Assembly: GCF_016887565.1 (NCBI RefSeq) | Contig: NZ_CP069396.1 | Coordinates: 5,686,001-5,750,000, forward strand | DNA: 64,000 nt | Direction of reading: 5' to 3' | Origin: Archangium violaceum | GTDB lineage: Bacteria > Myxococcota > Myxococcia > Myxococcales > Myxococcaceae | Shown: piece by piece, positions 1-64,000 of the stretch | Layout of the letters: each line of letters begins with the position of its first letter | How positions within the stretch are numbered: position 1 is the first letter of the stretch | Notes under the pieces: model-generated | The model's input: the letters and a program-made list of their open reading frames with translations, nothing else | What the model was told of the DNA's origin: nothing | Databases searched by the model: none | Position numbers and translations under genes: made by a program

Positions 1-1
1 A

Positions 2-1009
2 GCCTACGAGATTCGCGGCGGATTCGGATTGGACAAGCTGGTGCCTGTTGAGCGGCCGGACCCGGAGCCGGGCCCTTTCCAGGTGCGGGTGCGGGTGAAG
101 GCCACGAGCCTCAACTACCGCGACCTGATGATGGTGGAGGGGCGCTACAACTCGAAGCAGAAGCTGCCCCTGGTCCCCAACTCGGACGGGGCGGGCGTGG
201 TGGAGGCGGTGGGGCAGGGCGTCACCCGGGTGAAGCCGGGGGATCGGGTGATGGGCATCTTCGCGCAGGCGTGGCTCGCGGGAGAGCCCTCGCGCGCGGC
301 GCAGGGCAGCACGCTGGGAGGACCGCTGGATGGCGCGCTCGCGGACACGATGATCCTCCACGAGGAGGGGGTGGTGCCCACGCCCGCTCACCTGTCGGAC
401 GAGGATGCCGCCACGCTGCCGTGCGCGGCCGTCACCGCGTGGAGCGCGCTCGTCACGCACGGAGGGCTCAAGGCGGGTGACACCGTGCTGCTGCAGGGGA
501 CGGGTGGCGTCTCCATCTTCGCGCTGCAGATCGCCCGGATGATGGGGGCGCGCGTCATCCTCACCTCCAGCCGTGACGACAAGCTGGAGCGGGCCCGCGC
601 GCTGGGCGCACACGAGGGCATCAACTACGTGACGACCCCGGATTGGGACAAGGCGGCGCGGGCGCTCACCGGCGGCACGGGCGTGGACCACGTGGTGGAG
701 GTGGGTGGCGCCGGCACCCTGGAGAAGTCGCTGCGCGCCGTGCGGGTTGGAGGCACGGTGTCCGTGATCGGCGTGCTCAGCGGTGGCGTGGGCGCGGTGC
801 CCGTCACGCCCATCCTCATGGGGAACCTGCGCGTGCAGGGCATCCTGGTGGGCCACCGCCAGTCCTTCGAGGCGCTCAACCGGGCGCTGACGCTGCACGG
901 CGTGCGCCCGGTGGTGGACCGCGTCTTCCCGTTCACCGAGGCGCGCGCCGCCTTCGAGTACCTCAAGAGCGGAGCGCACTTCGGCAAGGTCGTCATCCGG
1001 GTGGAGTGA
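2..1009 (+). CDS. Zinc-free MDR-family alcohol dehydrogenase/quinone oxidoreductase (5' end cut)
   Basis: Medium-chain dehydrogenase/reductase, predicted to use NAD(P)H in the cytosol on an alcohol, aldehyde or quinone. The reading frame is open to the first bases of the window (AYEIRGGFGLDKL), so the true start lies a few codons upstream; the in-frame TTG at 29 is not the likely start. The N-terminal GroES-like part has the family signature SLNYRDLMM, and the Rossmann part has QGTGGVSIFALQIA (dinucleotide loop). The cysteines expected for catalytic and structural zinc are absent, which points to the zinc-independent QOR-like branch. The stop lies 14 bases from the stop of the convergent lipoprotein gene. 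The substrate cannot be told from sequence. Confidence 0.88.
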   Translation, partial: AYEIRGGFGLDKLVPVERPDPEPGPFQVRVRVKATSLNYRDLMMVEGRYNSKQKLPLVPNSDGAGVVEAVGQGVTRVKPGDRVMGIFAQAWLAGEPSRAAQGSTLGGPLDGALADTMILHEEGVVPTPAHLSDEDAATLPCAAVTAWSALVTHGGLKAGDTVLLQGTGGVSIFALQIARMMGARVILTSSRDDKLERARALGAHEGINYVTTPDWDKAARALTGGTGVDHVVEVGGAGTLEKSLRAVRVGGTVSVIGVLSGGVGAVPVTPILMGNLRVQGILVGHRQSFEALNRALTLHGVRPVVDRVFPFTEARAAFEYLKSGAHFGKVVIRVE

Positions 1010-1023
1010 CGCGCCCCTGGGGT

Positions 1024-2376
1024 CTACGGCTTGTCCGAGACGACGATGGAGAAGGGATACCGGGTCTCGTCGCGGAGATCCGGATCATACGGACCCGTCG
1101 GCAGGGCGGTCACGATGATCGTCCGGCGCTGATCGGCCGCGAACCTCAGCTGCTTCGGGCCCGACGAGAGGTCCAGGATCTCCCCGTCGGAATCAGGCGT
1201 CAGCCCGGGCACGGCCTGGACGACGAAGCGGCGCTGCGCGGCGTCCGGGGCCTCGAGGGACACGTAGACGGTCTGCGGGGTGCCCGCGCCGGCCGACAGC
1301 TCGATGTAGCTGGTGCCCAGCATCATCGGGGCGTTCTCCTCGGGGATGCTGATCCTGCCCGGCGTGGCCTCCTGCTGGGCGGCCAGCGAGAGCTTCGCGG
1401 CCTTGAGGTTGTCCAGCCCGTCCTTGAAGTGACGGAAGTGGCGGTCGTCGACGTGGTCTCCCGTGTACCAGCGCCAGCGCGAGAACTCGGGGACGGTCTC
1501 GACGTAGCTGGAGCTCTTCTCCGCGAGCATCCCATCGAGCGCATCGGCGAAGTCGGGCTCGTTGAGTGTCTGATCATTCTCCGCGCCGGGCGGGTTGCGC
1601 GACGCGAGCCACATGCGCGAGAGGAATTGCGGCTGGCCCCCGAAGAAGCGGTCCTTCAGGTAGAGCAGGTACATGGAGGAGCCATACATGTACCAGGTCT
1701 CGTACTTGTCATCGCGGTCGATGGCCCAATCGGGGTGGGCCTGGAAGTCTTCGAAGTAGGTCTTGATGTAACGGTTCGCGTACACCTGATCCGCGAAGAC
1801 GGCGGACATCTCGAAGGTGTGCGGAGCCTCGTACCAGTCATCCGCGGCCTGGGAGGCGTGCGCCATCTCATGGACGACGGTCTCCTCGAGCTCGGGGCCG
1901 CCGTAGGGGCCCCAGGCATCGACGACCATGAAGCCGCGCCGGTCATCCCACGCGGTGGAGGGCTCGCCCGAGAGGACGTTGACGAGGCAGCTGCGGTGCC
2001 CCTTCCACACGAACACGTCGAACGCGTCATCCGGTCCGCACTCGCCCTTGTCGGTGAGGGCCGGGCGCATGCCGAGCTGGTTGACGTGATAGTCCCAGCC
2101 CTTCTCGACGTAGGCGAGGACCTGCTGGGCCGTCTCCTTCTCGACCTCCTTGTAGTAGTGGACGAGTACCGGGAGCTTCTCGGAGCGGATCGAGTACGGG
2201 AACATCTCGTTGAAGTCGGGCCGCCCGCAGATGGGGGTTCCTTCCTCCAGGGGGTGCGTGTAGTCGAGGGGGTCGACCTGGGGGTCGTCATTCGAATCAC
2301 AACCCGAGATGGCAAGACCCAGCCCGAGGCAGGCCACCCAGGGCAGGAGCCTGGAGGAGGTGAAGCGCGAGAGCAT
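1024..2376 (-). CDS. Lipoprotein with HEXXH zinc-metallopeptidase motif
   Basis: Predicted exported lipoprotein of 450 aa. A signal peptide ends in the lipobox ISGC (Cys26), which together with an AAAGGAA ribosome site fixes the start at 2376 rather than the longer open frame. The motif HEMAH (residues 169-173) in the context ETVVHEMAHASQAADDW, with a Glu at 189 (FEMSAVFADQ), is the pattern of a gluzincin-type zinc peptidase. The C-terminal third is beta-rich and may be a binding domain. The family is not recognised beyond this, so peptidase activity is inferred. It stands alone, and is preceded by a near-consensus sigma-54 promoter and three palindromes, so expression is probably switched on by an enhancer-binding protein. 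Confidence 0.75.
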   Translation of the reverse strand: MLSRFTSSRLLPWVACLGLGLAISGCDSNDDPQVDPLDYTHPLEEGTPICGRPDFNEMFPYSIRSEKLPVLVHYYKEVEKETAQQVLAYVEKGWDYHVNQLGMRPALTDKGECGPDDAFDVFVWKGHRSCLVNVLSGEPSTAWDDRRGFMVVDAWGPYGGPELEETVVHEMAHASQAADDWYEAPHTFEMSAVFADQVYANRYIKTYFEDFQAHPDWAIDRDDKYETWYMYGSSMYLLYLKDRFFGGQPQFLSRMWLASRNPPGAENDQTLNEPDFADALDGMLAEKSSSYVETVPEFSRWRWYTGDHVDDRHFRHFKDGLDNLKAAKLSLAAQQEATPGRISIPEENAPMMLGTSYIELSAGAGTPQTVYVSLEAPDAAQRRFVVQAVPGLTPDSDGEILDLSSGPKQLRFAADQRRTIIVTALPTGPYDPDLRDETRYPFSIVVSDKP

Positions 2377-2425
2377 GCTTTCGTTCCTTTGAAGACGGCG
2401 CGTTGAAGGCGTGAGCGGATCGAAT

Positions 2426-2441
2426 AGCAATGCGTGTGCCG
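2426..2441 (-). promoter_or_regulatory. Sigma-54 (-24/-12) promoter of the HEXXH lipoprotein
   Basis: On the minus strand the bases read CGGCACACGCATTGCT. This matches the sigma-54 consensus TGGCACG-N4-TTGC(A/T), with GG and GC exactly ten bases apart. The implied transcription start is near 2416, about 40 bases before the ATG at 2376. Confidence 0.75.
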
Positions 2442-2490
2442 GCCTCCTCGATGACTGCGCTCCAATTGGGAGGGGCAGATGGGTGGGCGG

Positions 2491-2545
2491 CTGACATGTC
2501 AGCGCGAGCGGATTGACGTGTCAGCGCGAGTGGCTGACACGTCGG
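2491..2545. promoter_or_regulatory. Three phased TGACRYGTCA palindromes (enhancer sites)
   Basis: CTGACATGTCAG (2491-2502), TTGACGTGTCAG (2513-2524) and CTGACACGTCGG (2534-2545) are spaced 22 and 21 bases apart, about two helical turns. They sit roughly 75-130 bases upstream of the predicted sigma-54 start, the usual place for an enhancer-binding protein. The same palindrome occurs upstream of both tail-fibre units at 16950-16994 and 19857-19901. Confidence 0.6.
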
Positions 2546-2567
2546 GGCCTGTCGCGCGTCGACGTCC

Positions 2568-3602
2568 TCAAGCCAGGTCGCGCAGGTGGACGTCCAGGTG
2601 GGTATCCGAGGTGCCCAGGGTGCTCAGGTCATCGGTGGGGATGACGTAGCCCTGATCGGCGCCGACGTGCTTGCGGTAGAAGTCCACGACGCCCGGATCC
2701 TGGACGTTGGACGTGGTGGTCTTCTTGATGCCGTAGACGGAGCCATCGGCGTTGCGGGCCTTGACGGAATCGGGGGCGGAGGCCAGGAGGTTGTCCATGG
2801 TGCCGGACAGCTTGCCGCCACTCTGCGGCTTGATGGTCATGGCGGCGTTGTCGCCCTCGATGTAGCTCACGTCGTAGTAGGTCTGGTTGCCGCCGCCGTT
2901 GAACTTGACCTCGCCGAGCGTGGCCGCGGCCCCATCGCCGGACGTGCTGCGGAAGTTGCCGGACCAGCCCTGGGGGAACTCCACGGTCTGGGACTTGCCG
3001 GGTTGCAGCGTCACGGGGGCGACCTCCTTGTCACCGGCGTTCGGCGTGAACTTGATGGTCATCGGCGACTTGCCATCGTTGGTGAAGGTCATCGTGTTGC
3101 CCTGCTTCGAGGACGAAGGGCCGCCAGCCGAAGAGGCTCCCTCCGGCTTGGAGACCTGGGCGCTCGGGGCGGCCGGCGCGCTGGGGGCGACCGGCGCGCT
3201 TGGGGCGGCGGAGGCCTGGGGTGCTCCCTGGAGCAGCGACTGGAGGCCAGGGGCGCCACTGTCCACGCCACCAATCTCCGGCACCTCACCACCAGGAATC
3301 GACAGCGAGTCACCCGTGGCGTCACCGTTCAATCCGCCCAGCAGGTCCTTGCACAGGGTCACCAGCTGCTGCGCCACCTGATTGAGCAGCTGGTCCATCT
3401 CGGCCACACCGCCCGCCTTCGTCGCGCTCAGAGGGGAGTCGAATCCATCGGCCTGGAACAACTGCTCCAGGGGATTGCTCTGCTGCGAGCTCTGGAGTGC
3501 CGACACGCCCTTGCCCTGGCAGGAGGAGACCGACTCGGTGCCAGTCGTGCTCGGGATGGACGGGGAGAAGACGGGCGACCTGGAGATGGGGGAGAGCGCC
3601 AT
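2568..3602 (-). CDS. Protein with C-terminal thaumatin-like domain
   Basis: A 344-aa protein. The start at 3602 is chosen because GAGGA precedes it; the open frame continues upstream only through operator DNA. Residues 1-170 are low-complexity (Ser/Pro/Ala/Gly-rich) with no clear signal peptide. From about residue 170 a beta-rich domain contains MTFTNDGKSPMTIKF and YYDVSYIEGDNAAMTI. The latter resembles LTYVDHVGLPMQI in the thaumatin-like glucanase at 51391-52839, so a thaumatin-like (glucan-binding or lytic) fold is inferred; the catalytic residues are unclear. It lies downstream of the large leftward operon ending at 3805 but has its own sigma-54 promoter and three enhancer-like palindromes, so it can be expressed separately. 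Confidence 0.6.
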   Translation of the reverse strand: MALSPISRSPVFSPSIPSTTGTESVSSCQGKGVSALQSSQQSNPLEQLFQADGFDSPLSATKAGGVAEMDQLLNQVAQQLVTLCKDLLGGLNGDATGDSLSIPGGEVPEIGGVDSGAPGLQSLLQGAPQASAAPSAPVAPSAPAAPSAQVSKPEGASSAGGPSSSKQGNTMTFTNDGKSPMTIKFTPNAGDKEVAPVTLQPGKSQTVEFPQGWSGNFRSTSGDGAAATLGEVKFNGGGNQTYYDVSYIEGDNAAMTIKPQSGGKLSGTMDNLLASAPDSVKARNADGSVYGIKKTTTSNVQDPGVVDFYRKHVGADQGYVIPTDDLSTLGTSDTHLDVHLRDLA

Positions 3603-3668
3603 GGCGGGGTTTCCTCGGGAGCGAAGTGGAAGTGAGCGGCCACTTGCCGGCAGCACGAGCCACCATGA

Positions 3669-3684
3669 AGCAGGAGGTGTGCCA
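3669..3684 (-). promoter_or_regulatory. Sigma-54 promoter of the thaumatin-like gene
   Basis: The minus strand reads TGGCACACCTCCTGCT: the -24 element TGGCAC is perfect, GG and GC are ten bases apart, and the -12 element is CTGCT instead of TTGCT. The implied start is near 3659, about 57 bases ahead of the ATG at 3602. Confidence 0.75.
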
Positions 3685-3728
3685 ACGCTCACTTCCCTCT
3701 CGAGTCCCTCTTGTGGGAGGCAGGTCCT

Positions 3729-3800
3729 GGTGACCGCCGTCACCATCGGAGGGGCCGCGAATCTGGTGACTGCCGTCACGCCCTGGTGACTGCTGTCACC
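3729..3800. promoter_or_regulatory. Three GGTGAC-N4-GTCACC palindromes (enhancer sites)
   Basis: Copies at 3729-3744, 3765-3780 and 3785-3800 read GGTGAC(C/T)GC(C/T)GTCAC(C/G). They lie about 70-140 bases upstream of the predicted sigma-54 start, as expected for sites of a bacterial enhancer-binding protein. The half-site TGAC/GTCA is shared with the other palindromes in this region, but here the spacer is four bases instead of two. The third copy ends four bases before the stop of the gene at 3805. Confidence 0.65.
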
Positions 3801-3804
3801 ACCC

Positions 3805-5694
3805 TCAGCTCCCCGTGCTGATGAACCGGACCTTCTCCACGCCCTCGATCATCTCCAGGGCGAACTGGGCGGAGGTGAAACCACTTCCGCCCAGCCGGCC
3901 CTTCATGGCGTTCGCGAGGCTCCCGATGTCGACCACGCCGAGCTGCTCGTTCCGCCAGGGAATGGGGAGCGGATTGGACAGCTCGTCGCCGGTGGTCAGG
4001 TCCCGCAGGGTCTTGTGGTACTGGGGCGGGTTGCCCGTGGCCGCGTCCACGCCGAAATGCATGGCCTCGGGCTTCTGGTGGATGTCGACCGTCCTCACGT
4101 CGCCGTCGAAGAGGCACAGGAGCACGTTCGATGACAGCCGCTCCATGCGCACGATCGGAAGCGGCTGCACCGCGTCGGGGACGAAGTCCGCGTTGTCGAT
4201 GACCTGGGAATAACCGTCCACCAGGAGGTTCGGCCAGCCCGACACCACGTCCGAGCGCATCAGGAAGCCCGAGAGGTTCCCGTAGGGCGTCGCCAGGGGG
4301 TTCTCCGCGTCCTGCGCCACGTCGCCGTCCGTCACCCGGCCGATGCTGAACGCGCCGTCCAGCAGGCACTCCACCCAGCGCGCATCCACCCGGAAGAACC
4401 GGATCGACTCGATGGGCAGGAACCGCTCGTCCGGCACCAGGTAGTTGAAGGGCACGTTCTTCAGGAGGGAGAGATCCGAGAACCAGGTGGAGATCGTCGG
4501 GGGTACTTGCGAATCGGTCTCGGGCGCGGTCAGCGGCAGGTGCTCCACGGCCTGCTCGGCGGCCTTGATGTTCTGGGCCTGGCCCTGCTTCCAGTCGTAC
4601 AGGGCGAGGGCCACGCCCTGGTTCCGCAGGGTGAGCAGACGTCCCAGCTCCCAGGCCGCGGCGTACGAGGCGTCGAACATGCCGGTGCCCTGGTCGTAGC
4701 GGTACAGCTCATCGGCGTCGCGCACGGGCAGGTTCAGGAGGTCCGTCGTCTGGCCCGGCCGGAAGGGCCCATGGTACCAGGAGACGGTCTTGTCTCCCTC
4801 GCGCAGCCGGTGGCGCAGTGCCACGCTGCCCGTGGCGAGGGCCGCGTTCGCATCGGCGTTGCTCGAATTCGCGAGGCGGAACGTGTCGTGAGCCAGGTTC
4901 AGGAGGAGCTGGGAGAAGCTCTGCTTGTCGTCGAGGCACGAGAACTGGAAGTGTCGCAGGACGACCAGGCGGATCTTGTCGTCGTCCCCGGCGTTCTGGA
5001 AGTCGAACGTGTCGCCGCCGCTCGGGTAGCGCCCCTCCAGGGAGATCAGATACGCCGTGCTGCTCCCTCCATTCTGGGGCAGGCGGTTGGCGATCACCGT
5101 CGCGATCTCCTCGCCCGCGAGGTTGCCCGAGTCGTCCAAGGGCTGCCGCACGTGGGAGAGATAGGCGAGCTCACTCTTCAGGGGTAGCAGCTGGGAGAGG
5201 AGCCCCTTTTTCACGTCGATGACGGTGACCTTGTCGGTCGGCGCCTGACTGGGCTCGAGCTCGAACGCCGGGTAGCGCGCGGTGCTCGCGGGAGTGCTCT
5301 GGAGCTGGGACAGGGTGATGATCTGCGGCTGCGGCTTGTCATCCAGCGTGGGGAAATCCGAGTCTCGCAGGACCAGCAGGGCGAGCCAGGGCAGGCCGAG
5401 GTCCTGCTCATCCGGAGCGCGCTCCCAGGGCAGGGTGCTGCGCGTGAGCGAGATGTGCGCCAGCACGTTGTTGTGGTCGCCGAGGCTTGCATCGGGCGGG
5501 AACACGGCCGAGACGTCGCTCGCATCGAGCGTGGAGAACCGCTCTCCGGTGACGGCGAACGCCACCTCGCGCGAGTAGGTCTGGGCACTCGGGATCGTGT
5601 TGCTCTTCGTCGAGACGACCTGCTCGACCCGGATGCGGTAGGTCCCGCTCTCCATCGCGGGCTGGTGGTACTGGATGAACTCGACCTTGGGCAT
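3805..5694 (-). CDS. Uncharacterised 629-aa protein of the large tail-like operon
   Basis: I do not recognise a named family. The protein is soluble, with no signal peptide or membrane segment. It has a long central helical region and a conserved-looking stretch VPDERFLPIESIRFF followed by VDARWVECLLDGAFSIGR. I recall this kind of stretch from other large uncharacterised bacterial proteins but cannot tie it to a function. It is the last gene of a leftward operon, 27 bases after the DUF6603-like gene, so it probably works with the 1350-aa protein, the fibre-like protein and the metallo-beta-lactamase-fold protein. A structural part of a large extracellular or particle-like assembly is possible. 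That is inference from context only. Confidence 0.6.
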   Translation of the reverse strand: MPKVEFIQYHQPAMESGTYRIRVEQVVSTKSNTIPSAQTYSREVAFAVTGERFSTLDASDVSAVFPPDASLGDHNNVLAHISLTRSTLPWERAPDEQDLGLPWLALLVLRDSDFPTLDDKPQPQIITLSQLQSTPASTARYPAFELEPSQAPTDKVTVIDVKKGLLSQLLPLKSELAYLSHVRQPLDDSGNLAGEEIATVIANRLPQNGGSSTAYLISLEGRYPSGGDTFDFQNAGDDDKIRLVVLRHFQFSCLDDKQSFSQLLLNLAHDTFRLANSSNADANAALATGSVALRHRLREGDKTVSWYHGPFRPGQTTDLLNLPVRDADELYRYDQGTGMFDASYAAAWELGRLLTLRNQGVALALYDWKQGQAQNIKAAEQAVEHLPLTAPETDSQVPPTISTWFSDLSLLKNVPFNYLVPDERFLPIESIRFFRVDARWVECLLDGAFSIGRVTDGDVAQDAENPLATPYGNLSGFLMRSDVVSGWPNLLVDGYSQVIDNADFVPDAVQPLPIVRMERLSSNVLLCLFDGDVRTVDIHQKPEAMHFGVDAATGNPPQYHKTLRDLTTGDELSNPLPIPWRNEQLGVVDIGSLANAMKGRLGGSGFTSAQFALEMIEGVEKVRFISTGS

Positions 5695-5721
5695 GACGGT
5701 CTGCTCCTGGTGTCGGCCAGC

Positions 5722-8700
5722 TCAATGGACCTGCGGCGCGATGATGAAGCTATCGGCGACGGCGTTGGCATCGAGCCGGATGTCGTCGGCGCCGAACCCC
5801 AGGGCCGCGAGCATCTGGCTCCGCTTGTCGTTCTTGCCGACCGTGTTGCGGAGGGTGTCCCTCCGCTGGGAGTCATTCTCGCTGTTGGCCTGGAAGGCGG
5901 GGACGGGGGTCCAGGCGTAGGCGCCGTTGACGCACATCGTGTCGTATTGCAGCGCCTCGTTGTCGATTCCCGCGGTCACGCCTGCCTTCGGCGGGTCCGC
6001 GGGCGTGATGCGGTAGCCGCTCAGCGGATCGGCACCGGTCGCCCCATCGACGACGAACTGGGGATCGTTGACCCCGGGAGGCTGGATCCGGTCCGAATGA
6101 CCCGAGACCGTCGTGGCCACGCCCCACAGCGAGCTGGGCGCCTTCTGCGTGCTGGGCGTGAAGGCGAAGTGGCTCTCGACGGGCACGTCCTCGTCGCCGT
6201 AGGTGATCGTGATCCGGTGGGTGGACTGGAGATCGTCGGCATGGACGGCCATCGCGTAGATGCCGAAGTCCTGGCAGGCGCCTTCCGTTGGGAGCGCGGT
6301 ATCGCCGCTCGACCCGCGGAGCCCCTGCTTGATCGGGACGAAAGAGCCCGTGTCGAGCGCGAACTCCTTCGGGTTGACCACGTACAGGGTGTCAGAGCCC
6401 TGGGTGAGCTGCCGCTCGAGGCCGGAGCTGACCGCGATGCTCACGACGTCGCTGTCCGCGGGCATGTACTGGTCCTGGAACGTGCTCCAGTCGATGGCCA
6501 GCGGGTAGCGCGACGATTGATCGCCGAACGAGACCGTGACGCCGACGAAGACGATCTTGAATTTGGCGTGGCCCCCGAAGTCGGGCCCCCAGATGTGCAC
6601 GTCCACGCCCAGGTCGACGGGCCCGACGAATCCCACGCCAGCGCGGATCTCGACCCGGACCTCGAGGTCGTAATAGTACGGCTGCCAGGAGATGAGGAAA
6701 TCACAGCTGGCGCTGAAGTCGCAGTAGAGCGAGCCGGCCTTGTAATGAATCTCCGCGCTGCCGCCGGCCATCATCGCGTGGGCGCAGAGCGCGAAGTAGC
6801 TGCTGCCCTTGAGGAACGTGTCCCCGTCGATCTGCCAGTTGATGCCCAGGCGAGGAACCGTGGGGTAGTGACTGGGGACGTTGAAGCGGGGGTGGTAGCC
6901 GCCCAGGGTGATGACGAAATCGCCCGCGTGCGCGCCGGAATACCAGGCGTAGAACGCGAAGCCGCCGGTCAGGTGGCAGCCCTTGCCGAAGATGTACGAG
7001 GCCGGATCGAGCTCGGCGATGACGCCGAAGAACCCATCCGACGGGATGAAGCTCGCCTCGAGCAGCATCCGCAGCTCGGCCAGCGGGCTCTTCACTTCCT
7101 CCCCGTGCGGGATGCACAGATCCGCGACGCCCAGGAGGTCCACCTCGAAGCGCGACCCCAGGTCGACGCTCAGGAGCGCGAAGCAGTCGACCATCTTGAA
7201 GGAGGAGAACTTCACGCCCACCGCGATGAAGCCCGCGCCGATGAGCGGGGGGATGTAGCTGTCGATCTTCAGCAGCTCGTTCTGGAGGATCTCCGCCTGG
7301 TTCGCGGTGTTGCTGATGTCCGGCAGATCTCCAGAGATGGCTTCGGCGACCAGGGGGAAGGTGGCGACGCCGTCGATGGGTGGAACGATCAGCGTGCGGT
7401 TCCAACCAAAGCCCGCCGACACGGCCTCCACCGACAGGAACGGCGGACCGCCGATGGGGATGTCGAGCACGGCGTAGAGGAACAGCGAGGGATTGCCGTC
7501 GATCTCCGCGTACGAGCCGATGGCGTGCAGGCCGAGCGCGTTGTCCTCGACCTGGACCTCGACCACGGCCTCGCCATCGTACTCATCGAAGGTGTGGTTG
7601 TTCTCGGTCACCTGCGTGTGCAGGAGCGAACCACCGATCTCGAGGCAGTCGTTCTTGTAGTCGAGGCTCAGGCCCTCGAGGTGGAAGGTGGGATCGAGCT
7701 TCGTCAGCGGTGAGCTGACCCCCAGCCCGTCGAGCGCGGCCGACAGGCCGGCGATGCTCAGCGAGGCATTCACCAGGAACCAGAGCTGATCGTCCTGGTA
7801 CTGCATCCCCACCTTCTCGATGTGGACCGGACCGATGGACTTCTGGACCGAGTACCACGTCGCGCCGCTCGAGCCCCCCGAGCTCGCCACGATGGCGGAC
7901 TTCGTGTCCGTCGACGGGACGACGTTGCCGTTGTCGTCCATCTTCACGGGCAGATCCACCTGCTGGACCGTGTCCCCGATCGTGATGGTGCCGCGAAAGG
8001 TCAGCCCTGAGTCGATGGCCTGGGGCAGGAGCTTCACGCCCTGCTGTTGGAACAGCGGGACGAGCGCGTTCACCTCGCCCTGATCGAAGGCCGCGGAGGC
8101 GATGGAGACGCCATAGGTGAGCTTGATGGTCTCGCCTGATGGGAAGTACTGACCGATGAGCGGGAGCTCGGACAGATCGATGCCGGAGTTGAGGTCCACC
8201 TCGAAGAGCATCTTGCCGCTCCCCTGGGGCGAGACATCCGCGAAGGCGGCATCCACCAGCGAGACGGAGAGCCCGTCGGGAACCACGTTCGCCAGGCTCG
8301 TGGAGACGCTGGCGACCAGCTGCTTCACGTTCGTGGACGTGCCGGAGGGGCTGGTGTAGCTGGTGATGCCTGTCTTTCCGAAGGTGGTCTGGTTCGAATA
8401 GGAGTCGAAGTCGATCTGCCCGAGCGTGTCCCAGGTGGTCGTCAGCGAGAACGTATCGTCGCTGGTGTCGGCCGTGGCCTGGAGGTTCGTCAGCACGAGG
8501 CTGTTGACGAAGTTTGGAACCTGGACGCCGAAGGTGCTGGTCAGCTCAGTGATGAGCTTGCCCACGGGGAGCTGCTGGTCACCCCGGGTCCCGCCGGAGA
8601 AGAGCCAGCCCGTGGCGTTCTGGGGGTGCTGGGCCGAGCCGAAGAGCTGGACGCCGGCGAGGGTGAAGTTCGCGTCGATTCCGCCGGACCCGGGGCTCGA

Positions 8701-9444
8701 GCCCGTGCCGGCCATGTTCATCCCCAGGTCGTTCAGGGTGACGCCCGGGATGAGCTGCCAGTTCTGCTGCACGTCACATTGAAAGGACCAGCCCAGGGAG
8801 CGCGGATCGAGGCCGAGGATGAGGCGGGTGATCGTCCAATCCCCCGGCAATCCCAGGCCCGGCACGAGCTGATCGAGCAGGGGCTTCAGGTCCACGACCG
8901 AGCCATCCTCGAGCTCGCAGTGCAGCTCCAGCGAGGGGAGCATCAGGATGACATCGAGCAGGATCCCATTGAGGTTCAGCTTGCCCAGCAGGTAGCACGA
9001 CAGGGTGGGCGAGGAGCCGTAGGGATAGGCGAGCGTGTAGGAGATATCGAGGGCGTTCAGCGCGAACGTCCCGGGGATGAGGGTCCAGGGGCTCGTGGAC
9101 TGGACCTCCACCACCAGCGAGGCCACCTGCGCGAGCCGGGTATCGACGACGACGGTCAGGCTCTGCAGCCCGAGGAGGCTCGAGAGGGGAATCTGGGCGG
9201 GGATGACGCCGAAGTCCACGCCAGTGACGAGCTGGGCGAGGGCCGAGACGCCGGAGAGGTCCACCCCGCTGCAATCCGTGACGGCGACCCGCAGGCTGCC
9301 CCCGCCCTGAACGGGCCCGGTGGCGCGCAGCACGAGCGTCTTCGACCCTCCTTGTGCTTGGAGGGTGTACTGCACCCCGCTGCCCAGGAGATCGGGGAGC
9401 AGGTCCGGGTTGGCCAGATCCTTCAGACTGCTGATTGATTGCAT
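5722..9444 (-). CDS. DUF6603-like giant protein (1240 aa)
   Basis: Very long beta-rich protein without signal peptide or clear membrane helix. The N-terminal 650 residues are repetitive, with recurring patterns such as LNGILLDVILMLPSLELHCELEDG and evenly spaced hydrophobic strands. The middle holds SAGFGWNRTLIVPP and the stretch up to about residue 1000 is rich in aromatic beta strands (YYDLEVRVEIRAGVGF), which together resemble DUF6603 proteins. No catalytic motif is visible. It sits 34 bases downstream of the metallo-beta-lactamase-fold gene and 27 bases upstream of the 629-aa gene, clearly in one operon. A structural or lipid/surface-binding role is conceivable, but the function is unknown. 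Confidence 0.65.
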   Translation of the reverse strand: MQSISSLKDLANPDLLPDLLGSGVQYTLQAQGGSKTLVLRATGPVQGGGSLRVAVTDCSGVDLSGVSALAQLVTGVDFGVIPAQIPLSSLLGLQSLTVVVDTRLAQVASLVVEVQSTSPWTLIPGTFALNALDISYTLAYPYGSSPTLSCYLLGKLNLNGILLDVILMLPSLELHCELEDGSVVDLKPLLDQLVPGLGLPGDWTITRLILGLDPRSLGWSFQCDVQQNWQLIPGVTLNDLGMNMAGTGSSPGSGGIDANFTLAGVQLFGSAQHPQNATGWLFSGGTRGDQQLPVGKLITELTSTFGVQVPNFVNSLVLTNLQATADTSDDTFSLTTTWDTLGQIDFDSYSNQTTFGKTGITSYTSPSGTSTNVKQLVASVSTSLANVVPDGLSVSLVDAAFADVSPQGSGKMLFEVDLNSGIDLSELPLIGQYFPSGETIKLTYGVSIASAAFDQGEVNALVPLFQQQGVKLLPQAIDSGLTFRGTITIGDTVQQVDLPVKMDDNGNVVPSTDTKSAIVASSGGSSGATWYSVQKSIGPVHIEKVGMQYQDDQLWFLVNASLSIAGLSAALDGLGVSSPLTKLDPTFHLEGLSLDYKNDCLEIGGSLLHTQVTENNHTFDEYDGEAVVEVQVEDNALGLHAIGSYAEIDGNPSLFLYAVLDIPIGGPPFLSVEAVSAGFGWNRTLIVPPIDGVATFPLVAEAISGDLPDISNTANQAEILQNELLKIDSYIPPLIGAGFIAVGVKFSSFKMVDCFALLSVDLGSRFEVDLLGVADLCIPHGEEVKSPLAELRMLLEASFIPSDGFFGVIAELDPASYIFGKGCHLTGGFAFYAWYSGAHAGDFVITLGGYHPRFNVPSHYPTVPRLGINWQIDGDTFLKGSSYFALCAHAMMAGGSAEIHYKAGSLYCDFSASCDFLISWQPYYYDLEVRVEIRAGVGFVGPVDLGVDVHIWGPDFGGHAKFKIVFVGVTVSFGDQSSRYPLAIDWSTFQDQYMPADSDVVSIAVSSGLERQLTQGSDTLYVVNPKEFALDTGSFVPIKQGLRGSSGDTALPTEGACQDFGIYAMAVHADDLQSTHRITITYGDEDVPVESHFAFTPSTQKAPSSLWGVATTVSGHSDRIQPPGVNDPQFVVDGATGADPLSGYRITPADPPKAGVTAGIDNEALQYDTMCVNGAYAWTPVPAFQANSENDSQRRDTLRNTVGKNDKRSQMLAALGFGADDIRLDANAVADSFIIAPQVH

Positions 9445-9478
9445 CGCCGCGTCCTTTCCCGTCGCTCGCCCTGGTTCA

Positions 9479-10486
9479 CTAGGTCCGCTGGAGATCGACC
9501 GAACCGTCGTCCTTGATCACGTAATGGTAGCTCCCGCCTTCCTGGTGGGGATGGAGCTGATAGAGCGTGGTGTAGACCCCTTCACGCGCGTTGAGCTGGG
9601 TGAACACCCGGTTGATGTCTTCGAAGAAGACGAAGTCATGGGCGTTGAAGGCAGACAGTGGGGACCACGTGTCGATGTTGCTGATCGTCGTCGAGTTGGG
9701 CAGGCCCGTGCCGCCGAAGGGGCGGGTATCCGAGCTGATGAAGAGGATCTGGGGCAGGATTTTCTGGATGAAGGCCTGGGACGAGGACGTGCGCGCGCTC
9801 CCGTGGTGTCCCACCTTGAGCGCCACGCGATTCTCCGGACCGATCGGATCGAGCAGTGTCGCGCCAGCGGGGTGTTCTGGAATAGGGACGCCGCTGAAGG
9901 CCGCCAGGGAGTAATGCTGGACGATGTGTTTCTCGGTGGCCACCGTCGCGTCGCCCATGAGGTAGACCTTGAGCTCCTGGTACAGGATCAGCAGCACGAC
10001 GCTGTTCGTGTTCTTGTCGGCGTACGCGGTGTTCGGGTGGTTCGCCGCCAGGACCCAGACGTAGACCCCATCGGTCGGCGCGGAGAGATCCGCGTTGGGT
10101 GTGTTCGGCGGATCGGAATAATTGTCCTGGCCACAGATGGCATTGACGCTGGGGTGGCTCCGCAGGAAGTTCGCGGTGTTGTTCACGGTGTAGTCGGCGA
10201 CGTCTCCGCCGTACAGCACGTGTTGGAAGTTGATGCCGGCCGTGACGAGCCCCTGGATCATGTTGTAGTGGTCCACGTCGGCGTGGGTGAGGACCAGCGT
10301 CTTGATGGTATTTCCCCCCGGTGTGGCGGGGAGATACATGTTGAGGACGTTCACGATCTCGGGTGCGACCACACCCTTCGATTTGGTGCTGCCGCAATCG
10401 ATGAGCATGAGCGAGCCGTCCGGGTACACCACGAGCGTGGAGTCCCCCTGTCCGGCATCCATGAAGACGACACGCAGTTCAGCCAT
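9479..10486 (-). CDS. ComEC/Rec2-like metallo-beta-lactamase-fold hydrolase
   Basis: A 335-aa cytosolic protein with the metallo-beta-lactamase fold. It opens with VVFMDAGQGDSTLVVYPDG and LIDCGS, continues with the metal motif THADVDH (His68, Asp70, Asp72, His73; the HxDxDH form of stand-alone ComEC-type domains), and later has MGDATVATEKH and VGHHGSARTSS, which supply further ligands. All key metal-binding positions appear present, so it should be an active hydrolase; a phosphoester or nucleotide substrate is typical of the family. It lies between the fibre-like gene (18 bases upstream) and the DUF6603-like gene, so it is the one obvious enzyme of this operon. Confidence 0.82.
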   Translation of the reverse strand: MAELRVVFMDAGQGDSTLVVYPDGSLMLIDCGSTKSKGVVAPEIVNVLNMYLPATPGGNTIKTLVLTHADVDHYNMIQGLVTAGINFQHVLYGGDVADYTVNNTANFLRSHPSVNAICGQDNYSDPPNTPNADLSAPTDGVYVWVLAANHPNTAYADKNTNSVVLLILYQELKVYLMGDATVATEKHIVQHYSLAAFSGVPIPEHPAGATLLDPIGPENRVALKVGHHGSARTSSSQAFIQKILPQILFISSDTRPFGGTGLPNSTTISNIDTWSPLSAFNAHDFVFFEDINRVFTQLNAREGVYTTLYQLHPHQEGGSYHYVIKDDGSVDLQRT

Positions 10487-10504
10487 GGGATCCTCGACGC
10501 GGGC

Positions 10505-12742
10505 TCAGACGGAGAAGGTGTTCACGACATTGACGAATTCCCGCCGGATGAAGAGCGCCTGGATATTCCAGAAGCTATCGGGGCCCCCAATCACGTCGCA
10601 GGAGAGAATCCAATTATTACTGCCGCTATGGGATCCTGGCAGGAAACAGATACCCTCCATGGATTTGCTACTCAGCTTCGCATTGACGCCGGCGATGACG
10701 GCGACCCAATCGTTGAAGTTGTAACCCGTGTCGATGTTCGGGCTGTCCTGATTGACAATGTAGAGCTGGTACGCCATGGGTCTCTGGCCCTTGTACAGGA
10801 TGGATCCGTCGCTCTGGATGGTGAGGATCGCGTTCCCGTTCATGTCACGCACCCGGAACAGGTCTTCGTCCGGCGGTGACTGGTCGACGTTGGGGTAGAG
10901 ATCGATCGTGCCCCAGTTCTTGATCGGACCATCGACGCGCAGGCTCCCTCCCGAGATGTGCAGCGTCTCCGCAGGGCTCGTCGTGCCGATGCCGATGTTC
11001 CCGCCGGTCGTCACCGCCATGCGTGTCGTTCCGCTCTCGTCCGAGTCGAAGAGCAGGTTCTTGTCGAAGGTGATCCGGTTCTGGGAGTCCTGGGCCTTGA
11101 GCTTCAGGGTCCCGCCATCGCCGCGCTGAATCGCGACGGCGACGTTCGCGCCCGAGCGATAGACGTGCAGCGCTTCCGAGGGGCTCGTGGTACCGATGCC
11201 GAGGCTCCCGGAGTTGATGCCGAGGTTTCCCGAGGTGTCCAGCACCATCTGCGCCTGGCTGTTGTTGGTGTAGAACGAGAGGTTGTGGTTCGACTGTGTC
11301 CCCAGCCAGCCTCCCGTGCTGCTGACGTAGCTCGAGAGCCTGACGTTCCCGTCGGTGTGGGTGATTCCATACGATCCCGACCCCGTCTGCACCTCGAGCG
11401 TCTCGCTCGGACTGGTCGTGCCGAGACCCAGCTTCCCGTTGCTGGTGCCGGTCATGACCACGTTCCCGTTCATGTCCCGGAGCCGGAGCAGGTCCTCGTC
11501 GGACGGCGATTTGTCGGTGTTCGGCTGGAAATCGATCGGGCCCCAGCTCTTGTACTGGCCGTCGACGCGCAGGTTCCCCCCGTTCGCGACGTGCAGTTGC
11601 TCCTCGGGGGCCGTCGTGTTGACTCCCACCCGGTAGAGCACGTTGTTCTGATAGAACATGGGCAGCTTCTGGATGTTCAGCTGCGCCTCCCCATCTGGAT
11701 GGTCCGGGAAGTCCTCATACCGCAGGTGCAGCGTCGTCTGTCCCGTCGCGTACCCCGTGACGATGTTGGAGATGGGGATCTCCAGGCTCTCGCCCGGGGC
11801 CAGGCTGGTCTTGCCGGCCCCGGGGGTGAGCGTCCAACGATTCGAGTCATCGGGTCCGCTGACCTGCCAGCTCCCGTTTCCGGACCAGCTCGTGTCGATG
11901 CCAGAGCTGTCCTCCTTTCCGGGGAGGTAGATGTCATGCACCTGGCTGTCGGCCGAGAGTGCCCAGCGGTCGTTGTTACTGCTCGACGTGTCGAAGAAGA
12001 GCACGAGCTGGGTGGGGCTGCCGCTGCCCTGTGGGCTCAGGTTGATGGCGTCCTGACCCGTGTTCACCAGCCGCACCACCAGCAGGTTCTTGGAGGTGCC
12101 GTCGTTGGCGACGACGTTGGGGGTGCTGAAGGACGCGTAGAGGGGCAGGGGGCTCGCGGCGGCGTTGCTCGGAGGACTCACGATGTCGAACGTCCTTTGC
12201 TCGGTCAGTTGGTAGGGGTTTCCCTGCCCATGAATGAGATCCTGGGACGGGGGGTCGAACTCCACGACGTAGGACGACTCATTCCAGTTGAAGGTCGCCA
12301 CGCTGGACCGCTCGCCACCCTGCGAGGCGGCGCCGATGTTCGTGGCGTTCAAGGTCAGCGGGTTCTGCGGATTGATGCGCAGCGTGCTCTTGCTGAGCAG
12401 GTACAGTGACACTCCGGTCTTGGAGTCGTTCGTGCCCGTCGGGTGCTGGACGCAGGCGAAGGACCATTGCGCCGTGTCACTCACCTTGATTCCGGTGGCC
12501 CCCGCGAGCGCGCCCGGGTCGAAGTAGAGCTCGAAGTGGTAATTGCTGGCGCTCGCGACCTGGTTCGTCTGTGGTATCAGCGTGATCGTCACCCCTGGAT
12601 TGGCCAGGCACTGGATCAGCACCGCCACGGTGTCCGCCGCGTTGGGCGTATCCGTGATGAGGATCTGGTTCGCGAGAGGCTGAGCCTGCCCCTGCAATGG
12701 CCAGGAGAAGTCGAAGGCGAAGGCTTGAATGGGTGTCGTCAT
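10505..12742 (-). CDS. Phage tail-fibre-like repeat protein, copy 1 (745 aa)
   Basis: Starts MTTPIQAFAFDFSWPL; the start overlaps the stop of the 1350-aa gene in an ATGA, implying translational coupling. Residues 1-340 form a conserved N-terminal region. Residues 340-650 are fibre-like repeats with GLGTTSPSETLEV, SLGIGTTSPSEALHV and NIGIGTTSPAETLHI, the motif typical of trimeric phage tail fibres and large bacterial surface fibres. The last 90 residues form a separate tip (YNFNDWVAVIAGVNA to ALFIRREFV). No S74 chaperone/peptidase motif was seen. The paralogue at 17111-19414 is almost the same in the N-terminal part but differs in the tip. It probably acts as a binding fibre for the products of this operon. 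Confidence 0.75.
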   Translation of the reverse strand: MTTPIQAFAFDFSWPLQGQAQPLANQILITDTPNAADTVAVLIQCLANPGVTITLIPQTNQVASASNYHFELYFDPGALAGATGIKVSDTAQWSFACVQHPTGTNDSKTGVSLYLLSKSTLRINPQNPLTLNATNIGAASQGGERSSVATFNWNESSYVVEFDPPSQDLIHGQGNPYQLTEQRTFDIVSPPSNAAASPLPLYASFSTPNVVANDGTSKNLLVVRLVNTGQDAINLSPQGSGSPTQLVLFFDTSSSNNDRWALSADSQVHDIYLPGKEDSSGIDTSWSGNGSWQVSGPDDSNRWTLTPGAGKTSLAPGESLEIPISNIVTGYATGQTTLHLRYEDFPDHPDGEAQLNIQKLPMFYQNNVLYRVGVNTTAPEEQLHVANGGNLRVDGQYKSWGPIDFQPNTDKSPSDEDLLRLRDMNGNVVMTGTSNGKLGLGTTSPSETLEVQTGSGSYGITHTDGNVRLSSYVSSTGGWLGTQSNHNLSFYTNNSQAQMVLDTSGNLGINSGSLGIGTTSPSEALHVYRSGANVAVAIQRGDGGTLKLKAQDSQNRITFDKNLLFDSDESGTTRMAVTTGGNIGIGTTSPAETLHISGGSLRVDGPIKNWGTIDLYPNVDQSPPDEDLFRVRDMNGNAILTIQSDGSILYKGQRPMAYQLYIVNQDSPNIDTGYNFNDWVAVIAGVNAKLSSKSMEGICFLPGSHSGSNNWILSCDVIGGPDSFWNIQALFIRREFVNVVNTFSV

Positions 12743-15700
12743 TCTCGAGTCCCGTTTCCGCTGGTCTCCGTGCTGGACAGCTTCAGCCACCCCTCGCAGA
12801 GGAGCTGCTCCCCCGCGAAGCGGGCCGTCGTGTCGGGGGGCGTGAAGTTGGCTGACTCCAGCCAGTTGCCGCCCAGGTTGTTCAACCAGGACCACGCGTA
12901 TCCGCCCTCCTGGGGCAGCGCGGCCTGGAGTTGTTGCTGGTCCGGTGGTTGTTCGTAGGTCGCGCGCGGGGTCATGAGTGGCGCGGACAGGAACGTCACC
13001 TCCAGCGCGGCGATGGCGCCGGCATACTGATCCGACGGGACTCCGATGGCCTTCGTTGGCAGGACGCCGCTCGTCGCGTGGACCCGCCCGCGCGGATCCA
13101 CCAGCAAGGCGAGCGTCTTGGGTGCCTCCCCGGGTGCATGCAAGACGTCCACGGGCGCGTTCTTCGCCGTCTGGATGCTCCGGGGCTCCCCGGAGGCGGT
13201 CGCGAGTCCTTCGTTGTCGCTCTGGGGTGCGTAGAACACGTTGCCCGCGTAGCCCCCCTGTCCATCCTCGAGCCAATAGCCCGCCAGACCATCGTTGTAC
13301 TGGCTGAACTCGCCGATGCGGATCGGCAAGCGCACGCCCTGGAACGCCTGGGTGATGCTGTCGGGGCTCTCGGTCACGGGCGTGACCGTCCCGTTCTCGT
13401 GATAGGCCTGGACCTCGTTCAGGAAGAGGTCCCAGCCCTCGTCGCGCGCGGGCTGTCCCTTCAGCTCGATGGAGACCGAGGCCCTGACCAGGGCCAGCGG
13501 GCGTCCCACGAGCAGTGCCATCGCCTTGTGCTGAGCGTAGTCCTCCGGGTTGATGTTCTGGATGGCGTCATCCAGCGTCGACAGGAAGGAGGTGGTGAAT
13601 GCCTCGCCGCTCGTGAGGTTCGACGTCATGTATTGCACCATGGCCCGGAGGTGCGGGTTCTGGATGGACGCCACGTCGATCACGTGGAGCCGTCCCGGCG
13701 CCGAGCGCCACCGCCCCTCCGAATCGACGAGCCCCAGCAGGCCGCCATCGGCCTCGTAGATCATCAGGCTGTTGTCGAGGTTGTTGGGCAACACCCACCC
13801 GCAGATGGGCGAGGTGGCGGGGTGGGCGTTCATCTCCGCCTCGTCGTTGCCATTCACGGGCTCGGCGGACAACCAACGGAAGGACACGCGCGCCGCCTGG
13901 GCCAGACGTGGCAGGAGGCGGATGCGGCAATCGTCGCTGGTGGGGTAGCGCAGGGGCATCTGCTCGGTGGAGCTGATGACACACCCGGCGGAGGGATCGA
14001 CCTGGAGGTCGTTGACCTGACCAAAGGTGTCCACCAGCCGCAGCGCGGAGATGCGCATCTCTCCGCTCCGGATCGGGGTGAAGTCGTTGTTGGGCAGGGG
14101 GGCGCTGAGCAGGCCATTGCGCACGGTCCCCTGGACCTGCAGGGCGAGCTGCATGTCGTCATCGTCGCCCGTCGGGTCGCCAATGGGGAGCTGCATGATG
14201 CGCTGCTGGGTGAGCAGGGCATCATTGAATCCGCCCAACGCTTGAGACAGGCAGGGCAGTGTCTTGAGCGCGTTGTACGACGACAGCGCGGTCACGATGG
14301 GATCGTTGTCACCCTTGGGCTGGTAGGACGCGAGGGTGGCCGTCAGATCCTGTGCGTCCAGGAGGGTGACCGCCTGCTCCACCGTCAAGCCCTTCAGCTC
14401 GGTGTCGAGCGGCGGGGGCAGGACCGCGCACTGTGTCACCAGATAGTCGGCGATCCACTGCTTGAGCTTCTCTCCCGCGTGGGAGCTCAGCAGGGAGAAG
14501 CCCCGGTAGGGCCGCTCGTCGCTCGAGATGTCCTGTTGCGTGGGCGAGAGGTCCACCGCGGTCTGGGGCAGGGTGTAACGGCTCGTGACGTAGTCGGTGG
14601 GGTAGTTGCCGTTCACCACCGTGTCGGGGAAGAACTGCACCTCCCATTCGAGGATGGCCGGGTTCCATGGCTGTTGGGTCCACCAGGAGAAACCCGCCGT
14701 GTCCGTGCCCGGGCTCGGCTGCTGGTTGTCCATGAGCTGGCGGATCTGGTCGACGAGCTCGCTGTGGTGGGGCAGGTCCTGCAGCGCCGCGTCGTCCACG
14801 TTGGGCAGGAGCAGGCACGGCAGGAGGCCGTCGTCGCTGTCGCTCCCGTCTTCTCCATGGCGATCGGTGGGCAGCACGGTATCGCCCACCATCAGGACGA
14901 CGGGCTCGTTCGCATGCCAGTAGCGCGAGTGGGGCACGGGGCCGAGGGTGTAGTCGGGCGAGACGCTGGTCGCGGCGGTGCGCAGGTTCGAGACGGCCTG
15001 TGCGAGCCGGGTCGCGAGCTGATCCGGCAGCGGCGGGATGTAGAGGTTCATCTGGCCCTGCTCCACCTTGACCAGGTAGGTCGTGGAGCCGTCCTGGATC
15101 TGCCAGACCTTGCCCTCGTCCCCGCCGGAGATGCCCCCGGGCGGCTGCACCACGATGGCGTTCGAGGACAGCTTGATGCCGCAGTTCTCGAGCTCGCCGA
15201 ACCAGGTGTCGGAGTTGGTCAGGTTGCCCTGGAGCAGGTCGTTCTCGTAGTCGCTGTAGTAGCTGATGTCCTTCGAGACGATGCCGAAGCCGACGCTCGT
15301 CGTCTGCACGTCGAGCAGGCCGGTATTCGGATCCCGGCTCCATTGCAGCTGGCCCGTCTGGGTGATGGACGTCCGCATCGGGGGGATGCCGCTCATGAAG
15401 ACGGTCCAGAAGGCGTCCTCGAGGTTCCCGGGCCACTTCTCCTCCTCGAAGCCCTCGGGGTGGCGGCAGATCTGGTACTTGTACCAGTCACGGAAGAGCC
15501 GCTCGCTCATGCTGCCGATGGCTTCCTGCGCCTCGTCGTACTGCTCCTGCAGCTCGTTGAGCTCGTTCAACTGATCGGCGAGTGAGTCGGGCAGGGTGAT
15601 CTGGAGGCCGGGCTTGCGGCTCTTGCTGCCAGGCTTGCCGCTCCGGATGGACCAGGTCACGCCGCCGAAGACACCCGTGAAGCCCTTCTGGTGGCGCAGC

Positions 15701-16791
15701 TCGAACAACCGCGCCCGCTGGTCGAGCTTCTGCTGCTCGAGCTCGTTGATGAACTGCATCGCCTCGAGCTGCTCCTCGAAGACGGATTTGTTCGCCGGTG
15801 CCAGGGTCTGCGCCAGATAGGCGGAGAGCGCCTCGGTACCCGTGTTTCCGACGGAGAGGGAGACATTCCGCGCGGTCGCATCCGGGTTGTCCCTGGGCCC
15901 GTTCTGGAAGGTGAGGCGGGCATAGCAGACGGTGCGATCGGGAAAGGACTGGGCCCCGACGTCCACGTTCCAGTCGAGCTCCTCGTTGAGCTCCTCGACC
16001 ATCTGCTGTGAATCGTTCTTGTCGGGATTCTGGGTGTACCAGAGCCCCATGAAGTCCTGGCTGGGATCGCCGTACCAGCCGATGACGTCGTAGGCCAGCC
16101 CCTGCGGGTTCGTGTACGCCGAGGGGTCGTCATCCCGGAAGCCGAAGACGCTGAAGCAGTTGGGGTAGAAGGCGGCGAACGAGCTCTTGATGTGGTCGAG
16201 CGTGTTCACCCAATCGAACGGCCCCACGGAGGTGAGCGCGAGGCCGTACTGCTTCAGGTATTCGGCGTTGGGGTCGTTCTGGGTCCAGCTCGCCTGGGGA
16301 ACCTTGCGCCCCATGTGGCGGAAGGGTTGGTAGGGTCCGCTCGTGGGATTGATCTGGGAGAAGGGGACGGTGACGGCGTCGGGCAGCTGAGCGCTCAGGA
16401 TGGACAGGTCGGGATGGAGGTAATCACTTTCGACGACCCACTGGTTCTCGATGTTGCCGTTGCGGCGCCGGATGATGAGCCATCGGTTGGGGACGATGGG
16501 GAATTTGCGATTGCCCGCGGAGTCCCCCTCGTCGCTGTGGGTCAGCGTGTCGGGCAGGGCCCAGTGCAGGTGGATGCCGGGTGGCAATTCCAGGATGCTG
16601 CTGGTGAAGGGGGGCGAGAGGATGTTCTCGCTGAGGTTGGGCGTCTCCCTCGACGGATGGACCTGGGGTGAGCCGCCCTGCTCGTAGGTGAACGGCAGGC
16701 CGCTGTAATCGATCAGGGCCTCGCGTATGCCTGTGCTCTTCGTCAGGCAGAGGGCGTCCAGATACATGGGCACGAGCAGGACGGAGTGCAT
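12739..16791 (-). CDS. Uncharacterised 1350-aa protein, first gene of the operon
   Basis: The start at 16791 (MHSVLLVPMYLDALCL) is set by the ribosome site AAGGAAATCC just upstream and by conservation of this leader in the duplicated copy; the open frame 5' of it is leader DNA. No signal peptide or membrane helix is seen. Residues 40-130 contain LPPGIHLHWALPDTLTH and FPIVPNRWLIIRR. A long predicted coiled coil (QAMQFINELEQQKLDQRA-like, then LADQLNELNELQEQYDEAQEA) lies around residues 310-430. The rest is mixed alpha/beta. No named family is recognised. It heads the operon and is coupled by a 4-base overlap to the fibre-like gene. Upstream is an almost fully deleted second copy (19411-19699). 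Confidence 0.68.
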   Translation of the reverse strand: MHSVLLVPMYLDALCLTKSTGIREALIDYSGLPFTYEQGGSPQVHPSRETPNLSENILSPPFTSSILELPPGIHLHWALPDTLTHSDEGDSAGNRKFPIVPNRWLIIRRRNGNIENQWVVESDYLHPDLSILSAQLPDAVTVPFSQINPTSGPYQPFRHMGRKVPQASWTQNDPNAEYLKQYGLALTSVGPFDWVNTLDHIKSSFAAFYPNCFSVFGFRDDDPSAYTNPQGLAYDVIGWYGDPSQDFMGLWYTQNPDKNDSQQMVEELNEELDWNVDVGAQSFPDRTVCYARLTFQNGPRDNPDATARNVSLSVGNTGTEALSAYLAQTLAPANKSVFEEQLEAMQFINELEQQKLDQRARLFELRHQKGFTGVFGGVTWSIRSGKPGSKSRKPGLQITLPDSLADQLNELNELQEQYDEAQEAIGSMSERLFRDWYKYQICRHPEGFEEEKWPGNLEDAFWTVFMSGIPPMRTSITQTGQLQWSRDPNTGLLDVQTTSVGFGIVSKDISYYSDYENDLLQGNLTNSDTWFGELENCGIKLSSNAIVVQPPGGISGGDEGKVWQIQDGSTTYLVKVEQGQMNLYIPPLPDQLATRLAQAVSNLRTAATSVSPDYTLGPVPHSRYWHANEPVVLMVGDTVLPTDRHGEDGSDSDDGLLPCLLLPNVDDAALQDLPHHSELVDQIRQLMDNQQPSPGTDTAGFSWWTQQPWNPAILEWEVQFFPDTVVNGNYPTDYVTSRYTLPQTAVDLSPTQQDISSDERPYRGFSLLSSHAGEKLKQWIADYLVTQCAVLPPPLDTELKGLTVEQAVTLLDAQDLTATLASYQPKGDNDPIVTALSSYNALKTLPCLSQALGGFNDALLTQQRIMQLPIGDPTGDDDDMQLALQVQGTVRNGLLSAPLPNNDFTPIRSGEMRISALRLVDTFGQVNDLQVDPSAGCVISSTEQMPLRYPTSDDCRIRLLPRLAQAARVSFRWLSAEPVNGNDEAEMNAHPATSPICGWVLPNNLDNSLMIYEADGGLLGLVDSEGRWRSAPGRLHVIDVASIQNPHLRAMVQYMTSNLTSGEAFTTSFLSTLDDAIQNINPEDYAQHKAMALLVGRPLALVRASVSIELKGQPARDEGWDLFLNEVQAYHENGTVTPVTESPDSITQAFQGVRLPIRIGEFSQYNDGLAGYWLEDGQGGYAGNVFYAPQSDNEGLATASGEPRSIQTAKNAPVDVLHAPGEAPKTLALLVDPRGRVHATSGVLPTKAIGVPSDQYAGAIAALEVTFLSAPLMTPRATYEQPPDQQQLQAALPQEGGYAWSWLNNLGGNWLESANFTPPDTTARFAGEQLLCEGWLKLSSTETSGNGTRE

Positions 16792-17067
16792 GGATTTCCT
16801 TCCCGGGGCCGCACCGGGACACGAATGAGCGCGGCGTGGAGCGGCGTCTGGGTCATGAAAACCTTCGACGCACTGTTGAGTCAAGGATGAATCAGAAAAA
16901 CCATGAATGCCGTGAAGATTTGCAAGGCCGTTATACGTTTCTGTGTCGACTGACGTGTCAGCCGGCTCCGCTGCTGTGCCGGACGACATGTCAGCCGCAC
17001 CGTCAGGATGACGGACTTGTTGCGGACGAGGTGGATTGCGTGAAAGCGATTCGTGGAGGCTTGGGAG
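16792..17067 (-). promoter_or_regulatory. Leader of the 1350-aa operon with two TGACRTGTCA palindromes
   Basis: No gene is seen here. CTGACGTGTCAG (16950-16961) and ACGACATGTCAG (16983-16994) lie 33 bases apart, three helical turns, about 160-200 bases before the ATG at 16791. Downstream, the minus strand has a -10-like TATAAC (16930-16935). No good sigma-54 element was found. Much of this leader, including ATTCATGGTTTTTC, is repeated in the second copy upstream of 19699, which suggests it is functional regulatory DNA. Confidence 0.5.
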
Positions 17068-17094
17068 CAACTGGTCCGATGGTTGGACCAGTTG
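17068..17094 (-). terminator. Hairpin after tail-fibre copy 2
   Basis: CAACTGGTCC, a 7-base loop and GGACCAGTTG form a perfect 10-bp stem 17 bases past the stop at 17111 (minus strand). There is no T-run. The same core with its flank GGGAGCAACTGGTC recurs at 24326-24356 after the DUSAM-like gene. Confidence 0.5.
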
Positions 17095-17110
17095 GCGCGC
17101 TGCGTGGCCG

Positions 17111-19414
17111 TCAGCTCGTCGCTGTCCAGGTACCACTCACGAGTTGGCTTCTGATGAACAGGACCTGGAGCGTCCATCCGCCAGCGTCGTGGTACACGGT
17201 ATTGATGTAGATGTACCACCTGCCGCCGGACTGGTAGAAGTAGGTCTCCTGTCCGTGCGAGTCGTCCTTGTGGGTGGGGAGCGAAAAGCCGGCGAGGACC
17301 GGGACCCAATCCGCTGTGGAGTAACTCGTCTGGTAATGGGTCCGGCCACTCCCCGAGTAGTTCTCGCACCTCATGAACTGCTGACCATTGAGTCGGATCC
17401 CTCCGACCACATCCAAGGCCGCCGCGGGATCCATTGTCCCGATACCCACCTTGCCGTCACTCCGGACCGTGAGGACCCGGCTTCCAGACATGTCTTGGAT
17501 CCGGAGCAGATCCTCATTCGCTGGCGTCTTGTCGACGTTGGGGTAGAGATTGATGGGGCCGTAGCTCTTGATCGCACCGTCGACCCGCAGGTCCCCACCC
17601 GTGATGTGCAGCCTCTCCGCCGGGCCCGTCGTGCCGATGCCGACGTTCCCCGCGGTGTTCAGCACCACCTGTGCATGGCCGCCGTTGGTGAAGAACGAGA
17701 GGTTGTGGTTCGACCGGGTTCCCAGCCAGCCTCCCGCGCCGCTGACATAGCTCGAGACCTTCACGGTCCCGTCGGTGTGGGTGATTCCATACGACCCCGA
17801 CCCCGTATGCACCTCGAGCTTGTCCGCCGGGCTCGTCGTGCCGATGCCGAGGCTCCCCGAGTTGATGCTGAGGTTCCCCGAGTTGATGCTGAGGTTCCCC
17901 GCGGTGTTCAGCACCACCTGTGCAGGGCCGTTGTTGGTGAAGAGCGAGAGGTTGTGGTTCGACTGGGTCCCCAGCCAGCCTCCCGCGCTGTTGAGATAGC
18001 TCGAGACCTTCACGGTCCCATCGGTGTGGGTGATTCCATACGATCCCGACCCCGTATGCACCTCGAGCGTCTCGCTCGGACTGGTCGTGCCAAGGCCCAG
18101 CTTGCCGTTGCTGGTGCCGGTCATGACCACGTTCCCGTTCATGTCCCGGAGCCGGAGCAGGTCCTCGTTGGCTGGTGTCTTGTCGGTGTTCGGCTGGAAA
18201 TCGATCGGGCCCCAGCTCTTGTACTGGCCGTCGACGCGCAGGTTCCCCCCGTTCGCGACGTGCAGTTGCTCCTCGGGGGCCGTCGTGTTGACTCCCACCC
18301 GGTAGAGCACGTTGTTCTGATAGAACATGGGCAGCTTCTGGATGGGCAGCTGCGCCTCCCCATCCGGATGGTCCGGGAAGTCCTCGTACCGCAGGTGCAG
18401 CGTCGTCTGTCCCGTCGCGTACTCCGTGACGATGTTGGAGATGGGGATCTCCAGGCTCTCGCCCGGGGCCAGGCGGGTCTTGCCGGCCATGGGGGTGAGC
18501 GTCCAACGATTCGAGTCATCGGGCCCGCTGACCTGCCAGCTCCCGTGGCCGGACCAGCTCGTGTTGATGCCAGAGCCGTCCTCCTTTCCGGGCAGATAGA
18601 AGGCGTGCACGTGGCTGTCGGCCGAGAGTGCCCAGCGGTCGTTGTTACTGCTCGACGTGTCGAAGAAGAGCACGAGCTGGGTGGGGCTGTCGCTGCCCGA
18701 TGGGCTCAGGGTGATGGCGTCCTGGCTCGTGTTCACCAGCCGCACCACCAGCAGGTTCTTGGAGGTGCCGTCGTTGGCGACGACGTTGGGGGTGCTGAAG
18801 GACGCGTAGAGGGGCAGGGGGCTCGCGGCGGCGTTGCTCGGAGGACTCACGATGTCGAACGTCCTTTGCTCGGTCAGTTGATAGGGATTGTCCTGTCCAG
18901 GGATGAAAATCGGGGACGAGGAGTTTTCGAACTTCACGACGGAGGACGATTTACTCCAGGTGAAGGTCGCCACGCTGGAGCGCTCGCCACCCCGCGAGGT
19001 AGCGCCGATGTTCGTGACGTTCAAGGCCAGGGGGCTCTGCGGATTGATGCGCAGAGTGCTCTTGCTGAGCAGGTACAGGGACACTCCGGCCTTGGAGTCG
19101 CTCGCGTCCGTCGGGTGCTGCACGCAGGCGAAGGACCATTGCGCCGTGTCACTCACCTTGATGCCGCTGGCCCCAGCGATCGCGTTCGGGTCGAAGTAGA
19201 GCTCGAAGTGGTGATTGCTGGCGCTCGCGACCGGGTTCGTCTGTGGCTCCAGGATGATCGTCACCCCTGGATTCGCCAGGCACTGGACCAGCACCGTCAC
19301 GGTGTCCGCCGCGTTGGGCTTGTCCGTGATGAGGATCTGGTTCGCGAGGGGTTGATCCTGCCCCTGCAATGGCCAGGAGAAGTCGAAGGCGAAGGCTTGA
19401 ATGGGTGTCGTCAT
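17111..19414 (-). CDS. Phage tail-fibre-like repeat protein, copy 2 (767 aa)
   Basis: Paralogue of the protein at 10505-12742. The N-terminal 340 residues and first fibre repeats are almost identical, including MTTPIQAFAFDFSWPLQGQ. Copy 2 has an extra fibre module, so GSGSYGITHTDGTVKVSSY occurs twice 249 bases apart, and a 21-base tandem repeat near 17861-17901 (INSGNLSINSGSLGIG). The last 100 residues differ from copy 1 but keep the same outline (YSTADWVPVLAGFSL to VLFIRSQLV), so the tip has been replaced or has diverged fast. The ATG at 19414 corresponds to that of copy 1. A second possible start at 19699, with the 1350-aa gene's ribosome site, would add 95 residues in frame (862 aa). Confidence 0.72.
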   Translation of the reverse strand: MTTPIQAFAFDFSWPLQGQDQPLANQILITDKPNAADTVTVLVQCLANPGVTIILEPQTNPVASASNHHFELYFDPNAIAGASGIKVSDTAQWSFACVQHPTDASDSKAGVSLYLLSKSTLRINPQSPLALNVTNIGATSRGGERSSVATFTWSKSSSVVKFENSSSPIFIPGQDNPYQLTEQRTFDIVSPPSNAAASPLPLYASFSTPNVVANDGTSKNLLVVRLVNTSQDAITLSPSGSDSPTQLVLFFDTSSSNNDRWALSADSHVHAFYLPGKEDGSGINTSWSGHGSWQVSGPDDSNRWTLTPMAGKTRLAPGESLEIPISNIVTEYATGQTTLHLRYEDFPDHPDGEAQLPIQKLPMFYQNNVLYRVGVNTTAPEEQLHVANGGNLRVDGQYKSWGPIDFQPNTDKTPANEDLLRLRDMNGNVVMTGTSNGKLGLGTTSPSETLEVHTGSGSYGITHTDGTVKVSSYLNSAGGWLGTQSNHNLSLFTNNGPAQVVLNTAGNLSINSGNLSINSGSLGIGTTSPADKLEVHTGSGSYGITHTDGTVKVSSYVSGAGGWLGTRSNHNLSFFTNGGHAQVVLNTAGNVGIGTTGPAERLHITGGDLRVDGAIKSYGPINLYPNVDKTPANEDLLRIQDMSGSRVLTVRSDGKVGIGTMDPAAALDVVGGIRLNGQQFMRCENYSGSGRTHYQTSYSTADWVPVLAGFSLPTHKDDSHGQETYFYQSGGRWYIYINTVYHDAGGWTLQVLFIRSQLVSGTWTATS

Positions 19415-19699
19415 TCTCGAGTCCCGTTTCCGCTGGTCTCCGTGCTGGACAGCTTCAGCCACCCCTCGCAGAGGAGCTGCTCCCCCGCGAAGCGGGCCGT
19501 CGTGTCGGGGGGCGTGAAGTTGGCCGACTCCAGCCAGTTGCCGCCCATCATGAGTGGCGCGGACAGGAACGTCACCTCCAGCGCGGCGATGGCGCCGGCA
19601 TACTGATCCGACGGGACTCCGATGGCCTTCGTCGGCAGGACGCCGCTCGTTGCGTGGACCTGCCCGCGCGGATCCACCAGCAAGGCCAGCGGAGTGCAT
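19411..19699 (-). pseudogene. Deleted relic of the 1350-aa gene
   Basis: Only the ribosome site, ATG and two to three codons of the 1350-aa gene remain, joined out of frame to its last ~100 codons (LLVDPRGQVHATSGVLPTK onwards to SGNGTRE). The C-terminal piece has a second internal deletion (SAPLM joined directly to MGGNWLESANF). The relic's frame ends in the ATGA that overlaps the start of fibre copy 2. Because the junction changes frame, translation from the preserved ATG at 19699 does not make this relic; it runs instead into the fibre-like gene. Confidence 0.8.
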
Positions 19700-19856
19700 G
19701 GATTTCCTTCCCGGGCCGCACCGGGACACGAATGAGCGTGGCGTGGAGCGGCGTCTGGGTAATAGAAATTCTCAACGTCCTTTTGCGTCAAGGACAAAGG
19801 CGAAAAACCATGAATGCCGTGAAAATTTGCAAAGCTGATACACGTGTCTGTGTCGC

Positions 19857-19901
19857 CTGACGTGTCAACCGGCTCCGCGGATGTGTCGGCCGACATGTCA
19901 A
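19857..19901. promoter_or_regulatory. Two TGACRTGTCA palindromes upstream of unit 2
   Basis: CTGACGTGTCAA (19857-19868) and CCGACATGTCAA (19890-19901) are 33 bases apart, the same spacing as at 16950-16994, and about 160-200 bases before the ATG at 19699. The TATAAC seen in unit 1 is changed to TATCAG here, so unit 2 may be expressed less or differently. Confidence 0.5.
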
Positions 19902-19993
19902 CCGCGCAGTCAGGGTGACGGACTTGTTGCGGACGAGGTGATCCGACCCTTTACTGAGGTCGAAGCCCCCCAGCCCAGAAGACGAGCCGTCAC

Positions 19994-21109
19994 GTGCGTA
20001 CCCTGTTCCACAAGAGAGTCGTCCCCGTCGTCGTGTTCCTCTCCTCGATGCCGTTGCTCTCCGCGCGGGCAGAGGAGAAGGGGGAGGAGGTCGTCAACCT
20101 GAAAAAGGAGGGGGCCGTCAATTTCAGGGCCACGCTCGGTACGATCAGCCGTCTCTACCGGCAGATGGAGTACGAGCAGGCGTTCGATCAAATCCAGCTC
20201 GCGCGTCAGAGCCCGCTGGGAACGTCCGAGCTGGCCGTCCTGTCCCTCTACGAGGGCATCGTCTTGTATGACATGGGAAAGCACGTGGAGTCTGGCGATG
20301 CCTTCCAGATGGCGCTGCTGATCCGGGAGGATGCGAGGCTTCCCGAGCAGGTCGCCCCCAAGATCCAGAGTCACTTCGAGGCCTTCCGGCGAAGGCTCCA
20401 GGAGGAGCTGACCTCCGCTGACGAGGCGCGCCCCGCCGCGGTGAAGGCTCCGTCGGATTGCCCCTCCGCGCGCATCGCGATCACGGGCAGAACCTTGAAG
20501 GCACAGCAACTGTGGCGCCTGGCCGTGATGGAGCGAATGCTGTGCTTGAAAGGGATTCGTGGAGGCAAGGTGGCCGAGACCTTGTCGGACTTGAAGACCC
20601 GGATCACGGAAGCGGGGACGGGCACCGAGTGGATGCGCGTGGGTCAGGAGATCGACCGGATCGCCCACCTGTACGCGGTCTACCCGTCCAACGAGGACTG
20701 GCGCATGGCGAAGTCCTCCGTGCCCGAGGAGCTCTGGGAGCTCGGGGACGAGGAGCAGGATGTGCCTCTGCCCGAAGCCCCCATCTTGCCCGTGGTGAGC
20801 TTGCCGTCCCAGCAGGCACCGACGAATCTGTTCGGGTGCCGCGCGGCCGTCGCCGTTGAGTGCGAACGGCTCATGCGGCGGTTGCTGCTCCTCCAGAACC
20901 AGATCCCCAGCATGAAGGCCGCGAACCGGAGCGCCGCGAGGAAGGAGCTGTTCCTCCTGGGTCAGCGGGTCCGGGAGGCCGGCTTCAGCGACAACTTGGC
21001 GGAGGCCGCTGAAGACATCGACGCCTGGCCGGGGAAGTGGAGCGAAGCCGACGCCGCGGTCCCTGCTCCCGCCGGGGGAGCCCCCCTCCTCAATCCTCCA
21101 GGAGGTTGA
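19994..21109 (+). CDS. Exported TPR-like protein of unknown function
   Basis: A 371-aa protein starting with GTG at 19994. Its signal peptide has a positive start (MRTLFHKR), a hydrophobic core and a likely cleavage at SARA-EE. Residues 50-150 contain helix pairs (YRQMEYEQAFDQIQLA, LYEGIVLYDMGKHVESGDAF) that look like tetratricopeptide repeats. The remainder is helical, with scattered Cys (ECERLMRRLLLLQNQ region). It probably sits in the periplasm. Its last 20 bases overlap the 3' end of the convergent kinase gene. The gene is divergent from the fibre unit, so its promoter lies in the 19900-19990 stretch that also holds the unit-2 palindromes. No family beyond TPR-like is recognised. Confidence 0.7.
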   Translation: MRTLFHKRVVPVVVFLSSMPLLSARAEEKGEEVVNLKKEGAVNFRATLGTISRLYRQMEYEQAFDQIQLARQSPLGTSELAVLSLYEGIVLYDMGKHVESGDAFQMALLIREDARLPEQVAPKIQSHFEAFRRRLQEELTSADEARPAAVKAPSDCPSARIAITGRTLKAQQLWRLAVMERMLCLKGIRGGKVAETLSDLKTRITEAGTGTEWMRVGQEIDRIAHLYAVYPSNEDWRMAKSSVPEELWELGDEEQDVPLPEAPILPVVSLPSQQAPTNLFGCRAAVAVECERLMRRLLLLQNQIPSMKAANRSAARKELFLLGQRVREAGFSDNLAEAAEDIDAWPGKWSEADAAVPAPAGGAPLLNPPGG

Positions 21110-22886
21110 TCTTCTCGAGGCTGTTCTGTCCGGCCTTGACGTCGACGACGAGCAGCTTCTCCTTGGGAATGCTCGGGTTGACCAGCTTCACGGTGTGAGG
21201 CCCCGCGGGCAACTCCAGGGGGCGCAGGGGGGTGTCTCCCATCCTCTTGCCGTCGACGTAGACGGTGGCGTAGGGCCGGACGCGCAGCTCCAGGGTGCCC
21301 TTGAACGCGCCCCTGGATGTCCCTGGAGCGGGCTGCTTGGGTTTAACGGGCGAGCGCTCCTGAGCCGGTTGCTCCGCGGGCACCGGCTCGGGGGCAACCG
21401 CGAGCCCCGTGTCTGGCTCATCGGCCTCGGGGCTTGGCGGAAGGCCCGTTTCGGGCGGCTTGGCGAGTGCCACCGTCGGCTGGGCTCGCGGGAGCTCCGC
21501 CGCGAGCGCGGTCCCCTGAACCTCTGGCTGGGCGCACGTCTTCGAGGACACCACGCCGCCGCCCGCCACGACCATCAGGCCACCCAGCAGGGTGGGTACC
21601 CACCGGTTCGAGGACCGGGGCTTCTCCGCCGACATGACGGGGCGCCACACGGGGGAGTCCGCCCGTGTCGGCCGCTGCTCCTGGTGGTCCACGTCGACGG
21701 GCGGCGGGGTGGGCCGGCGGGACGCGGCGGGAATCCGCGCCTGGACGGTCATCGGCTCGCGCTCGAGGCGCCGGGGCGGAGGTGTGACGAGGGCCCTGGG
21801 TTCCTCCTCTTTCGGCGCCTGGGGCGCGCGCTGGTTCGCCGTCACCGCCTCGTTCGAGGACGGGGCGGGACGCTTCCTGACGAGGAACGGTGGCTCGGCG
21901 AGTGAAGCCGGAGGTGGGGGCGTGAGCGCCGGAGGGAGGGGCTGCGAGAGGGCGGGGAGCTCCGGGTTCGTGGAGGTCTGGTGGATGAGCTGGGCCACCT
22001 GCTGCGTCATCACGGGCCTGCCGACGGAGACGATGAAGGCCTCCAGGTCGGCCTGGAGGGCATGGCAGTCCGGGTAGCGTTGCTCGCGCTCCTTGGCGAG
22101 CGCCTTGCTGAGAATCCGCCGCAGGGGCTGGGGGAGGTCCGGACGGTGCTTGGCCGCCGGGATGGGCTGCTCGTAGAGGATGGCCTGCATCAGCCCGGCG
22201 TCCGACGCCGCGGCGTACGGCCGCTGGCCCGTGAGCAGCTCGTAGAGCACCACCCCGAGCGCGTACACGTCCGCGCGCCGGTCCAGCTCCTTGGCGCGCA
22301 GCTGTTCGGGCGGCATGTACGCGAGCTTGCCCTTGATGACGCCGCTCTCCGTCTTGTGGCTCTGTCCGGCGGCCTTGGCGATGCCGAAGTCCACCACCTT
22401 CACCGCGCCCTGCCGGGATAGCAGGATGTTGTCCGAGCTGACGTCGCGGTGGATGAGGCCCATCGGCGCGCCCGTCTCGGGGTCGGTGAAGTCATGGGCG
22501 AAGGCGAGCCCCTCGCAGGCATGGGCGATGAGCCGGGCGCACACGGTGGGGGGAAGGGACAGTCCCTGGGCGGCGGCGCGCTTGATGAGCGTGCGCAGAC
22601 TGGGCCCGTCGATGTACTCCATGGCCAGGAAGTAGGTGCCCTCGGACTCGCCGAAGTCGAAGATCTGCACGATGTTCGGGTGCGTGAGCCGGGCGGCGAG
22701 CCGGGCCTCGGACAGGAACATCTGGACGAAGGAGGTCTCCTCGGCCAGCTCGGGCAGGATGCGCTTGAGGACCAGGGTCTTCTCGAAGCCCATGGGTCCC
22801 GCGGCCTTGGCGAGGAACACCTCGGCCATTCCGCCCGAGGCAAGCTTGCGCACCAATTGGTATTTCCCGACGTGTTGCTGTGTCAC
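21090..22886 (-). CDS. Membrane Ser/Thr protein kinase with C-terminal PEGA domain
   Basis: A 598-aa Hanks-type kinase. Visible parts are the glycine loop ASGGMAEVF (17-25), Lys41, Glu60, the catalytic loop HRDVSSDN (146-153), DFG (166-168) and YMPPEQL in the activation segment, so all catalytic residues are present. HRDVSSDN in place of HRDLKPEN is common in myxobacterial kinases. A Pro-rich linker (310-425) is followed by one membrane helix (WVPTLLGGLMVVAGGGVV, about 429-446). A PEGA domain (about 525-598, VYVDGKRMGDTPLRPLELPAG) would be on the outer face. The start is GTG. It should phosphorylate cytosolic targets in response to an envelope signal. It overlaps the TPR-like gene tail to tail, perhaps a functional link. 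Confidence 0.93.
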   Translation of the reverse strand: MTQQHVGKYQLVRKLASGGMAEVFLAKAAGPMGFEKTLVLKRILPELAEETSFVQMFLSEARLAARLTHPNIVQIFDFGESEGTYFLAMEYIDGPSLRTLIKRAAAQGLSLPPTVCARLIAHACEGLAFAHDFTDPETGAPMGLIHRDVSSDNILLSRQGAVKVVDFGIAKAAGQSHKTESGVIKGKLAYMPPEQLRAKELDRRADVYALGVVLYELLTGQRPYAAASDAGLMQAILYEQPIPAAKHRPDLPQPLRRILSKALAKEREQRYPDCHALQADLEAFIVSVGRPVMTQQVAQLIHQTSTNPELPALSQPLPPALTPPPPASLAEPPFLVRKRPAPSSNEAVTANQRAPQAPKEEEPRALVTPPPRRLEREPMTVQARIPAASRRPTPPPVDVDHQEQRPTRADSPVWRPVMSAEKPRSSNRWVPTLLGGLMVVAGGGVVSSKTCAQPEVQGTALAAELPRAQPTVALAKPPETGLPPSPEADEPDTGLAVAPEPVPAEQPAQERSPVKPKQPAPGTSRGAFKGTLELRVRPYATVYVDGKRMGDTPLRPLELPAGPHTVKLVNPSIPKEKLLVVDVKAGQNSLEKINLLED

Positions 22887-23051
22887 GAGCCGGCCCTCTT
22901 CCCAACGTGTCAGGAGGTGGGCGTTGGATATCAGGTGGGCTTCGGCTTGTCGTGATCCTACCGCCGGGTCCTTTCCCGAGTGGTAGGAGCGGGCCGATTC
23001 CGTTCAACGACACGGCAAGACAGGAAGTCAGGCCAAAAATGAAAGCCATGT

Positions 23052-23126
23052 TGCCTTGAGAACGGACGGCACCTTCGTGTGCATCAGCGCCACGAGGTGC
23101 TCGGCCAGAGTGCTGTAGTGCTCACG
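23052..23126 (-). pseudogene. Relic of the putative immunity gene (25675-27012 family)
   Basis: The minus strand encodes REHYSTLAEHLVALMHTKV followed by PSVLKAT. This clearly resembles QQYSLYAEHLVALLHSEVPS near the C-terminus of the 445-aa protein at 25675-27012. The match stops abruptly on both sides and there is no usable start, so it is a gene fragment. It forms the upstream region of the lipoprotein gene at 23133. Confidence 0.6.
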
Positions 23127-23132
23127 AAAAAC

Positions 23133-23519
23133 ATGAATTGTGCCCTTCGTCTCGGGGCGGCTGTGCTGTGGGGCGTTCTCGCGTCGGGTTGCTCGGCAGG
23201 AACTGCTGCTCTGGGCCCGGCGGACTGCCGGCCGGGAGACTCCACCATGACCTGCTGCATCAAGAAGCACCCTCTTGACCCGGTAGGGGCCTGTGGCGCC
23301 TCGCCCTCAGAGGTCGAGCAGGTGCTACGAGCCGTGCGCGCCGACGAGGACGAGGACGATTTCGCCAACAACGCATCCCTGCCTGAGTGGAAGCAGGAGT
23401 GCATCCGGTTGTACGTGAGGTGCCAGAATCGCGGATGGACGGGCAAGTGTGACGATTGCTTGCGGTACTGTGAGGGTCAGCATGATTGGCCCCGCGATTG
23501 GTGCCATCCCCGGGAGTAA
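23133..23519 (+). CDS. Small Cys-rich lipoprotein
   Basis: A 128-aa predicted lipoprotein. The start at 23133 gives a signal peptide with the lipobox ASGC (residues 16-19). The mature part contains ten or more cysteines (CRPGDSTMTCCIKKHPLDP; CIRLYVRCQNRGWTGKCDDC LRYCEG), which suggests a disulfide-stabilised outer-membrane or secreted protein. It resembles small paralogous lipoprotein/DUF6310-like families of myxobacteria often found next to DUSAM-type proteins; that assignment is from memory and not certain. The next gene starts 11 bases downstream, so the two form an operon. Its role may be in kin or competitor interaction, by association only. Confidence 0.72.
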   Translation: MNCALRLGAAVLWGVLASGCSAGTAALGPADCRPGDSTMTCCIKKHPLDPVGACGASPSEVEQVLRAVRADEDEDDFANNASLPEWKQECIRLYVRCQNRGWTGKCDDCLRYCEGQHDWPRDWCHPRE

Positions 23520-23530
23520 GGCGAGGAATC

Positions 23531-24319
23531 ATGTCCGAAAAAATCGATTGGGGCCCTATCAGGGACTTGGCGCAAAGAGTGCTTGAACGTAGCGAGCCGC
23601 TGGAGCTTTCAGCAGATACCCGAGCCCTGCTGTTCAAGAGTGCCCGAGAGGTGGCCATCAGCCAGCAGGACGCGGAAGATGCTTTGCGCAGTCTGCCCGC
23701 TGCAACGACCCTGCTACGGGAGATCCGCCAACGCATCCGGGAAGGGTCGAAGCGACTCGGCAAGGCTCAAGACCGGGTGGACGAACTCCAGCAGAAAGGG
23801 GACCTCGACGGGGCACAGCAAGTCATGCGCGACGTGCTCGCCGTGGAGGTCGTTCCCCTCTACCGGGAGCAGGCCGAAAGAACCCTTGAGAGGTTTGCCG
23901 GGCTTGCGGAGGTGCGCGCAACCGGGCGGCTCAATCCGGACCTGCCCGACCGAGATCAACTCGCCGTTCTCACGCAGCGCATCCAGCAGGGGCACGCCCT
24001 GGAACTCACGGACGACTTGCGCGCCCTTCTACGCCGGACTGCTCCCATGGCAGCTGTCAGCGAAGCCGAGACCGAAGAAGCCCTCAAGAGCCCGGAAGGC
24101 GCCGAGGCCCTCATGGGGATGATTCTCTCGCGCTTCCAGAAGGGGGAGCGCCGATTCCTGCGCTCGATGTACCGGATGACGAGCCTCCGAGACGCGGGCG
24201 ATCTCGAAGGTGCGCGTCAGCAGATGCGCGACGTGCTGGCCGTGGAGGTCGTGCCGCTATACCGCGAGATGGCCGAGGAGCAGCTAAGGGGCCTCGACAG
24301 ACCGCCCCCGGAGTCGTAA
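23531..24319 (+). CDS. DUSAM-domain protein with two tandem repeats
   Basis: A 262-aa cytosolic, helical protein starting at 23531 (GAGGA five bases upstream). It contains two related halves of about 130 residues, each with a 'LELTDDLRALL'-type segment and ending in the near-identical string QQVMRDVLAVEVVPLYRE / QQMRDVLAVEVVPLYRE. This arrangement and the start MSEKIDWGPI match the myxobacterial DUSAM domain, whose function is unknown. It is co-transcribed with the Cys-rich lipoprotein. A protective (immunity-like) or regulatory partner role is possible but rests only on gene pairing. Confidence 0.82.
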   Translation: MSEKIDWGPIRDLAQRVLERSEPLELSADTRALLFKSAREVAISQQDAEDALRSLPAATTLLREIRQRIREGSKRLGKAQDRVDELQQKGDLDGAQQVMRDVLAVEVVPLYREQAERTLERFAGLAEVRATGRLNPDLPDRDQLAVLTQRIQQGHALELTDDLRALLRRTAPMAAVSEAETEEALKSPEGAEALMGMILSRFQKGERRFLRSMYRMTSLRDAGDLEGARQQMRDVLAVEVVPLYREMAEEQLRGLDRPPPES

Positions 24320-24331
24320 TCGCTCGGGAGC

Positions 24332-24356
24332 AACTGGTCTGACTGTCAGACCAGTT
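24332..24356 (+). terminator. Hairpin after the DUSAM-like gene
   Basis: AACTGGTCTGAC and GTCAGACCAGTT form a perfect inverted repeat around a single T, 13 bases after the stop. There is no T-run. It shares GGGAGCAACTGGTC with the hairpin at 17068-17094. Confidence 0.5.
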
Positions 24357-24556
24357 CGTCCGGAACGCGCCCGGAAGGTGCCCCTTCCTTTCATGCAAGA
24401 GCACCCCTGAAAGAACTGACTCCAGCTGGCTTGGGGCCGACGGAGTACCTGTCTTGAGCGAGCCGCCATGCACTGCCGGGTGGGAGGTGTGGTAGAGGCC
24501 CACTTCTCCGGTCTCATCCACGTCCCTGGAGGTTCCCGCACTCACGAGCCCGGGCC

Positions 24557-24754
24557 TCATCGTCCCCTGAAGAGAACCCGGCTCAGCACCGTGAGCATGA
24601 GGGTGATGGCCGTGGCCCCCAATGAGGCTGCGTTCACCCCTGTCCGAAGCAGCAGCACGGCGGAGAAGGTCGCACCGAACATCTGTGCGAGGCCCAGGAT
24701 GATGCGCAAGACAGCGGCCAGCCGACTCGCACGGGGCTGGCCTTCGCGATTCAC
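24557..24754 (-). CDS. Small two-helix membrane protein coupled to arsC
   Basis: A 65-aa protein with two hydrophobic segments (LAAVLRIILGLAQMFGATFSA, about 12-32, and SLGATAITLMLTVLSRVLF, about 44-62) and basic ends. Its ATG overlaps the stop of arsC by four bases, so it is very probably translated with arsC. No family is recognised. Its position suggests a membrane role linked to arsenic handling, but it is far too small to be one of the known arsenite pumps (ArsB, Acr3). About 200 bases beyond it hold nothing recognisable. Confidence 0.65.
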   Translation of the reverse strand: MNREGQPRASRLAAVLRIILGLAQMFGATFSAVLLLRTGVNAASLGATAITLMLTVLSRVLFRGR

Positions 24755-25149
24755 GTCCAGCCTTCCCGGGCCAGCAGCTCCGACACGCGGGAGCGCACCT
24801 CATCGCGAATCTGCCGGACCCGCTCCACGGGCTTGCCCTTGGGGTCCTCCAGCGGCCAATCCTCGCGCACGAGGCCTGGCACGTAGGGGCAGGCTTCGCC
24901 GCACCCCATGGTGATGAGCATGGAAGCCCCCTGCGCCAGCTCGTCGGTGAGCCGCTGGGGTTTCGCGCCCGACACGTCGATGCCCACCTCGGCCATGGCC
25001 GCTCGCACCTCGGGGTGGACACGCTCACCGGGCTGAGTACCAGCGGAGAGGGCTCGGGCGGTGGCGGGATTGGCCAGCGCGTTGAAGAAGGCGGCGGCCA
25101 TTTGCGAGCGCCCGGCGTTGTGGACACAGGCGAAGATGACGGTCTTCAT
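24751..25149 (-). CDS. arsC: Arsenate reductase, low-molecular-weight phosphatase type
   Basis: A 132-aa cytosolic enzyme predicted to reduce arsenate to arsenite. The start at 25149 gives MKTVIFACVHNAGRSQMAA, with the catalytic P-loop CVHNAGRS (Cys8, Arg14) close to the N-terminus as usual for the family. A second redox pair is CGEAC in the loop TMGCGEACPY, consistent with a thiol relay through thioredoxin or a similar reductant. The length is normal. It is the second gene after arsR (47 bases apart) and overlaps the small membrane protein gene. Expression is probably controlled by the ArsR operator at 25562-25585. No arsenite efflux gene is in the window. Confidence 0.9.
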   Translation of the reverse strand: MKTVIFACVHNAGRSQMAAAFFNALANPATARALSAGTQPGERVHPEVRAAMAEVGIDVSGAKPQRLTDELAQGASMLITMGCGEACPYVPGLVREDWPLEDPKGKPVERVRQIRDEVRSRVSELLAREGWT

Positions 25150-25196
25150 GGAGTCACCAGGGTCGAGAGGAAGAAGTCTGAAGGGAAGCCCGAAGC

Positions 25197-25559
25197 TCAC
25201 CGGCAGGAGTTGGGCCCACGCTTCTCGAGGAGCTGTTCCACGTCCTTTCGGAGTGTCTCCTGCTTGCCGAAGGTGCTGACGAGCGCCTTGAGCTGCTGCT
25301 TGCACACCTCGTCGAGCTGGGGCGCGAGCCGGTAATAGACCCAACTCCCTTCTCTACGGGGCTCCACCACGCCGGCCGCCCGGAGCACGCTGAGCTGGCG
25401 GGAGGTGTTGGATTGCGTCAACCCGAGGGCGGATTCCAGGTGGCAGACGCACAACTCCCCGTGGGAGAGCAGCGCCACGATGCGCAGGCGGGTCTCATCG
25501 CCCAGCGCCTTGAAGAGGCGGGAGGCAGGTTGGACGTCGAGGGCTGTGGCGGCGGACAT
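25197..25559 (-). CDS. arsR: ArsR-family repressor of the arsenic operon
   Basis: A 120-aa winged-helix repressor. The start at 25559 gives MSAATALDVQPASRLFKALGDETR, the usual ArsR opening; the longer open frame upstream is spurious. The metal-sensing motif ELCVCHLE (Cys37, Cys39) is followed by the recognition helix TQSNTSRQLSVLRAAG. Binding of As(III) or Sb(III) to these thiols should release it from DNA. A further Cys lies in VCKQQ and near the C-terminus (NSCR). It is the first gene of the operon and has a strong inverted repeat directly ahead of its start, so it is autoregulated. Confidence 0.92.
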   Translation of the reverse strand: MSAATALDVQPASRLFKALGDETRLRIVALLSHGELCVCHLESALGLTQSNTSRQLSVLRAAGVVEPRREGSWVYYRLAPQLDEVCKQQLKALVSTFGKQETLRKDVEQLLEKRGPNSCR

Positions 25560-25561
25560 GA

Positions 25562-25585
25562 CGATATTCGAATATCTGAATATCG
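25562..25585. promoter_or_regulatory. ArsR operator
   Basis: CGATATTC, eight bases, GAATATCG form a perfect inverted repeat; nested in it is ATATTCGAATAT. This AT-rich palindrome is typical of ArsR operators and lies two bases upstream of the arsR start, so bound repressor would block transcription or translation start. Confidence 0.8.
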
Positions 25586-25674
25586 TGATGCCGTAAAGCC
25601 CTTGGCGCCAACCTTTGTGTGACAGGTGCTTCCCGCTCACTCCAGCGTCTGGTCCACCAGCATCTGTCTTCTCC

Positions 25675-27012
25675 TTAGCCGCGGTGCCGCTCGGCAATGC
25701 GGTAGAGGTAGGTAAGGGAGTAGTCCAGGAGCGACTGTCGCGAGCGCATGTAGTTGCGGGCCCGGACGAAGGGTAACCACACGCGGTCGCCCACGAGCAC
25801 CTGGGCCTCCTCGAGCTTCTGGCGCGGAATCCACCTGCCGCCCAGGTGGCGTACCAGCACCTCACCCAGGTACGCGCCAATGGCGGGCACCGCGTGCTCG
25901 TCAATGGCCTCCCGTAGGCGGCTCGTCGGGAACTCCTCGTGCCAGAAATAGAAGTCGGCATCCGTGAGCGACTCGGGCGTTGTCTCGGAGACGGAGGGCA
26001 CCTCCGAGTGCAGCAGAGCCACGAGGTGCTCGGCGTAGAGGCTGTACTGCTGGAGAGCATGCTCTGGATTCTCTATGTCCGGGGGGAGGGCGGAGTCGGC
26101 GGGTCGCCATTCCTCGGGCTCGGGAGGTCTCCAGGCGTTGAGCGCGGCAATCCTCCGCTGGCGCTCGTGGCTGGCGGCGCGGTCCACCACTCGGGAGAGG
26201 AGCGGGGCCAGGTCCGGAGGAAAGCGGGGCTCCACGGGCGCGAGTGCGGCGCTACGCTCGCGCAGGCTGCGCAGCACCGTGTCGAAGTCCAGGTCCGGCC
26301 GAAGGTGGGCGTGGGCGCGGGCCTGCGCGAGCCGCGCCTTGTCGCCGGCGAAATCCGCGGCTGTGGGCCATGTCACCAGGAGCACCGAGCCGTTGGGCAA
26401 TTCCTCCACCCGGTGAGCGGGCGTGGAGAGCATGCGCTCGCGGCCCACGGTTTCCACCAGTTTGGGGCCGAAGACATTGAGCCAGAACATCTCATAAATC
26501 TTGTCGAACCCGTCCCTCCGAGAAATCTTCTCGTCGCGCCCGAAGCGGGGGGAGCCCGCCAGCTCCGCGTCATCTGCGCTGTGGGCCGCAGCATGGGAGA
26601 CACGGTAGCGGGAGGCCCAGGCACGCACCATCTCGATGAATTGGCGGCAGCGCTCGTCCTCCGCAAAAACGGAGAGCGGCTTTACCTTGATTGTGAGGTC
26701 CAGTTCGGGAGCCAGAGGTGGGGACCGGAGTCGCAGCGTCATGTCCAACGCAGGCCACTCCGCCCGATACAATCCGATGGTCGTTACTCTTGCGTGGCGC
26801 TCCTCCTCCAGTGCCTTCCATACGGCGGGACGGTTGTACTTGCGTCGCCGCTTGCCTTCAATGACGTCTGGCATCCACCCGTCGGCGTGCTCTTCAAGGG
26901 CAAGGAGCAAGGGCTCCAACTCGGTCTCCTTTGCCACCTGCGGCTCGAAACCCGCTTTGAAAGTGAGCCAAAGGTGGTCCTCTTTCAGGCCGTGAAACTC
27001 CAGCACTTTCAT
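25675..27012 (-). CDS. Putative immunity protein paired with the lipoprotein effector
   Basis: A 445-aa cytosolic protein with no signal peptide or membrane segment. The N-terminal 200 residues are mixed alpha/beta (MKVLEFHGLKEDHLWLTF). The C-terminal part is helical with FYFWHEEFPTSRLREAI and VRHLGGRWIPRQKLEEAQVLVG. No named domain is certain. Its ATG overlaps the stop of the 761-aa lipoprotein by four bases, the typical layout of an effector and its cognate immunity protein. A C-terminal fragment of a related gene lies at 23052-23126, as is common in arrays of immunity genes. The immunity role is inference from that context. Confidence 0.55.
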   Translation of the reverse strand: MKVLEFHGLKEDHLWLTFKAGFEPQVAKETELEPLLLALEEHADGWMPDVIEGKRRRKYNRPAVWKALEEERHARVTTIGLYRAEWPALDMTLRLRSPPLAPELDLTIKVKPLSVFAEDERCRQFIEMVRAWASRYRVSHAAAHSADDAELAGSPRFGRDEKISRRDGFDKIYEMFWLNVFGPKLVETVGRERMLSTPAHRVEELPNGSVLLVTWPTAADFAGDKARLAQARAHAHLRPDLDFDTVLRSLRERSAALAPVEPRFPPDLAPLLSRVVDRAASHERQRRIAALNAWRPPEPEEWRPADSALPPDIENPEHALQQYSLYAEHLVALLHSEVPSVSETTPESLTDADFYFWHEEFPTSRLREAIDEHAVPAIGAYLGEVLVRHLGGRWIPRQKLEEAQVLVGDRVWLPFVRARNYMRSRQSLLDYSLTYLYRIAERHRG

Positions 27013-29294
27013 TGGAACGACACCTCCACACCCGGCACGGATGACTCGGTCGCATTCACAGCCGCATCCAAGTAGTTTGCATTCGTGGGTTTGAGGTTGC
27101 CGCCCTCGTAGATGAGGCGTACCTTCACGACCTGAACCTCGCTGCCCTCAGGGAGAATGGACTGGATGGAGTTTCGGCGGATGTCCAGCGTCTCGCCGTA
27201 ATGTCTCAGGGCCTCGCTCGCGTCCGCCTTCATCTGCGATTCCAGAGCCCTGTCTCCTAGTTGCGAGAGATCGCGGCTCTTAAAACTGAACGTCTCCACG
27301 CGCCGCGGCTGCCCGCCGAGCTCGCCCTCTTCGATGACGAGCACATCCACGTAGCGCAGGCCGGGGCCCGGCTTCCTCACGCCCACCTGCGTTTCAATGC
27401 GGGGCTTGTCGAAGTCCCCGAGGAAGCTGCGCTGGGCCCGAGGCTTCTCCGAGTCAGCCTTCAGCAGCTTCACCATGTCGCGCTCGAAGGCCATCCCCCG
27501 GGCAAACCACGCGCGCATCCGCTCGTAGGGCGCCCACTTGAGGGGGCCCTCGGCGGCCGTGCCCTTCTCCACCTCGTTCAAGCGCTTCTCGTAATAGTCG
27601 ACGTACTCGCGCCAGCGCGGATTGCCACGGGCCTCGGGCGGCGCCGCGTCGATGGAGGGTTGGTGCTGTTTCAGCACCTTCGCGTCCTTGGGTAGGCGCG
27701 GGCCCGTGGCCTCGACCTCCACCGCCGCGAGCTTTGCCTCCACCACCGACGGCGTGTGGCCAACCCCCTCGTCCACCAGCGAGGCCAGGGTGCTCTGACG
27801 CTCCGTGGCCGAGACCTTCATGGGAAAGGGGCGTGCGGCCTCGTCCGCCGCGGCGGCCGTAGCCCCGGGCCTGGCCTTGGACATGAGTGGCCGCGCCTTG
27901 GCCACATCCCCCCGGGCCTCGTACAGGGCCAGCGCGGCGTCCATTCCCCCCAAGGCCACGAAGCGGCCCGCCTCACGTCTGGCCTGTATGTACCGGGCCA
28001 GCTCTCGGAGTCCTTCTACGCCCGCGCCCAGCCGTGCTTGCAGTTCCCGCGTCTTCTCGGCGAGGAGACTCACTGGCACCCGCACCGTCTCGAGTCCCCT
28101 CTGGAGTCCGGCTCCTCCTCCCCGGGCCTCGTAGAGCGTGCGCACGCCCTTGCCACCCACGTACAGGGTTGCCAGCAGCGCGACGGGCGTCAGCTCGCGA
28201 ATGGCCTGCTCGTACTCGCCCTGCGAGAGCGAGTACAGCCCGTGGCCCGTACCCGCCCCGAGGTAGTAGAAGCCCAGCGGCACGCCGAAGGTGAGGTGGT
28301 CCACGCTGCCCAGCACCACGTTGCTCGCCGAGTAGTGCTGTTTCGCCGCCTTCCGCTCCACCTCGTCGAGGTCCTGCTGGTAGGACGGTGGGAGCTGGCT
28401 TCGTTGCCGGGTGTAGTGGGTGTACCAGGCATTCTTCTCCTGCTCGTGGGTGAGCAGGTCGGTGACGGCACGGCCTGCGCCTCGCAGCAGGTCTCCGGGT
28501 TGGAAGTCCCTGTCCGGACGGGCCGAGAGCTTCAGGCTTCGCGCCTCCAACTCCGCACGGGCCCTCGGCATCAGCCCCAACGTGGTCTCCAGCCGCTTGT
28601 TCCTGGCCAGCCAGAAGAGAATCTCCCGCAGCTCATCGTCATGGGCCGAGTCGAGGAGGACGCGGATGAACACCTCGGCATGGGCGACTCCATACTTGTC
28701 GGTGGCATGGAGGAGGAACGAGAGACGCTTGCGGTTGAGAATGCCGGCGGCGTCCTCACGCACGGGCCCCAGGGAGCCAAGTCGCACGGCATCCCAGTCC
28801 GTCAGTGACTCCACCAGCCGGGGCATGTCCACCCGTTCCTGGAGTGCGACGTATTCGGCGGGCGAGGTGCACGTGAGGAAGGGGGCGAGCAGTGCCTCCT
28901 TGTCACTGGAGGAGAAGTCGGGCCAGCCCGGGGGTACGGCTTGTCCTCCGCACGAGGGCGGCTCCTGGGGGACTGGCCCCTTGCTGGCCACCTCGTATGA
29001 GGGCGTCTCGCCCGCACTCGCCAGGGCGGTATCTGGGCCCAGTCCGTGGGCACTGCGGCGGCGGTGCAGCCGCTCCTGCTCGTCCGGCTCTGCGGAGAGG
29101 GAGTGCTCGCCCAGCTCGGTAGACGCAAGAGGCGAGGTTGCCTCGAACGAGGGCGTATGGGCCTCCGCCCCTCGCAACGTGGAGAAGGCGTGGGAGCCCT
29201 CCGTGGGGCTGCCACCCTGTCGCGGCGCCAGCGTGATGCAGCCGGTGGAGAGCAGCACAGCCGCCAGCAGCACGGCCCGCGGGTAGGTCCTCAT
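27009..29294 (-). CDS. Large lipoprotein, putative polymorphic-toxin effector (761 aa)
   Basis: The start at 29294 gives a signal peptide with lipobox LSTGC (about residue 19). A Pro/Ser-rich stretch follows, then a long helical region with FGVPLGFYYLGAGTGHGLY and VALLATLYVGGKGVRTLYE, possibly two short membrane-seeking segments. The last ~150 residues look like a separate globular domain: GLRYVDVLVIEE, VETFSFKSRDLSQL and ILPEGSEVQVVKVRLIYEGG. The D...E...K-like pattern (YVDVL; ETFSFKSR) is reminiscent of restriction-endonuclease-fold toxins, but the spacing is not canonical, so nuclease activity is only a suggestion. The gene is coupled (ATGA overlap) to the putative immunity gene. Confidence 0.6.
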   Translation of the reverse strand: MRTYPRAVLLAAVLLSTGCITLAPRQGGSPTEGSHAFSTLRGAEAHTPSFEATSPLASTELGEHSLSAEPDEQERLHRRRSAHGLGPDTALASAGETPSYEVASKGPVPQEPPSCGGQAVPPGWPDFSSSDKEALLAPFLTCTSPAEYVALQERVDMPRLVESLTDWDAVRLGSLGPVREDAAGILNRKRLSFLLHATDKYGVAHAEVFIRVLLDSAHDDELREILFWLARNKRLETTLGLMPRARAELEARSLKLSARPDRDFQPGDLLRGAGRAVTDLLTHEQEKNAWYTHYTRQRSQLPPSYQQDLDEVERKAAKQHYSASNVVLGSVDHLTFGVPLGFYYLGAGTGHGLYSLSQGEYEQAIRELTPVALLATLYVGGKGVRTLYEARGGGAGLQRGLETVRVPVSLLAEKTRELQARLGAGVEGLRELARYIQARREAGRFVALGGMDAALALYEARGDVAKARPLMSKARPGATAAAADEAARPFPMKVSATERQSTLASLVDEGVGHTPSVVEAKLAAVEVEATGPRLPKDAKVLKQHQPSIDAAPPEARGNPRWREYVDYYEKRLNEVEKGTAAEGPLKWAPYERMRAWFARGMAFERDMVKLLKADSEKPRAQRSFLGDFDKPRIETQVGVRKPGPGLRYVDVLVIEEGELGGQPRRVETFSFKSRDLSQLGDRALESQMKADASEALRHYGETLDIRRNSIQSILPEGSEVQVVKVRLIYEGGNLKPTNANYLDAAVNATESSVPGVEVSFQ

Positions 29295-29579
29295 CGTGCG
29301 TGCCCTCCGGAAGCACCCCAAGCGGCTGCGCCCAAGCAAGCAATACCCGCTCACTTCGCCAGGACGACTATCACACGAGGCAAGAACCTGCCTTCTTTCT
29401 GGGTAGGCCGGTCACGCGCCATCTTCTTGGGCGGTTGTGCTGCCAAGGGGCACCTCGGGGGACGGAGGCCACACGCTCGTCACCGGGAGGCGCCCCGTCC
29501 AGGACGGTAGCGGCTCGCGCCGCCAGGCCGTGGTCCAATGTCCTGGCGGCGGTGGCACCGGGCGGGCACGGCTCTCTGT

Positions 29580-30977
29580 CTAGTGCACCGTGGTCCCGGA
29601 GCCGGGCGTCGGCTCCTCCAGTCCGAGCGCCGCCCGGCACGTCTTGGTGTAGAGGTCGCGGAAGATGTTGTCCGGGTCGGTGAGCTGTTTAACGGCCTGG
29701 TAGGTGTCCTTGTTCCAGAGGCTCCAGAAGGTCTGCTCGTCGTAGTAGTTGTACGAGATGAGCGTCTTGGTGCCGTTGACGCGCAGCAGCTCGTCCTCGA
29801 ATTCCTTGTAGAGATTGCGGCCCGCTTGCTGTGGAAGCCCGTAGACGGCGAGGTCGAGGAACAGCGGGTCGTGTACGCCGGACCACCACTGGGGCGTGAG
29901 CCACTCGTAGTCCCGCATCCGCCGGTAGGGGACGCACCACACCGGGTAGAAGTGCATCTCGCGGTGATACCAGTCCATGAACTCGGCCGTGCGCGAGAAG
30001 GGGACGAACACGTCCACGATGACTTGCGGGTTCTTCGCCGGCAGGAAGCGGTGGAAGCGGTCCGCGGCCCTCAGCACGCTGTCCGAGTGCACCAGCTTGC
30101 CGAACAGCGCCCGGCCGACGAGGCTCTTCGGCGTGACGTGGGTGACGCCCCGGTCGTAGCGGAAGAGATAGTCATAGAGGGTGAGGTAGTCCTCGGAGAG
30201 CCGGGGAATGCTCTCGCAATACGCCTTGAGCCAGTCGTAGCGGCTCACGTACGGGGCGCGCTCCGCGAAGCGGCCCACGCACAGCACGTGCTTCGTCGGT
30301 GAGAAGATCTGCCCGTCGAGGTAGTCGGCGTCCTGGGCGGTGAAGTGGCGCCAGATGGCCTGCTGGAAGGCCTCGAGCGTGGGGTAGGTCTCGTACGTCA
30401 CGTGCACGTAGGGCGCGACGTGCACGAGCTTGAGCTTCAGCTTCGAGAGGATGCCGAGCGTCCCGAACGAGCCGTGGATCATCTGGAACACGAGCGGGTG
30501 CTGGTCGGGGGAGCAGTGCAGCACGTCCCCCTTGGCGGTGATGAGCTCGTATTCGAGGCAGGTGTCGTGGAAGCCACCGTGCCGGAAGGACATGGACTCG
30601 ATGGAGCACCCCGCGACGGCGCCCCCGAGGGTGATGGTCTTGTGCTCGGGGACGATGATGGGCGCGAGCCCGTAGGGGAGGGTGGCGCGGACCACCTCGT
30701 CGAAGGTGACCGCGGGCTCGACCGTGCAGGTCATCGCCACGGGGTCGATCTCGAGGATCTGATCGAGGTCACTCAGGTCGATCTTCTCGTCGCTCCGCCG
30801 CCGGTCGTTGCGTTTGGGGACCTGGTGCGGAGGCGTCTTCTTCTTGAGGGACACGGGCCGCGTGCTCGTCCGTTGCCGAAGCTGCCGCGCGATCCTCTCG
30901 ACCTTCGCCGCGTGAAGCTCCTGGTGCCGCTCGGGCTGCTCCGACCAACGTACGTCAGGCACCGATTCGGTTTGCAT
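29580..30977 (-). CDS. FAD-dependent oxidoreductase, DHCR24 (delta24-sterol reductase)-like
   Basis: A 465-aa protein of the FAD-linked oxidase (PCMH-type) family. The FAD-binding half carries DLDQILEIDPVAMTCTVEPAVTFDEVV and the conserved TLGGAVAGCSIESMSFRHGGF. The C-terminal half (MHFYPVWCVPYRRM, FLDLAVYGLP) matches the plan of plant DWARF1 and animal DHCR24, enzymes that reduce a sterol side-chain double bond. Unlike the eukaryotic enzymes, it has no N-terminal membrane helix. The assignment to the family is firm; a sterol substrate is uncertain and could be another isoprenoid or lipid. It lies 114 bases downstream of the aromatic operon and may belong to it or be separate. Confidence 0.78.
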   Translation of the reverse strand: MQTESVPDVRWSEQPERHQELHAAKVERIARQLRQRTSTRPVSLKKKTPPHQVPKRNDRRRSDEKIDLSDLDQILEIDPVAMTCTVEPAVTFDEVVRATLPYGLAPIIVPEHKTITLGGAVAGCSIESMSFRHGGFHDTCLEYELITAKGDVLHCSPDQHPLVFQMIHGSFGTLGILSKLKLKLVHVAPYVHVTYETYPTLEAFQQAIWRHFTAQDADYLDGQIFSPTKHVLCVGRFAERAPYVSRYDWLKAYCESIPRLSEDYLTLYDYLFRYDRGVTHVTPKSLVGRALFGKLVHSDSVLRAADRFHRFLPAKNPQVIVDVFVPFSRTAEFMDWYHREMHFYPVWCVPYRRMRDYEWLTPQWWSGVHDPLFLDLAVYGLPQQAGRNLYKEFEDELLRVNGTKTLISYNYYDEQTFWSLWNKDTYQAVKQLTDPDNIFRDLYTKTCRAALGLEEPTPGSGTTVH

Positions 30978-31091
30978 TCCACGCCTCCGTCCCGAGAGGG
31001 TGGTGAAGCCCTGGGCGCTCGGTGAGTCAGGGCCCTCCGGACTGGCCCTCGCCCGCCCGGCCGCCTTGCACCCGAGGGTGGGACCTTCGCG

Positions 31092-32216
31092 TCAGATGGG
31101 CTGGGCCGTGACTTCCATCATCTTCTTCACGATCCCGGTCCGGTCGGCGTTGGACGCGCCTTGCATCTCCCAGTCACCGATCTGGATCGAGCTCTCGACG
31201 ATGAACTTGCAGCGCTCGTAGCGCCGCTGCATGAAGCGGGACAGGAGCGCCTCCATCGGTGCGTTCTCCGAGAGGAGCTCCGAGAGCACCACGGCGTCCT
31301 CGATGGCCATGCCCGCTCCCTGCCCGAGGTGCGGCGTCGTCGCATGCACGGCATCGCCGATCAGCACGACCCTTCCCCGGTACCAGGGCTCGGGGACGAA
31401 GATCACCTCCATGGGCTTGTAGACGACCTGCTTCGGGTCGGTGATCTGGTCTCGCAACCGGCCGATGAGCCCGCCGAACTCCTTCAGGCGATCCCGCATG
31501 ATCTCCGCGAGCCGGTCCTCCGGCATCCACGGGTTCCCGGGCTCCGAGGAGGTCACGAACAGGTACATCAGGTCCTGGGAGAGGGGACAGAGCCCGGCGT
31601 TGTGATGACGCCCGTAGAAGGCCGCCAGATGGTCGATCTCGGGCGCGCGCGGGAAGTTGTGGCGGAAGACCGCCTGTCCCGTGAAGCGCGGCTTCGGCTC
31701 CTTTCCGAGGATCATCGTCCGGACCTTGGAGAAGAGCCCGTCGGCGCCCACGACGAGGTCGTACCGGCCCCGCGTGCCGTCGGTGAACGTGACCGAGACG
31801 CCGTCGGGGTCTTGCGCCAGGTGTTCGACCGTGAGGCCCAGACGGATGGAGGCCCCCCGCTCCTCCGCCGTGGAGCTGAGCACGCGATGGAGAGCCAGCC
31901 GGGAGATGCCCAGGTTGGCCGGGTACTCCGGCCCCGCCGCGCGCACCCCTGGCAGCATTTGCAGAAGATGTCCCTCCGCCGTGTACAGCCCCACGTTCTC
32001 GTACGCGAACCCCGCGCCGAGGAAGCGGTCGGCCAGCCCCAGCTGGGCCATGGCCCGGATGACGTTGCATTGCTGGATGATGCCGACGCCGTAGACGGTC
32101 CACTCCTTCTTGACCTCGACGAGGTCGACCTCGATGCCACGGTTCCGCAGGCCGGAGGCCAACGAGAGTCCGCCGATCCCACCACCGACAATCAATACCT
32201 TGCGCACACTGGCCAT
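31092..32216 (-). CDS. FAD-dependent aromatic-ring monooxygenase
   Basis: A 374-aa class A flavoprotein hydroxylase. It opens with the dinucleotide fold VLIVGGGIGGLSLASGL (GxGxxG at 11-16), has the DG motif VVGADGLFSKV that contacts FAD and NAD(P)H, and the GD motif VVLIGDAVHATTPHLGQGAGMAIED. These three fingerprints are complete. It should hydroxylate a phenolic or aromatic acid with NAD(P)H and O2 (salicylate- or 3-hydroxybenzoate-hydroxylase-like). It is the last of five closely spaced leftward genes, so it probably prepares the ring for the extradiol-type dioxygenase encoded by the first gene. The precise substrate cannot be read from sequence. Confidence 0.88.
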   Translation of the reverse strand: MASVRKVLIVGGGIGGLSLASGLRNRGIEVDLVEVKKEWTVYGVGIIQQCNVIRAMAQLGLADRFLGAGFAYENVGLYTAEGHLLQMLPGVRAAGPEYPANLGISRLALHRVLSSTAEERGASIRLGLTVEHLAQDPDGVSVTFTDGTRGRYDLVVGADGLFSKVRTMILGKEPKPRFTGQAVFRHNFPRAPEIDHLAAFYGRHHNAGLCPLSQDLMYLFVTSSEPGNPWMPEDRLAEIMRDRLKEFGGLIGRLRDQITDPKQVVYKPMEVIFVPEPWYRGRVVLIGDAVHATTPHLGQGAGMAIEDAVVLSELLSENAPMEALLSRFMQRRYERCKFIVESSIQIGDWEMQGASNADRTGIVKKMMEVTAQPI

Positions 32217-32237
32217 CTTGGATGTCTCCTTGGCTCT

Positions 32238-33305
32238 TCAGGTTCGTTGCGTCTCGGCCGCGTCCAGGCCCAGCAGCTCGGCCGCGTTGATGCCGAGGAT
32301 CCGCGCGCGCTCCGCGTCGCTCAGCCCTGGAACGGCGTCCACCAGGGCCTGGACGTCGTATGCGCCCATGTCGAAGGGGTAGTCGGTGCCGACCACCACC
32401 TGCGAGGCCCCGACGATGTCGATGAGGCGCCGCAGGACCTCGGGGTCATGCACGACGGTGTCGAACCAGATTCCCTTCAGGTACTCGGAGGGCGGGCGTT
32501 GGATATGGCCAGCCTCGGGACGGACCCGGAAAGCGTGGTCGGAGCGGCCCAGGTAGTGTGGCAGGTAGCCCCCTCCGTGTGCCGCGCAGAGCTTGAGCCC
32601 CGGGTAGCGATCCAGCACGCCCCCGAAGATGAGATGGGAGAGCGCCACCGTGGTCTCCACCGGCTGGCCCACGGTGTTGCACAGGTAGAAACGGTCCAGG
32701 CGCGCGCCCAGCGACGTCCCCAACGGATGCAGGAAGATGAGACAGCCGAGCTCCTCTGCCCTGGCCCAGACCGGCTCCAGGCTGCTGTCGGACAGCTCGA
32801 GCCCGTTCACGGAAGAGGACACCTCGAAGCCGCGCAGCCCGAGGCGGCGGACACCGTGCTCCAGTTGCTCGACGGCGAGCCGGGGGTGCTGCGGGGCGAG
32901 CGTGCCGAGCCCGACGATGCGGCGCGGGTGCCCGTCCGCCAGGGAGGCGATGTGCTCGTTCTGGACCCGGACGATCTCGCGGGCGAGCTCCTCGTCCGCC
33001 CAGTAGTAGTACTGGTTGGGTGAAGGGCTGACCACCTGGACGTCCACGCCCATGGAGTCCATGTCGCGCAGGCGGAGCTCGATGTCCGTCAGCTTGGGCA
33101 TCGCCCGCGGGAGCATGACGGTGGCGTTGTGCAGCGTGGAGGCCTCACCCTGGGCGCGGAGTTGCAGCTGCGGCTCCGCCTTCTTCTCCGGCCGGTCCGC
33201 GACCAGTCGCTCCACTTCGAGGCTCAGGGCGTGGCAGTGGAGGTCCACCACGAGCCGCTGGCCCTGGGGTGGTCCGACGGGACGCCGCTCGTGACGCGTC
33301 GACAT
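32238..33305 (-). CDS. Amidohydrolase-family decarboxylase (ACMSD-like)
   Basis: A 355-aa TIM-barrel amidohydrolase of the ACMSD/gamma-resorcylate decarboxylase branch. The N-terminal metal motif is VVDLHCHAL (HxH); later come LKLCAAHGGGYLPHYLGR (metal His) and VVVGTDYPFDMG (catalytic Asp), all in expected order. The family decarboxylates aromatic acids or ring-cleaved semialdehydes with a single Zn or Mn. It lies three bases downstream of the fumarylacetoacetase-family gene and 21 bases upstream of the monooxygenase gene, so the operon is tight. A role in removing a carboxyl group after ring cleavage fits the context. Confidence 0.87.
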   Translation of the reverse strand: MSTRHERRPVGPPQGQRLVVDLHCHALSLEVERLVADRPEKKAEPQLQLRAQGEASTLHNATVMLPRAMPKLTDIELRLRDMDSMGVDVQVVSPSPNQYYYWADEELAREIVRVQNEHIASLADGHPRRIVGLGTLAPQHPRLAVEQLEHGVRRLGLRGFEVSSSVNGLELSDSSLEPVWARAEELGCLIFLHPLGTSLGARLDRFYLCNTVGQPVETTVALSHLIFGGVLDRYPGLKLCAAHGGGYLPHYLGRSDHAFRVRPEAGHIQRPPSEYLKGIWFDTVVHDPEVLRRLIDIVGASQVVVGTDYPFDMGAYDVQALVDAVPGLSDAERARILGINAAELLGLDAAETQRT

Positions 33306-33308
33306 GAT

Positions 33309-34334
33309 TCAGCCTTCCTCGGCGATGCAGGGATTGCGCTGGGTGCCGAGCCCGGTGATGGAGCCCTCCAGGACGTCGCCCGGGCGCAGGAAGCGGTTGT
33401 AGTGGGTGCCATTTCCAGCGGGAGAGCCGGTGCAGATCACGTCTCCTGGGAGTAGCTGGACGTAGGAGGAGATGAACTCGATGAGGCGCGCGACACCGAA
33501 GATCATGTCGGCCGTGCTCTCGTCCTGCATGGTCTCGCCATTGAGCTTGAGCGTGATGCGCAGGTCCTGCGGGTTGCCCACGAAGGCGGCGGGTACGAGG
33601 TAGGGGCCCATGGGCAGGAAGGTCGGCGAGCTCTTGCTGGCCATCCAATCCATTCCCATCTGCGGAACGTCCGGGCGGTAGACGAGCTCGCGGCTGGTGA
33701 GATCGTTCACGACCACGTAGCCGGCGACGAAGTCGAGCGCCTGCGCGCGGGACACGCGCCGGGCGGGCCGGCCGATCACCACACCCAGCTCGAGCTCCCA
33801 GTCGGGCTGGCTCACGTCGCGGGGCAGCACGACGGAGTCATGGGGGCCCACCACCGCGGACGAGGCCTTGAAGAAGACGAACGGCTTGCCCTTGGCCGCG
33901 CGCTCGTCCATGAGCTTCTCACCGTAGGCCTGGCGCTCCTCGGCGGACATCTTCTCCGTGAGGTGGCTCTTCTGGTCGATGATGAGATCGATGACGTGCT
34001 TGCGGTAGTTCGCCCCCGAGCAATAGATCTGCCGCGGCTGCGGGAGCGGCGCTCGGACCTGGAGCCTGTCGACTGGAACCAGGAGCGAGGCCACCCGAGG
34101 CGCCTCTCCGCCACGCAGCAGCTCCGCGATCCGGCTGAGCGTCGCGAAGTTGCGCGGCCACTCCAGGAGGAGCTCCTGGACGGAGGCGGTGCCAACGAGT
34201 GGCTGGCCGAGACTGGCGGCGAGGGGCGCGAGCGCCTCGAGCGCGACGACCTGTTTGTCGATGACGAGGCCGGGGAAGGACGGACTTCCCGCGACCGCGA
34301 AGGTACCGATTGAAAAGCGGGCCTGTTCGCCCAT
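33309..34334 (-). CDS. Fumarylacetoacetate hydrolase-family protein 1
   Basis: A 341-aa member of the FAH family, which hydrolyses, isomerises or decarboxylates beta-diketo or 2-oxo acids from ring cleavage. Visible signatures are PRQIYCSGANYRKHV, the metal-binding run DWELELGVVIGRPARRV (acidic ligands) and GYVVVNDLTSRE. The C-terminal end has PGDVICTGSPAGNGTHY, also typical. The ATG at 34334 is preferred over the GTG at 34340 because GGAGGAG is then five bases away. Its start sits right at the stop of the Rieske gene. It is the likely hydrolase of the ring-cleavage product. Confidence 0.88.
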   Translation of the reverse strand: MGEQARFSIGTFAVAGSPSFPGLVIDKQVVALEALAPLAASLGQPLVGTASVQELLLEWPRNFATLSRIAELLRGGEAPRVASLLVPVDRLQVRAPLPQPRQIYCSGANYRKHVIDLIIDQKSHLTEKMSAEERQAYGEKLMDERAAKGKPFVFFKASSAVVGPHDSVVLPRDVSQPDWELELGVVIGRPARRVSRAQALDFVAGYVVVNDLTSRELVYRPDVPQMGMDWMASKSSPTFLPMGPYLVPAAFVGNPQDLRITLKLNGETMQDESTADMIFGVARLIEFISSYVQLLPGDVICTGSPAGNGTHYNRFLRPGDVLEGSITGLGTQRNPCIAEEG

Positions 34335-34336
34335 GG

Positions 34337-34687
34337 TCACTCCTCCTCGAGTATGGCGTAGACGTGATCAGCGGAATCCAGCTGCAGGGGCACGTGGGTC
34401 AGCGCCTGTCCCAGGCAGGGCCCGAGCGTGCAGAGCCCGGTGGCGATGTCGAACCGCGCGCCGTGGGCGTGGCAGACGATGCGGCTGCCGTCCCGGTTGA
34501 GATAGGCGTCCTTGCGCCAGGCCATGGCCGTGCCGGGCTGGTGAGGACAATCATCGCGCCAGGCGTGCAGGTCCCGGCCCTGGCGCACCACCAGCAGGGT
34601 GTCGCGGCCCGCGCCCAGCGGATCGAAGCCGCGCGACTGCCCGTCGGGCAGCTCGTCGAGCCGGCACAGGAATACCCCGCGGCTCAT
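34337..34687 (-). CDS. Rieske [2Fe-2S] ferredoxin-like protein
   Basis: A 116-aa cytosolic protein with both Rieske cluster motifs: CPH (Cys47, His49) in DDCPHQPGTAMAW and CHAH (Cys72, His75) in IVCHAHGARFD. It is small like the ferredoxin components of ring-hydroxylating dioxygenases. No oxygenase alpha subunit lies nearby, so it may pass electrons to an enzyme encoded elsewhere or keep the extradiol dioxygenase iron reduced, as XylT-type ferredoxins do. It is the second gene of the operon, 11 bases after the dioxygenase gene. Confidence 0.88.
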   Translation of the reverse strand: MSRGVFLCRLDELPDGQSRGFDPLGAGRDTLLVVRQGRDLHAWRDDCPHQPGTAMAWRKDAYLNRDGSRIVCHAHGARFDIATGLCTLGPCLGQALTHVPLQLDSADHVYAILEEE

Positions 34688-34698
34688 GTCTGGCGATG

Positions 34699-35652
34699 TC
34701 AGTGTTTACCGGGGGCGCCGGCTGGCGGCGGGCCGCCCGGGGCCCATTTTGTACGGTATTGGAACAGGAACAGCTGCGAGGCGTCAGCGCTCATCGGCGC
34801 CTCGCGTGCGGTCCAGGACAGGTCGTGCTGGTCCATGTCGGCGTCGTATTCGACGTGGCAGCCGAGCGGGCTGTTGAAGTACCAGAACCAGTTGGAGCCG
34901 AAGCGGTGCCGGCCCGGACCCCAGAACGACTGATAGCCCTTCTCGACGAAGCGGGTGCCGGCCAGCATCACCTCGGTCGGGCCGCCCATGTGGAAGGTGA
35001 AGTGCTCGATGCCCTTCATCTGCGGCGGGGTCTGGATCATGAACAGCGTGTGGTGGTCGGCCGTGCCGGCCGGACGCAGGAAGGGGCCCACGCCGGTGAA
35101 GCGGTCGGTGCAGGTGAAGCCGAGGCGCTTGACGTAGAAGGCCTCGGCCCTGGCGGCGTCGGGCACGAAATACACCACGTGCGACAACGTGCGCGGCAGC
35201 GCGGCGCGAGCCGGGTCCACGCCGAGCGCGTTCACGGGCCGCCGCGCGGCGCCGCCGGGTGCGTTGACGGTCTCGCCAGCCAGCGTCAGTGGTCGCCGCA
35301 CGGTGACCTGGAAGGCCAGGGCGAAGCCCATGTCATCCACCGTGTGCAGGCGGCCATGGGCATCGCGGCGCACCTCGCGGTCACGGCCGAGCTCGGCGGC
35401 GATGAGATCCAGGGTGGCGCTGTCGGCCACACCGTAGACGGTCTCCCGCAGTTGGCTGGCGGTGCCCATCGCGGGCGGCAGACTAGGGTCGGCGTGGTGC
35501 TTGATGACGATGTGCGTACCGTCGAGGGCCTCGAAACGGCCGCCCTGCTCGTTCACGTCCACGCCACGCAGGCCGTAGTCCAGCAGGTACTGGCCGCAGG
35601 CGGCCACGTCGTCGACACCGAAGACCAGTGCGTCGGGTCCGATGATGTTCAT
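34699..35652 (-). CDS. Extradiol-type VOC dioxygenase
   Basis: A 317-aa two-domain vicinal-oxygen-chelate protein. The C-terminal domain has the iron ligands of type I extradiol dioxygenases: His158 in TLSHVVYFV, His217 in IEHFTFHMGG and Glu268 in CHVEYDADMD. Meta-cleavage of a catechol-like ring, or a related C-C cleavage, is therefore predicted. It is the first gene of the leftward operon and is transcribed away from the LysR gene. No strong ribosome site is visible ahead of the ATG, so the start is slightly uncertain. Base use here is a little richer in GC/CG runs than in its neighbours, possibly recent gain. Confidence 0.85.
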   Translation of the reverse strand: MNIIGPDALVFGVDDVAACGQYLLDYGLRGVDVNEQGGRFEALDGTHIVIKHHADPSLPPAMGTASQLRETVYGVADSATLDLIAAELGRDREVRRDAHGRLHTVDDMGFALAFQVTVRRPLTLAGETVNAPGGAARRPVNALGVDPARAALPRTLSHVVYFVPDAARAEAFYVKRLGFTCTDRFTGVGPFLRPAGTADHHTLFMIQTPPQMKGIEHFTFHMGGPTEVMLAGTRFVEKGYQSFWGPGRHRFGSNWFWYFNSPLGCHVEYDADMDQHDLSWTAREAPMSADASQLFLFQYRTKWAPGGPPPAGAPGKH

Positions 35653-35690
35653 GGGAAACTAACTAAGGATCCCGGAGGTATCGGAGAAGT

Positions 35691-35727
35691 CGTATTTTCC
35701 AATACGATGTATCGATCCCACCGATGC
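35691..35727. promoter_or_regulatory. LysR-type box in the divergent promoter region
   Basis: CGTATT-TTCC-AATACG (35691-35706) is a perfect inverted repeat, followed by GTATCGATCCCACCGATGC (35709-35727). It lies between the dioxygenase operon and the LysR gene. The second element recurs as GTATCGATGCCACCCATCGG at 37699-37718, in the other divergent intergenic region of the cluster. Confidence 0.55.
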
Positions 35728-35738
35728 ATGATGGGGCC

Positions 35739-36659
35739 ATGCGGTTCCAGAACCTGGATTTGAACCTGCTGGTGGCGCTCGATGTCCTGCTCGAGGAGCG
35801 GAATGTCTCTCGGGCGGCGGCCCGGTTGCATTTGAGCCAATCGGCCATGAGCGGCGCGCTCGGGCGGTTGCGTGAGTTCTTCGGTGACGAGCTCCTGGTG
35901 CAGGTCGGGCGCCAGATGGTTCCGACGCCCCGGGCGGAGAGCCTCGCTCACAAGGTCCGGGACATCTTGTTGCGCATCCAATCCGCGGTCGAGACGAAGC
36001 CCAGCTTCGACCCGGCGTCGGCCCAGCGCACCTTCAGGATCGTCACGTCCGATTACATCACGGAGGTGTTGCTCGCGGACGTGGTGCGCCGGCTCAAGCG
36101 CGTGGCGCCAGGAATTTCGCTGGAGCTCACTCCCCCTGGAACCGCCACGGGCGAGGCCCTCCATCGGGGGGAGCTCGATTTCATCATCACGCCAGACACA
36201 CACCTCCTGGACCTCCATCCCAGGGAAGTCCTCTTCGAGGAGACCTACTGCTGCGTCGTCTGGACCGGCAATGCCCGGGTCGGCGATACCCTCTCACTGG
36301 AGCAATATCTGGAGTTGGGGCATATCGGCGTCAATCTCAGCCGACAGGCACCGTCCGCCGAACAGGGCTTCCTGGAGCGGTTCGGGCACGAGCGCCGGGT
36401 CGAGGTGACCGTCCCCAGCTTCTGCACCGTGCCCCACCTGCTCGTTGGCACGGACCTGGTCGCGACGATGCATTCCCGGCTGGCCAGGCTCTATGCGCGA
36501 TTCCTGCCGCTCCGCATCCTGCCGCTGCCGATCGAATTTCCCCCCCTGGTCGAGATGGTTCAGTGGAGCAGTTACTTCGAGGGCGACCCGGGCCTGACCT
36601 GGATGCGCGAGCTCTTCCAATCGTGTGTGGCCGAGCAGGAATCCCGCCAGGGCTCCTGA
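35739..36659 (+). CDS. LysR-family regulator of the aromatic cluster
   Basis: A 306-aa protein starting MRFQNLDLNLLVALDVLLEE. An ATG five codons upstream (35724) is possible, but would put the start inside the shared box. The N-terminal helix-turn-helix (NVSRAAARLHLSQSAMSGALGRLREFFGDELLV) is of the NodD/NahR/SyrM kind, and the C-terminal half is the usual inducer-binding domain (TFRIVTSDYITEVLL, PSFCTVPHLLVGTDLVATM). It is divergent from the dioxygenase operon, and similar DNA boxes lie at both divergent promoters, so it most likely activates both halves of the cluster when an aromatic inducer is present. Confidence 0.92.
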   Translation: MRFQNLDLNLLVALDVLLEERNVSRAAARLHLSQSAMSGALGRLREFFGDELLVQVGRQMVPTPRAESLAHKVRDILLRIQSAVETKPSFDPASAQRTFRIVTSDYITEVLLADVVRRLKRVAPGISLELTPPGTATGEALHRGELDFIITPDTHLLDLHPREVLFEETYCCVVWTGNARVGDTLSLEQYLELGHIGVNLSRQAPSAEQGFLERFGHERRVEVTVPSFCTVPHLLVGTDLVATMHSRLARLYARFLPLRILPLPIEFPPLVEMVQWSSYFEGDPGLTWMRELFQSCVAEQESRQGS

Positions 36660-36670
36660 AACCTTCCTGC

Positions 36671-37654
36671 TCAGGACCGCGCGGAGACCACCTTCTGGTC
36701 GATCGCGCCAAAGACACTGTGGCCGTCGGCGTCGAGGGCCTCCATGTGCACGGTGTCACCGAAGCGCATGAAACCGGAGAGGGGCTTCCCGTGCGCGAGC
36801 GTCTCGAGCGCCCGGCGCTCCGCGATGCAGGCGGAGCCGGCGCTGGGATCGGCGTTCGAGACCGTCCCCGAGCCAATCACCGTCCCGGCGCGAAGCCTGC
36901 GGGTCAACGCCGCATGAGCGATGAGCTGGTGGAAGCTGAAGTTCATCTCCCCGCCATGGGGGTGCCCGAACCACTCGCCATTCCAACGCACGTGCAGAGG
37001 CAGGTGCACGCGTCCATCCCGCCAGGCGGCCCCGAGCTCATCGGGCGTGACGGCGACGGGAGCGAAGCTGGACGAGGGCTTGGCCTGGAGGAAGCCGAAA
37101 CCCCTCTTCATCTCGGCGGGAGCGAAGGCGCGGAGGCTGACATCGTTCACCTGGAGCAACAGCTTGATGTGACCCGAGGCCTGTTCGGCCGTGCAGCCCA
37201 TGGGCACATCGTCCACCAGGATGGCGAACTCGCCCTCGAAGTCGATGCCGTGGGCCTCGCTCGGAAGCGGGACATCGGCCCGGGGCCCGAGGAAGTCGTC
37301 CGACGCCCCCTGGTACATCAAGGGGACGGTCTCGAAGTCGGGGACGGGGGCGATGCCGAAGGCCTTCTCCATGAGCCGGCCATGGTTCAGGAAGGCGGAG
37401 CCGTCGCACCATTGATAGGCCCGGGGCAGGGGGGCCATCGCGGCGGCCGGGTCGAAGTCGAACGCGTCGGGCGCGGTCCCGGCGTTCAGCGCGTCGTAGA
37501 GCGCGCGCAGGGAGGGTTCGACCTCCGCCCAGTTCTCGATGGCATCCTGCATCGTGGACACGATGGGACGAGCGCGCACCGCCCGGCGCAGGTCGCGTGA
37601 AACCACGACCAGCATCCCGTCCCGGGTTCCATTCTCGAGCGTTCCCAGCTTCAT
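36671..37654 (-). CDS. Fumarylacetoacetate hydrolase-family protein 2
   Basis: A 327-aa FAH-family enzyme. The start at 37654 gives MKLGTLENGTRDGMLVVVSRDL, typical of the subgroup with an N-terminal extra domain. Metal ligands are seen in GIDFEGEFAILVDDVPMG and the C-terminal signature in AGTVIGSGTVSNADP. It differs from the FAH protein at 33309, so the cluster has two such hydrolases, perhaps acting on successive products. Its stop faces the LysR stop 12 bases away. It is transcribed divergently from the cyclase-family gene, with a LysR-like box between them. Confidence 0.88.
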   Translation of the reverse strand: MKLGTLENGTRDGMLVVVSRDLRRAVRARPIVSTMQDAIENWAEVEPSLRALYDALNAGTAPDAFDFDPAAAMAPLPRAYQWCDGSAFLNHGRLMEKAFGIAPVPDFETVPLMYQGASDDFLGPRADVPLPSEAHGIDFEGEFAILVDDVPMGCTAEQASGHIKLLLQVNDVSLRAFAPAEMKRGFGFLQAKPSSSFAPVAVTPDELGAAWRDGRVHLPLHVRWNGEWFGHPHGGEMNFSFHQLIAHAALTRRLRAGTVIGSGTVSNADPSAGSACIAERRALETLAHGKPLSGFMRFGDTVHMEALDADGHSVFGAIDQKVVSARS

Positions 37655-37698
37655 GACGGATATCCATAGACCGTCGCCAGGAGTCCGAGAAGCCGGTT

Positions 37699-37718
37699 GT
37701 ATCGATGCCACCCATCGG
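37699..37718. promoter_or_regulatory. Second LysR-type box
   Basis: GTATCGATGCCACCCATCGG resembles GTATCGATCCCACCGATGC at 35709-35727. It lies between the start of the second FAH gene (37654) and the cyclase gene (37831), suggesting joint control by the LysR protein. Confidence 0.45.
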
Positions 37719-37830
37719 TGCCGCCGATGCCTGGTATCGCGAGAACCGCGTTCCGTCGCGCCCCGGAAGTGCGTGATCCTCCAGGCCAGACACGGCTCGG
37801 GAGCGAGCCACGGGCAAGAAAGGCCAGGAC

Positions 37831-38622
37831 ATGAACACCCAGGGGCTGCGCTTCGTCGATCTCTCCGTCACGCTCGAGAACAGTGACTACACGGACCCGC
37901 CCTCGCTCCTGCCGCACCTCGAGTATTCGAATCACGCGGAGGGGGCGTTGGAGATGGCCGCGATGTTCCCGGGCCTCACCCCCAACCAACTGCCGGAGCG
38001 CGAGGGTTGGGCGGGCGAGCGGATGAAGCTCACCGCGCACAATGGCACGCACATGGATGCGCCCTGGCACTACGCCTCGACCACGGACGGCGGCAAGCCG
38101 GCCTATGGGATCGAAGCGCTGCCACTCGACTGGTGTTTCCGCCCGGGGGTGAAGCTCGACTTCCGCGACAGGCCCAATGGCCATGTCGTCACGGCCGCCG
38201 AGGTCGAGGCGGAGCTGAAGCGCATCGGCCATTCGCTCCAGCCCTTCGACATCGTGCTCGTGAACACCTCCGCGGCCGAGCTCTACGGCAAGCCCGGCTA
38301 TCTGGACGCCGGTTGCGGCATGGGTCGCGAGGCAACCCTCTACCTGCTGGAGCGAGGCGTCCGTGTGGTGGGCACGGACGCCTGGAGCTGGGATGCGCCC
38401 TTCAAGTACACGCGGGAGCGGTTCGCGAAGACCGGCGACGCGTCGATCATCTGGGAAGGCCACAAGGCCGGCCGCGACATCGGCTACGGCCAGATGGAGA
38501 AGCTCACCAACCTCCACCTGCTACCGCCCTTCGGCTACACGGTCGCGTGTTTCCCCTACAAGATCAAGAATGGCTCGGCGGGCTTCACGCGCGCGGTCGC
38601 CATCTTCAGCGGACAGGGCTGA
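37831..38622 (+). CDS. Cyclase-family (kynurenine formamidase-like) metal hydrolase
   Basis: A 263-aa member of the cyclase/KynB family. The defining metal motif is complete: HNGTHMDAPWH (His70, His74, Asp76, His80). A further conserved run is VVGTDAWSWDAPF. Members hydrolyse amides such as N-formylkynurenine or act on lactone/isatin-like rings. With an ACMSD-like decarboxylase and FAH-type hydrolases nearby, an N- or O-acylated aromatic, or a lactone, is a plausible substrate; tryptophan breakdown itself is not shown, since other kynurenine genes are absent. AGG lies upstream of the ATG. Confidence 0.87.
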   Translation: MNTQGLRFVDLSVTLENSDYTDPPSLLPHLEYSNHAEGALEMAAMFPGLTPNQLPEREGWAGERMKLTAHNGTHMDAPWHYASTTDGGKPAYGIEALPLDWCFRPGVKLDFRDRPNGHVVTAAEVEAELKRIGHSLQPFDIVLVNTSAAELYGKPGYLDAGCGMGREATLYLLERGVRVVGTDAWSWDAPFKYTRERFAKTGDASIIWEGHKAGRDIGYGQMEKLTNLHLLPPFGYTVACFPYKIKNGSAGFTRAVAIFSGQG

Positions 38623-38625
38623 AGT

Positions 38626-39156
38626 TCACTGGGGCCGTGAGGTACCGGGAGCGGGCGTGGGCTTCACGTCCGTGTTCTGGCCCGCGACGATCTCCCACCG
38701 CTTGCCGTTCTTCTTCATCACGTAGCGCATGCGGGTCTTCAGCACGCCGGCCTCCGTGGGCTGTACTCCGGGGGGCAAACCGGCATACCCGGTCACCACG
38801 TGCTCCATGTCCGTCACCGCCACGTCGCCACCGAGGAAGTGCACCCGCGTCACCGTCACCTCGGTCCGGCTGCCCTTGAAGAGGGTGTCGAAGACGAAGG
38901 CGTGCCGTGTCTGGATCTCCGTTCGTCCCTTGAAGACCGTTCCGACGATGTTGATGAACTCGGCATCCGGGGCGAAGTCCTTGCTCCACGCGGTCGCGTC
39001 CGAGCGGTTCCAGGCCTCGGCCTGATCCGCCACCAGCTTGCGGATGGCGGCCTCGTCCGTGCCTCGTGCCTTGGCCGAATCAGCCATGGCCGGCGGTGTG
39101 AGCAGGAACGTCAGGGCCACGGCCGCGGTCGTCATGAGTTGGAAGAAGGTTTTCAT
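38626..39156 (-). CDS. Exported SnoaL-like (SgcJ/EcaC family) protein
   Basis: A 176-aa protein. The start at 39156 has AGGAG upstream and gives a signal peptide (MKTFFQLMTTAAVALTFLL, cleavage near PAMADS). The mature part is a single SnoaL-like/NTF2 fold: IRKLVADQAEAWNRSDATAWSKDFAPDAEFINIVG and GRTEIQTRHAFVF are typical of the SgcJ/EcaC group. No catalytic function is established for most members. It ends three bases from the stop of the convergent cyclase gene and is divergent from the protease gene, but a link to either is not evident. Confidence 0.85.
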   Translation of the reverse strand: MKTFFQLMTTAAVALTFLLTPPAMADSAKARGTDEAAIRKLVADQAEAWNRSDATAWSKDFAPDAEFINIVGTVFKGRTEIQTRHAFVFDTLFKGSRTEVTVTRVHFLGGDVAVTDMEHVVTGYAGLPPGVQPTEAGVLKTRMRYVMKKNGKRWEIVAGQNTDVKPTPAPGTSRPQ

Positions 39157-39418
39157 GTGGAATCTCCTGGATGAAACGGGGCTCTGGTTGGAGTCAGGCC
39201 CAGCATACCGGCTGCCACTCCCGGATCGTGAATGACCTCGCCGTGGGATTCGGGTGGGGCTCCTTTCCGAGGTCCTCCCGAGGGTGTCCAAAAATCAAGT
39301 TTTACTTAGATGGCGGTTCTGTACTATTACCAGGAGACTACCCGTTTCCTGGCGGCGAGTTCTCGCACCAGGAGGGGTTTTTCAGGCATTTGCAATCATT
39401 CTTGGGAGAGGGGCGCAT

Positions 39419-40813
39419 ATGAATTTGAAGCTCGTGAATTGGTCGTCGGCGTTGTGCGTTTTGCTTGGAGCCTGCACCGGCGTGGACGGCCAGCCGGAGG
39501 AGGACGTTCGTGCGTTGCCGCGGGAGATCATCAACGGCACGCCGACCCCCGCCGAGAACAGTGGCTTTGTCCTTGTCAGCAGCAGCGCGGGCTCCTGTAG
39601 CGGCACGCTCATCACCAACCAGTGGGTCCTCACCGCCAAACATTGCGGTGTGACGGTGGGCAGCTCGGTGTGGATGGGATCGCAGTTCAGCGGTGTGAAT
39701 CATGTGGTCGACCACCCGACCCGCGATGTCACCATTGCTCACCTGCAGAGCCCGATGCTCATGAATGGTTCGACTACCGCGTACGTCAGGCCGCTGCGTA
39801 CCACGCCTCTCTCTGTTGGTGAGACGGCGCAGTGCTATGGCTATGGCCTGAATACCTTCGACAGTGGTTCTGGCACGTTGCGCACGGCCACCTTGCGCGT
39901 TGGCAGCGTTTCGGAGACCGAGTACGTCTTCGACCGCAACGAATCAGGCCAGGTGCAGTGGAAGGGCGACTCCGGTGGTACTTGCATCGATGGCTCGGGG
40001 AGGGCTGTCAGCGTCGCGTCCTACTGCTGGTACAATGGGACCTCCCGTGAGGTGTATTCCTGTGCCGTGGTGCGCTCGGATGTTGTCAATGACTGGGTGA
40101 AGCAGTGGATGGATTCCGGCGTCATCGCCACCGTCTACTCCGGGGACAACTTCAGTGGTACCGCGGTGGCGATTCGCTTCCAGGGCACGTATGCGATGGA
40201 CAGCGCGTGCGGCCCGGCGCTGGGATTGGGGTCTGACCATGTGTTGGGTTTCCGTCCCCGCTCCATCCAACTGGCTGACGGCTATCAGGTGAAGATCCAG
40301 GGCTGGCACGCCAATCCCGGAGATACCCACTGCGCTGGACCCAGCTACTCGCAGGTTCCGATCACTTGCACCAACTCGAAGAACCTCTATGACGCGGGGT
40401 GTCTGAGCGGTTGGGTGTACGACAATGTCGGTGGTGCCGTGATCGTCGAGAAGGTGCCGACTCCGCGGACGGACTCCGGCGTCATCGCCACCGTCTACTC
40501 CGGGGACAATTTCAGTGGCAAGGCGGTGGCGATTCGTTCCCTGGGCAAGTATGCGATGGACAGCTGGTGCGGCCCGGTACTGGGCTTGGGGTCCGACCAT
40601 GTGTTGGGCTTCCGTCCCCGCTCCATCCTGCTGGCCGGTGGCCGGCAGGCGAAGATCCAGGGCTGGCACGCCAATCCCGGAGATACCCACTGCGCTGGAC
40701 CCAGCTACTCGCTGGTTCCGTCCACCTGCGTGAACTCGAAGAACCTCTATGACGCGGGTTGCCTGAGCGGCTGGGTATACGACAACGTTGGCGGCGCGGT
40801 GCTCGTCGAGTAA
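39419..40813 (+). CDS. Trypsin-like serine protease lipoprotein with duplicated C-terminal domain
   Basis: A 464-aa protein; the start at 39419 has GGGAGAGG upstream. The signal peptide ends in lipobox LLGAC (Cys19). The S1 protease domain begins at IINGTP (about 38) and has the full triad: His75 (LTAKHCG), Asp103 (TRDVTIAHL) and Ser185 (WKGDSGGTC). The mature N-terminus IING implies activation by cleavage after Arg-Glu. Residues 232-464 are two nearly identical 120-residue units, each starting SGVIATVYSGDNFSG, which resemble beta/gamma-crystallin-like Greek-key motifs and may bind a surface or calcium. Secreted proteolysis of prey fits. The upstream 260 bases are AT-rich and hold the promoter. 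Confidence 0.88.
   Translation: MNLKLVNWSSALCVLLGACTGVDGQPEEDVRALPREIINGTPTPAENSGFVLVSSSAGSCSGTLITNQWVLTAKHCGVTVGSSVWMGSQFSGVNHVVDHPTRDVTIAHLQSPMLMNGSTTAYVRPLRTTPLSVGETAQCYGYGLNTFDSGSGTLRTATLRVGSVSETEYVFDRNESGQVQWKGDSGGTCIDGSGRAVSVASYCWYNGTSREVYSCAVVRSDVVNDWVKQWMDSGVIATVYSGDNFSGTAVAIRFQGTYAMDSACGPALGLGSDHVLGFRPRSIQLADGYQVKIQGWHANPGDTHCAGPSYSQVPITCTNSKNLYDAGCLSGWVYDNVGGAVIVEKVPTPRTDSGVIATVYSGDNFSGKAVAIRSLGKYAMDSWCGPVLGLGSDHVLGFRPRSILLAGGRQAKIQGWHANPGDTHCAGPSYSLVPSTCVNSKNLYDAGCLSGWVYDNVGGAVLVE
40111..40813 (+). repeat. 360-bp in-frame tandem duplication in the protease gene
   Basis: The unit starting GGATTCCGGCGTCATCGCC (40111) recurs at 40471 as GGACTCCGGCGTCATCGCC. Spacing is exactly 360 bases (120 codons), with long identical stretches such as the run encoding IQGWHANPGDTHCAGPSYS. 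The near identity at DNA level suggests a recent duplication or ongoing gene conversion. Confidence 0.9.
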
Positions 40814-40892
40814 GGCGATGGGGCCTGAAAATACCAAGGCCGGAAACCAGACTCGCCCAGGGGCCCGCGGGCATCTCCGTTGAGCGGGCCGT

Positions 40893-42122
40893 CTAGGACT
40901 TCGTCGCGGGCTTCGGGTGGGGTTCCCTTCCGAGGCCCTCCCGATTCAGCAGCGAGGCGAGCAGCGCCGCCACGAACGCGGCGATCGCCCCGGCGGCGAA
41001 GGGCACGCTGGGGCCCAGGGACGAATAGAGCGCGCCGCTGGCCACCGGTCCCACGGTTCGCGCGAGCCCTCCCGAGGACTGGGCCAGGCCCAGCGTCACG
41101 CCCAGGTAGGAAGGGTTCGCCGCCTGGGAGGCGAGGCTCGAGAGGAGGGGCTGGATGAAGCCCATCCCCATGCCGACCAGCACCACGGCGCCGATCAGCG
41201 GAAGGGGTGCACTGGCGAGGCTCACCCCCAGCATGCCGGCGCACAGGAGCAGCGTGCCGAGCACCAGCAGGCGTACCTCGCCCACCGCTCTCGACAGTGG
41301 ACCGATGAGCACGCCCTGGATGATGAACCCCAGCCCGCCCATCAGCGCGAAGACGTAACCCACCTCCTTCGAGCTCCAGCCGAGGCGCGTCTGCACGAGC
41401 AGGGCGAGGGCCACCTGGTATGTCGTCATGGTGAGGAAGACGAGGAAGTAGAGCAGCAGCACGAGTGTCAGCGCGCGTGGCCGGGGCGTCTCCCGGAGCG
41501 CGGTGAAGCGCGACGCCGACTTCGGGGTGGAGTGGGCCTCGGCCCGGTGCGTCTCGGGCATGAAGAACAGGACGCCGAGCGCGCCCAGCAGCGCGAGCAC
41601 TCCGGCCGCCAGTGGGGGGAACCACGCGCCCCATTCCGCGAGCAGTCCGCCGAACAGGGGGCCCAGGACGAGCCCCAATCCGATTCCGGCTCCGAGCCGG
41701 CCCATGGCCCGCGCGCGGGTCTCGGGGGTGGAGAGGTCCGCGAGGGCGGCCTGACACGCCGCGAGGTTGCCCGAGGTGGCGCCAGCGAGGATGCGCGAGA
41801 GGAACAGGAGCGGCAGCAGGTGCTGATGACTGGCGAGGGCGAACAATCCCATCGCGAGCGCGTTGGCCACGAGGCTGAGCAGGATGACGGGCCGGCGGCC
41901 GTACCGGTCCGAGTATTTGCCGAGCAGGGGCGTGGCGAGCAGTTGCGTGAAGGAGAAGCACCCGAGGAGCACGCCCACCGTGCGCGCCGAGCCGCCCATC
42001 GACTGGACGTAGAGGGGCAGCATCGGGATGACGATGCCGAATCCCACCAGGTCGAGGAACACCGTGAAGAAGACGAGTACCTCGACGCGGCGCAGCAGCC
42101 GTGATCGCTCCATTGCTTGCAT
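40893..42122 (-). CDS. MFS drug-efflux-type transporter (TetA-like)
   Basis: A 409-aa inner-membrane protein with about 12 membrane helices. The N-terminal half has FLDLVGFGIVIPMLPLYVQ and the loop 2-3 signature GKYSDRYGRRPVIL; RILAGATSGNLAACQAALADL lies in helices 4-5, as in TetA and other DHA1-type antiporters. A loop of about 30 polar residues separates the halves. It probably exports a drug or metabolite in exchange for protons; the substrate is unknown. It follows the second MFS gene by 62 bases on the same strand. Confidence 0.88.
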   Translation of the reverse strand: MQAMERSRLLRRVEVLVFFTVFLDLVGFGIVIPMLPLYVQSMGGSARTVGVLLGCFSFTQLLATPLLGKYSDRYGRRPVILLSLVANALAMGLFALASHQHLLPLLFLSRILAGATSGNLAACQAALADLSTPETRARAMGRLGAGIGLGLVLGPLFGGLLAEWGAWFPPLAAGVLALLGALGVLFFMPETHRAEAHSTPKSASRFTALRETPRPRALTLVLLLYFLVFLTMTTYQVALALLVQTRLGWSSKEVGYVFALMGGLGFIIQGVLIGPLSRAVGEVRLLVLGTLLLCAGMLGVSLASAPLPLIGAVVLVGMGMGFIQPLLSSLASQAANPSYLGVTLGLAQSSGGLARTVGPVASGALYSSLGPSVPFAAGAIAAFVAALLASLLNREGLGREPHPKPATKS

Positions 42123-42184
42123 GACAGCTCCCAGCGAGACCCGTCCACCTAAGCATGGGGCGCGCGGTTCCTGGAGCGTTTCCG

Positions 42185-43417
42185 TTATTGCCCGGCCGCG
42201 TCATCGGAGGATTCTGGCGCGGCGGCCAGGTGGCGCTCCTCGATGCGGGAGCCCGCCGCGAACGCGATCAACCCCATGCCGAGGATGGCCATGGTCCACG
42301 ACAGCGACCACTCGGCGAGCAGGCCGATGAGGGGGTTGATCACCACGATCGCCAGGGTCCGCACCATCGAGACGAAGGAGAGCACCGTGGCCCGCTGGTC
42401 GGACGGGATGTGGTGATTGATGTAGGCGCTGAAGAGGGGGATGCGCGGCAGGCTGAAGGTGAAGCCCAGGATGATCCCCGCGATGACGAGCGGGGTCCAC
42501 CGCGTGGCCCCGAGCACCAGGAAGCTTACCCCGGCGAGGACGGTGGCCCCGAGCAGCAGCCGCCGCATCGAGCCGATCCACCGCTCGATTCGCGCCACGT
42601 TGCCGAGGAAGGCGATCTGCCCGATGCAGGAGAGGGCATGCACCACGCCGAAGAAGCGGAGGGGCACCCCACTGCGCTCGAGCAGCGGCTGGAACAGCCA
42701 GATGAGCCCCCAGGCCAGCGCGTTGGTCAGGGCGAGCTCGATGGCGAGCAGCCGGACGACCTTGTGACCGAGGAAGTACCGTCCTCCCTGGGTGAGGATC
42801 CGCACGTAGCCCGTCCGGGTCGGCTGCTGCTGGACGGACGTGGGCGGCTCGCGCAGGGTGAGCGCGAGCAGGAAGGCGAGGGCGGCGGGGAGGACATAGG
42901 CCCGCATGGGAGCGCTCAGGCCGTAGGCGCTCGCGATGAAGCCTCCGATGAGTGTCGCGGTGATGATGCCGCCGAGCTTGAAGGCCTCCATGCGGCCGAG
43001 GACGTGCGCCGCCCGCTCCGTGTGCCCGGTGGCCTTGAGACTGTCATAGGCGAGCGCCTCGTCCGCGCCGGAGTGGAGCGTGTAGGCGATGGCGAAGACG
43101 GCCTCGGCGGCCATGAACACGGGGAAGGCGGGCCGGGACACGTAGAGCAGCGCGGCGCCGATGCCCACCAGGCTGCCCAGCGCGAGCGACACCTTGCGGC
43201 CGAGGTAGTCCGCCACCGTGCCCGTGGGGACCTCGAAGAGGAAGTTGCAGAGGAAGAACCAGGCGTTGAGGTACAGCACCTGCGCCAGGGAGATGCCGCC
43301 CCAGTCCGTGAAGAACGGCACGAGGACCGCGGAGAAGAACTGCATGTAGAACAGCAGCCGGATGGCCTGGAGCTTCCAGATGTTGGAGCCCAGGCGAGCG
43401 TCCGAGTCGGTCGACAT
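42185..43417 (-). CDS. MFS transporter
   Basis: A 410-aa inner-membrane protein with about 12 membrane helices. The start at 43417 (MSTDSDARLGSNIWKLQAIRL) removes an implausible charged extension. The loop 2-3 motif is VADYLGRKVSLALGS, and FLFEVPTGTVADYLGR is typical of an MFS subgroup whose substrates are mostly unknown. The C-terminal tail is hydrophilic. It is divergent from the small lipoprotein gene at 43464 and followed by a TetA-like MFS gene. Export of a small molecule is likely but unspecified. Confidence 0.86.
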   Translation of the reverse strand: MSTDSDARLGSNIWKLQAIRLLFYMQFFSAVLVPFFTDWGGISLAQVLYLNAWFFLCNFLFEVPTGTVADYLGRKVSLALGSLVGIGAALLYVSRPAFPVFMAAEAVFAIAYTLHSGADEALAYDSLKATGHTERAAHVLGRMEAFKLGGIITATLIGGFIASAYGLSAPMRAYVLPAALAFLLALTLREPPTSVQQQPTRTGYVRILTQGGRYFLGHKVVRLLAIELALTNALAWGLIWLFQPLLERSGVPLRFFGVVHALSCIGQIAFLGNVARIERWIGSMRRLLLGATVLAGVSFLVLGATRWTPLVIAGIILGFTFSLPRIPLFSAYINHHIPSDQRATVLSFVSMVRTLAIVVINPLIGLLAEWSLSWTMAILGMGLIAFAAGSRIEERHLAAAPESSDDAAGQ

Positions 43418-43463
43418 GGGCGCGCATTCTGCACCCGACCAGAGTTGGTGGCACCATGGACGC

Positions 43464-44030
43464 ATGATTCGAATGCTGTTGCCGCTGTGGCTGTCCCTCT
43501 CGCTCGTCGCCTGTGCCCGGTCCACCGCCGCCCAGCGCGGCGACGCGCCGGTGAACATGGAGCTCAAGTCCTCGTTGTCGGTGCTGCTCGACCACCGGAG
43601 CGAGCTGGCCCTCGACGACGACCAGGTGAAGCGGTTCGGGGAGATGGATCTCACCCTGCACGAGAAGAACGTGCTGCTCCAGCAGCGGCTCGAGGAGCTA
43701 CGCGCCCAGCACAAGGCGGCCGAGAAGGCCTGGCATGGGGGCTACAAGGGCGGCGGCACGCATGACATCTATGGCGGAAAGGGTGGAAGCTCGACCGCGC
43801 CCGGCGAGGCCGAGGACCAGCAACGGCGCGCGAGGAGCCAGCGGCTGGAGCAGATGCAGTCCACGTTGCGCGAGATGCAGGACAACGACACGCGGGCCTA
43901 TCTCGAGGCGGAGAAGCTGCTGCGCGAGGAGCAGAAGCCCCGGGCCCGCGAGCTCTTCTCCCAGGAGCGCGAGAAGCTGTTCGAGCGGGTCGAGGCGATG
44001 ATCCTTCAGGTCCGGCGCAAGGGCTTCTGA
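43464..44030 (+). CDS. Helical lipoprotein of unknown function
   Basis: A 188-aa predicted lipoprotein: MIRMLLPLWLSLSLVAC gives a lipobox LVAC (Cys17). The mature part is charged and helical, with two coiled-coil-like stretches (LHEKNVLLQQRLEELRAQHKAAEKA and QRLEQMQSTLREMQDNDTRAYLEAEKLL) around a Gly-rich loop (GGYKGGGTHDIYGGKGGSS). This layout is reminiscent of small periplasmic Spy/CpxP-like or heavy-metal-resistance helical proteins, but no defining motif is present. The gene stands alone, 46 bases from the divergent MFS gene. Confidence 0.72.
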   Translation: MIRMLLPLWLSLSLVACARSTAAQRGDAPVNMELKSSLSVLLDHRSELALDDDQVKRFGEMDLTLHEKNVLLQQRLEELRAQHKAAEKAWHGGYKGGGTHDIYGGKGGSSTAPGEAEDQQRRARSQRLEQMQSTLREMQDNDTRAYLEAEKLLREEQKPRARELFSQEREKLFERVEAMILQVRRKGF

Positions 44031-44042
44031 GCCGGAGCCCCT

Positions 44043-45842
44043 TCAGGACGAGACGTGGTGGAGCCACAGGTTGCGCGTCGCGACCTGGGGCCGCGCGGTG
44101 AGGTCCGCGATGCGCTGTCCCGGAGGGAAGGGCCGGTTGAACGGGTAGCCCAGCTCGAGGTCCAGCTCCCCGTCGGTGAGCATCACCATCAGCCGCACGA
44201 GCAGGCCCTCGTGCCGGCCGCGTGGCAGCAGCAGGTGGGCGGGCCAGCCGCGCTCGTGCACCACCGAGGACAGCCGCGTGGGCCGGTGGATGACCTCCCG
44301 CCGCGAGGGCCCCAGCGTGTGGACGAACGTGTCCAGCTCCATCCACATCCGGCGATCCTCGGCGAACGCGTCCGCCGCGAGGTAGATGCGCACCGTCACC
44401 TTCTGCTCGCGAGGCAGCGGGTTCTCCACCCGGAAGAAATAGTGGAAGGGGTCGTGGTCGAGGTGCGGCTTGAGGATCTCCCGTCCGTCCGGGAGCCGCA
44501 CCGGGTGCTGTGCCATGTGGGTGCGCAGCGTGTGCGTCGTCACGGAGAAGGCCGGAGGAGGGCTGTCCCAGTTGTCGCCGCCGAACAGGGCCTCGCCCCA
44601 GCGCTGCCCGTCGAAGTCCGGTGACGCGGCCCCGGGGATGTCCCGGTGCATGCACAGGAGGATGTCCGGGCTCTGGTGCGCCGGAGCCGTTCCGTCGCCG
44701 AGCCACTTGCGCATCCGCACCTGGGGCGTGTCGGACGGCTCGTGCGGCGGCAGGTGGGCGCTCTGCCAGGCATCGAAGATGTCGTTCACGTGGCGGTGCC
44801 AGCGGTAGAAGAGCGGATCCCTCGCCGCGGTGGCCGGGGAGGCCATGACACCGGGAAGGCCCGTCCTGTCCCGGGGGCCCGTCAGACACGCGAGCAGCAC
44901 GTGCCCCAGGTGGTGGTGCGAGCCGTAGGGGCCGAGCGGATCCGCCCAGGCCTCGCCATCCACGGAGCCCCTGTTGGACTCGGCCGTGTCGGCGAGCTGC
45001 TCGAGGCTGTCGAGGAGGATGGGCGAGTCCCCGTGCCACAGCAGCCCCGAGGAGGCCGCGGTGAAGAGCCGGTCGCGGCGCGTGGCGTGGTCCGTGATGT
45101 CGTAGCCGGGAAGCCCCCTCGGGCTCAGGCCGGCGGGCCGGGGCGCGAAGCCCGGGAGCTGGGGGTCATAGCCCTCGTTGATGGGCGAGGCGTAGTCGCT
45201 CAGGGGCACGACGCGGGGCATGCCGAACGCCAGCCGCTCCGTGTCGTAACGGGCCAGCAGCTGCTGGTGCGTGTACCAGAACTGCTCTCCGCGCCGGTCC
45301 TGGAGGAGGCGCCGCTGGGGCCGCGCGGGGTCCGGGTATCCAGCCGCCGGGTAGTGCGCGTGCCACGTGTCGATGTGGTCGTTGAGCCCGGTGTCCTCGC
45401 GGAAGTAGTCGAGCCAGACCTCCGCGCCCGGGGTTCCAGGGTTTCCCTTCCGGGGCAGCTCCGGGCGTTGCGAGGGGACCACCAGGTGCGGAGCGCGCTC
45501 CACCAGGGGAGGCACGGACAGCGCGCGGCCCTCGGGGTGGTGGGCGATGAAGACGCGCAGCGCGTACTTCACCCATTCGGCGTCTCCGTGACTCGCCCGC
45601 TGCTCGGCCTCGTCGAGCACCGCCGCCAGTCCCGCCTCTCCGGGCCGTGCGTTGGCCAGCTCCATGAACCGGGCCGCCAGGGACACCGCCTGCTCCTGGT
45701 GGGAAGGCAGGAAGGGGAGGAATCGCTGGCCGGGGGAGGGGGGCGCCAGCGGCGCGAGCTCCCCTCGGGGGGTCATCGGCAGCGGAGGAAGAGGGGACTC
45801 CCGACACAGCAGGGCCCGGGCCCGAGCGTGCAGCTCCACCAT
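44043..45842 (-). CDS. Arthropod hemocyanin/prophenoloxidase-type copper protein
   Basis: A 599-aa protein with the three-part layout of arthropod hemocyanins and prophenoloxidases, no signal peptide. CuA region: REDTGLNDHIDTWHAHYP (His156, His161) and RRGEQFWYTHQQLLARY (His192). CuB region: GSHHHLGHVLLA (His310, His314) and DPLFYRWHRHVNDIF (His349). The C-terminal beta domain has FHYFFRVENPLPREQKV and RGWPAHLLLPRGRHEG, the insect-type GWPxHLLLPRG run. CuB is complete; in CuA the first His is one place off the usual HxxxH spacing, so the site may be altered. Oxidation of phenols or oxygen binding is inferred. The ATG at 45842 is chosen (GAGGAGG upstream; a TTG precedes it). Length is slightly below the animal proteins. 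Confidence 0.85.
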   Translation of the reverse strand: MVELHARARALLCRESPLPPLPMTPRGELAPLAPPSPGQRFLPFLPSHQEQAVSLAARFMELANARPGEAGLAAVLDEAEQRASHGDAEWVKYALRVFIAHHPEGRALSVPPLVERAPHLVVPSQRPELPRKGNPGTPGAEVWLDYFREDTGLNDHIDTWHAHYPAAGYPDPARPQRRLLQDRRGEQFWYTHQQLLARYDTERLAFGMPRVVPLSDYASPINEGYDPQLPGFAPRPAGLSPRGLPGYDITDHATRRDRLFTAASSGLLWHGDSPILLDSLEQLADTAESNRGSVDGEAWADPLGPYGSHHHLGHVLLACLTGPRDRTGLPGVMASPATAARDPLFYRWHRHVNDIFDAWQSAHLPPHEPSDTPQVRMRKWLGDGTAPAHQSPDILLCMHRDIPGAASPDFDGQRWGEALFGGDNWDSPPPAFSVTTHTLRTHMAQHPVRLPDGREILKPHLDHDPFHYFFRVENPLPREQKVTVRIYLAADAFAEDRRMWMELDTFVHTLGPSRREVIHRPTRLSSVVHERGWPAHLLLPRGRHEGLLVRLMVMLTDGELDLELGYPFNRPFPPGQRIADLTARPQVATRNLWLHHVSS

Positions 45843-45864
45843 CAACCTCCTCTGGCCACGGGCC

Positions 45865-46566
45865 TCACTTCAGGCCGACGTAGATGTTCTGGACGTCGTC
45901 GTCCTCGTCCATCGCCTCGAGGAACGACTCGACCTCGCTCCGCGCCTCGCCCTCGAGGTGCACCGGGTTCTTGGCGATCCACGCGAGGTTCTGCGAGCCC
46001 ACCGTCCAGCCCATGCCCGTCAGGGCCCGGCTCACCGTGTCCAGGTCCGTCGCGGCGGTGAGGAAGCGGGTGGCGCCCTCCTCGGCGGCCTCCAGATCCT
46101 GCGCGCCCGCCTCGATGGCGGCGGCCTCGGCATCGGCACCACCCTCGGGAGGCGTGGCCTCGATGACGCCCAGGCGGTTGAAGTCCCACGACACCGCGCC
46201 GCTGGTGGCGATCTGCCCCTTGCGGAAGAGCACCCGGATGTTGGTGGCGGTGCGGTTCTTGTTCTCGGTGAGGCACTCGACGATGACCGGCACCTGGTGC
46301 GGGGCGAAGCCCTCGTAGGTGACGACCTCGTAGTTCACCGGCTCATCCAGCAGCCCGGCGCCCTTCTTGATGGCGCGATCGAGCGTGTCGCGCGGCATCG
46401 ACGCCTTCTTCGCCTGCTCGACGGCCATGCGCAGCCGCGGGTTGGTGGCCGGATCGGCCCCGCCCGCCTTGGCGGCCACGATGAGTTCCTTGACCAGCTT
46501 GGTGAAGAGCCGGCCCTTCGCGGCCGCATGCTCGGTGCGGCCCTTGTGTTTCCACTGCGCGCCCAT
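45865..46566 (-). CDS. YebC/PmpR (TACO1)-family protein
   Basis: A 233-aa cytosolic protein of the YebC family, implicated in transcription regulation and, more recently, in helping ribosomes through proline stretches. Typical runs are [59 protein letters not shown] and [25 protein letters not shown]. The start motif MGAQWKHK replaces the common MAGHSKW and marks the YeeN-like subgroup. Length is normal. It ends 22 bases upstream of the hemocyanin-like gene on the same strand, so the two could share a transcript, probably without functional link. Confidence 0.92.
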
Positions 46567-46662
46567 GGTGTGCGCTCCTATCTCATTCAGCGTCCGGGTT
46601 CACACGATTTCGACCGGGCGCGGGGCCCGTCAGCCGGGCCCCGGGAGGAGCGGCCGGGCGGT

Positions 46663-47160
46663 TCAGAACGTCTGGTCGTCGTTCACGACTTCCGAGTCCC
46701 ACTGCCACATGCCGTCGCGCAGCTTGTACCGGACGGTCCGCACGTTCAGCACCCGGTCATGATCCAGGTCGCTCTTGGCGGTCACCTCCAGCACGTCGTC
46801 CGCCGGCTTGGTGACGTCGTAGGTGTAGTAGAGCAGTCCGTCCGGCTGCCAGCCCAGCACCGACCACCCGGGCAGAGTCTTGTCGAAGGGCTTCTTGACG
46901 CCGTAGTCCGTGCCCGCGGGGTTCTGCGCCAGGCTCGTCGCTCCACCCGGCAGGGCGTTGTGGACCGACCAGTACTCGGACACCGTGCGCATGAGCGAGG
47001 TGATCATCGCGTCCCGCTCGGCCCGCTTCGTGCGCAGCTGGAAGCTCTGCATCTGTGGAATGGCCACGGAGGCCAGCAGGCCGATGATGGCGACGACGAT
47101 CATCAGCTCGATCAGGGTGAAACCCCGGTGCTTGCGTCGGTGGAGCGTCAGGTGAGCCAT
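46663..47160 (-). CDS. Type IV pilin-like protein
   Basis: A 165-aa prepilin. The leader MAHLTLHRRKHRG is cut before Phe14 by prepilin peptidase; the mature N-terminus FTLIELMIVVAIIGLLASVAIP has the invariant Glu5 and the hydrophobic stalk helix. The globular part has two strands with aromatic residues (WSVLGWQPDGLLYYTYD) and no Cys pair. It could be a major pilin or a minor pilin/pseudopilin of a type IV pilus or type II secretion system; no assembly genes are adjacent. It is followed upstream by a single-pass membrane protein gene on the same strand. Confidence 0.88.
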   Translation of the reverse strand: MAHLTLHRRKHRGFTLIELMIVVAIIGLLASVAIPQMQSFQLRTKRAERDAMITSLMRTVSEYWSVHNALPGGATSLAQNPAGTDYGVKKPFDKTLPGWSVLGWQPDGLLYYTYDVTKPADDVLEVTAKSDLDHDRVLNVRTVRYKLRDGMWQWDSEVVNDDQTF

Positions 47161-47209
47161 GACATACCCCCTTGAAGGGTAGAGGAAGCGGTGAGGAGGA
47201 GCGGGTGGG

Positions 47210-48124
47210 CTAGGGGCTGCCGTTGCCAGCGGTGACCGGAGCTTTCTGCGCGGGGCCGATGAGCCAGGTCCCCGGATCCAGCTCCTTCACCTCCAGGCCC
47301 TTGGCCTTCTGCTGATCGAGCCACGCCCGCAGCTCCGGAGAGGCCGGGCCCACGAGCGTCGAGCGCACCACCTGGGTGCCGGTCTTGGCATCGGTGGTGA
47401 TGAGGGTGTTGTTCGGCGCGCCGGCGTGGTTGGACGGCTTGCTGCTGGGCGTGCTGGAGAGGTGGTACGCGCCCACCGCGAGCGCCACCACGACCAGGGC
47501 GGCGATCTGGAGGAGCTGCACCTTCTTCCTGCGTCCGGCCTGCTCCGGATTCTCCGTGTCGAACGACATCTTGCCGGTGGCGGCGGGTCTGTGGTGCGCC
47601 ACGGGCGCGGGGGCGGGGGCCGCCGGCTGGTTCGACGCCGCCTTCACGTCGCTGGAGAAGTCGACGGCTTCCTGGGTGAGCGTCTCCCAGGTGCGATCGA
47701 TGGCGAGCCCCAGCTCCGGCGTGGCGGGGTTCGCCGCCCGGAGCGTCTCCAGGGAGTGGTCCACCTCGGCCAGCAGCGCGTTGAGCGCCTCGGCGTCCAC
47801 CTTGCCCCCGGCCGTCAGCAGCAGATCCCTCGCCGCGGCCAGGCGCCAGCGCGCCACGAGCGCCTCGCGCAACGCATCGGCCTGCCCATCCACCAGCAGG
47901 GCCTCGCGCTCGGGCTGGGTGAGCTTCTCCAGGAGCTTGCGCGCCCCGGGCAGCGACACCGCCAACGACAGCCTGCCGCGCAGCACCTCCAGGGCCTGGG
48001 CCTGCGAGGGCACGTTGCCGGGCCAGGTCGCGGGTTGCTCCAGCTTCCGGGGAGCGGGGGCCTGCGCGGCGACCGCGTTCTCATCCGAGGTCGAGGGGAG
48101 TTGGGAATCCTGATCGTTTGCCAT
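47210..48124 (-). CDS. Single-pass membrane protein of unknown function
   Basis: A 304-aa protein. The cytosolic N-terminal ~205 residues are helical and acidic (VLRGRLSLAVSLPGARKLLEKLTQPEREALL), end in a Pro/Ala-rich linker, and are followed by one membrane helix (VQLLQIAALVVVALAVGAYHL, about 206-226). A ~75-residue C-terminal part (VVRSTLVGPASPELRAWLDQQKAKGLEVKEL) would be periplasmic. No known domain is recognised. It lies 49 bases upstream of the pilin-like gene on the same strand, so a link with pilus or secretion function is possible but unproven. Confidence 0.72.
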   Translation of the reverse strand: MANDQDSQLPSTSDENAVAAQAPAPRKLEQPATWPGNVPSQAQALEVLRGRLSLAVSLPGARKLLEKLTQPEREALLVDGQADALREALVARWRLAAARDLLLTAGGKVDAEALNALLAEVDHSLETLRAANPATPELGLAIDRTWETLTQEAVDFSSDVKAASNQPAAPAPAPVAHHRPAATGKMSFDTENPEQAGRRKKVQLLQIAALVVVALAVGAYHLSSTPSSKPSNHAGAPNNTLITTDAKTGTQVVRSTLVGPASPELRAWLDQQKAKGLEVKELDPGTWLIGPAQKAPVTAGNGSP

Positions 48125-48259
48125 GGGCCACGCGGGTTGACGGGTGTCCTCATCATCCGATCTGTGGGGGGCTCAATACAATCGACTCTCGGAGAGCGCC
48201 GTCCACGTGGATGTTTGCAGGAGCAATGAAGAGAGGATTTACCCGGGAAGACGAAAGAA

Positions 48260-50419
48260 TCAGGGCAGGGGACGGCCGCTGGTGGCCTGGGCCATGCGCA
48301 CAGCACGCTCCATCATCTCACCCTGGGCCCAGCGTCTCTCACCTTCGGGGACGCGCCGCTTCCACGTGCCGCCCGCGTCGAGCACCCAGGCGTGGGTGTT
48401 GTCCGCGAGGCAGCGGTCGAGCAGCTCCCTGACCTGGGCGAGTAGCTGGGGCTCCTCCACCGGGGCGAGGGCTTCCACGCGGTGGTCCAGGTTGCGCGGC
48501 ATGATGTCCGCCGAGCCGATGTAGCAGCGCGTCTCGCCCGCGCGCTCGAAGAGGTAGATGCGCGAGTGCTCGAGGAAGCGGCCGAGCGTGGAGACGACGC
48601 GGATGTTCTCCGAGACGCCGGGGACGTTGGGGCGCAGGCAGCAGATGCCGCGCACGTTGAGGTCCACCTTCACCCCGGCGCGCGAGGCGTCGTAGAGGGC
48701 GCGGATCATCGCCGGGTCCACCAGCGCGTTCATCTTCATCTGGATGCGCGCGGGGCGCTCGGCCGAGTGGGCGGCGAGCGTGCGGCGGATCTCCTCCAGC
48801 AGGCCCTCGCGCATGTTGATGGGGGCCACCAGCAGCTTGCGGAAGGACTTGGGGCGGGCGAAGCCGGTGAGGAAGTTGAAGAGGTCCGCCACGTCCGCGC
48901 CGATGTCCGGGTCCGTGGTGAAGAGGCCGAGGTCCGTGTAGAGCCGGGCCGTCTTCGGGTTGTAGTTGCCGGTGCCCACGTGGACGTAGTGGCGCACCCG
49001 CTCGCCCTCGCGGCGGACGATGAGGATGGCCTTGGCGTGCGTCTTGAGCCCGGGGATGCCATAGACGACGTGCACCCCCGCCTCCTCCAGCGCGAGCGCC
49101 CAGTGGATGTTGGTGCGCTCGTCGAAGCGGGCCTTGAGCTCCACCATGCACACGGCCTGCTTGCCGCGCTCGGTGGCGCGGATGAGCGCGGGCACCAGTG
49201 GGGACTTGTCCGACGTGCGGTAGACGGTCTGCTTGATGGCGAGCACGTCCGGGTCCTCCACCGCCTCCGCGACGAAGCGCTCCACCGACGTGGTGAAGGA
49301 CTCATAGGGGTGGTGGACGAGCAGGTCGCCCCGGCGCATGGCCGACATCACCGTGCCGACCTCTCCGCCATCCCCCTCGGCCTTCAGGCGGGGCTGGGTG
49401 ACGGGCGTCCAGGGTGGATCCCTCAGCTCGGCGAAGCCCGGCGTGGACACCACGGCCATGAGGTCCGCGAGATCCAACAGGCCCTGCTCCTCGTAGATCT
49501 GCCGCGGCTCCAGCCCGAGCGCTTCCACCAGGGGCTCGAGCATCTTGGGGTTCATCCCCGCCTGCACCTCCAGGCGGATGACGTCCCCGAAGCGGCGCTG
49601 GCGCAGCTCGGTCTGCACGGCCACCAGCAGATCCTCCGCGTCCTCGGAGACGGTGAAGTCCGCGTCCCGGGTGACGCGGAACAGCCCATGGTCGAGCACC
49701 TCCATCCCGGGGAACAGGGCGCCCAGGTGGTGGGCGATGATGTCCTCGAGCGGGATGAAGGAGGTGCCCCCCTTGAGCGGGACGAAGCGCGGCAGCAGCT
49801 CCTTGGGCACCTTCACCCGCGCCACGTTCTCCATCTCCGTCACCGGATCCCGCAGCAGCACCGCCAGGCTGAGGGAGAGGTTGGAGATGTAGGGGAAGTG
49901 CCTTCCCAGGCCGATGGCCAGTGGGGTGAGCACGGGGAAGATCTGCTCGCGGAAGCGCTGATCCACCAGCGCGCGCGCCTCCGTGTCGAGCTCCTTCATG
50001 GAGAGGATGCGCAGGCCCTTGTCGGCCAGGGCGGGGCGGAGCTGGCGCTCGAAGCAGTCGCTGTGGCGCCGGCCCTGCTCGAGGATGCACTCGTGCAGCT
50101 TGTCCAGGGTGTTGCCCGGGGTGGCTCCGTCCGGCACCAGCCGGGCCACGCGGCCGCGCACCTGCTCGTGCAGGCGCGCCACGCGGATCATGAAGAACTC
50201 ATCGAGGTTGCGGGCGTAGATGGCGCAGAACTTCACGCGCTCCATCAGCGGCACCGACGCATCCTCGCCGAGCTGGAGCACCCGGTTGTTGAAGGCGAGC
50301 CAGGACAGCTCCCGGTTGAAGAACAGGTCGCTGTCCGGCACGTCCGTCCCGGGCGGGATGACATCCCGCTCCATGGGTTTGCTGGGGTTGTTCCGGCTGG
50401 AGGATGCGCGCTTGGGCAT
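48260..50419 (-). CDS. ppk1: Polyphosphate kinase 1
   Basis: A 719-aa enzyme that reversibly makes polyphosphate from ATP at the inner membrane. The start at 50419 (MPKRASSSRNN) is preferred over one 12 codons upstream. Family signatures are all present: FFNRELSWLAFNNRVLQLG and VKFCAIYARNLDEFFMIRV near the N-terminus, the autophosphorylated-His loop IPGLKTHAKAILIVRRE, the run YVHVGTGNYNPKTARLYTDLG, and CYIGSADIMPRNLDHRVEA near the C-terminus. Length is normal. It stands alone; no exopolyphosphatase or pho genes are adjacent. Confidence 0.96.
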   Translation of the reverse strand: MPKRASSSRNNPSKPMERDVIPPGTDVPDSDLFFNRELSWLAFNNRVLQLGEDASVPLMERVKFCAIYARNLDEFFMIRVARLHEQVRGRVARLVPDGATPGNTLDKLHECILEQGRRHSDCFERQLRPALADKGLRILSMKELDTEARALVDQRFREQIFPVLTPLAIGLGRHFPYISNLSLSLAVLLRDPVTEMENVARVKVPKELLPRFVPLKGGTSFIPLEDIIAHHLGALFPGMEVLDHGLFRVTRDADFTVSEDAEDLLVAVQTELRQRRFGDVIRLEVQAGMNPKMLEPLVEALGLEPRQIYEEQGLLDLADLMAVVSTPGFAELRDPPWTPVTQPRLKAEGDGGEVGTVMSAMRRGDLLVHHPYESFTTSVERFVAEAVEDPDVLAIKQTVYRTSDKSPLVPALIRATERGKQAVCMVELKARFDERTNIHWALALEEAGVHVVYGIPGLKTHAKAILIVRREGERVRHYVHVGTGNYNPKTARLYTDLGLFTTDPDIGADVADLFNFLTGFARPKSFRKLLVAPINMREGLLEEIRRTLAAHSAERPARIQMKMNALVDPAMIRALYDASRAGVKVDLNVRGICCLRPNVPGVSENIRVVSTLGRFLEHSRIYLFERAGETRCYIGSADIMPRNLDHRVEALAPVEEPQLLAQVRELLDRCLADNTHAWVLDAGGTWKRRVPEGERRWAQGEMMERAVRMAQATSGRPLP

Positions 50420-50555
50420 ATCCGCTCTCTTGGTGATGGGGGAGCGGTGTAGCAAGACGAGCCCGGGGGCTGTGTGAAACTTTGGAGAGAAGCCCCATCA
50501 CCCGCTGCGATTCCCCCTGGGCATCCTTCGAGTCTCGCTGGTCCGGACACGGCCC

Positions 50556-51110
50556 TCACAGCTGCGCGGCGGCGCCCCCGGACTCCCACTGGCGGGTGGC
50601 CCAGCGCCTCGGGCTCCGGGGCGACCGCTCCTCCCGGGGCAGCAGGCCCCGCGGCTCGACGAAGTAGACCTCCTCCGGTTCGCTCGCCTCCCTCAGCGCC
50701 GCGAAGCACTCCGCGTGGGCCTGGACGGACAGAACGCAGATGTCGAAGCGGTCGTCCTCGTCGCCCTGGCGCACCACGGTCCAGCCCGCCAGCGGCAGTG
50801 GCTCCTCCACATCCGCGCGCCAGGTCACCTTGTCAGTGGAGATCCCCAGGTGCGCCAGCGCGTGCTCGACCTCCAGGTGCTCCATCCACACCAGGGCGGT
50901 GGACGACTGGCGCGCGTGCTCGACGATCAGCTCCAGGCCGCAGTCACAGCGGAAGCTCCAGCGGTCCTTGGGGCCCAAACCGTCCCCATCCGCGTTGCGC
51001 ACGTGTGGAGCCCCGAGGCGTCGCTCGAGCTCGGCTCGAGACACCTCCAGGAAACAAGCACTGCGGTGCGTCTTCCAGAGCGCCGGACGGTTCGGGGGGA
51101 GCGGCTTCAT
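50556..51110 (-). CDS. Hypothetical protein with a possible CxC/HxxxxH metal site
   Basis: A 184-aa cytosolic protein starting at 51110 (AGGAGG upstream). Residues 45-85 carry SFRCDCGLELIVEHARQ and MEHLEVEHALAHLG, so CxC and HxxxxH pairs could bind zinc. The rest is mixed alpha/beta, ending in a basic, low-complexity tail. No family is recognised. It is divergent from the glucanase-like lipoprotein gene, with 280 bases between them. Confidence 0.62.
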   Translation of the reverse strand: MKPLPPNRPALWKTHRSACFLEVSRAELERRLGAPHVRNADGDGLGPKDRWSFRCDCGLELIVEHARQSSTALVWMEHLEVEHALAHLGISTDKVTWRADVEEPLPLAGWTVVRQGDEDDRFDICVLSVQAHAECFAALREASEPEEVYFVEPRGLLPREERSPRSPRRWATRQWESGGAAAQL

Positions 51111-51285
51111 GGGGTGTCCTCCTGAGTGGAGGGGAAACGTAAACATCGCCTGCTACTGCACTACGGCGCCAAGCCCTTTGGGCGCGTGAGACGTCGGATC
51201 CCGAACGGGTGGGGGGAAAGAGACGTCGCCGCGGTGACGACTCCTGGACAGCTCCCGACTCCTTGGAAAATTAAATTCTGCGAGA

Positions 51286-51305
51286 AAACCCGAAAAAAAG
51301 GGTTT
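51286..51305. other. A-rich inverted repeat in the 280-bp divergent intergenic region
   Basis: AAACCC, GAAAAAAA, GGGTTT is the only clear structure in an unusually AT-rich stretch (51260-51310) about 90 bases before the glucanase-like start. It could be a regulator site, part of the promoter region, or a small hairpin in the leader; nothing decides between these. Confidence 0.3.
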
Positions 51306-51390
51306 AGCCCTCCATAACCCCGTTTCATGACCTCCACGTAGTCCGGTGCCCGGGTTCGGGGCACCGCCGAAGCAAGGAGCCGAGGACGAC

Positions 51391-52839
51391 ATGCCAATCA
51401 CGGGAATGGGGAACACGGGTTGGAAGGCCGCGTGGCGCGTGGGCGCCGCGGGGTTGATGCTCACCGCGGGAGTGGCTTGCGACAGCCGGGGCGAGCTCGA
51501 AGAGGGCGGTTCGCTGGAAAGCACCACGCAGTCGGTCATCGTTGGCAGCCGGTACCAGGCGGAGAACTGGTCCTCGAGCGGCACGACGCCCGGTGGGGTG
51601 TTCAACGAGGGCGGCGGCGAGGGGCAGTCCGTCGGAGGCTTCCAGGTCAACGAGCAGATCCACTACCCCTCGGTGAACTTCGCCGGGGTGGACCAGATCC
51701 AGTTCCGAATCGCGGCCCCCTATGGCGGTGGCCGGGCGGAGATCTGGGCCGACGCGGTGGGCACTGGCACGAAGGTCGGGACGGTGGATCTCACCGCCGC
51801 CACTGGCGCCGACTGGAACGCCTTCATCACGCGCACCGTCAGCATCACGGAGATCGGCGGCACCCACTCGCTGTACCTCAAGGGCGTGGCGACGGGCGGT
51901 GACTGGCTGTTCAAGCTCGACTGGTTCGAGATGCACGACACCGGGGGGACCCAGCCCCCGCCTCCCACGGGCACCGTCCCGGTCAAGGTGACCAACAAGT
52001 GCCCGTTCAACCTCAACGTGACGTTGACGGGCGTGTACAGCATCCCGCTCGAGAAGGACTCGGCGGGCAACCCCATCTACCGCAACCTCGCCGCCGGTCA
52101 GAGCTACACCTACGCGACTCCGGCGAACTACCCCAGCGGCCGTGTGAGCGCCTACAGGACCCTCCCGTCGCCCACCTCGCCCCGGGAGCTGGAGAAGGCC
52201 GAGTTCACGCTGGAGAAGCCCAGCGGCGGCTCGCAGCTCTTGCACTACAACCTCACGTACGTGGACCACGTGGGCCTGCCCATGCAGATCAAGGGTGTTG
52301 GCACCGGCTCCAGCTGTGTCCAGGTGCAGTGCAACAAGTCCGCGAGCGCCATCCAGACGGCCATCGCCAACCAGTGTCCGGACGGTCTGCGCTACACCAT
52401 GGGTGGCGGCACCATCTGCCTGGCCCCGCGCTCCTTCTGCCTCGACGGTGAGTACGCGAGCGATCCGCGCCGCGCGTCCATCTGCACGCGGCTGGACGGT
52501 GAGATCGCCCGCTGCGCCAGCAAGTACCCCGGAGTCTGCAACCCGGGCACGGCGAAGTCGGCGCAGGTCTACGCCTGCTCGCCGCCGTTCTTCGACATGA
52601 GCGCCAAGTGGTGCGCCGCGCTGAACCGCGGAATGTTGGACGCGCCCGACAGCACCACCGTGTCGCAGTACTACAACACCGGGAAGCCCTACAACCAGTA
52701 CGCCAAGTGGGTCCACGACCAGTGCGGCGCCGTGTACGGTTTCGCCTATGACGACTACCCGATGGCCGCCAACCAGGCCGGCTTCTACACGTGCACCGGC
52801 GGGCAGCAGCTCGAGGTGACGTTCTGCCCGGCGGGCTGA
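51391..52839 (+). CDS. CBM6 plus thaumatin-like (beta-1,3-glucanase-like) lipoprotein
   Basis: A 482-aa predicted lipoprotein: the start at 51391 (GAGGA upstream) leads to the lipobox AGVAC (Cys30). Residues 50-190 form a CBM6 domain (YQAENWSSSGTTPGG, WLFKLDWFEMHD). A PPPP linker follows. Residues 195-482 resemble the GH64/thaumatin-like glucanase group: VKVTNKCPFNLNVTLTG, LTYVDHVGLPMQIKG and the ending FAYDDYPMAANQAGFYTC, with many cysteines. It should bind and probably cut beta-1,3-glucan, the main fungal wall glucan. The next gene is a GH30 enzyme 111 bases downstream on the same strand. Confidence 0.78.
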   Translation: MPITGMGNTGWKAAWRVGAAGLMLTAGVACDSRGELEEGGSLESTTQSVIVGSRYQAENWSSSGTTPGGVFNEGGGEGQSVGGFQVNEQIHYPSVNFAGVDQIQFRIAAPYGGGRAEIWADAVGTGTKVGTVDLTAATGADWNAFITRTVSITEIGGTHSLYLKGVATGGDWLFKLDWFEMHDTGGTQPPPPTGTVPVKVTNKCPFNLNVTLTGVYSIPLEKDSAGNPIYRNLAAGQSYTYATPANYPSGRVSAYRTLPSPTSPRELEKAEFTLEKPSGGSQLLHYNLTYVDHVGLPMQIKGVGTGSSCVQVQCNKSASAIQTAIANQCPDGLRYTMGGGTICLAPRSFCLDGEYASDPRRASICTRLDGEIARCASKYPGVCNPGTAKSAQVYACSPPFFDMSAKWCAALNRGMLDAPDSTTVSQYYNTGKPYNQYAKWVHDQCGAVYGFAYDDYPMAANQAGFYTCTGGQQLEVTFCPAG

Positions 52840-52950
52840 GCTCCCCGCGAAGCACGCCTCCGCGCAACACCCCGCGCCCGGTCACCTCTCATGGTGTCCG
52901 GGCGTGGTTCGTTCTCGAACCGGCTTTTCTCAATGTCTCAGGAGACTCGT

Positions 52951-54852
52951 ATGAAGATGGATCTGATCAGCAGTCGCGGTGCATGGCGCGGGCTCGCGAC
53001 CGCATCGCTCCTCGTGTGCGCACTTCCTCCGGCCAGTGCGCTGGCCGCCGGGGAGTCCGTGCAGATCTGGGTGACGACCACCTCGGGCAGCTCGCTGGCC
53101 AAGAAGCTCAGCGCCGAGCCGTCCAAGAACTTCGGGCCGGAGAGCAGCACCTCCACGGTGATCGACGTCAACCCCGCGACCACCTATCAGACCATCGATG
53201 GCTTCGGTGGCGCGCTCACCGACTCGTCCGCGTGGCTCATCTACAACTCGCCCCAGCGCAACACCATCATGAACGAGCTGTTCAGCGTGGGCGCGGGCGC
53301 CGGGTACAACATGATCCGCCTGCCCATGGGCGCGTCCGACTTCGCGAGGAACAACTACTCCTACGACGACACCTGCTGCGATCTGAATGACTTCTCGGTG
53401 GGCCACGACACCGCGTACATCATCCCGCTCCTGCAGCAGGCGCGGCAGCTCAACCCCGAGGTCAAGGTCCTGGCCGTGCCGTGGAGCGCTCCCGGCTGGA
53501 TGAAGTTCAACAACTCCTTCACGGGAGGCGGGTACCTGCGCAACGACCTCTATGGCCTGTATGCCAATTATTTCGTGCGCTTCATCCAGGCCTACAACAG
53601 CTATGGCGTGCCCATCCACGCCATCAGCATGCAGAACGAGCCGCACAACGCCAACGGCACCTATGCGACGATGCAGATGGAGTCGAGCGACCAGTCGAAC
53701 TTCGCGGCCCAGAACCTCCGGCCCGCGCTGAACAACGCCGGGTTCGGCTCGGTGAAGATCATCGCCTGGGATCACAACTGGCACGACGGCAGCGGCCCCG
53801 CCGGTTTCCCTCACGAGGTGATGAGCTACAACAACAGCCAGGCGCGCTCGGCGGTGGCGGGTGTGGCCTACCACTGCTACGAGAGCCCCCAGGACGGCTA
53901 CGGCGTCCAGACCGACTTCCACAACGCCTTTCCGGAAAAGGAGATCCACTTCACCGAGTGCACCGGCGGAAGCTGGGCGACGAACCAGGCCGCCAACCTG
54001 GAGTGGGAGCTGCAGAACATCGTCTTCGGCCCGCTGCGCAACTGGGCCCGGAGCTCGCTGTACTGGAACATCGCGTTGGATCCGAACCACGGCCCCTACG
54101 TGGGGGGCTGCGTCGACTGCCGCGGCATGATCACCGTGAACAACAGCAACGGCACCTACACCAAGAACGAGGACTATTACGTCTGGGCGCAGCTGGCGAA
54201 GGTGGTGCGCTCCGGCGCGGTACGCATCGCCTCGACGTTCCAGTCCGACGGCGGCATCCAGACCGTGGCCTTCAAGAACCCGGATGGCTCGCTGGCGCTG
54301 GTCGCGCTGAACACCAATGACACCAGCACCATCACCTTCAAGGTGCGTTGGAGCGGCCAGTCCTTCGACTACACGCTCCCGCCGCGGTCGGTGGCTTCCT
54401 TCAAGTGGGGCGGCAGCGGCACCACCACCACCGCCTACCGGATCGTGAACAAGGCCACGGGCAGGTGCGTGGACATCGCCGGTCCGAGCACCGCCGATGG
54501 TGCCAACATCCACCAGTGGGCCTGCCACACCGGCACCAGCCAGCAGTGGACGATGGAGCCGACGGACAGCGGCTACTACCGGTTCGTCTCGCGCTACAGC
54601 GGCAAGGTGCTCGACGTCGCCGGCCCGAGCACCGCGGATGGCGCCAACATCCACCAGTGGACCTCCTTCAACGCCACCAACCAGCAGTTCAAGCCCGTGT
54701 CGCTCGGCAATGGCTACTACCGGTTCGAGGCGCGCCACAGTGGCAAGGTGATCGACGTCGCCAACTGCACGGGCAGCGGCGACGGGGCCAACATCCAGCA
54801 GTGGACCTGGTCCAACAACGACTGCCAGCAGTTCCGGCTCGAGCAGCTGTAG
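52951..54852 (+). CDS. GH30 glycosidase (beta-1,6-glucanase-like) with ricin-type lectin domain
   Basis: A 633-aa secreted enzyme. The start at 52951 has CAGGAG upstream; the signal peptide ends near LAAG (33). The GH30 barrel (about 75-480) begins with TYQTIDGFGGALTDSSAW and carries both catalytic acids: Glu230 in SMQNEP (acid/base) and Glu336 in HFTECTGG (nucleophile). The bacterial GH30 family includes endo-beta-1,6-glucanases and glucosylceramidases. Residues 495-633 form a ricin B/CBM13 lectin with repeated GANIHQW/GANIQQW motifs. With the neighbouring chitinases and glucanase-like gene, an attack on fungal beta-1,6-glucan is the best guess. Confidence 0.9.
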   Translation: MKMDLISSRGAWRGLATASLLVCALPPASALAAGESVQIWVTTTSGSSLAKKLSAEPSKNFGPESSTSTVIDVNPATTYQTIDGFGGALTDSSAWLIYNSPQRNTIMNELFSVGAGAGYNMIRLPMGASDFARNNYSYDDTCCDLNDFSVGHDTAYIIPLLQQARQLNPEVKVLAVPWSAPGWMKFNNSFTGGGYLRNDLYGLYANYFVRFIQAYNSYGVPIHAISMQNEPHNANGTYATMQMESSDQSNFAAQNLRPALNNAGFGSVKIIAWDHNWHDGSGPAGFPHEVMSYNNSQARSAVAGVAYHCYESPQDGYGVQTDFHNAFPEKEIHFTECTGGSWATNQAANLEWELQNIVFGPLRNWARSSLYWNIALDPNHGPYVGGCVDCRGMITVNNSNGTYTKNEDYYVWAQLAKVVRSGAVRIASTFQSDGGIQTVAFKNPDGSLALVALNTNDTSTITFKVRWSGQSFDYTLPPRSVASFKWGGSGTTTTAYRIVNKATGRCVDIAGPSTADGANIHQWACHTGTSQQWTMEPTDSGYYRFVSRYSGKVLDVAGPSTADGANIHQWTSFNATNQQFKPVSLGNGYYRFEARHSGKVIDVANCTGSGDGANIQQWTWSNNDCQQFRLEQL

Positions 54853-54940
54853 GGGCCCGGGACGAATTCGCGCGCTCGTTTGACCCTGAATGACCGCGCG
54901 CTCTCTCTATGCGCACACGAGAACCAGAAGGGAGCCTCGC

Positions 54941-56377
54941 GTGCGCACCGCATTGCAATTCAAGACCCTGGCCCTTGCGGCCGTGTTCCTCGCCACCCTC
55001 GTGGCGTGCTCCGGACAACCCGATGCCGCGGCCGCCGCCGATGAGCCGGTGGCCACGCTGGAAGAGCGAGCGCTCTCCACCAAGGTCATCGGCTACGTCC
55101 CCACGTGGTCGGGCGACATCAACGCCATCCAGTACGACAAGCTCACCCACATCAACTACGCCTTCGTCCTTCCCACGGCGCAGGGTGGCCTCACGGGGTT
55201 GAGCAGCGGGGATGCCCGGCTGCGCTCCCTGGTCCAGACGGCGCACTCCCGGGGCGTCAAGGTGCTCATCTCGGTGGGTGGCTGGATGGACGGGAACGAC
55301 TCGCCCTTCGAGCAGCTGGCCGCCAACGCCAGCACGCGCACGACCTTCGTCAACAACGTGGTGGCCTTCGTGGAGCAGGCCGGGCTGGACGGCGCCGACA
55401 TCGACTGGGAGTGGCCGGAGGCCGGGGCCTCGGCCAACAACTTCGGGTTGCTGATGCGGGAGCTGGGCGTCGCGCTCCATGGCCGCGGCAAGCTGCTCAC
55501 CGCGGCGGTCCTCGCCGTCGGGGGCGAAGGCATCCCCGCGTCCTCCTTCAGCGACGTGGATTTCCTCAACATCATGGCCTACGACAGTGGCTACCCGCAC
55601 TCCACGTATGACCTCGCCGTCCAGTCGCTGAACTACTGGCTCGGCCGCGGGCTGCCCAAGGCCAAGGCGGTGCTGGGCGTGCCGTTCTACGGCCGCTCCC
55701 CGTCGGGTGCCTATACGTACGCCCAGCTCGTCGCGCAGGACTCGCAGGCGCCCTACAAGGACAACGTCGGCGACGTCTATTACAACGGCATCTCCACCAT
55801 CCAGGCGAAGTCCCGGCTCGCGCTCCAGCAGGGCGGCGGCGTGATGATCTGGGAGCTCAGCCAGGACACCACGAACGCGACCTCGCTGCTGCTCGCCATC
55901 TACCAGGTGGTCGGTGGCGGTACCTCCAACCAGCCTCCGTCCGTGAGCCTCACCTCGCCCGCCAACGGGACGTCCTTCACCGCGGGGAGCACCATCACCG
56001 TCAGCGCCAACGCCTCGGACGCGGACGGCTCCATCGCCAAGGTGGAGTTCTTCGCGGGCGGCACCAAGATTGGCGAGGACACCACCGCCCCGTACAGCAT
56101 CGCCTGGACGAACGTGGCGGCCGGGAGCTACTCGCTGACGGCCCGGGCCACGGACAACGGCGCCGCGAGCACCTCCTCCGCCGCCGTCTCCATCTCCGTC
56201 ACCGGCACGGGGGGCGGCTCCTGCTCCGGCGTGGCCGCGTGGAGCGCCTCCACGGTGTACGTGAAGGACGATCAGGCCACCTACGGTGGCAAGCTGTGGC
56301 GCGCGAAGTGGTGGACACAGAACGAAATCCCCTCCGGCGCCGAGTGGGGCCCCTGGGCGCTGGTCACCAGCTGCTGA
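54941..56377 (+). CDS. GH18 chitinase lipoprotein with Ig-like and CBM5/12 domains
   Basis: A 478-aa protein. The GTG at 54941 (GGGAG upstream) gives a lipobox LVAC (Cys23). Residues 47-325 are a GH18 barrel with ISVGGW and the catalytic motif DGADIDWE (Asp150, Asp153, Asp155, Glu157), all key residues present, and MAYDSG on the later strand. Residues 330-425 are an Ig-like linker domain (PPSVSLTSPANGTSF). The end is a CBM5/12 chitin-binding module (WSASTVYVKDDQATYGGKLWRAKWWTQNE). Extracellular chitin cleavage is expected, with the protein anchored on the cell surface. It is divided from the GH30 gene by 88 bases. Confidence 0.92.
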   Translation: MRTALQFKTLALAAVFLATLVACSGQPDAAAAADEPVATLEERALSTKVIGYVPTWSGDINAIQYDKLTHINYAFVLPTAQGGLTGLSSGDARLRSLVQTAHSRGVKVLISVGGWMDGNDSPFEQLAANASTRTTFVNNVVAFVEQAGLDGADIDWEWPEAGASANNFGLLMRELGVALHGRGKLLTAAVLAVGGEGIPASSFSDVDFLNIMAYDSGYPHSTYDLAVQSLNYWLGRGLPKAKAVLGVPFYGRSPSGAYTYAQLVAQDSQAPYKDNVGDVYYNGISTIQAKSRLALQQGGGVMIWELSQDTTNATSLLLAIYQVVGGGTSNQPPSVSLTSPANGTSFTAGSTITVSANASDADGSIAKVEFFAGGTKIGEDTTAPYSIAWTNVAAGSYSLTARATDNGAASTSSAAVSISVTGTGGGSCSGVAAWSASTVYVKDDQATYGGKLWRAKWWTQNEIPSGAEWGPWALVTSC

Positions 56378-56538
56378 CCTGTAGGGGGAGGGCGCTGCTG
56401 GCGTGTCGCTGAAAACCACTATCTGCACGGAAATTCCTCGGCACGGCGCCAGGGGGATTGCTCATTCCCTCGCCGCGGCGTGCCGAGGTCCACGGTGACC
56501 CTCATCCGTTAGACGCACTGCGGCAGATGGACGCGCTC

Positions 56539-56554
56539 TGGTAGCGCTTTCACC
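56539..56554. promoter_or_regulatory. LacI-family operator upstream of the sugar ABC transporter
   Basis: TGGTAGCGCTTTCACC has the central AGCGCT core and flanking near-symmetric halves of LacI-type repressor sites (TGGTAGCGC / GCGCTTTCA). It lies about 100 bases ahead of the substrate-binding protein gene, so sugar-dependent control is likely. No LacI-type gene is in the window. Confidence 0.6.
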
Positions 56555-56654
56555 GAGTGGTCATGGCGCTTGCACGAGGGCGTCACTCCAAGCAGGATTC
56601 GCGACTTCCCAGGTACAGCACCCCGTCCAACTTTCACAGGGAGGCAGATTCTAG

Positions 56655-57785
56655 ATGCGCTCTTCGTTCACACGTGTAGGTACCCCCGTAGCTCTGGCCG
56701 CCCTGATGCTCCTGTCGTCGGCCTGCAAGAGTGAGAAGAAGGAGACGGCCGCGGGTGGTGAGACCGCCGCGAAGGCGGGAGTTGCCGCGGGCGGGAAGAT
56801 CGCCCTGCTGCTTCCCGAGTCCAAGACGGCCCGGTACGAGTCCCATGACCGCGTGCACTTCGAGCGCAAGGTCAAGGAGCTCTGTGCCGACTGTGAGATC
56901 ATCTATAGCAACGCGGACCAGGACGCCTCCAAGCAGCAGAACCAGGCCGAGGCGGCGCTGACCAACGGCGCCAAGGTGCTCGTGCTGGATCCCGTGGACT
57001 CGGCCTCCGCGTCCGCCATCGTGACGCGCGCCCGTCAGTCCAAGATTCCGGTCATCAGCTACGACCGCCTGATCGTCAACGCGGACGTGGACTACTACAT
57101 CTCGTTCGACAACGAGAAGGTGGGCAAGCTCCAGGGCCAGGCGCTGGTCGACAAGCTCAAGGCGGACGGCAAGGGCACCGGCACCATCGTCATGATCAAC
57201 GGCTCGCCCACCGACAACAACGCCAAGCTCTTCAAGGCGGGCGCGCACTCGGTGATCGACGGCAGCGGCCTGCAGGTGGGTGCCGAGTACGACACCCCGG
57301 ACTGGAGCCCGGACAAGGCCCAGCAGCAGATGGAGCAGGCCATCACCTCGCTCGGCAAGGACAAGATCGTCGGCGTGTACGCGGCCAATGACGGCACGGC
57401 CGGTGGTGCCATCGCCGCGATGAAGGCGGCCGGTGTGTCGCCGCTCCCGCCCGTCACCGGGCAGGACGCCGAGCTGGCCGCCATCCAGCGCGTCCTCGCG
57501 GGTGAGCAGTTCATGACCGTCTACAAGGCCATCAAGCCGGAGGCGGAGACCGCCGCCGAGCTGGCCGTCACCCTGGTGCGCGGCGGCACGCCGGCCCCGG
57601 GCCTGGTCAACGGCAAGGTGAACAACGGCCAGAAGGACGTGCCGTCCATCCTGCTCAAGCCGGTGGCCGTGACGAAGGAGAACGTCAAGAGCACCATCGT
57701 CGCCGATGGGTTCTGGACCCCCGAGCAGCTCTGCGTCGGGGCTTACAAGGATGCCTGCGCCGTGGCGCAGATCCAGGCCCCCTGA
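56655..57785 (+). CDS. Xylose-type sugar ABC transporter, substrate-binding lipoprotein
   Basis: A 376-aa periplasmic binding protein of the XylF type. The signal peptide ends in LSSAC (Cys24). Conserved runs are KIALLLPESKTARYESHDR, ADQDASKQQNQAEAALTNGAKVLVLDPVD, IPVISYDRLI and VYAANDGTAGGAIAAMKAAG. The name XylF is used by resemblance; the actual sugar could be another pentose or hexose. It is the first of three genes (17 and -4 bases apart) coding for a full importer, with a LacI-type operator upstream. Nearby polysaccharide hydrolases suggest that it imports a sugar they release. Confidence 0.9.
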   Translation: MRSSFTRVGTPVALAALMLLSSACKSEKKETAAGGETAAKAGVAAGGKIALLLPESKTARYESHDRVHFERKVKELCADCEIIYSNADQDASKQQNQAEAALTNGAKVLVLDPVDSASASAIVTRARQSKIPVISYDRLIVNADVDYYISFDNEKVGKLQGQALVDKLKADGKGTGTIVMINGSPTDNNAKLFKAGAHSVIDGSGLQVGAEYDTPDWSPDKAQQQMEQAITSLGKDKIVGVYAANDGTAGGAIAAMKAAGVSPLPPVTGQDAELAAIQRVLAGEQFMTVYKAIKPEAETAAELAVTLVRGGTPAPGLVNGKVNNGQKDVPSILLKPVAVTKENVKSTIVADGFWTPEQLCVGAYKDACAVAQIQAP

Positions 57786-57802
57786 GAATCTCGAGGCTCC
57801 TG

Positions 57803-58591
57803 ATGTCCAAGACCGCGTTGTTGTCGCTCCGGGGCATCTCCAAGCGCTTCGGGGCCGTCCAAGCGCTCACCAAGGTGGACTTCGAAGTCCACCCGGGTGA
57901 GGTGGTGGCCCTCGTTGGAGACAACGGAGCAGGGAAGTCGACCCTCATCAAGGTCATCTCGGGGATCATCCCCATCGACGAGGGAGAGATCCTCTTCGAG
58001 GGCAAGCCGGTGACCCTGGGCATGCCGCAGAAGTCCACCTCGCTGGGGATCGCGACCGTGTACCAGGACCTCGCCCTCTGCGATAACCTGGACGTGGTCG
58101 GCAACCTGTTCCTCGGGCGGGAGCTGGCCGCCAAGGGCATGGGCGGGCTGCTGGGCTGGCTCGATGAGACGACCATGGAGCGCCAGTCCGCCGAGCTGCT
58201 TCAACGGCTCTCGGTGAGCATTCCGAGCGCGCGCACGCAGGTGGCCTCGCTGTCCGGTGGCCAGCGGCAGTCCATCGCCGTGGCTCGCGCGATGATGGGC
58301 TCGCCGAAGATGGTGCTGCTGGACGAGCCCACGGCGGCGCTCGGTGTCGCGCAGACACGGCAGGTGCTCGATCTCATCCGGCGGCTGCGTGAGCAGGGCC
58401 TGGGGGTCGTGGTCATCAGCCACAACCTGGCGGACGTGTTCTCCGTGGCCGACCGCATCATCGTGATGCGGCTGGGCCGGCGGGTAGCGACGTTCGATGT
58501 CAAGGCGGCCAAGGAGGTGGAGGTCGTCTCCGCCATCACCGGTGCCATTCCGTCGGGCGAAAGGGCCCAGTCCGTAGGGGTGCAGCCATGA
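57803..58591 (+). CDS. Sugar ABC transporter ATPase (single-domain)
   Basis: A 262-aa cytosolic ATPase. Walker A is GDNGAGKST (39-47), the Q-loop is VYQDL, the signature is LSGGQ (150-154) and Walker B is VLLDEP with Glu175; the H-loop is VISHN. It has one nucleotide-binding domain, where many XylG/RbsA-type proteins have two, so it should act as a homodimer, as FrcA-type proteins do. Its stop overlaps the permease start (ATGA). Confidence 0.92.
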   Translation: MSKTALLSLRGISKRFGAVQALTKVDFEVHPGEVVALVGDNGAGKSTLIKVISGIIPIDEGEILFEGKPVTLGMPQKSTSLGIATVYQDLALCDNLDVVGNLFLGRELAAKGMGGLLGWLDETTMERQSAELLQRLSVSIPSARTQVASLSGGQRQSIAVARAMMGSPKMVLLDEPTAALGVAQTRQVLDLIRRLREQGLGVVVISHNLADVFSVADRIIVMRLGRRVATFDVKAAKEVEVVSAITGAIPSGERAQSVGVQP

Positions 58592-59823
58592 GCGCGGCTC
58601 CGAATGCCATGCCAGCGATCGATCCTCGTCTGATCCAGGATGAGCCGGGGCTGATGGGGGCCTGGAAGGGCTTCCGCCGCCGCGTCTCGCAGGGAGAGTT
58701 GGGAAGCCTGCCCGTCCTCATCGGGCTGGTGGCCATCTGGGTGACCTTCTACCTGGCCAATGAGCGCTTCCTGTCCGCGGTCAACCTCACCAACCTCATG
58801 CTGCAGATCGCCGCCATGGGGATGATCTCCGCGGGCATCGTGCTGGTGCTGCTGCTCGGGGAGATCGACCTGTCGGCGGGTGCGGTGAGCGGTCTGGCCG
58901 CCGCCGTGATGGCCATCCTCAACGTCAAGCTGCAGTGGGGGGCCATCCCCTCGCTGCTGGCCGGTCTGGGCACGGGCGCGGCGATCGGGCTGTTCCAGGG
59001 CATCTGGATCACCCGGTTCCGGGTCCCGTCCTTCGTGGTCACCCTGGCCGGGTTCCTCGGATGGCAGGGCGCGCTGCTCTACGTGCTGGGCGGTACGGGC
59101 ACGGTGAACCTGAACGACCGGTTCATCACCGGGATGACCGGCACGTTCTTCGAGTCGTCCGTTGCCTGGCCCCTGGTGATCCTCATCGTCATCGTGGACC
59201 TGGCGACCGTCGCCCTCGAGCGGGCGAGGCGGTCGGCGGCGGGGCTGCCGCTGCCGCGCGTCCGCGCCACCGCCACCCGGGTGGCCCTCACCTCGGGTGC
59301 CCTGGTGGCGGCCACCGCCATCTTCACGCAGGATCGCGGCCTGCCGCTCGGGACGCTGATCCTCGTGGGCGTCGTCCTGCTGCTCGAGACGGTGCTGGTG
59401 TGCACGCGCTTCGGCCGTCACGTCTTCGCCGTGGGTGGCAACATGGAGGCGTCGCGGCGCTCCGGCATCCGGGTCGAGCGCATCCGGGTCGCCGTCTTCA
59501 CGCTGGGCTCCACGCTGGCGGCCGCCGGAGGCATCCTCGCCTCCTCGCGACTGCTGGCGGTGAACCAGTCGTCGGGCAGCGGTGACATCCTGCTCAACGC
59601 CATCGCCGCGGCGGTGATCGGCGGCACCAGCCTCTTCGGTGGGCGGGGCTCGGCCTGGTCGGCGATCCTCGGGGCGCTGGTCATCGGCTCCATCTCCAAC
59701 GGGATGGATCTGCTGGCGCTGTCCTCGTCGGTGAAGTTCATGGTGACGGGCGCGGTGCTGCTCGTGGCCGCCTCCATCGACGCCATCTCCCGGCGCGGCC
59801 GTCAGGCCTCCGGCCGGGCCTGA
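58588..59823 (+). CDS. Sugar ABC transporter permease (XylH/RbsC type)
   Basis: A 411-aa inner-membrane permease with about ten hydrophobic helices. Family runs are LLLGEIDLSAGAVSGLAAAV, FVVTLAGFLGWQGAL, TRFGRHVFAVGGNMEASRRSGI and AVIGGTSLFGGRGSAWSAILGAL. It forms the channel for the importer encoded by this operon. Its ATG overlaps the ATPase stop by four bases, so the two are translated together. A strong hairpin 16 bases after its stop probably ends the transcript. Confidence 0.93.
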   Translation: MSAAPNAMPAIDPRLIQDEPGLMGAWKGFRRRVSQGELGSLPVLIGLVAIWVTFYLANERFLSAVNLTNLMLQIAAMGMISAGIVLVLLLGEIDLSAGAVSGLAAAVMAILNVKLQWGAIPSLLAGLGTGAAIGLFQGIWITRFRVPSFVVTLAGFLGWQGALLYVLGGTGTVNLNDRFITGMTGTFFESSVAWPLVILIVIVDLATVALERARRSAAGLPLPRVRATATRVALTSGALVAATAIFTQDRGLPLGTLILVGVVLLLETVLVCTRFGRHVFAVGGNMEASRRSGIRVERIRVAVFTLGSTLAAAGGILASSRLLAVNQSSGSGDILLNAIAAAVIGGTSLFGGRGSAWSAILGALVIGSISNGMDLLALSSSVKFMVTGAVLLVAASIDAISRRGRQASGRA

Positions 59824-59838
59824 GAGCGGTGTATACCG

Positions 59839-59870
59839 GTGGCCGCCGGGCACTCCCGTCCGGCGGCCAC
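59839..59870 (+). terminator. Hairpin terminator of the sugar ABC operon
   Basis: GTGGCCGCCGG, ten bases, CCGGCGGCCAC form a perfect 11-bp GC-rich stem. A T-run is lacking, so it may work with Rho or as a stability hairpin. Confidence 0.6.
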
Positions 59871-59890
59871 TTCCCGGAGCTTCCGACTCC

Positions 59891-60502
59891 ATGAATTCCC
59901 AACCGCTCGTGCCCGTGTTCGACATCGGCGGCGTGCTCCTCGACTGGAACCCGCGCTACCTCTATCGCAAGCTCTTCCCCGATGAGGCGGCGATGGAGCA
60001 CTTCCTCACCACCGTCTGCACGTCGGAGTGGAACCAGCAGCAGGATGGTGGCCGCACCTGGGCCGAGGCCATCTCCGAGCTGTCCGGGCGGTTCCCGGAG
60101 CATGCCGAGCTCATCCGCTGCTACGACACGCGCTGGGAGGAGATGATCCCCCGTGTCTTCGATGGCACGGTCGATCTCCTGAAGGCCCTTCAATCCCGGG
60201 GTCCGGTCTACGCGATCACCAACTTCTCGGCGGAGAAGTTCGCGTATGCCAGGACGCGCTGGCCGTTCCTCGCGAGCTTCGACGGCTGTGTCGTCTCGGG
60301 GGAATGCCGGATGCTCAAGCCGGATCCAGCCATCTACCGGCGCCTCTGCCATCAGTACGGCCTCGAGCCCGAGCGCTGTCTGTTCATCGACGACGTCCAG
60401 AAGAACGTCGACGGAGCGCGGGCGGTGGGCATGCAGGCGGTGCGCTTCGAGAGCCCCGAGCAACTGCGCGCCGAGCTGCTCGCCCGCGGAATGCTGGCGT
60501 AG
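59891..60502 (+). CDS. HAD-family phosphatase
   Basis: A 203-aa cytosolic HAD hydrolase of the subgroup IA (variant with a helical cap). Motif I is FDIGGVLLDWN (nucleophile Asp11), motif II ITNFS, motif III Lys in RMLKPDPAIY, and motif IV is FIDDVQKNVDGA. The third residue after the nucleophile is Gly, as in YihX/YfnB-like sugar-phosphate and epoxide-hydrolase-like relatives. It may dephosphorylate a sugar phosphate. It starts 20 bases after the terminator of the transporter operon and is probably transcribed separately. Confidence 0.88.
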   Translation: MNSQPLVPVFDIGGVLLDWNPRYLYRKLFPDEAAMEHFLTTVCTSEWNQQQDGGRTWAEAISELSGRFPEHAELIRCYDTRWEEMIPRVFDGTVDLLKALQSRGPVYAITNFSAEKFAYARTRWPFLASFDGCVVSGECRMLKPDPAIYRRLCHQYGLEPERCLFIDDVQKNVDGARAVGMQAVRFESPEQLRAELLARGMLA

Positions 60503-60613
60503 CCCGCGGCCCGCTCATTCCGAGACGTGGACATGGACATGCTGACCCGAAACGCCGGGTCCGGCCCTCTCATTCTCGGGCCTTTTGTCCCTGTCCCTTT
60601 CCTCGGAGGTCTC

Positions 60614-62455
60614 ATGAGCAGGACGCGGAAGTTCCTCATCACCGGTCTGTTGGGCACGCTCGCGGCATGTGGTGGGCAGGAGCCCCAGGAGCCGGTGGGC
60701 TCCCAGGGTCTCGAGCTCGCGGCCAACGCCGCGGGACTGACCGCTACCTTCAGCAGCAGCTCGAGCTGGGAGGGTGGCTTCAATGGTGTGATCACCATCA
60801 AGAACACCACGAGCAGCCAGATCTCCGACTGGGCGGTGTCCTTCAAGTTCAACGGCAACGCCGCGATCAGCGGTACTCCCTGGGGCGCCGGCGGTTCCGC
60901 CACCCGGGCGAGCGACGGGACGTGGACCGTCCTGCCGAACACCTGGGGCGGCAACATCGTGCCCGCCAACGGCACCATCACCGTCACCTACGGAGGCACG
61001 GGCACCTACAGCGGGGTGAGCACCTGCACCATCAACGGGTACTCCTGTGGCGGGAGCCTGCCGCCTCCCGTGGATGCCACGCCTCCGGCGGTGAGCCTCT
61101 CGGCCAGCCCGACCAACCTCACGAGCGCGGGCAGCGTGAGCCTCTCCGCGCCGGCCACCGACAACGTGGGCGTGACGAAGGTCGAGTTCTTCAGGAACGG
61201 GGTGCTGCTGAGCACGGACACCTCCAGCCCCTTCACCGCGTCCGACGCCTTCAGCTCCAGCGGCCAGAACGGCACCTACGGCTACACGGCCAAGGCCTAT
61301 GACGCCGCGGGGAACACCGCCACCTCCAGCGCGGCGAGCGTCACCGTCAACATCGGCGGCACTCCTCCGCCTCCCCCGACCGGGAGGATGTACATCGGCT
61401 ACGCCAGCAGCTGGAACACGAGCATCAACGACCTCACGCCCGCCATCATCCCCAGCTACTACACGCACGTGAACCTCGCCTTCGTGCGGCCGGACATGGC
61501 GTACGTGAAGGGCTCGTACGAGTTCGATCAGGCCGTGGCGGGCTTCGAGTTCTTCGAGGGGGCCACGACGAACACCGGGCAGAAGAAGTTCACCCGGGAG
61601 CAGGCGCTGACGCTCATCAACAACATCAAGGCGCTGCGCCAGCGCGGCACCCAGGTGTGGATCTCCGTCGGCGGTTGGAGCTACAGCCAGGGCAGCCAGT
61701 GGGCGAACTTCAACGCGGCGCACGTCGTCGACCTGGCGCAGGACCTGGGTGCCGACGGCGTCGACATCGACTGGGAGTCCAGCGGCAGCAGCTGCAACAA
61801 GCTCACGGCGGACCAGTTCAGCTGCAGCAAGGATGGGGAGATCTCCAACATCATCACCAGCCTCCACAACACCATCCAGAGCCGGGGCCTGTCGCTGGGC
61901 ATCTCGATCGCCGGCTGGTCCACGGGCGCCTACTACGTGAAGGGCACGCCGTTCGAGGAGGGCAAGGTGCAGTGGGGCTCGCCCTTCGGTGGAACGATGT
62001 ACACGGTGGTGAAGAACCACGGCAACAAGCTGCACCACATCAACCTCATGTCCTACGACGGCGGCGACTACTACGACCCGCGCGAGGGCTATGAGTCCTA
62101 CCGGGCCATCTACAGCGGGCCCATCGCCATGGGTCTGGAGATCGCTCCGGAGGGCGCCGGTGGCGCGACGCTGAAGCTCAACGCGGAGCCCGGCACGGTG
62201 TACGACGCCGAGATGCTCACCGGGCAGAACAACATGGCGACGAAGTATTACAACGTCGAGACGCTCGCCACGTACATGAAGAACAAGGGCAAGCCGACGG
62301 ACGGCATGATGGTGTGGCAGATCTGGAAGGAGCGCGTCCACGCGTCGCCCCCGGCCGGAGCGGCGGGGGTGAACTCCGCTGGCCAGCTGGTGTGCCAGCT
62401 CCTGAGCATCACCAGCAATTGCAACCAGAGCCTGCCCAACCTCCCGAAGTACTAG
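60614..62455 (+). CDS. GH18 chitinase lipoprotein with CBM2 and Ig-like domains
   Basis: A 613-aa lipoprotein. The start at 60614 (GGAGG upstream) gives lipobox LAAC (Cys19). Residues 40-145 are a CBM2-type cellulose/chitin-binding domain (FNGVITIKNTTSSQISDWAVSF). Residues 155-248 are an Ig-like domain. Residues 258-613 are a GH18 barrel with ISVGGW and DGVDIDWE (Asp381, Asp384, Asp386, Glu388). The sub-barrel is longer and different from that of the chitinase at 54941, so the two should have different product patterns. A perfect 16-bp hairpin follows. Confidence 0.92.
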   Translation: MSRTRKFLITGLLGTLAACGGQEPQEPVGSQGLELAANAAGLTATFSSSSSWEGGFNGVITIKNTTSSQISDWAVSFKFNGNAAISGTPWGAGGSATRASDGTWTVLPNTWGGNIVPANGTITVTYGGTGTYSGVSTCTINGYSCGGSLPPPVDATPPAVSLSASPTNLTSAGSVSLSAPATDNVGVTKVEFFRNGVLLSTDTSSPFTASDAFSSSGQNGTYGYTAKAYDAAGNTATSSAASVTVNIGGTPPPPPTGRMYIGYASSWNTSINDLTPAIIPSYYTHVNLAFVRPDMAYVKGSYEFDQAVAGFEFFEGATTNTGQKKFTREQALTLINNIKALRQRGTQVWISVGGWSYSQGSQWANFNAAHVVDLAQDLGADGVDIDWESSGSSCNKLTADQFSCSKDGEISNIITSLHNTIQSRGLSLGISIAGWSTGAYYVKGTPFEEGKVQWGSPFGGTMYTVVKNHGNKLHHINLMSYDGGDYYDPREGYESYRAIYSGPIAMGLEIAPEGAGGATLKLNAEPGTVYDAEMLTGQNNMATKYYNVETLATYMKNKGKPTDGMMVWQIWKERVHASPPAGAAGVNSAGQLVCQLLSITSNCNQSLPNLPKY

Positions 62456-62467
62456 CGGCGGGCGGGC

Positions 62468-62508
62468 CACCACCGGGTGCGAGCGGTGCTGACTCGCACC
62501 CGGTGGTG
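62468..62508 (+). terminator. Perfect 16-bp hairpin after the CBM2 chitinase
   Basis: CACCACCGGGTGCGAG and CTCGCACCCGGTGGTG pair without mismatch around a 9-base loop, 12 bases after the stop. No T-run follows. Confidence 0.7.
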
Positions 62509-62536
62509 ACACGGGTGATTCCGCCGCCAGGCCCTC

Positions 62537-62609
62537 CAGCAGTGGGGGTTGCCGGGGAGCGGGTGCTCGCGGGCACCAGGAGCCTCATCAGCAGTGGGGG
62601 TTGCCGGGG
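62537..62609. repeat. 21-bp direct repeat between chitinase and sigma factor
   Basis: The string beginning CAGCAGTGGGGGTTGCCGGG occurs at 62537-62557 and 62589-62609, 52 bases apart. It lies in the 209-base gap between convergent genes; nothing else is seen there. It could be a short local duplication. Confidence 0.6.
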
Positions 62610-62664
62610 TCAGCCGGGTGCCACGAGCGCGACGACGAAACCACCAGAAGGCGTGAAAGGCCTT

Positions 62665-63234
62665 TCACAGCATCACTGCGTCTTGTCCGACCTCGCGGAA
62701 GAGGAGCTCGCGCAGGTGGGCCCGGCCCAGGCGCAGCCGGCTGCGGACCGTCTCGAAGGGGACCTCCAGCTCCTCGGCCATCTCCGGGACGCTCATCCCC
62801 ATCACGTGGTGGAGGAGCAGGGCGCGCCGCTGCTCGTCGGAGAGCCGCTCCAGCAGCTTCGTCATGTGCTCGCGCAGCAGGCAGTCATCCGGAGCCTCGT
62901 CCTCCGAGGCCATCGTGGCCGACTCCACGGCCTCGTCGTCCACGTCCACCTGGCTGCGCTCGGCGCGCGCCCGTCTCGAGGCGGCGAAGGTGACGCGGAC
63001 CACCACTCGGTCCGCCCAGGACACGAACGCGCCTTCTCCGCGGTAGGTGGGCAGCCCGCGCAGGATGGCGACCAGCGCCTCCTGGGTGATGTCATCTACC
63101 TCGGAGTCGACGTGGACCGAGTACCGGACGAGGTTGCGTACCCGCGGAAGCAGTTCCGCCAGCAGGGACTCGGCCGCATCACGCCGTCCCGCGATCGCCG
63201 CACGGATGCGCGGCTCCTCGGTGGGCACCATCAT
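62665..63234 (-). CDS. ECF-type RNA polymerase sigma factor
   Basis: About 189 aa. Region 2 is LLAELLPRVRNLVRYSVHVDSEVDDITQEALVAILRGLPTY (the DDITQEA core). Region 4 is LERLSDEQRRALLLHHVMGMSVPEMAEELEVPFETVRSRLRLGRAHL, a typical helix-turn-helix. The two are joined by an acidic linker. The start is uncertain: ATGs at 63234, 63231, 63267 and 63273 are all in frame and none has a clear ribosome site; 63234 is taken as it begins just ahead of the conserved part. No adjacent anti-sigma gene is seen. It lies between two chitinase genes, which it may or may not control. Confidence 0.88.
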   Translation of the reverse strand: MMVPTEEPRIRAAIAGRRDAAESLLAELLPRVRNLVRYSVHVDSEVDDITQEALVAILRGLPTYRGEGAFVSWADRVVVRVTFAASRRARAERSQVDVDDEAVESATMASEDEAPDDCLLREHMTKLLERLSDEQRRALLLHHVMGMSVPEMAEELEVPFETVRSRLRLGRAHLRELLFREVGQDAVML

Positions 63235-63326
63235 CGGGCGATTACACGTGCTGTGGGTTCTGAGCATTTGCATGGGTAGAAGGGGGGTGGGGGAGGGGGG
63301 TTCATCCCCGGTACGCCGGCCTGCGG

Positions 63327-63382
63327 GGGGCGGGGCTCTCTGGGTTCGAGCCCCAATCCCGGACCCTGACGAGCCCCGCCCC
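63327..63382. other. 12-bp GC-rich inverted repeat upstream of the sigma factor
   Basis: GGGGCGGGGCTC (63327-63338) and GAGCCCCGCCCC (63371-63382) are perfect complements with 32 bases between. It lies upstream of the sigma-factor gene and beyond the chitinase terminator, so it could be a regulator site or a second terminator. Confidence 0.45.
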
Positions 63383-63462
63383 TCGGCCACGGCAATACCG
63401 GCACCGGCAAGGACGCATGCGTCCCCACCGGTCAGGTGCTGCGACTACCGTTCATGCTGGAG

Positions 63463-63495
63463 GTCCGGCCACGCGAGCACTTCGCGTGGCCGGAC
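63463..63495 (-). terminator. Perfect 14-bp hairpin after the third chitinase
   Basis: GTCCGGCCACGCGA, five bases, TCGCGTGGCCGGAC form a perfect stem-loop six bases after the stop at 63502 (minus strand). A T-run is lacking. Confidence 0.75.
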
Positions 63496-63501
63496 AGGGG
63501 G

Positions 63502-64000
63502 TTACTTCAGCTTCTGGTACAGCGCATCCGTCAGCGAGCCGTCATCCGAGCTCAGCTCCCAGGCCATCGAACCACCCAGGCCCTTGCTCAGGATGTAGTC
63601 CGCCTTGGCGTTCATGGACTGCACGTCGTCGTAGGCGATCCAGATCTTCGTGGACGGGTTGTAGACGTAGGCCTCATTGGCCTGCGGGTGGAAGTACTTG
63701 GTGTACCCGGAGCCGGCGCGCTCGTAGTTGTTCTTGATGTCCTTGAAGTCGAACACACCCGTCAGGCCGGACGCGCCGTCATCCCAGGTGCCCTTGGTGG
63801 GGACGCCAGGCTGGAAGAGGCCGTTGTTGGTGCTCGGCACGTTGCCCCAGCCGCGGCCGTAGTACGGCACGCCCAGGACGATCTTGTTGGCCGGCACGCC
63901 CAGCTCGAGCATCTTCGACACCGTCGCGTCGCTCCAGAAGCCGGTGCTCGCGGCCGGGTCGCCGGGGACGGCGTAGAGCGCGGACTGGAAGTTCGTCGTG
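63502..64000 (-). CDS. GH18 chitinase, C-terminal part (start beyond window)
   Basis: Only the last ~166 residues are inside the window; the frame is open to base 64000. The visible end of the GH18 barrel has NKIVLGVPYYGRGWGNV (late strand), FDFKDIKNNY, EAYVYNPSTKIWIAYDDVQS and GLGGSMAWELSSDDGSL (the Trp at the end of strand 8 that lines the chitin site). This is the bacterial ChiA-like or ChiC-like class, and differs from the two other GH18 genes in the window. The catalytic DxxDxDxE is outside. It is the third chitinase in about 9 kb. Confidence 0.92.
   Translation of the reverse strand, partial: TTNFQSALYAVPGDPAASTGFWSDATVSKMLELGVPANKIVLGVPYYGRGWGNVPSTNNGLFQPGVPTKGTWDDGASGLTGVFDFKDIKNNYERAGSGYTKYFHPQANEAYVYNPSTKIWIAYDDVQSMNAKADYILSKGLGGSMAWELSSDDGSLTDALYQKLK

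What the first reader, a model, noticed from the sequence alone, without database searches (positions are those of the whole stretch)
3805..16791. Five-gene operon of giant uncharacterised proteins with a fibre-like protein and one metallo-beta-lactamase-fold enzyme
Five leftward genes with gaps of 34 bases or less (one ATGA overlap) encode a 1350-aa, a 745-aa fibre-like, a 335-aa ComEC-like, a 1240-aa DUF6603-like and a 629-aa protein. None but the enzyme has a known function; none shows a signal peptide. Fibre-like repeats with a variable tip are known from phage tails and surface-binding assemblies. This could be a particle-like or very large extracellular complex with an enzyme cargo, and no described system I know has this set.
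Basis: partly seen in the sequence, partly recalled or inferred. Interest (0 to 1): 0.82.

Follow-up and report, generated by a model that had tools for sequence, protein, structure and literature searches.

The report
Fibre-and-giant-protein module with swappable enzyme
A myxobacterium carries an unstudied set of giant proteins plus a fibre and one enzyme; relatives in many other bacterial groups keep the giant proteins but swap the enzyme and the fibre tip, which looks like an unknown machine for bringing enzymes to target cells.

Summary
The five ORFs are as described. Comparison changes the picture: four form a conserved core (g1, fibre, g4 with DUF6603, g5); the metallo-beta-lactamase (MBL) is one of many genes that fill a slot between fibre and g4. 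One scan with g5 found 64 loci, by record titles in about ten phyla; g4 lies directly upstream of g5 in 53 of 57 checkable. Slot contents: MBL (12 loci), class-3 lipase, Bd3614-type deaminase, subtilase, endo/exonuclease-phosphatase, a DUF4135 protein, and 24 without recognised enzyme. Closely related cores carry unrelated slot genes, and the N-terminal part of g4 changes with them. Fibre tips vary too: collar, S74, others. A search with the MBL alone against 72,556 plasmids ranked module slots first. My reading: a non-contractile, fibre-targeted enzyme-delivery complex. Exchangeable slot and tips are shown; complex formation, release and delivery are inferred. Full-text searches found no description.

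The parts
12739..16791 (-). g1: 1350-aa core protein, no known family; alpha+beta, with one helix of 42 residues
   Evidence: AlphaFold2 of residues 151-1350 mean pLDDT 75; no PDB sequence match at E<=1 and no Foldseek match below E 0.001 in PDB or BFVD
10505..12742 (-). fibre: about 360-aa N-terminal anchor domain, GIGT..P-type beta-helix shaft, exchangeable C-terminal tip
   Evidence: (Bd2133 MAT fibre, PDB 8ond, E 3.1e-6)
9479..10486 (-). X slot, here a ComEC-like metallo-beta-lactamase-fold enzyme with metal-binding motif kept
   Evidence: alignment of 12 slot MBLs
5722..9444 (-). g4: DUF6603 protein; Pfam domain residues 533-1008
   Evidence: AlphaFold2 of residues 46-1240 mean pLDDT 81, long runs of antiparallel strands
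7849..9444 (-). N-terminal part of g4 (about residues 1-532), the part that in other copies changes together with the slot gene; proposed cargo adaptor
   Evidence: association; adaptor role is inference
3805..5694 (-). g5: 629-aa core protein, no known family, the most conserved core member among the seven copies aligned
17111..19414 (-). second fibre gene (767 aa): anchor 87% identical to the first, last 100 residues 29%
19414..19749 (-). remnant of a g1 copy (matches g1 residues 1212-1350), beside the copied upstream region (19690-19940) and before the second fibre

Best explanation
The operon is one copy of a widespread, undescribed module that delivers an enzyme to a target cell with the help of a fibre. 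Steps, with status. (1) Four proteins, g1, fibre, g4 (DUF6603) and g5, are a co-inherited core: shown by comparison. (2) The gene between fibre and g4 is an exchangeable slot, in many copies for an enzyme, filled here by an MBL-fold hydrolase (probably a nuclease or phosphodiesterase, by its resemblance to ComEC): the slot is shown, the substrate inferred. (3) The fibre is a trimeric beta-helical fibre held by its N-terminal anchor, whose tip sets the surface recognised; two fibres with different tips here widen the range: tip exchange shown, trimer and binding inferred from MAT and phage relatives. (4) The variable N-terminal part of g4 holds the cargo and its constant DUF6603 sheet joins the rest: inferred from covariation. 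(5) No clear signal peptide is seen, so the complex is assembled inside and freed by lysis or an unknown route; it docks by the fibre and lets the enzyme act on or in the target: inferred.
For: Gene set: 64 g5 loci; g4 in 55, g1 in 41, fibre in 38 of 64 within the DNA held, all four in 29; g4 directly upstream of g5 in 53 of 57 with at least 1.5 kb upstream; all core hits on one strand in 63 of 64. Families that recur in three or more loci around the module (563 neighbour ORFs, blastp over 55 bits): the slot clusters, one protein-kinase-like group, and two small groups at varied distances. Slot: 50 of 73 loci readable by my hand assignment: none 8, MBL 12, cluster B 7, cluster C 8, other recognised enzyme 6 (lipase 2, deaminase, subtilase, endo/exonuclease-phosphatase, DUF4135), unassigned 9. 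Swap: L048/L050, L024/L025 and L032/L039 have g5 86/76/61% and g4 75/62/61% identical over the aligned part, with no detectable similarity between slot genes; they are starred sisters on a quick g5 tree. Cargo-adaptor covariation: N-terminal g4 similarity exceeds expectation for same-slot pairs, 0 of 2000 label shuffles as high. Metal-site residues kept among 12 slot MBLs, one of them a fragment. Independent check: the MBL alone against plasmids ranks Embleya and three S. clavuligerus records first of 59; Embleya and the one S. clavuligerus record opened have it directly upstream of a module g4. Tips: Collar 13, Peptidase_S74 8, Laminin_G_3 7, Gp10_C 6 of 45 fibres.
Against: No direct evidence of a complex, of secretion or of toxicity. 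No lysis or export gene was seen to recur with the module. No recurring immunity gene, though a unique one per locus would not have been seen. Clusters B and C and 9 further slot genes (24 of 42 filled slots) have no recognised enzyme family, so 'enzyme slot' rests on 18; Pfam itself was run on only some of the 12 MBLs, the rest are placed by blastp and alignment. Eight myxobacterial copies have no slot gene at all. The covariation shuffles ignore relatedness of loci. In 195 Myxococcota, DUF6603 is in 13 genomes and g5 in 10, 9 with both, so 4 have DUF6603 without a detected g5. Absence of a signal peptide is crude, and g1 starts moderately hydrophobic. Nuclear-localisation-like motifs gave no support.
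Confidence: 0.5

Rival explanations
1. An intracellular anti-phage or conflict system: the core senses something and the slot enzyme is an exchangeable effector, as in Avs or Lamassu systems; the fibre-like protein is a sensor or decoy built from phage tail parts.
For: The window MBL resembles the LmuA, RT-associated MBL and Avs1a models and the 6A-MBL model. Effectors of defence systems are also exchanged (recalled). One Streptomyces plasmid copy lies near a CATRA/CHAT conflict locus. No clear signal peptides.
Against: No NTPase or known sensor domain found in any core protein. Fibre modules are surface-binding and trimerising types (Laminin_G_3, S74, collar), hard to explain inside a cell. 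Slot contents include lipases and a subtilase.
Confidence: 0.17
2. A separate accessory of an extracellular contractile injection system (eCIS): the module supplies a fibre or cargo assembly to eCIS particles encoded elsewhere.
For: In 98 relatives the eCIS marker Pvc16_N (PF14065) is in 8 of 9 genomes with a g1 match and in 26 of 89 others (Fisher p 0.0008; within the family 8 of 9 against 15 of 49, p 0.0017). Of 49 module genomes outside, 26 have it over the cut-off and one more below; eCIS are in 1.9% of genomes in one survey (PMC8213781, passages seen). A P. polymyxa plasmid copy lies 9-12 kb from baseplate-V-like and DUF4280 genes.
Against: 22 of 49 module genomes had no match, among them Herpetosiphon aurantiacus, Sorangium cellulosum and a Balneolaceae whose records are titled complete genome or chromosome. 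In the window's genome the only match lies about 1.3 Mb away. Genome size was not controlled; the survey above associates eCIS with larger genomes (passage seen).
Confidence: 0.12
3. A cell-surface adhesive and degradative complex: fibre and giant proteins stay on the producer and the enzyme digests prey or matrix outside, with no delivery into a target.
For: MAT fibres of Bdellovibrio were found on the predator surface (PMC10769870, section 10 and passages read). Lipase, subtilase and nuclease fit digestion. Hosts include Herpetosiphon and myxobacteria, predators by recall.
Against: No clear signal peptide in the five proteins (crude). A nucleotide-type deaminase in the slot has no obvious use outside a cell.
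Confidence: 0.15
4. Prophage remnant or unrelated neighbours.
For: The fibre matches phage tail-fibre PHROGs (E 6.2e-9) and the MBL matches two PHROGs, one annotated tail protein (E 2e-12 and 6.9e-12).
Against: g5 has no match in 50,697 phage records and the scan of IMG/VR found no relative; the core is conserved as a set across phyla.
Confidence: 0.03

Closest known systems
MAT (mosaic adhesive trimeric) fibres of Bdellovibrio bacteriovorus (Bd2133, Bd3182; PMC10769870)
   Same: Beta-helix shaft sequence similarity (Bd2133 E 3.1e-6, Bd3182 crystal construct E 0.0099); S74 and other tips on a constant N-terminal part
   Different: MATs have a signal peptide and a conserved N-terminal domain of about 130 aa (paper, section 10); ours shows no signal peptide, has an anchor of about 360 aa, and travels with g1, g4, g5
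Extracellular contractile injection systems (PVC, Afp, MAC)
   Same: Fibres with exchangeable binding modules including S74 and lectin types (PMC12923769, passages seen); varied enzymatic cargo (PMC8213781, passages seen)
   Different: No sheath, tube, baseplate or terminator among the core genes
Polymorphic toxin systems
   Same: Constant delivery parts with an exchangeable enzymatic part, deaminases among them (recalled; PMC3482391 seen as listing only)
   Different: Here the exchanged part is a separate gene inside the operon, with no recurring immunity gene
Tc toxin complexes
   Same: Large proteins, enzymatic payload (recalled)
   Different: No Pfam match; payload is a separate gene; only noise-level structural rows
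MBL effectors of Avs1, Lamassu, 6A-MBL anti-phage systems and the ComEC MBL domain
   Same: MBL fold and motif
   Different: Partner genes give no PADLOC match; scores far below the NCBIfam cut-offs

Membership tests
MAT fibre | signal peptide followed by a conserved N-terminal domain of about 130 aa | tested here: not met
   No signal-like hydrophobic N-terminal segment in the fibre by a crude scan; the N-terminal domain itself was not compared, no MAT N-terminal sequence was at hand
MAT fibre | beta-helix shaft with exchangeable tip | tested here: met
eCIS | sheath, tube, baseplate and terminator genes in the same locus | tested here: not met
   Pfam finds none in the five proteins; the only Pvc16_N match in the own genome is about 1.3 Mb away; no such family recurs beside the module, though neighbours were clustered, not Pfam-scanned
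Polymorphic toxin system | toxin domain exchanged at the C terminus of a constant trafficking protein | tested here: not met
   The exchanged part is a separate gene
Polymorphic toxin system | adjacent immunity gene | tested here: inconclusive
   No recurring neighbour family of that kind; single-locus immunity genes would escape
Tc toxin complex | TcA pore and RHS-repeat cocoon | tested here: inconclusive
   No such Pfam match in g1, g4, g5; structure rows at noise level
Anti-phage MBL systems (Avs1a, 6A-MBL, LmuA) | score over the curated cut-off and known partner genes | tested here: not met
   Avs1a 32.3 of 420 and 6A-MBL 30.6 of 220 bits (no cut-off given for LmuA); partners without PADLOC match
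DUF6603 (PF20248) | profile score over 27 bits | tested here: met
   436.5 bits
MBL fold enzyme | H.D.DH-type metal motif and downstream metal ligands | tested here: met
   ComEC-like THADVDH, GD and HHGS present in the window and invariant or nearly so in 12 slot MBLs; meaning of the motif recalled

The most novel reading that the evidence does not exclude
A new class of delivery machine, not derived from phage tails or Tc toxins: two unknown giant scaffolds and a DUF6603 beta-sheet carrier whose variable front part is matched to an exchangeable enzyme, aimed by MAT-like fibres with exchangeable tips, and found in at least ten bacterial phyla. The partly amphipathic sheet of DUF6603 (LptD-, porin- and ApoB-like rows) may itself wrap lipid or cross the target membrane.
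Probability: 0.4. Interest if true: 0.93.

Novelty: categorically new. Interest (0 to 1): 0.85.

Why it matters
Three protein families of about 630, 1240 and 1350 aa without known function travel together across at least ten phyla with an enzyme slot and fibre tips that are exchanged like ammunition and sights. If it delivers enzymes, it is a delivery system apart from secretion systems, tailocins/eCIS and Tc toxins, and the slot is a ready catalogue of new cargo proteins (clusters B and C gave no recognised Pfam family). It gives DUF6603 a testable role and offers a candidate weapon for predatory and multicellular bacteria.

Tried and rejected
Known solved relatives: none by profile for g1 and g5, one chance-level row for g4 (E 0.5). 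g1 and g5 compared by profile: no detectable relation. g1 model against PDB and BFVD: no match below E 0.001; rows to TcdA1, TcdA4 and an Anabaena CIS baseplate at Z 5.1, 4.8, 3.7 are taken as noise. g4 model: LptD, usher, ApoB at E 3e-5 to 2e-4 but query TM-scores 0.12-0.14; porins at Z about 14-15 with rmsd 11-14 Angstrom: a generic beta meander, not evidence of a pore.

Nuclear-localisation-like motifs in slot proteins: pooled, one pattern stood at 3.0 times shuffles while neighbours stood at 1.8, the other three not above neighbours; dropped as evidence.

Sub-threshold Pfam rows ignored: APH in L054 (17.1 of 23.2 bits), Anthrax_toxA in L069:1434-4877 (15.9 of 25 bits, not the slot gene there), MBL in the S. 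clavuligerus slot gene by Pfam alone (21.8 of 22.7 bits; the slot-MBL profile gives E 8e-38, a profile built here from slot MBLs). L039's endo/exonuclease-like motif is recalled only; Pfam did not find it, so it is counted as unassigned. Rows dropped before the slot count: 23 of 73 loci (contig ends, broken or unclear copies, and L027, which is the same locus as L019). Slot assignment was by hand; the actinobacterial and Paenibacillus plasmid copies are not in the 73.

Phage origin: no g5 in phage records or in the IMG/VR scan. The minimum number of slot-state changes on the g5 tree was 13 over the labelled rows, with no shuffle control printed; 21 of 51 inner branches are open, so I use only starred sister pairs.

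Eight paper searches were run; three papers were opened in part (PMC10769870, PMC12923769, PMC8213781), the rest seen as listings.
Full report
What is in the window. The window lies in a single-contig genome of 13.2 Mb. A genome of the same genus, G001, has a contig of 13,758,192 bases, the length of the record titled Archangium lansinium from which L027 was taken, so the host is probably an Archangium. The five genes are real ORFs at the stated places with an ATGA overlap and gaps of 18, 34 and 27 bases. A crude hydropathy scan shows no clear signal peptide; g1 begins moderately hydrophobic. Pfam, PHROGs, NCBIfam and PADLOC give nothing for g1 and only one 12-bit Pfam row for g5, DUF6603 for g4 (and two chance-level rows), an MBL fold for g3 (also two PHROGs at E about 1e-12, one named tail protein), and tail-fibre and MAT-type matches for the fibre.

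A second fibre. Directly upstream lies a partial tandem copy: the region before g1 (16782-17033 matches 19690-19940, 86.5%), a piece of the g1 3' end (12972-13115 matches 19548-19691, 97%) and most of the fibre (10806-12875 matches 17454-19547, 87%). Most of g1 is missing from the copy. The two fibres are 87% identical in the anchor, 72% in the shaft and 29% in the last 100 residues, so the tip has been replaced or has diverged fast. Three other loci with two fibres do not show the drop as sharply: 78/74/72, 65/30/44 and 60/42/42%.

The core is conserved, the MBL is not. In 98 related genomes g1 is found in 9, in 5 of 46 genera. In the six that could be read with intact g1 and enough contig (L013, L014, L015, L017, L018, L019) the order g1 - fibre (one or two) - g4 - g5 is kept and no gene lies between fibre and g4. 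L016 ends at the contig edge and L020 keeps only the first part of g1 (about 390 residues in one frame, about 100 more in another). In 195 Myxococcota genomes DUF6603 occurs in 13 and g5 in 10, 9 with both.

Spread. One scan of 84,980 species genomes with the g5 profile gave 64 loci: by record titles and recalled taxonomy Cyanobacteriota, Myxococcota, Bacteroidota, Chloroflexota, Pseudomonadota, Actinomycetota, Acidobacteriota, Verrucomicrobiota, KSB1 and Kapaibacteriota; plasmids of Paenibacillus add Bacillota, and those of Streptomyces and Embleya more Actinomycetota. g4 is directly upstream of g5 in 53 of 57 checkable loci (not in L034, L037, L051, L075); all core hits are on one strand in 63 of 64; 29 loci hold all four core genes within the DNA fetched. 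The order is mostly written either g1-fibre-X-g4-g5 or X-g4-g5-g1-fibre, one cyclic order. The scan finds only copies that carry its two short peptide patterns, so 64 is a lower bound.

The slot. Between fibre and g4 most loci outside Myxococcota have a gene that is not conserved. All-against-all comparison of the slot genes and of 563 neighbour ORFs leaves several unrelated clusters. By hand I could read 50 of 73 loci: none 8 (all Myxococcota), MBL 12 (window included), cluster B (458-1114 aa) 7, cluster C (156-823 aa, the shortest from a broken copy) 8, recognised enzymes of other kinds 6, unassigned 9. The six: class-3 lipase in L050 and L062 (E 2.4e-15, 4.5e-14), Bd3614-type deaminase in L032 (9e-13), subtilase in L083 (2.9e-23), endo/exonuclease-phosphatase in L084 (5.9e-8), DUF4135 in L073 (7.5e-29). 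The 12 slot MBLs (L055 is cut at its N terminus by the contig end) keep GD, TH.D.DH, GD and HH in all or nearly all.

The slot gene is swapped on a constant core. On a quick g5 tree three starred sister pairs differ in the slot: L048 (unassigned)/L050 (lipase), L024 (cluster B)/L025 (MBL), L032 (deaminase)/L039 (unassigned). Their g5 proteins are 86, 76 and 61% identical, g4 75, 62 and 61% over the aligned part, fibres 60, 80 and 44%, and the slot genes show no similarity at E 0.01. DNA similarity stops in or a few hundred bases after the fibre and resumes only inside g4, so the N-terminal part of g4 changes together with the slot gene. Over 630 locus pairs (those without a slot gene left out) same-slot pairs have a more similar N-terminal g4 than their C-terminal similarity predicts; none of 2000 label shuffles was as high. 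The shuffles ignore relatedness, and single same-slot pairs go both ways (for example L024/L041, both cluster B, have dissimilar N-terminal parts), so this is suggestive. I infer that this part of g4 is a cargo adaptor.

An independent look at the MBL link. The window MBL alone was searched against 72,556 plasmids: of 59 records with a match the four listed first are Embleya sp. NBC_00896 and three records of S. clavuligerus. In Embleya and in the one S. clavuligerus record that I opened, the MBL gene is the ORF directly upstream of g4 of a module copy. In the 98 relatives MBL matches at E <= 1e-10 occur in 3 genomes; apart from the window's slot gene they are not in a module: one is 2.7 Mb from it in the same genome, one 2.7 Mb from the module in G001, and one in G005, which has no g1 match.

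The fibre. Of 45 fibre proteins 13 match Collar, 8 Peptidase_S74, 7 Laminin_G_3 and 6 Gp10_C; the window fibre itself has no Pfam family at E 0.001 and a tip that by eye resembles those of L013-L015 and L030. This is the architecture of the Bdellovibrio MAT fibres, which have S74 and non-S74 members with exchanged tips (PMC10769870: section 10 and passages read). It works like a MAT; it is not filed as one, because no signal peptide was found. eCIS fibres also use S74 and lectin-type modules (PMC12923769, passages seen).

Structures. g4 residues 46-1240 are predicted with mean pLDDT 81 and pTM 0.57: long runs of antiparallel strands. Of 44 strands that I examined, 14 have one face made only of hydrophobic residues, some of them short. 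Foldseek and VIA-align rank LptD, ushers, ApoB and porins, with low TM-scores and large rmsd. This fits a sheet that covers or encloses something hydrophobic, but does not show it. g1 residues 151-1350: pLDDT 75, pTM 0.75, with the first 80 residues of the fragment poorly predicted; no match.

Relation to eCIS. The eCIS marker Pvc16_N co-occurs with the module: 8 of 9 versus 26 of 89 among 98 relatives, and 26 of 49 module genomes elsewhere over the cut-off, one more below it. But 22 of 49 have no match, and in the window's genome the two lie about 1.3 Mb apart. I read it as shared lifestyle or at most cooperation, not as one system; the data do not settle this.

Conclusion. Shown: a conserved four-gene core of undescribed giant proteins plus fibre, found in at least ten phyla, with an exchangeable slot that often holds an enzyme, and exchangeable fibre tips. 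Inferred: assembly, release without a signal peptide, docking by the fibre, delivery of the slot protein. Full-text searches found no paper with DUF6603 and none whose listing suggests such a module. Subscription journals and preprints are not covered.

Noticed in passing
window 1024-2430 (-) and 2568-3779 (-): Downstream of the operon: a lipoprotein-like protein matching the MXAN_6640 metalloprotease domain below its cut-off (60.6 of 140 bits), and an ORF with a thaumatin-family match (30.3 bits, cut-off 27.4). Neither had a match in the eight relatives' loci compared.
   Followed up: no
G000 versus G001-G097: eCIS marker Pvc16_N and the module co-occur in myxobacteria more than expected (8 of 9 against 26 of 89); genome size not controlled.
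   Followed up: partly
L047 and L059 (Herpetosiphon aurantiacus DSM 785): Two module copies about 28 kb apart in one chromosome, both with an MBL in the slot but with diverged g5 proteins.
   Followed up: no
L022, L024, L057, L065 (slot cluster B): Basic, nuclear-localisation-like C-terminal tails in several cluster B slot proteins; not significant over neighbours when pooled.
   Followed up: partly
L086 (Paenibacillus polymyxa plasmid p-YT9A): DUF4280, phage baseplate assembly protein V and GH-E nuclease genes within about 12 kb upstream of a module copy.
   Followed up: no
L096 (Streptomyces sp. NBC_01276 plasmid): Module copy beside CATRA and CHAT-domain conflict genes and transposases.
   Followed up: no
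L088:21230-23296 (Embleya): Directly after g1 in an actinobacterial copy, at the fibre's place, a protein with an F5/8 type C (discoidin) domain (E 9.8e-13); the fibre profile found nothing in L085-L088, so a different binding part may replace the fibre there.
   Followed up: no
L020 (G047): A module reduced to a truncated g1, with no match to the other core genes in the 20 kb read: the module is lost as well as gained.
   Followed up: no
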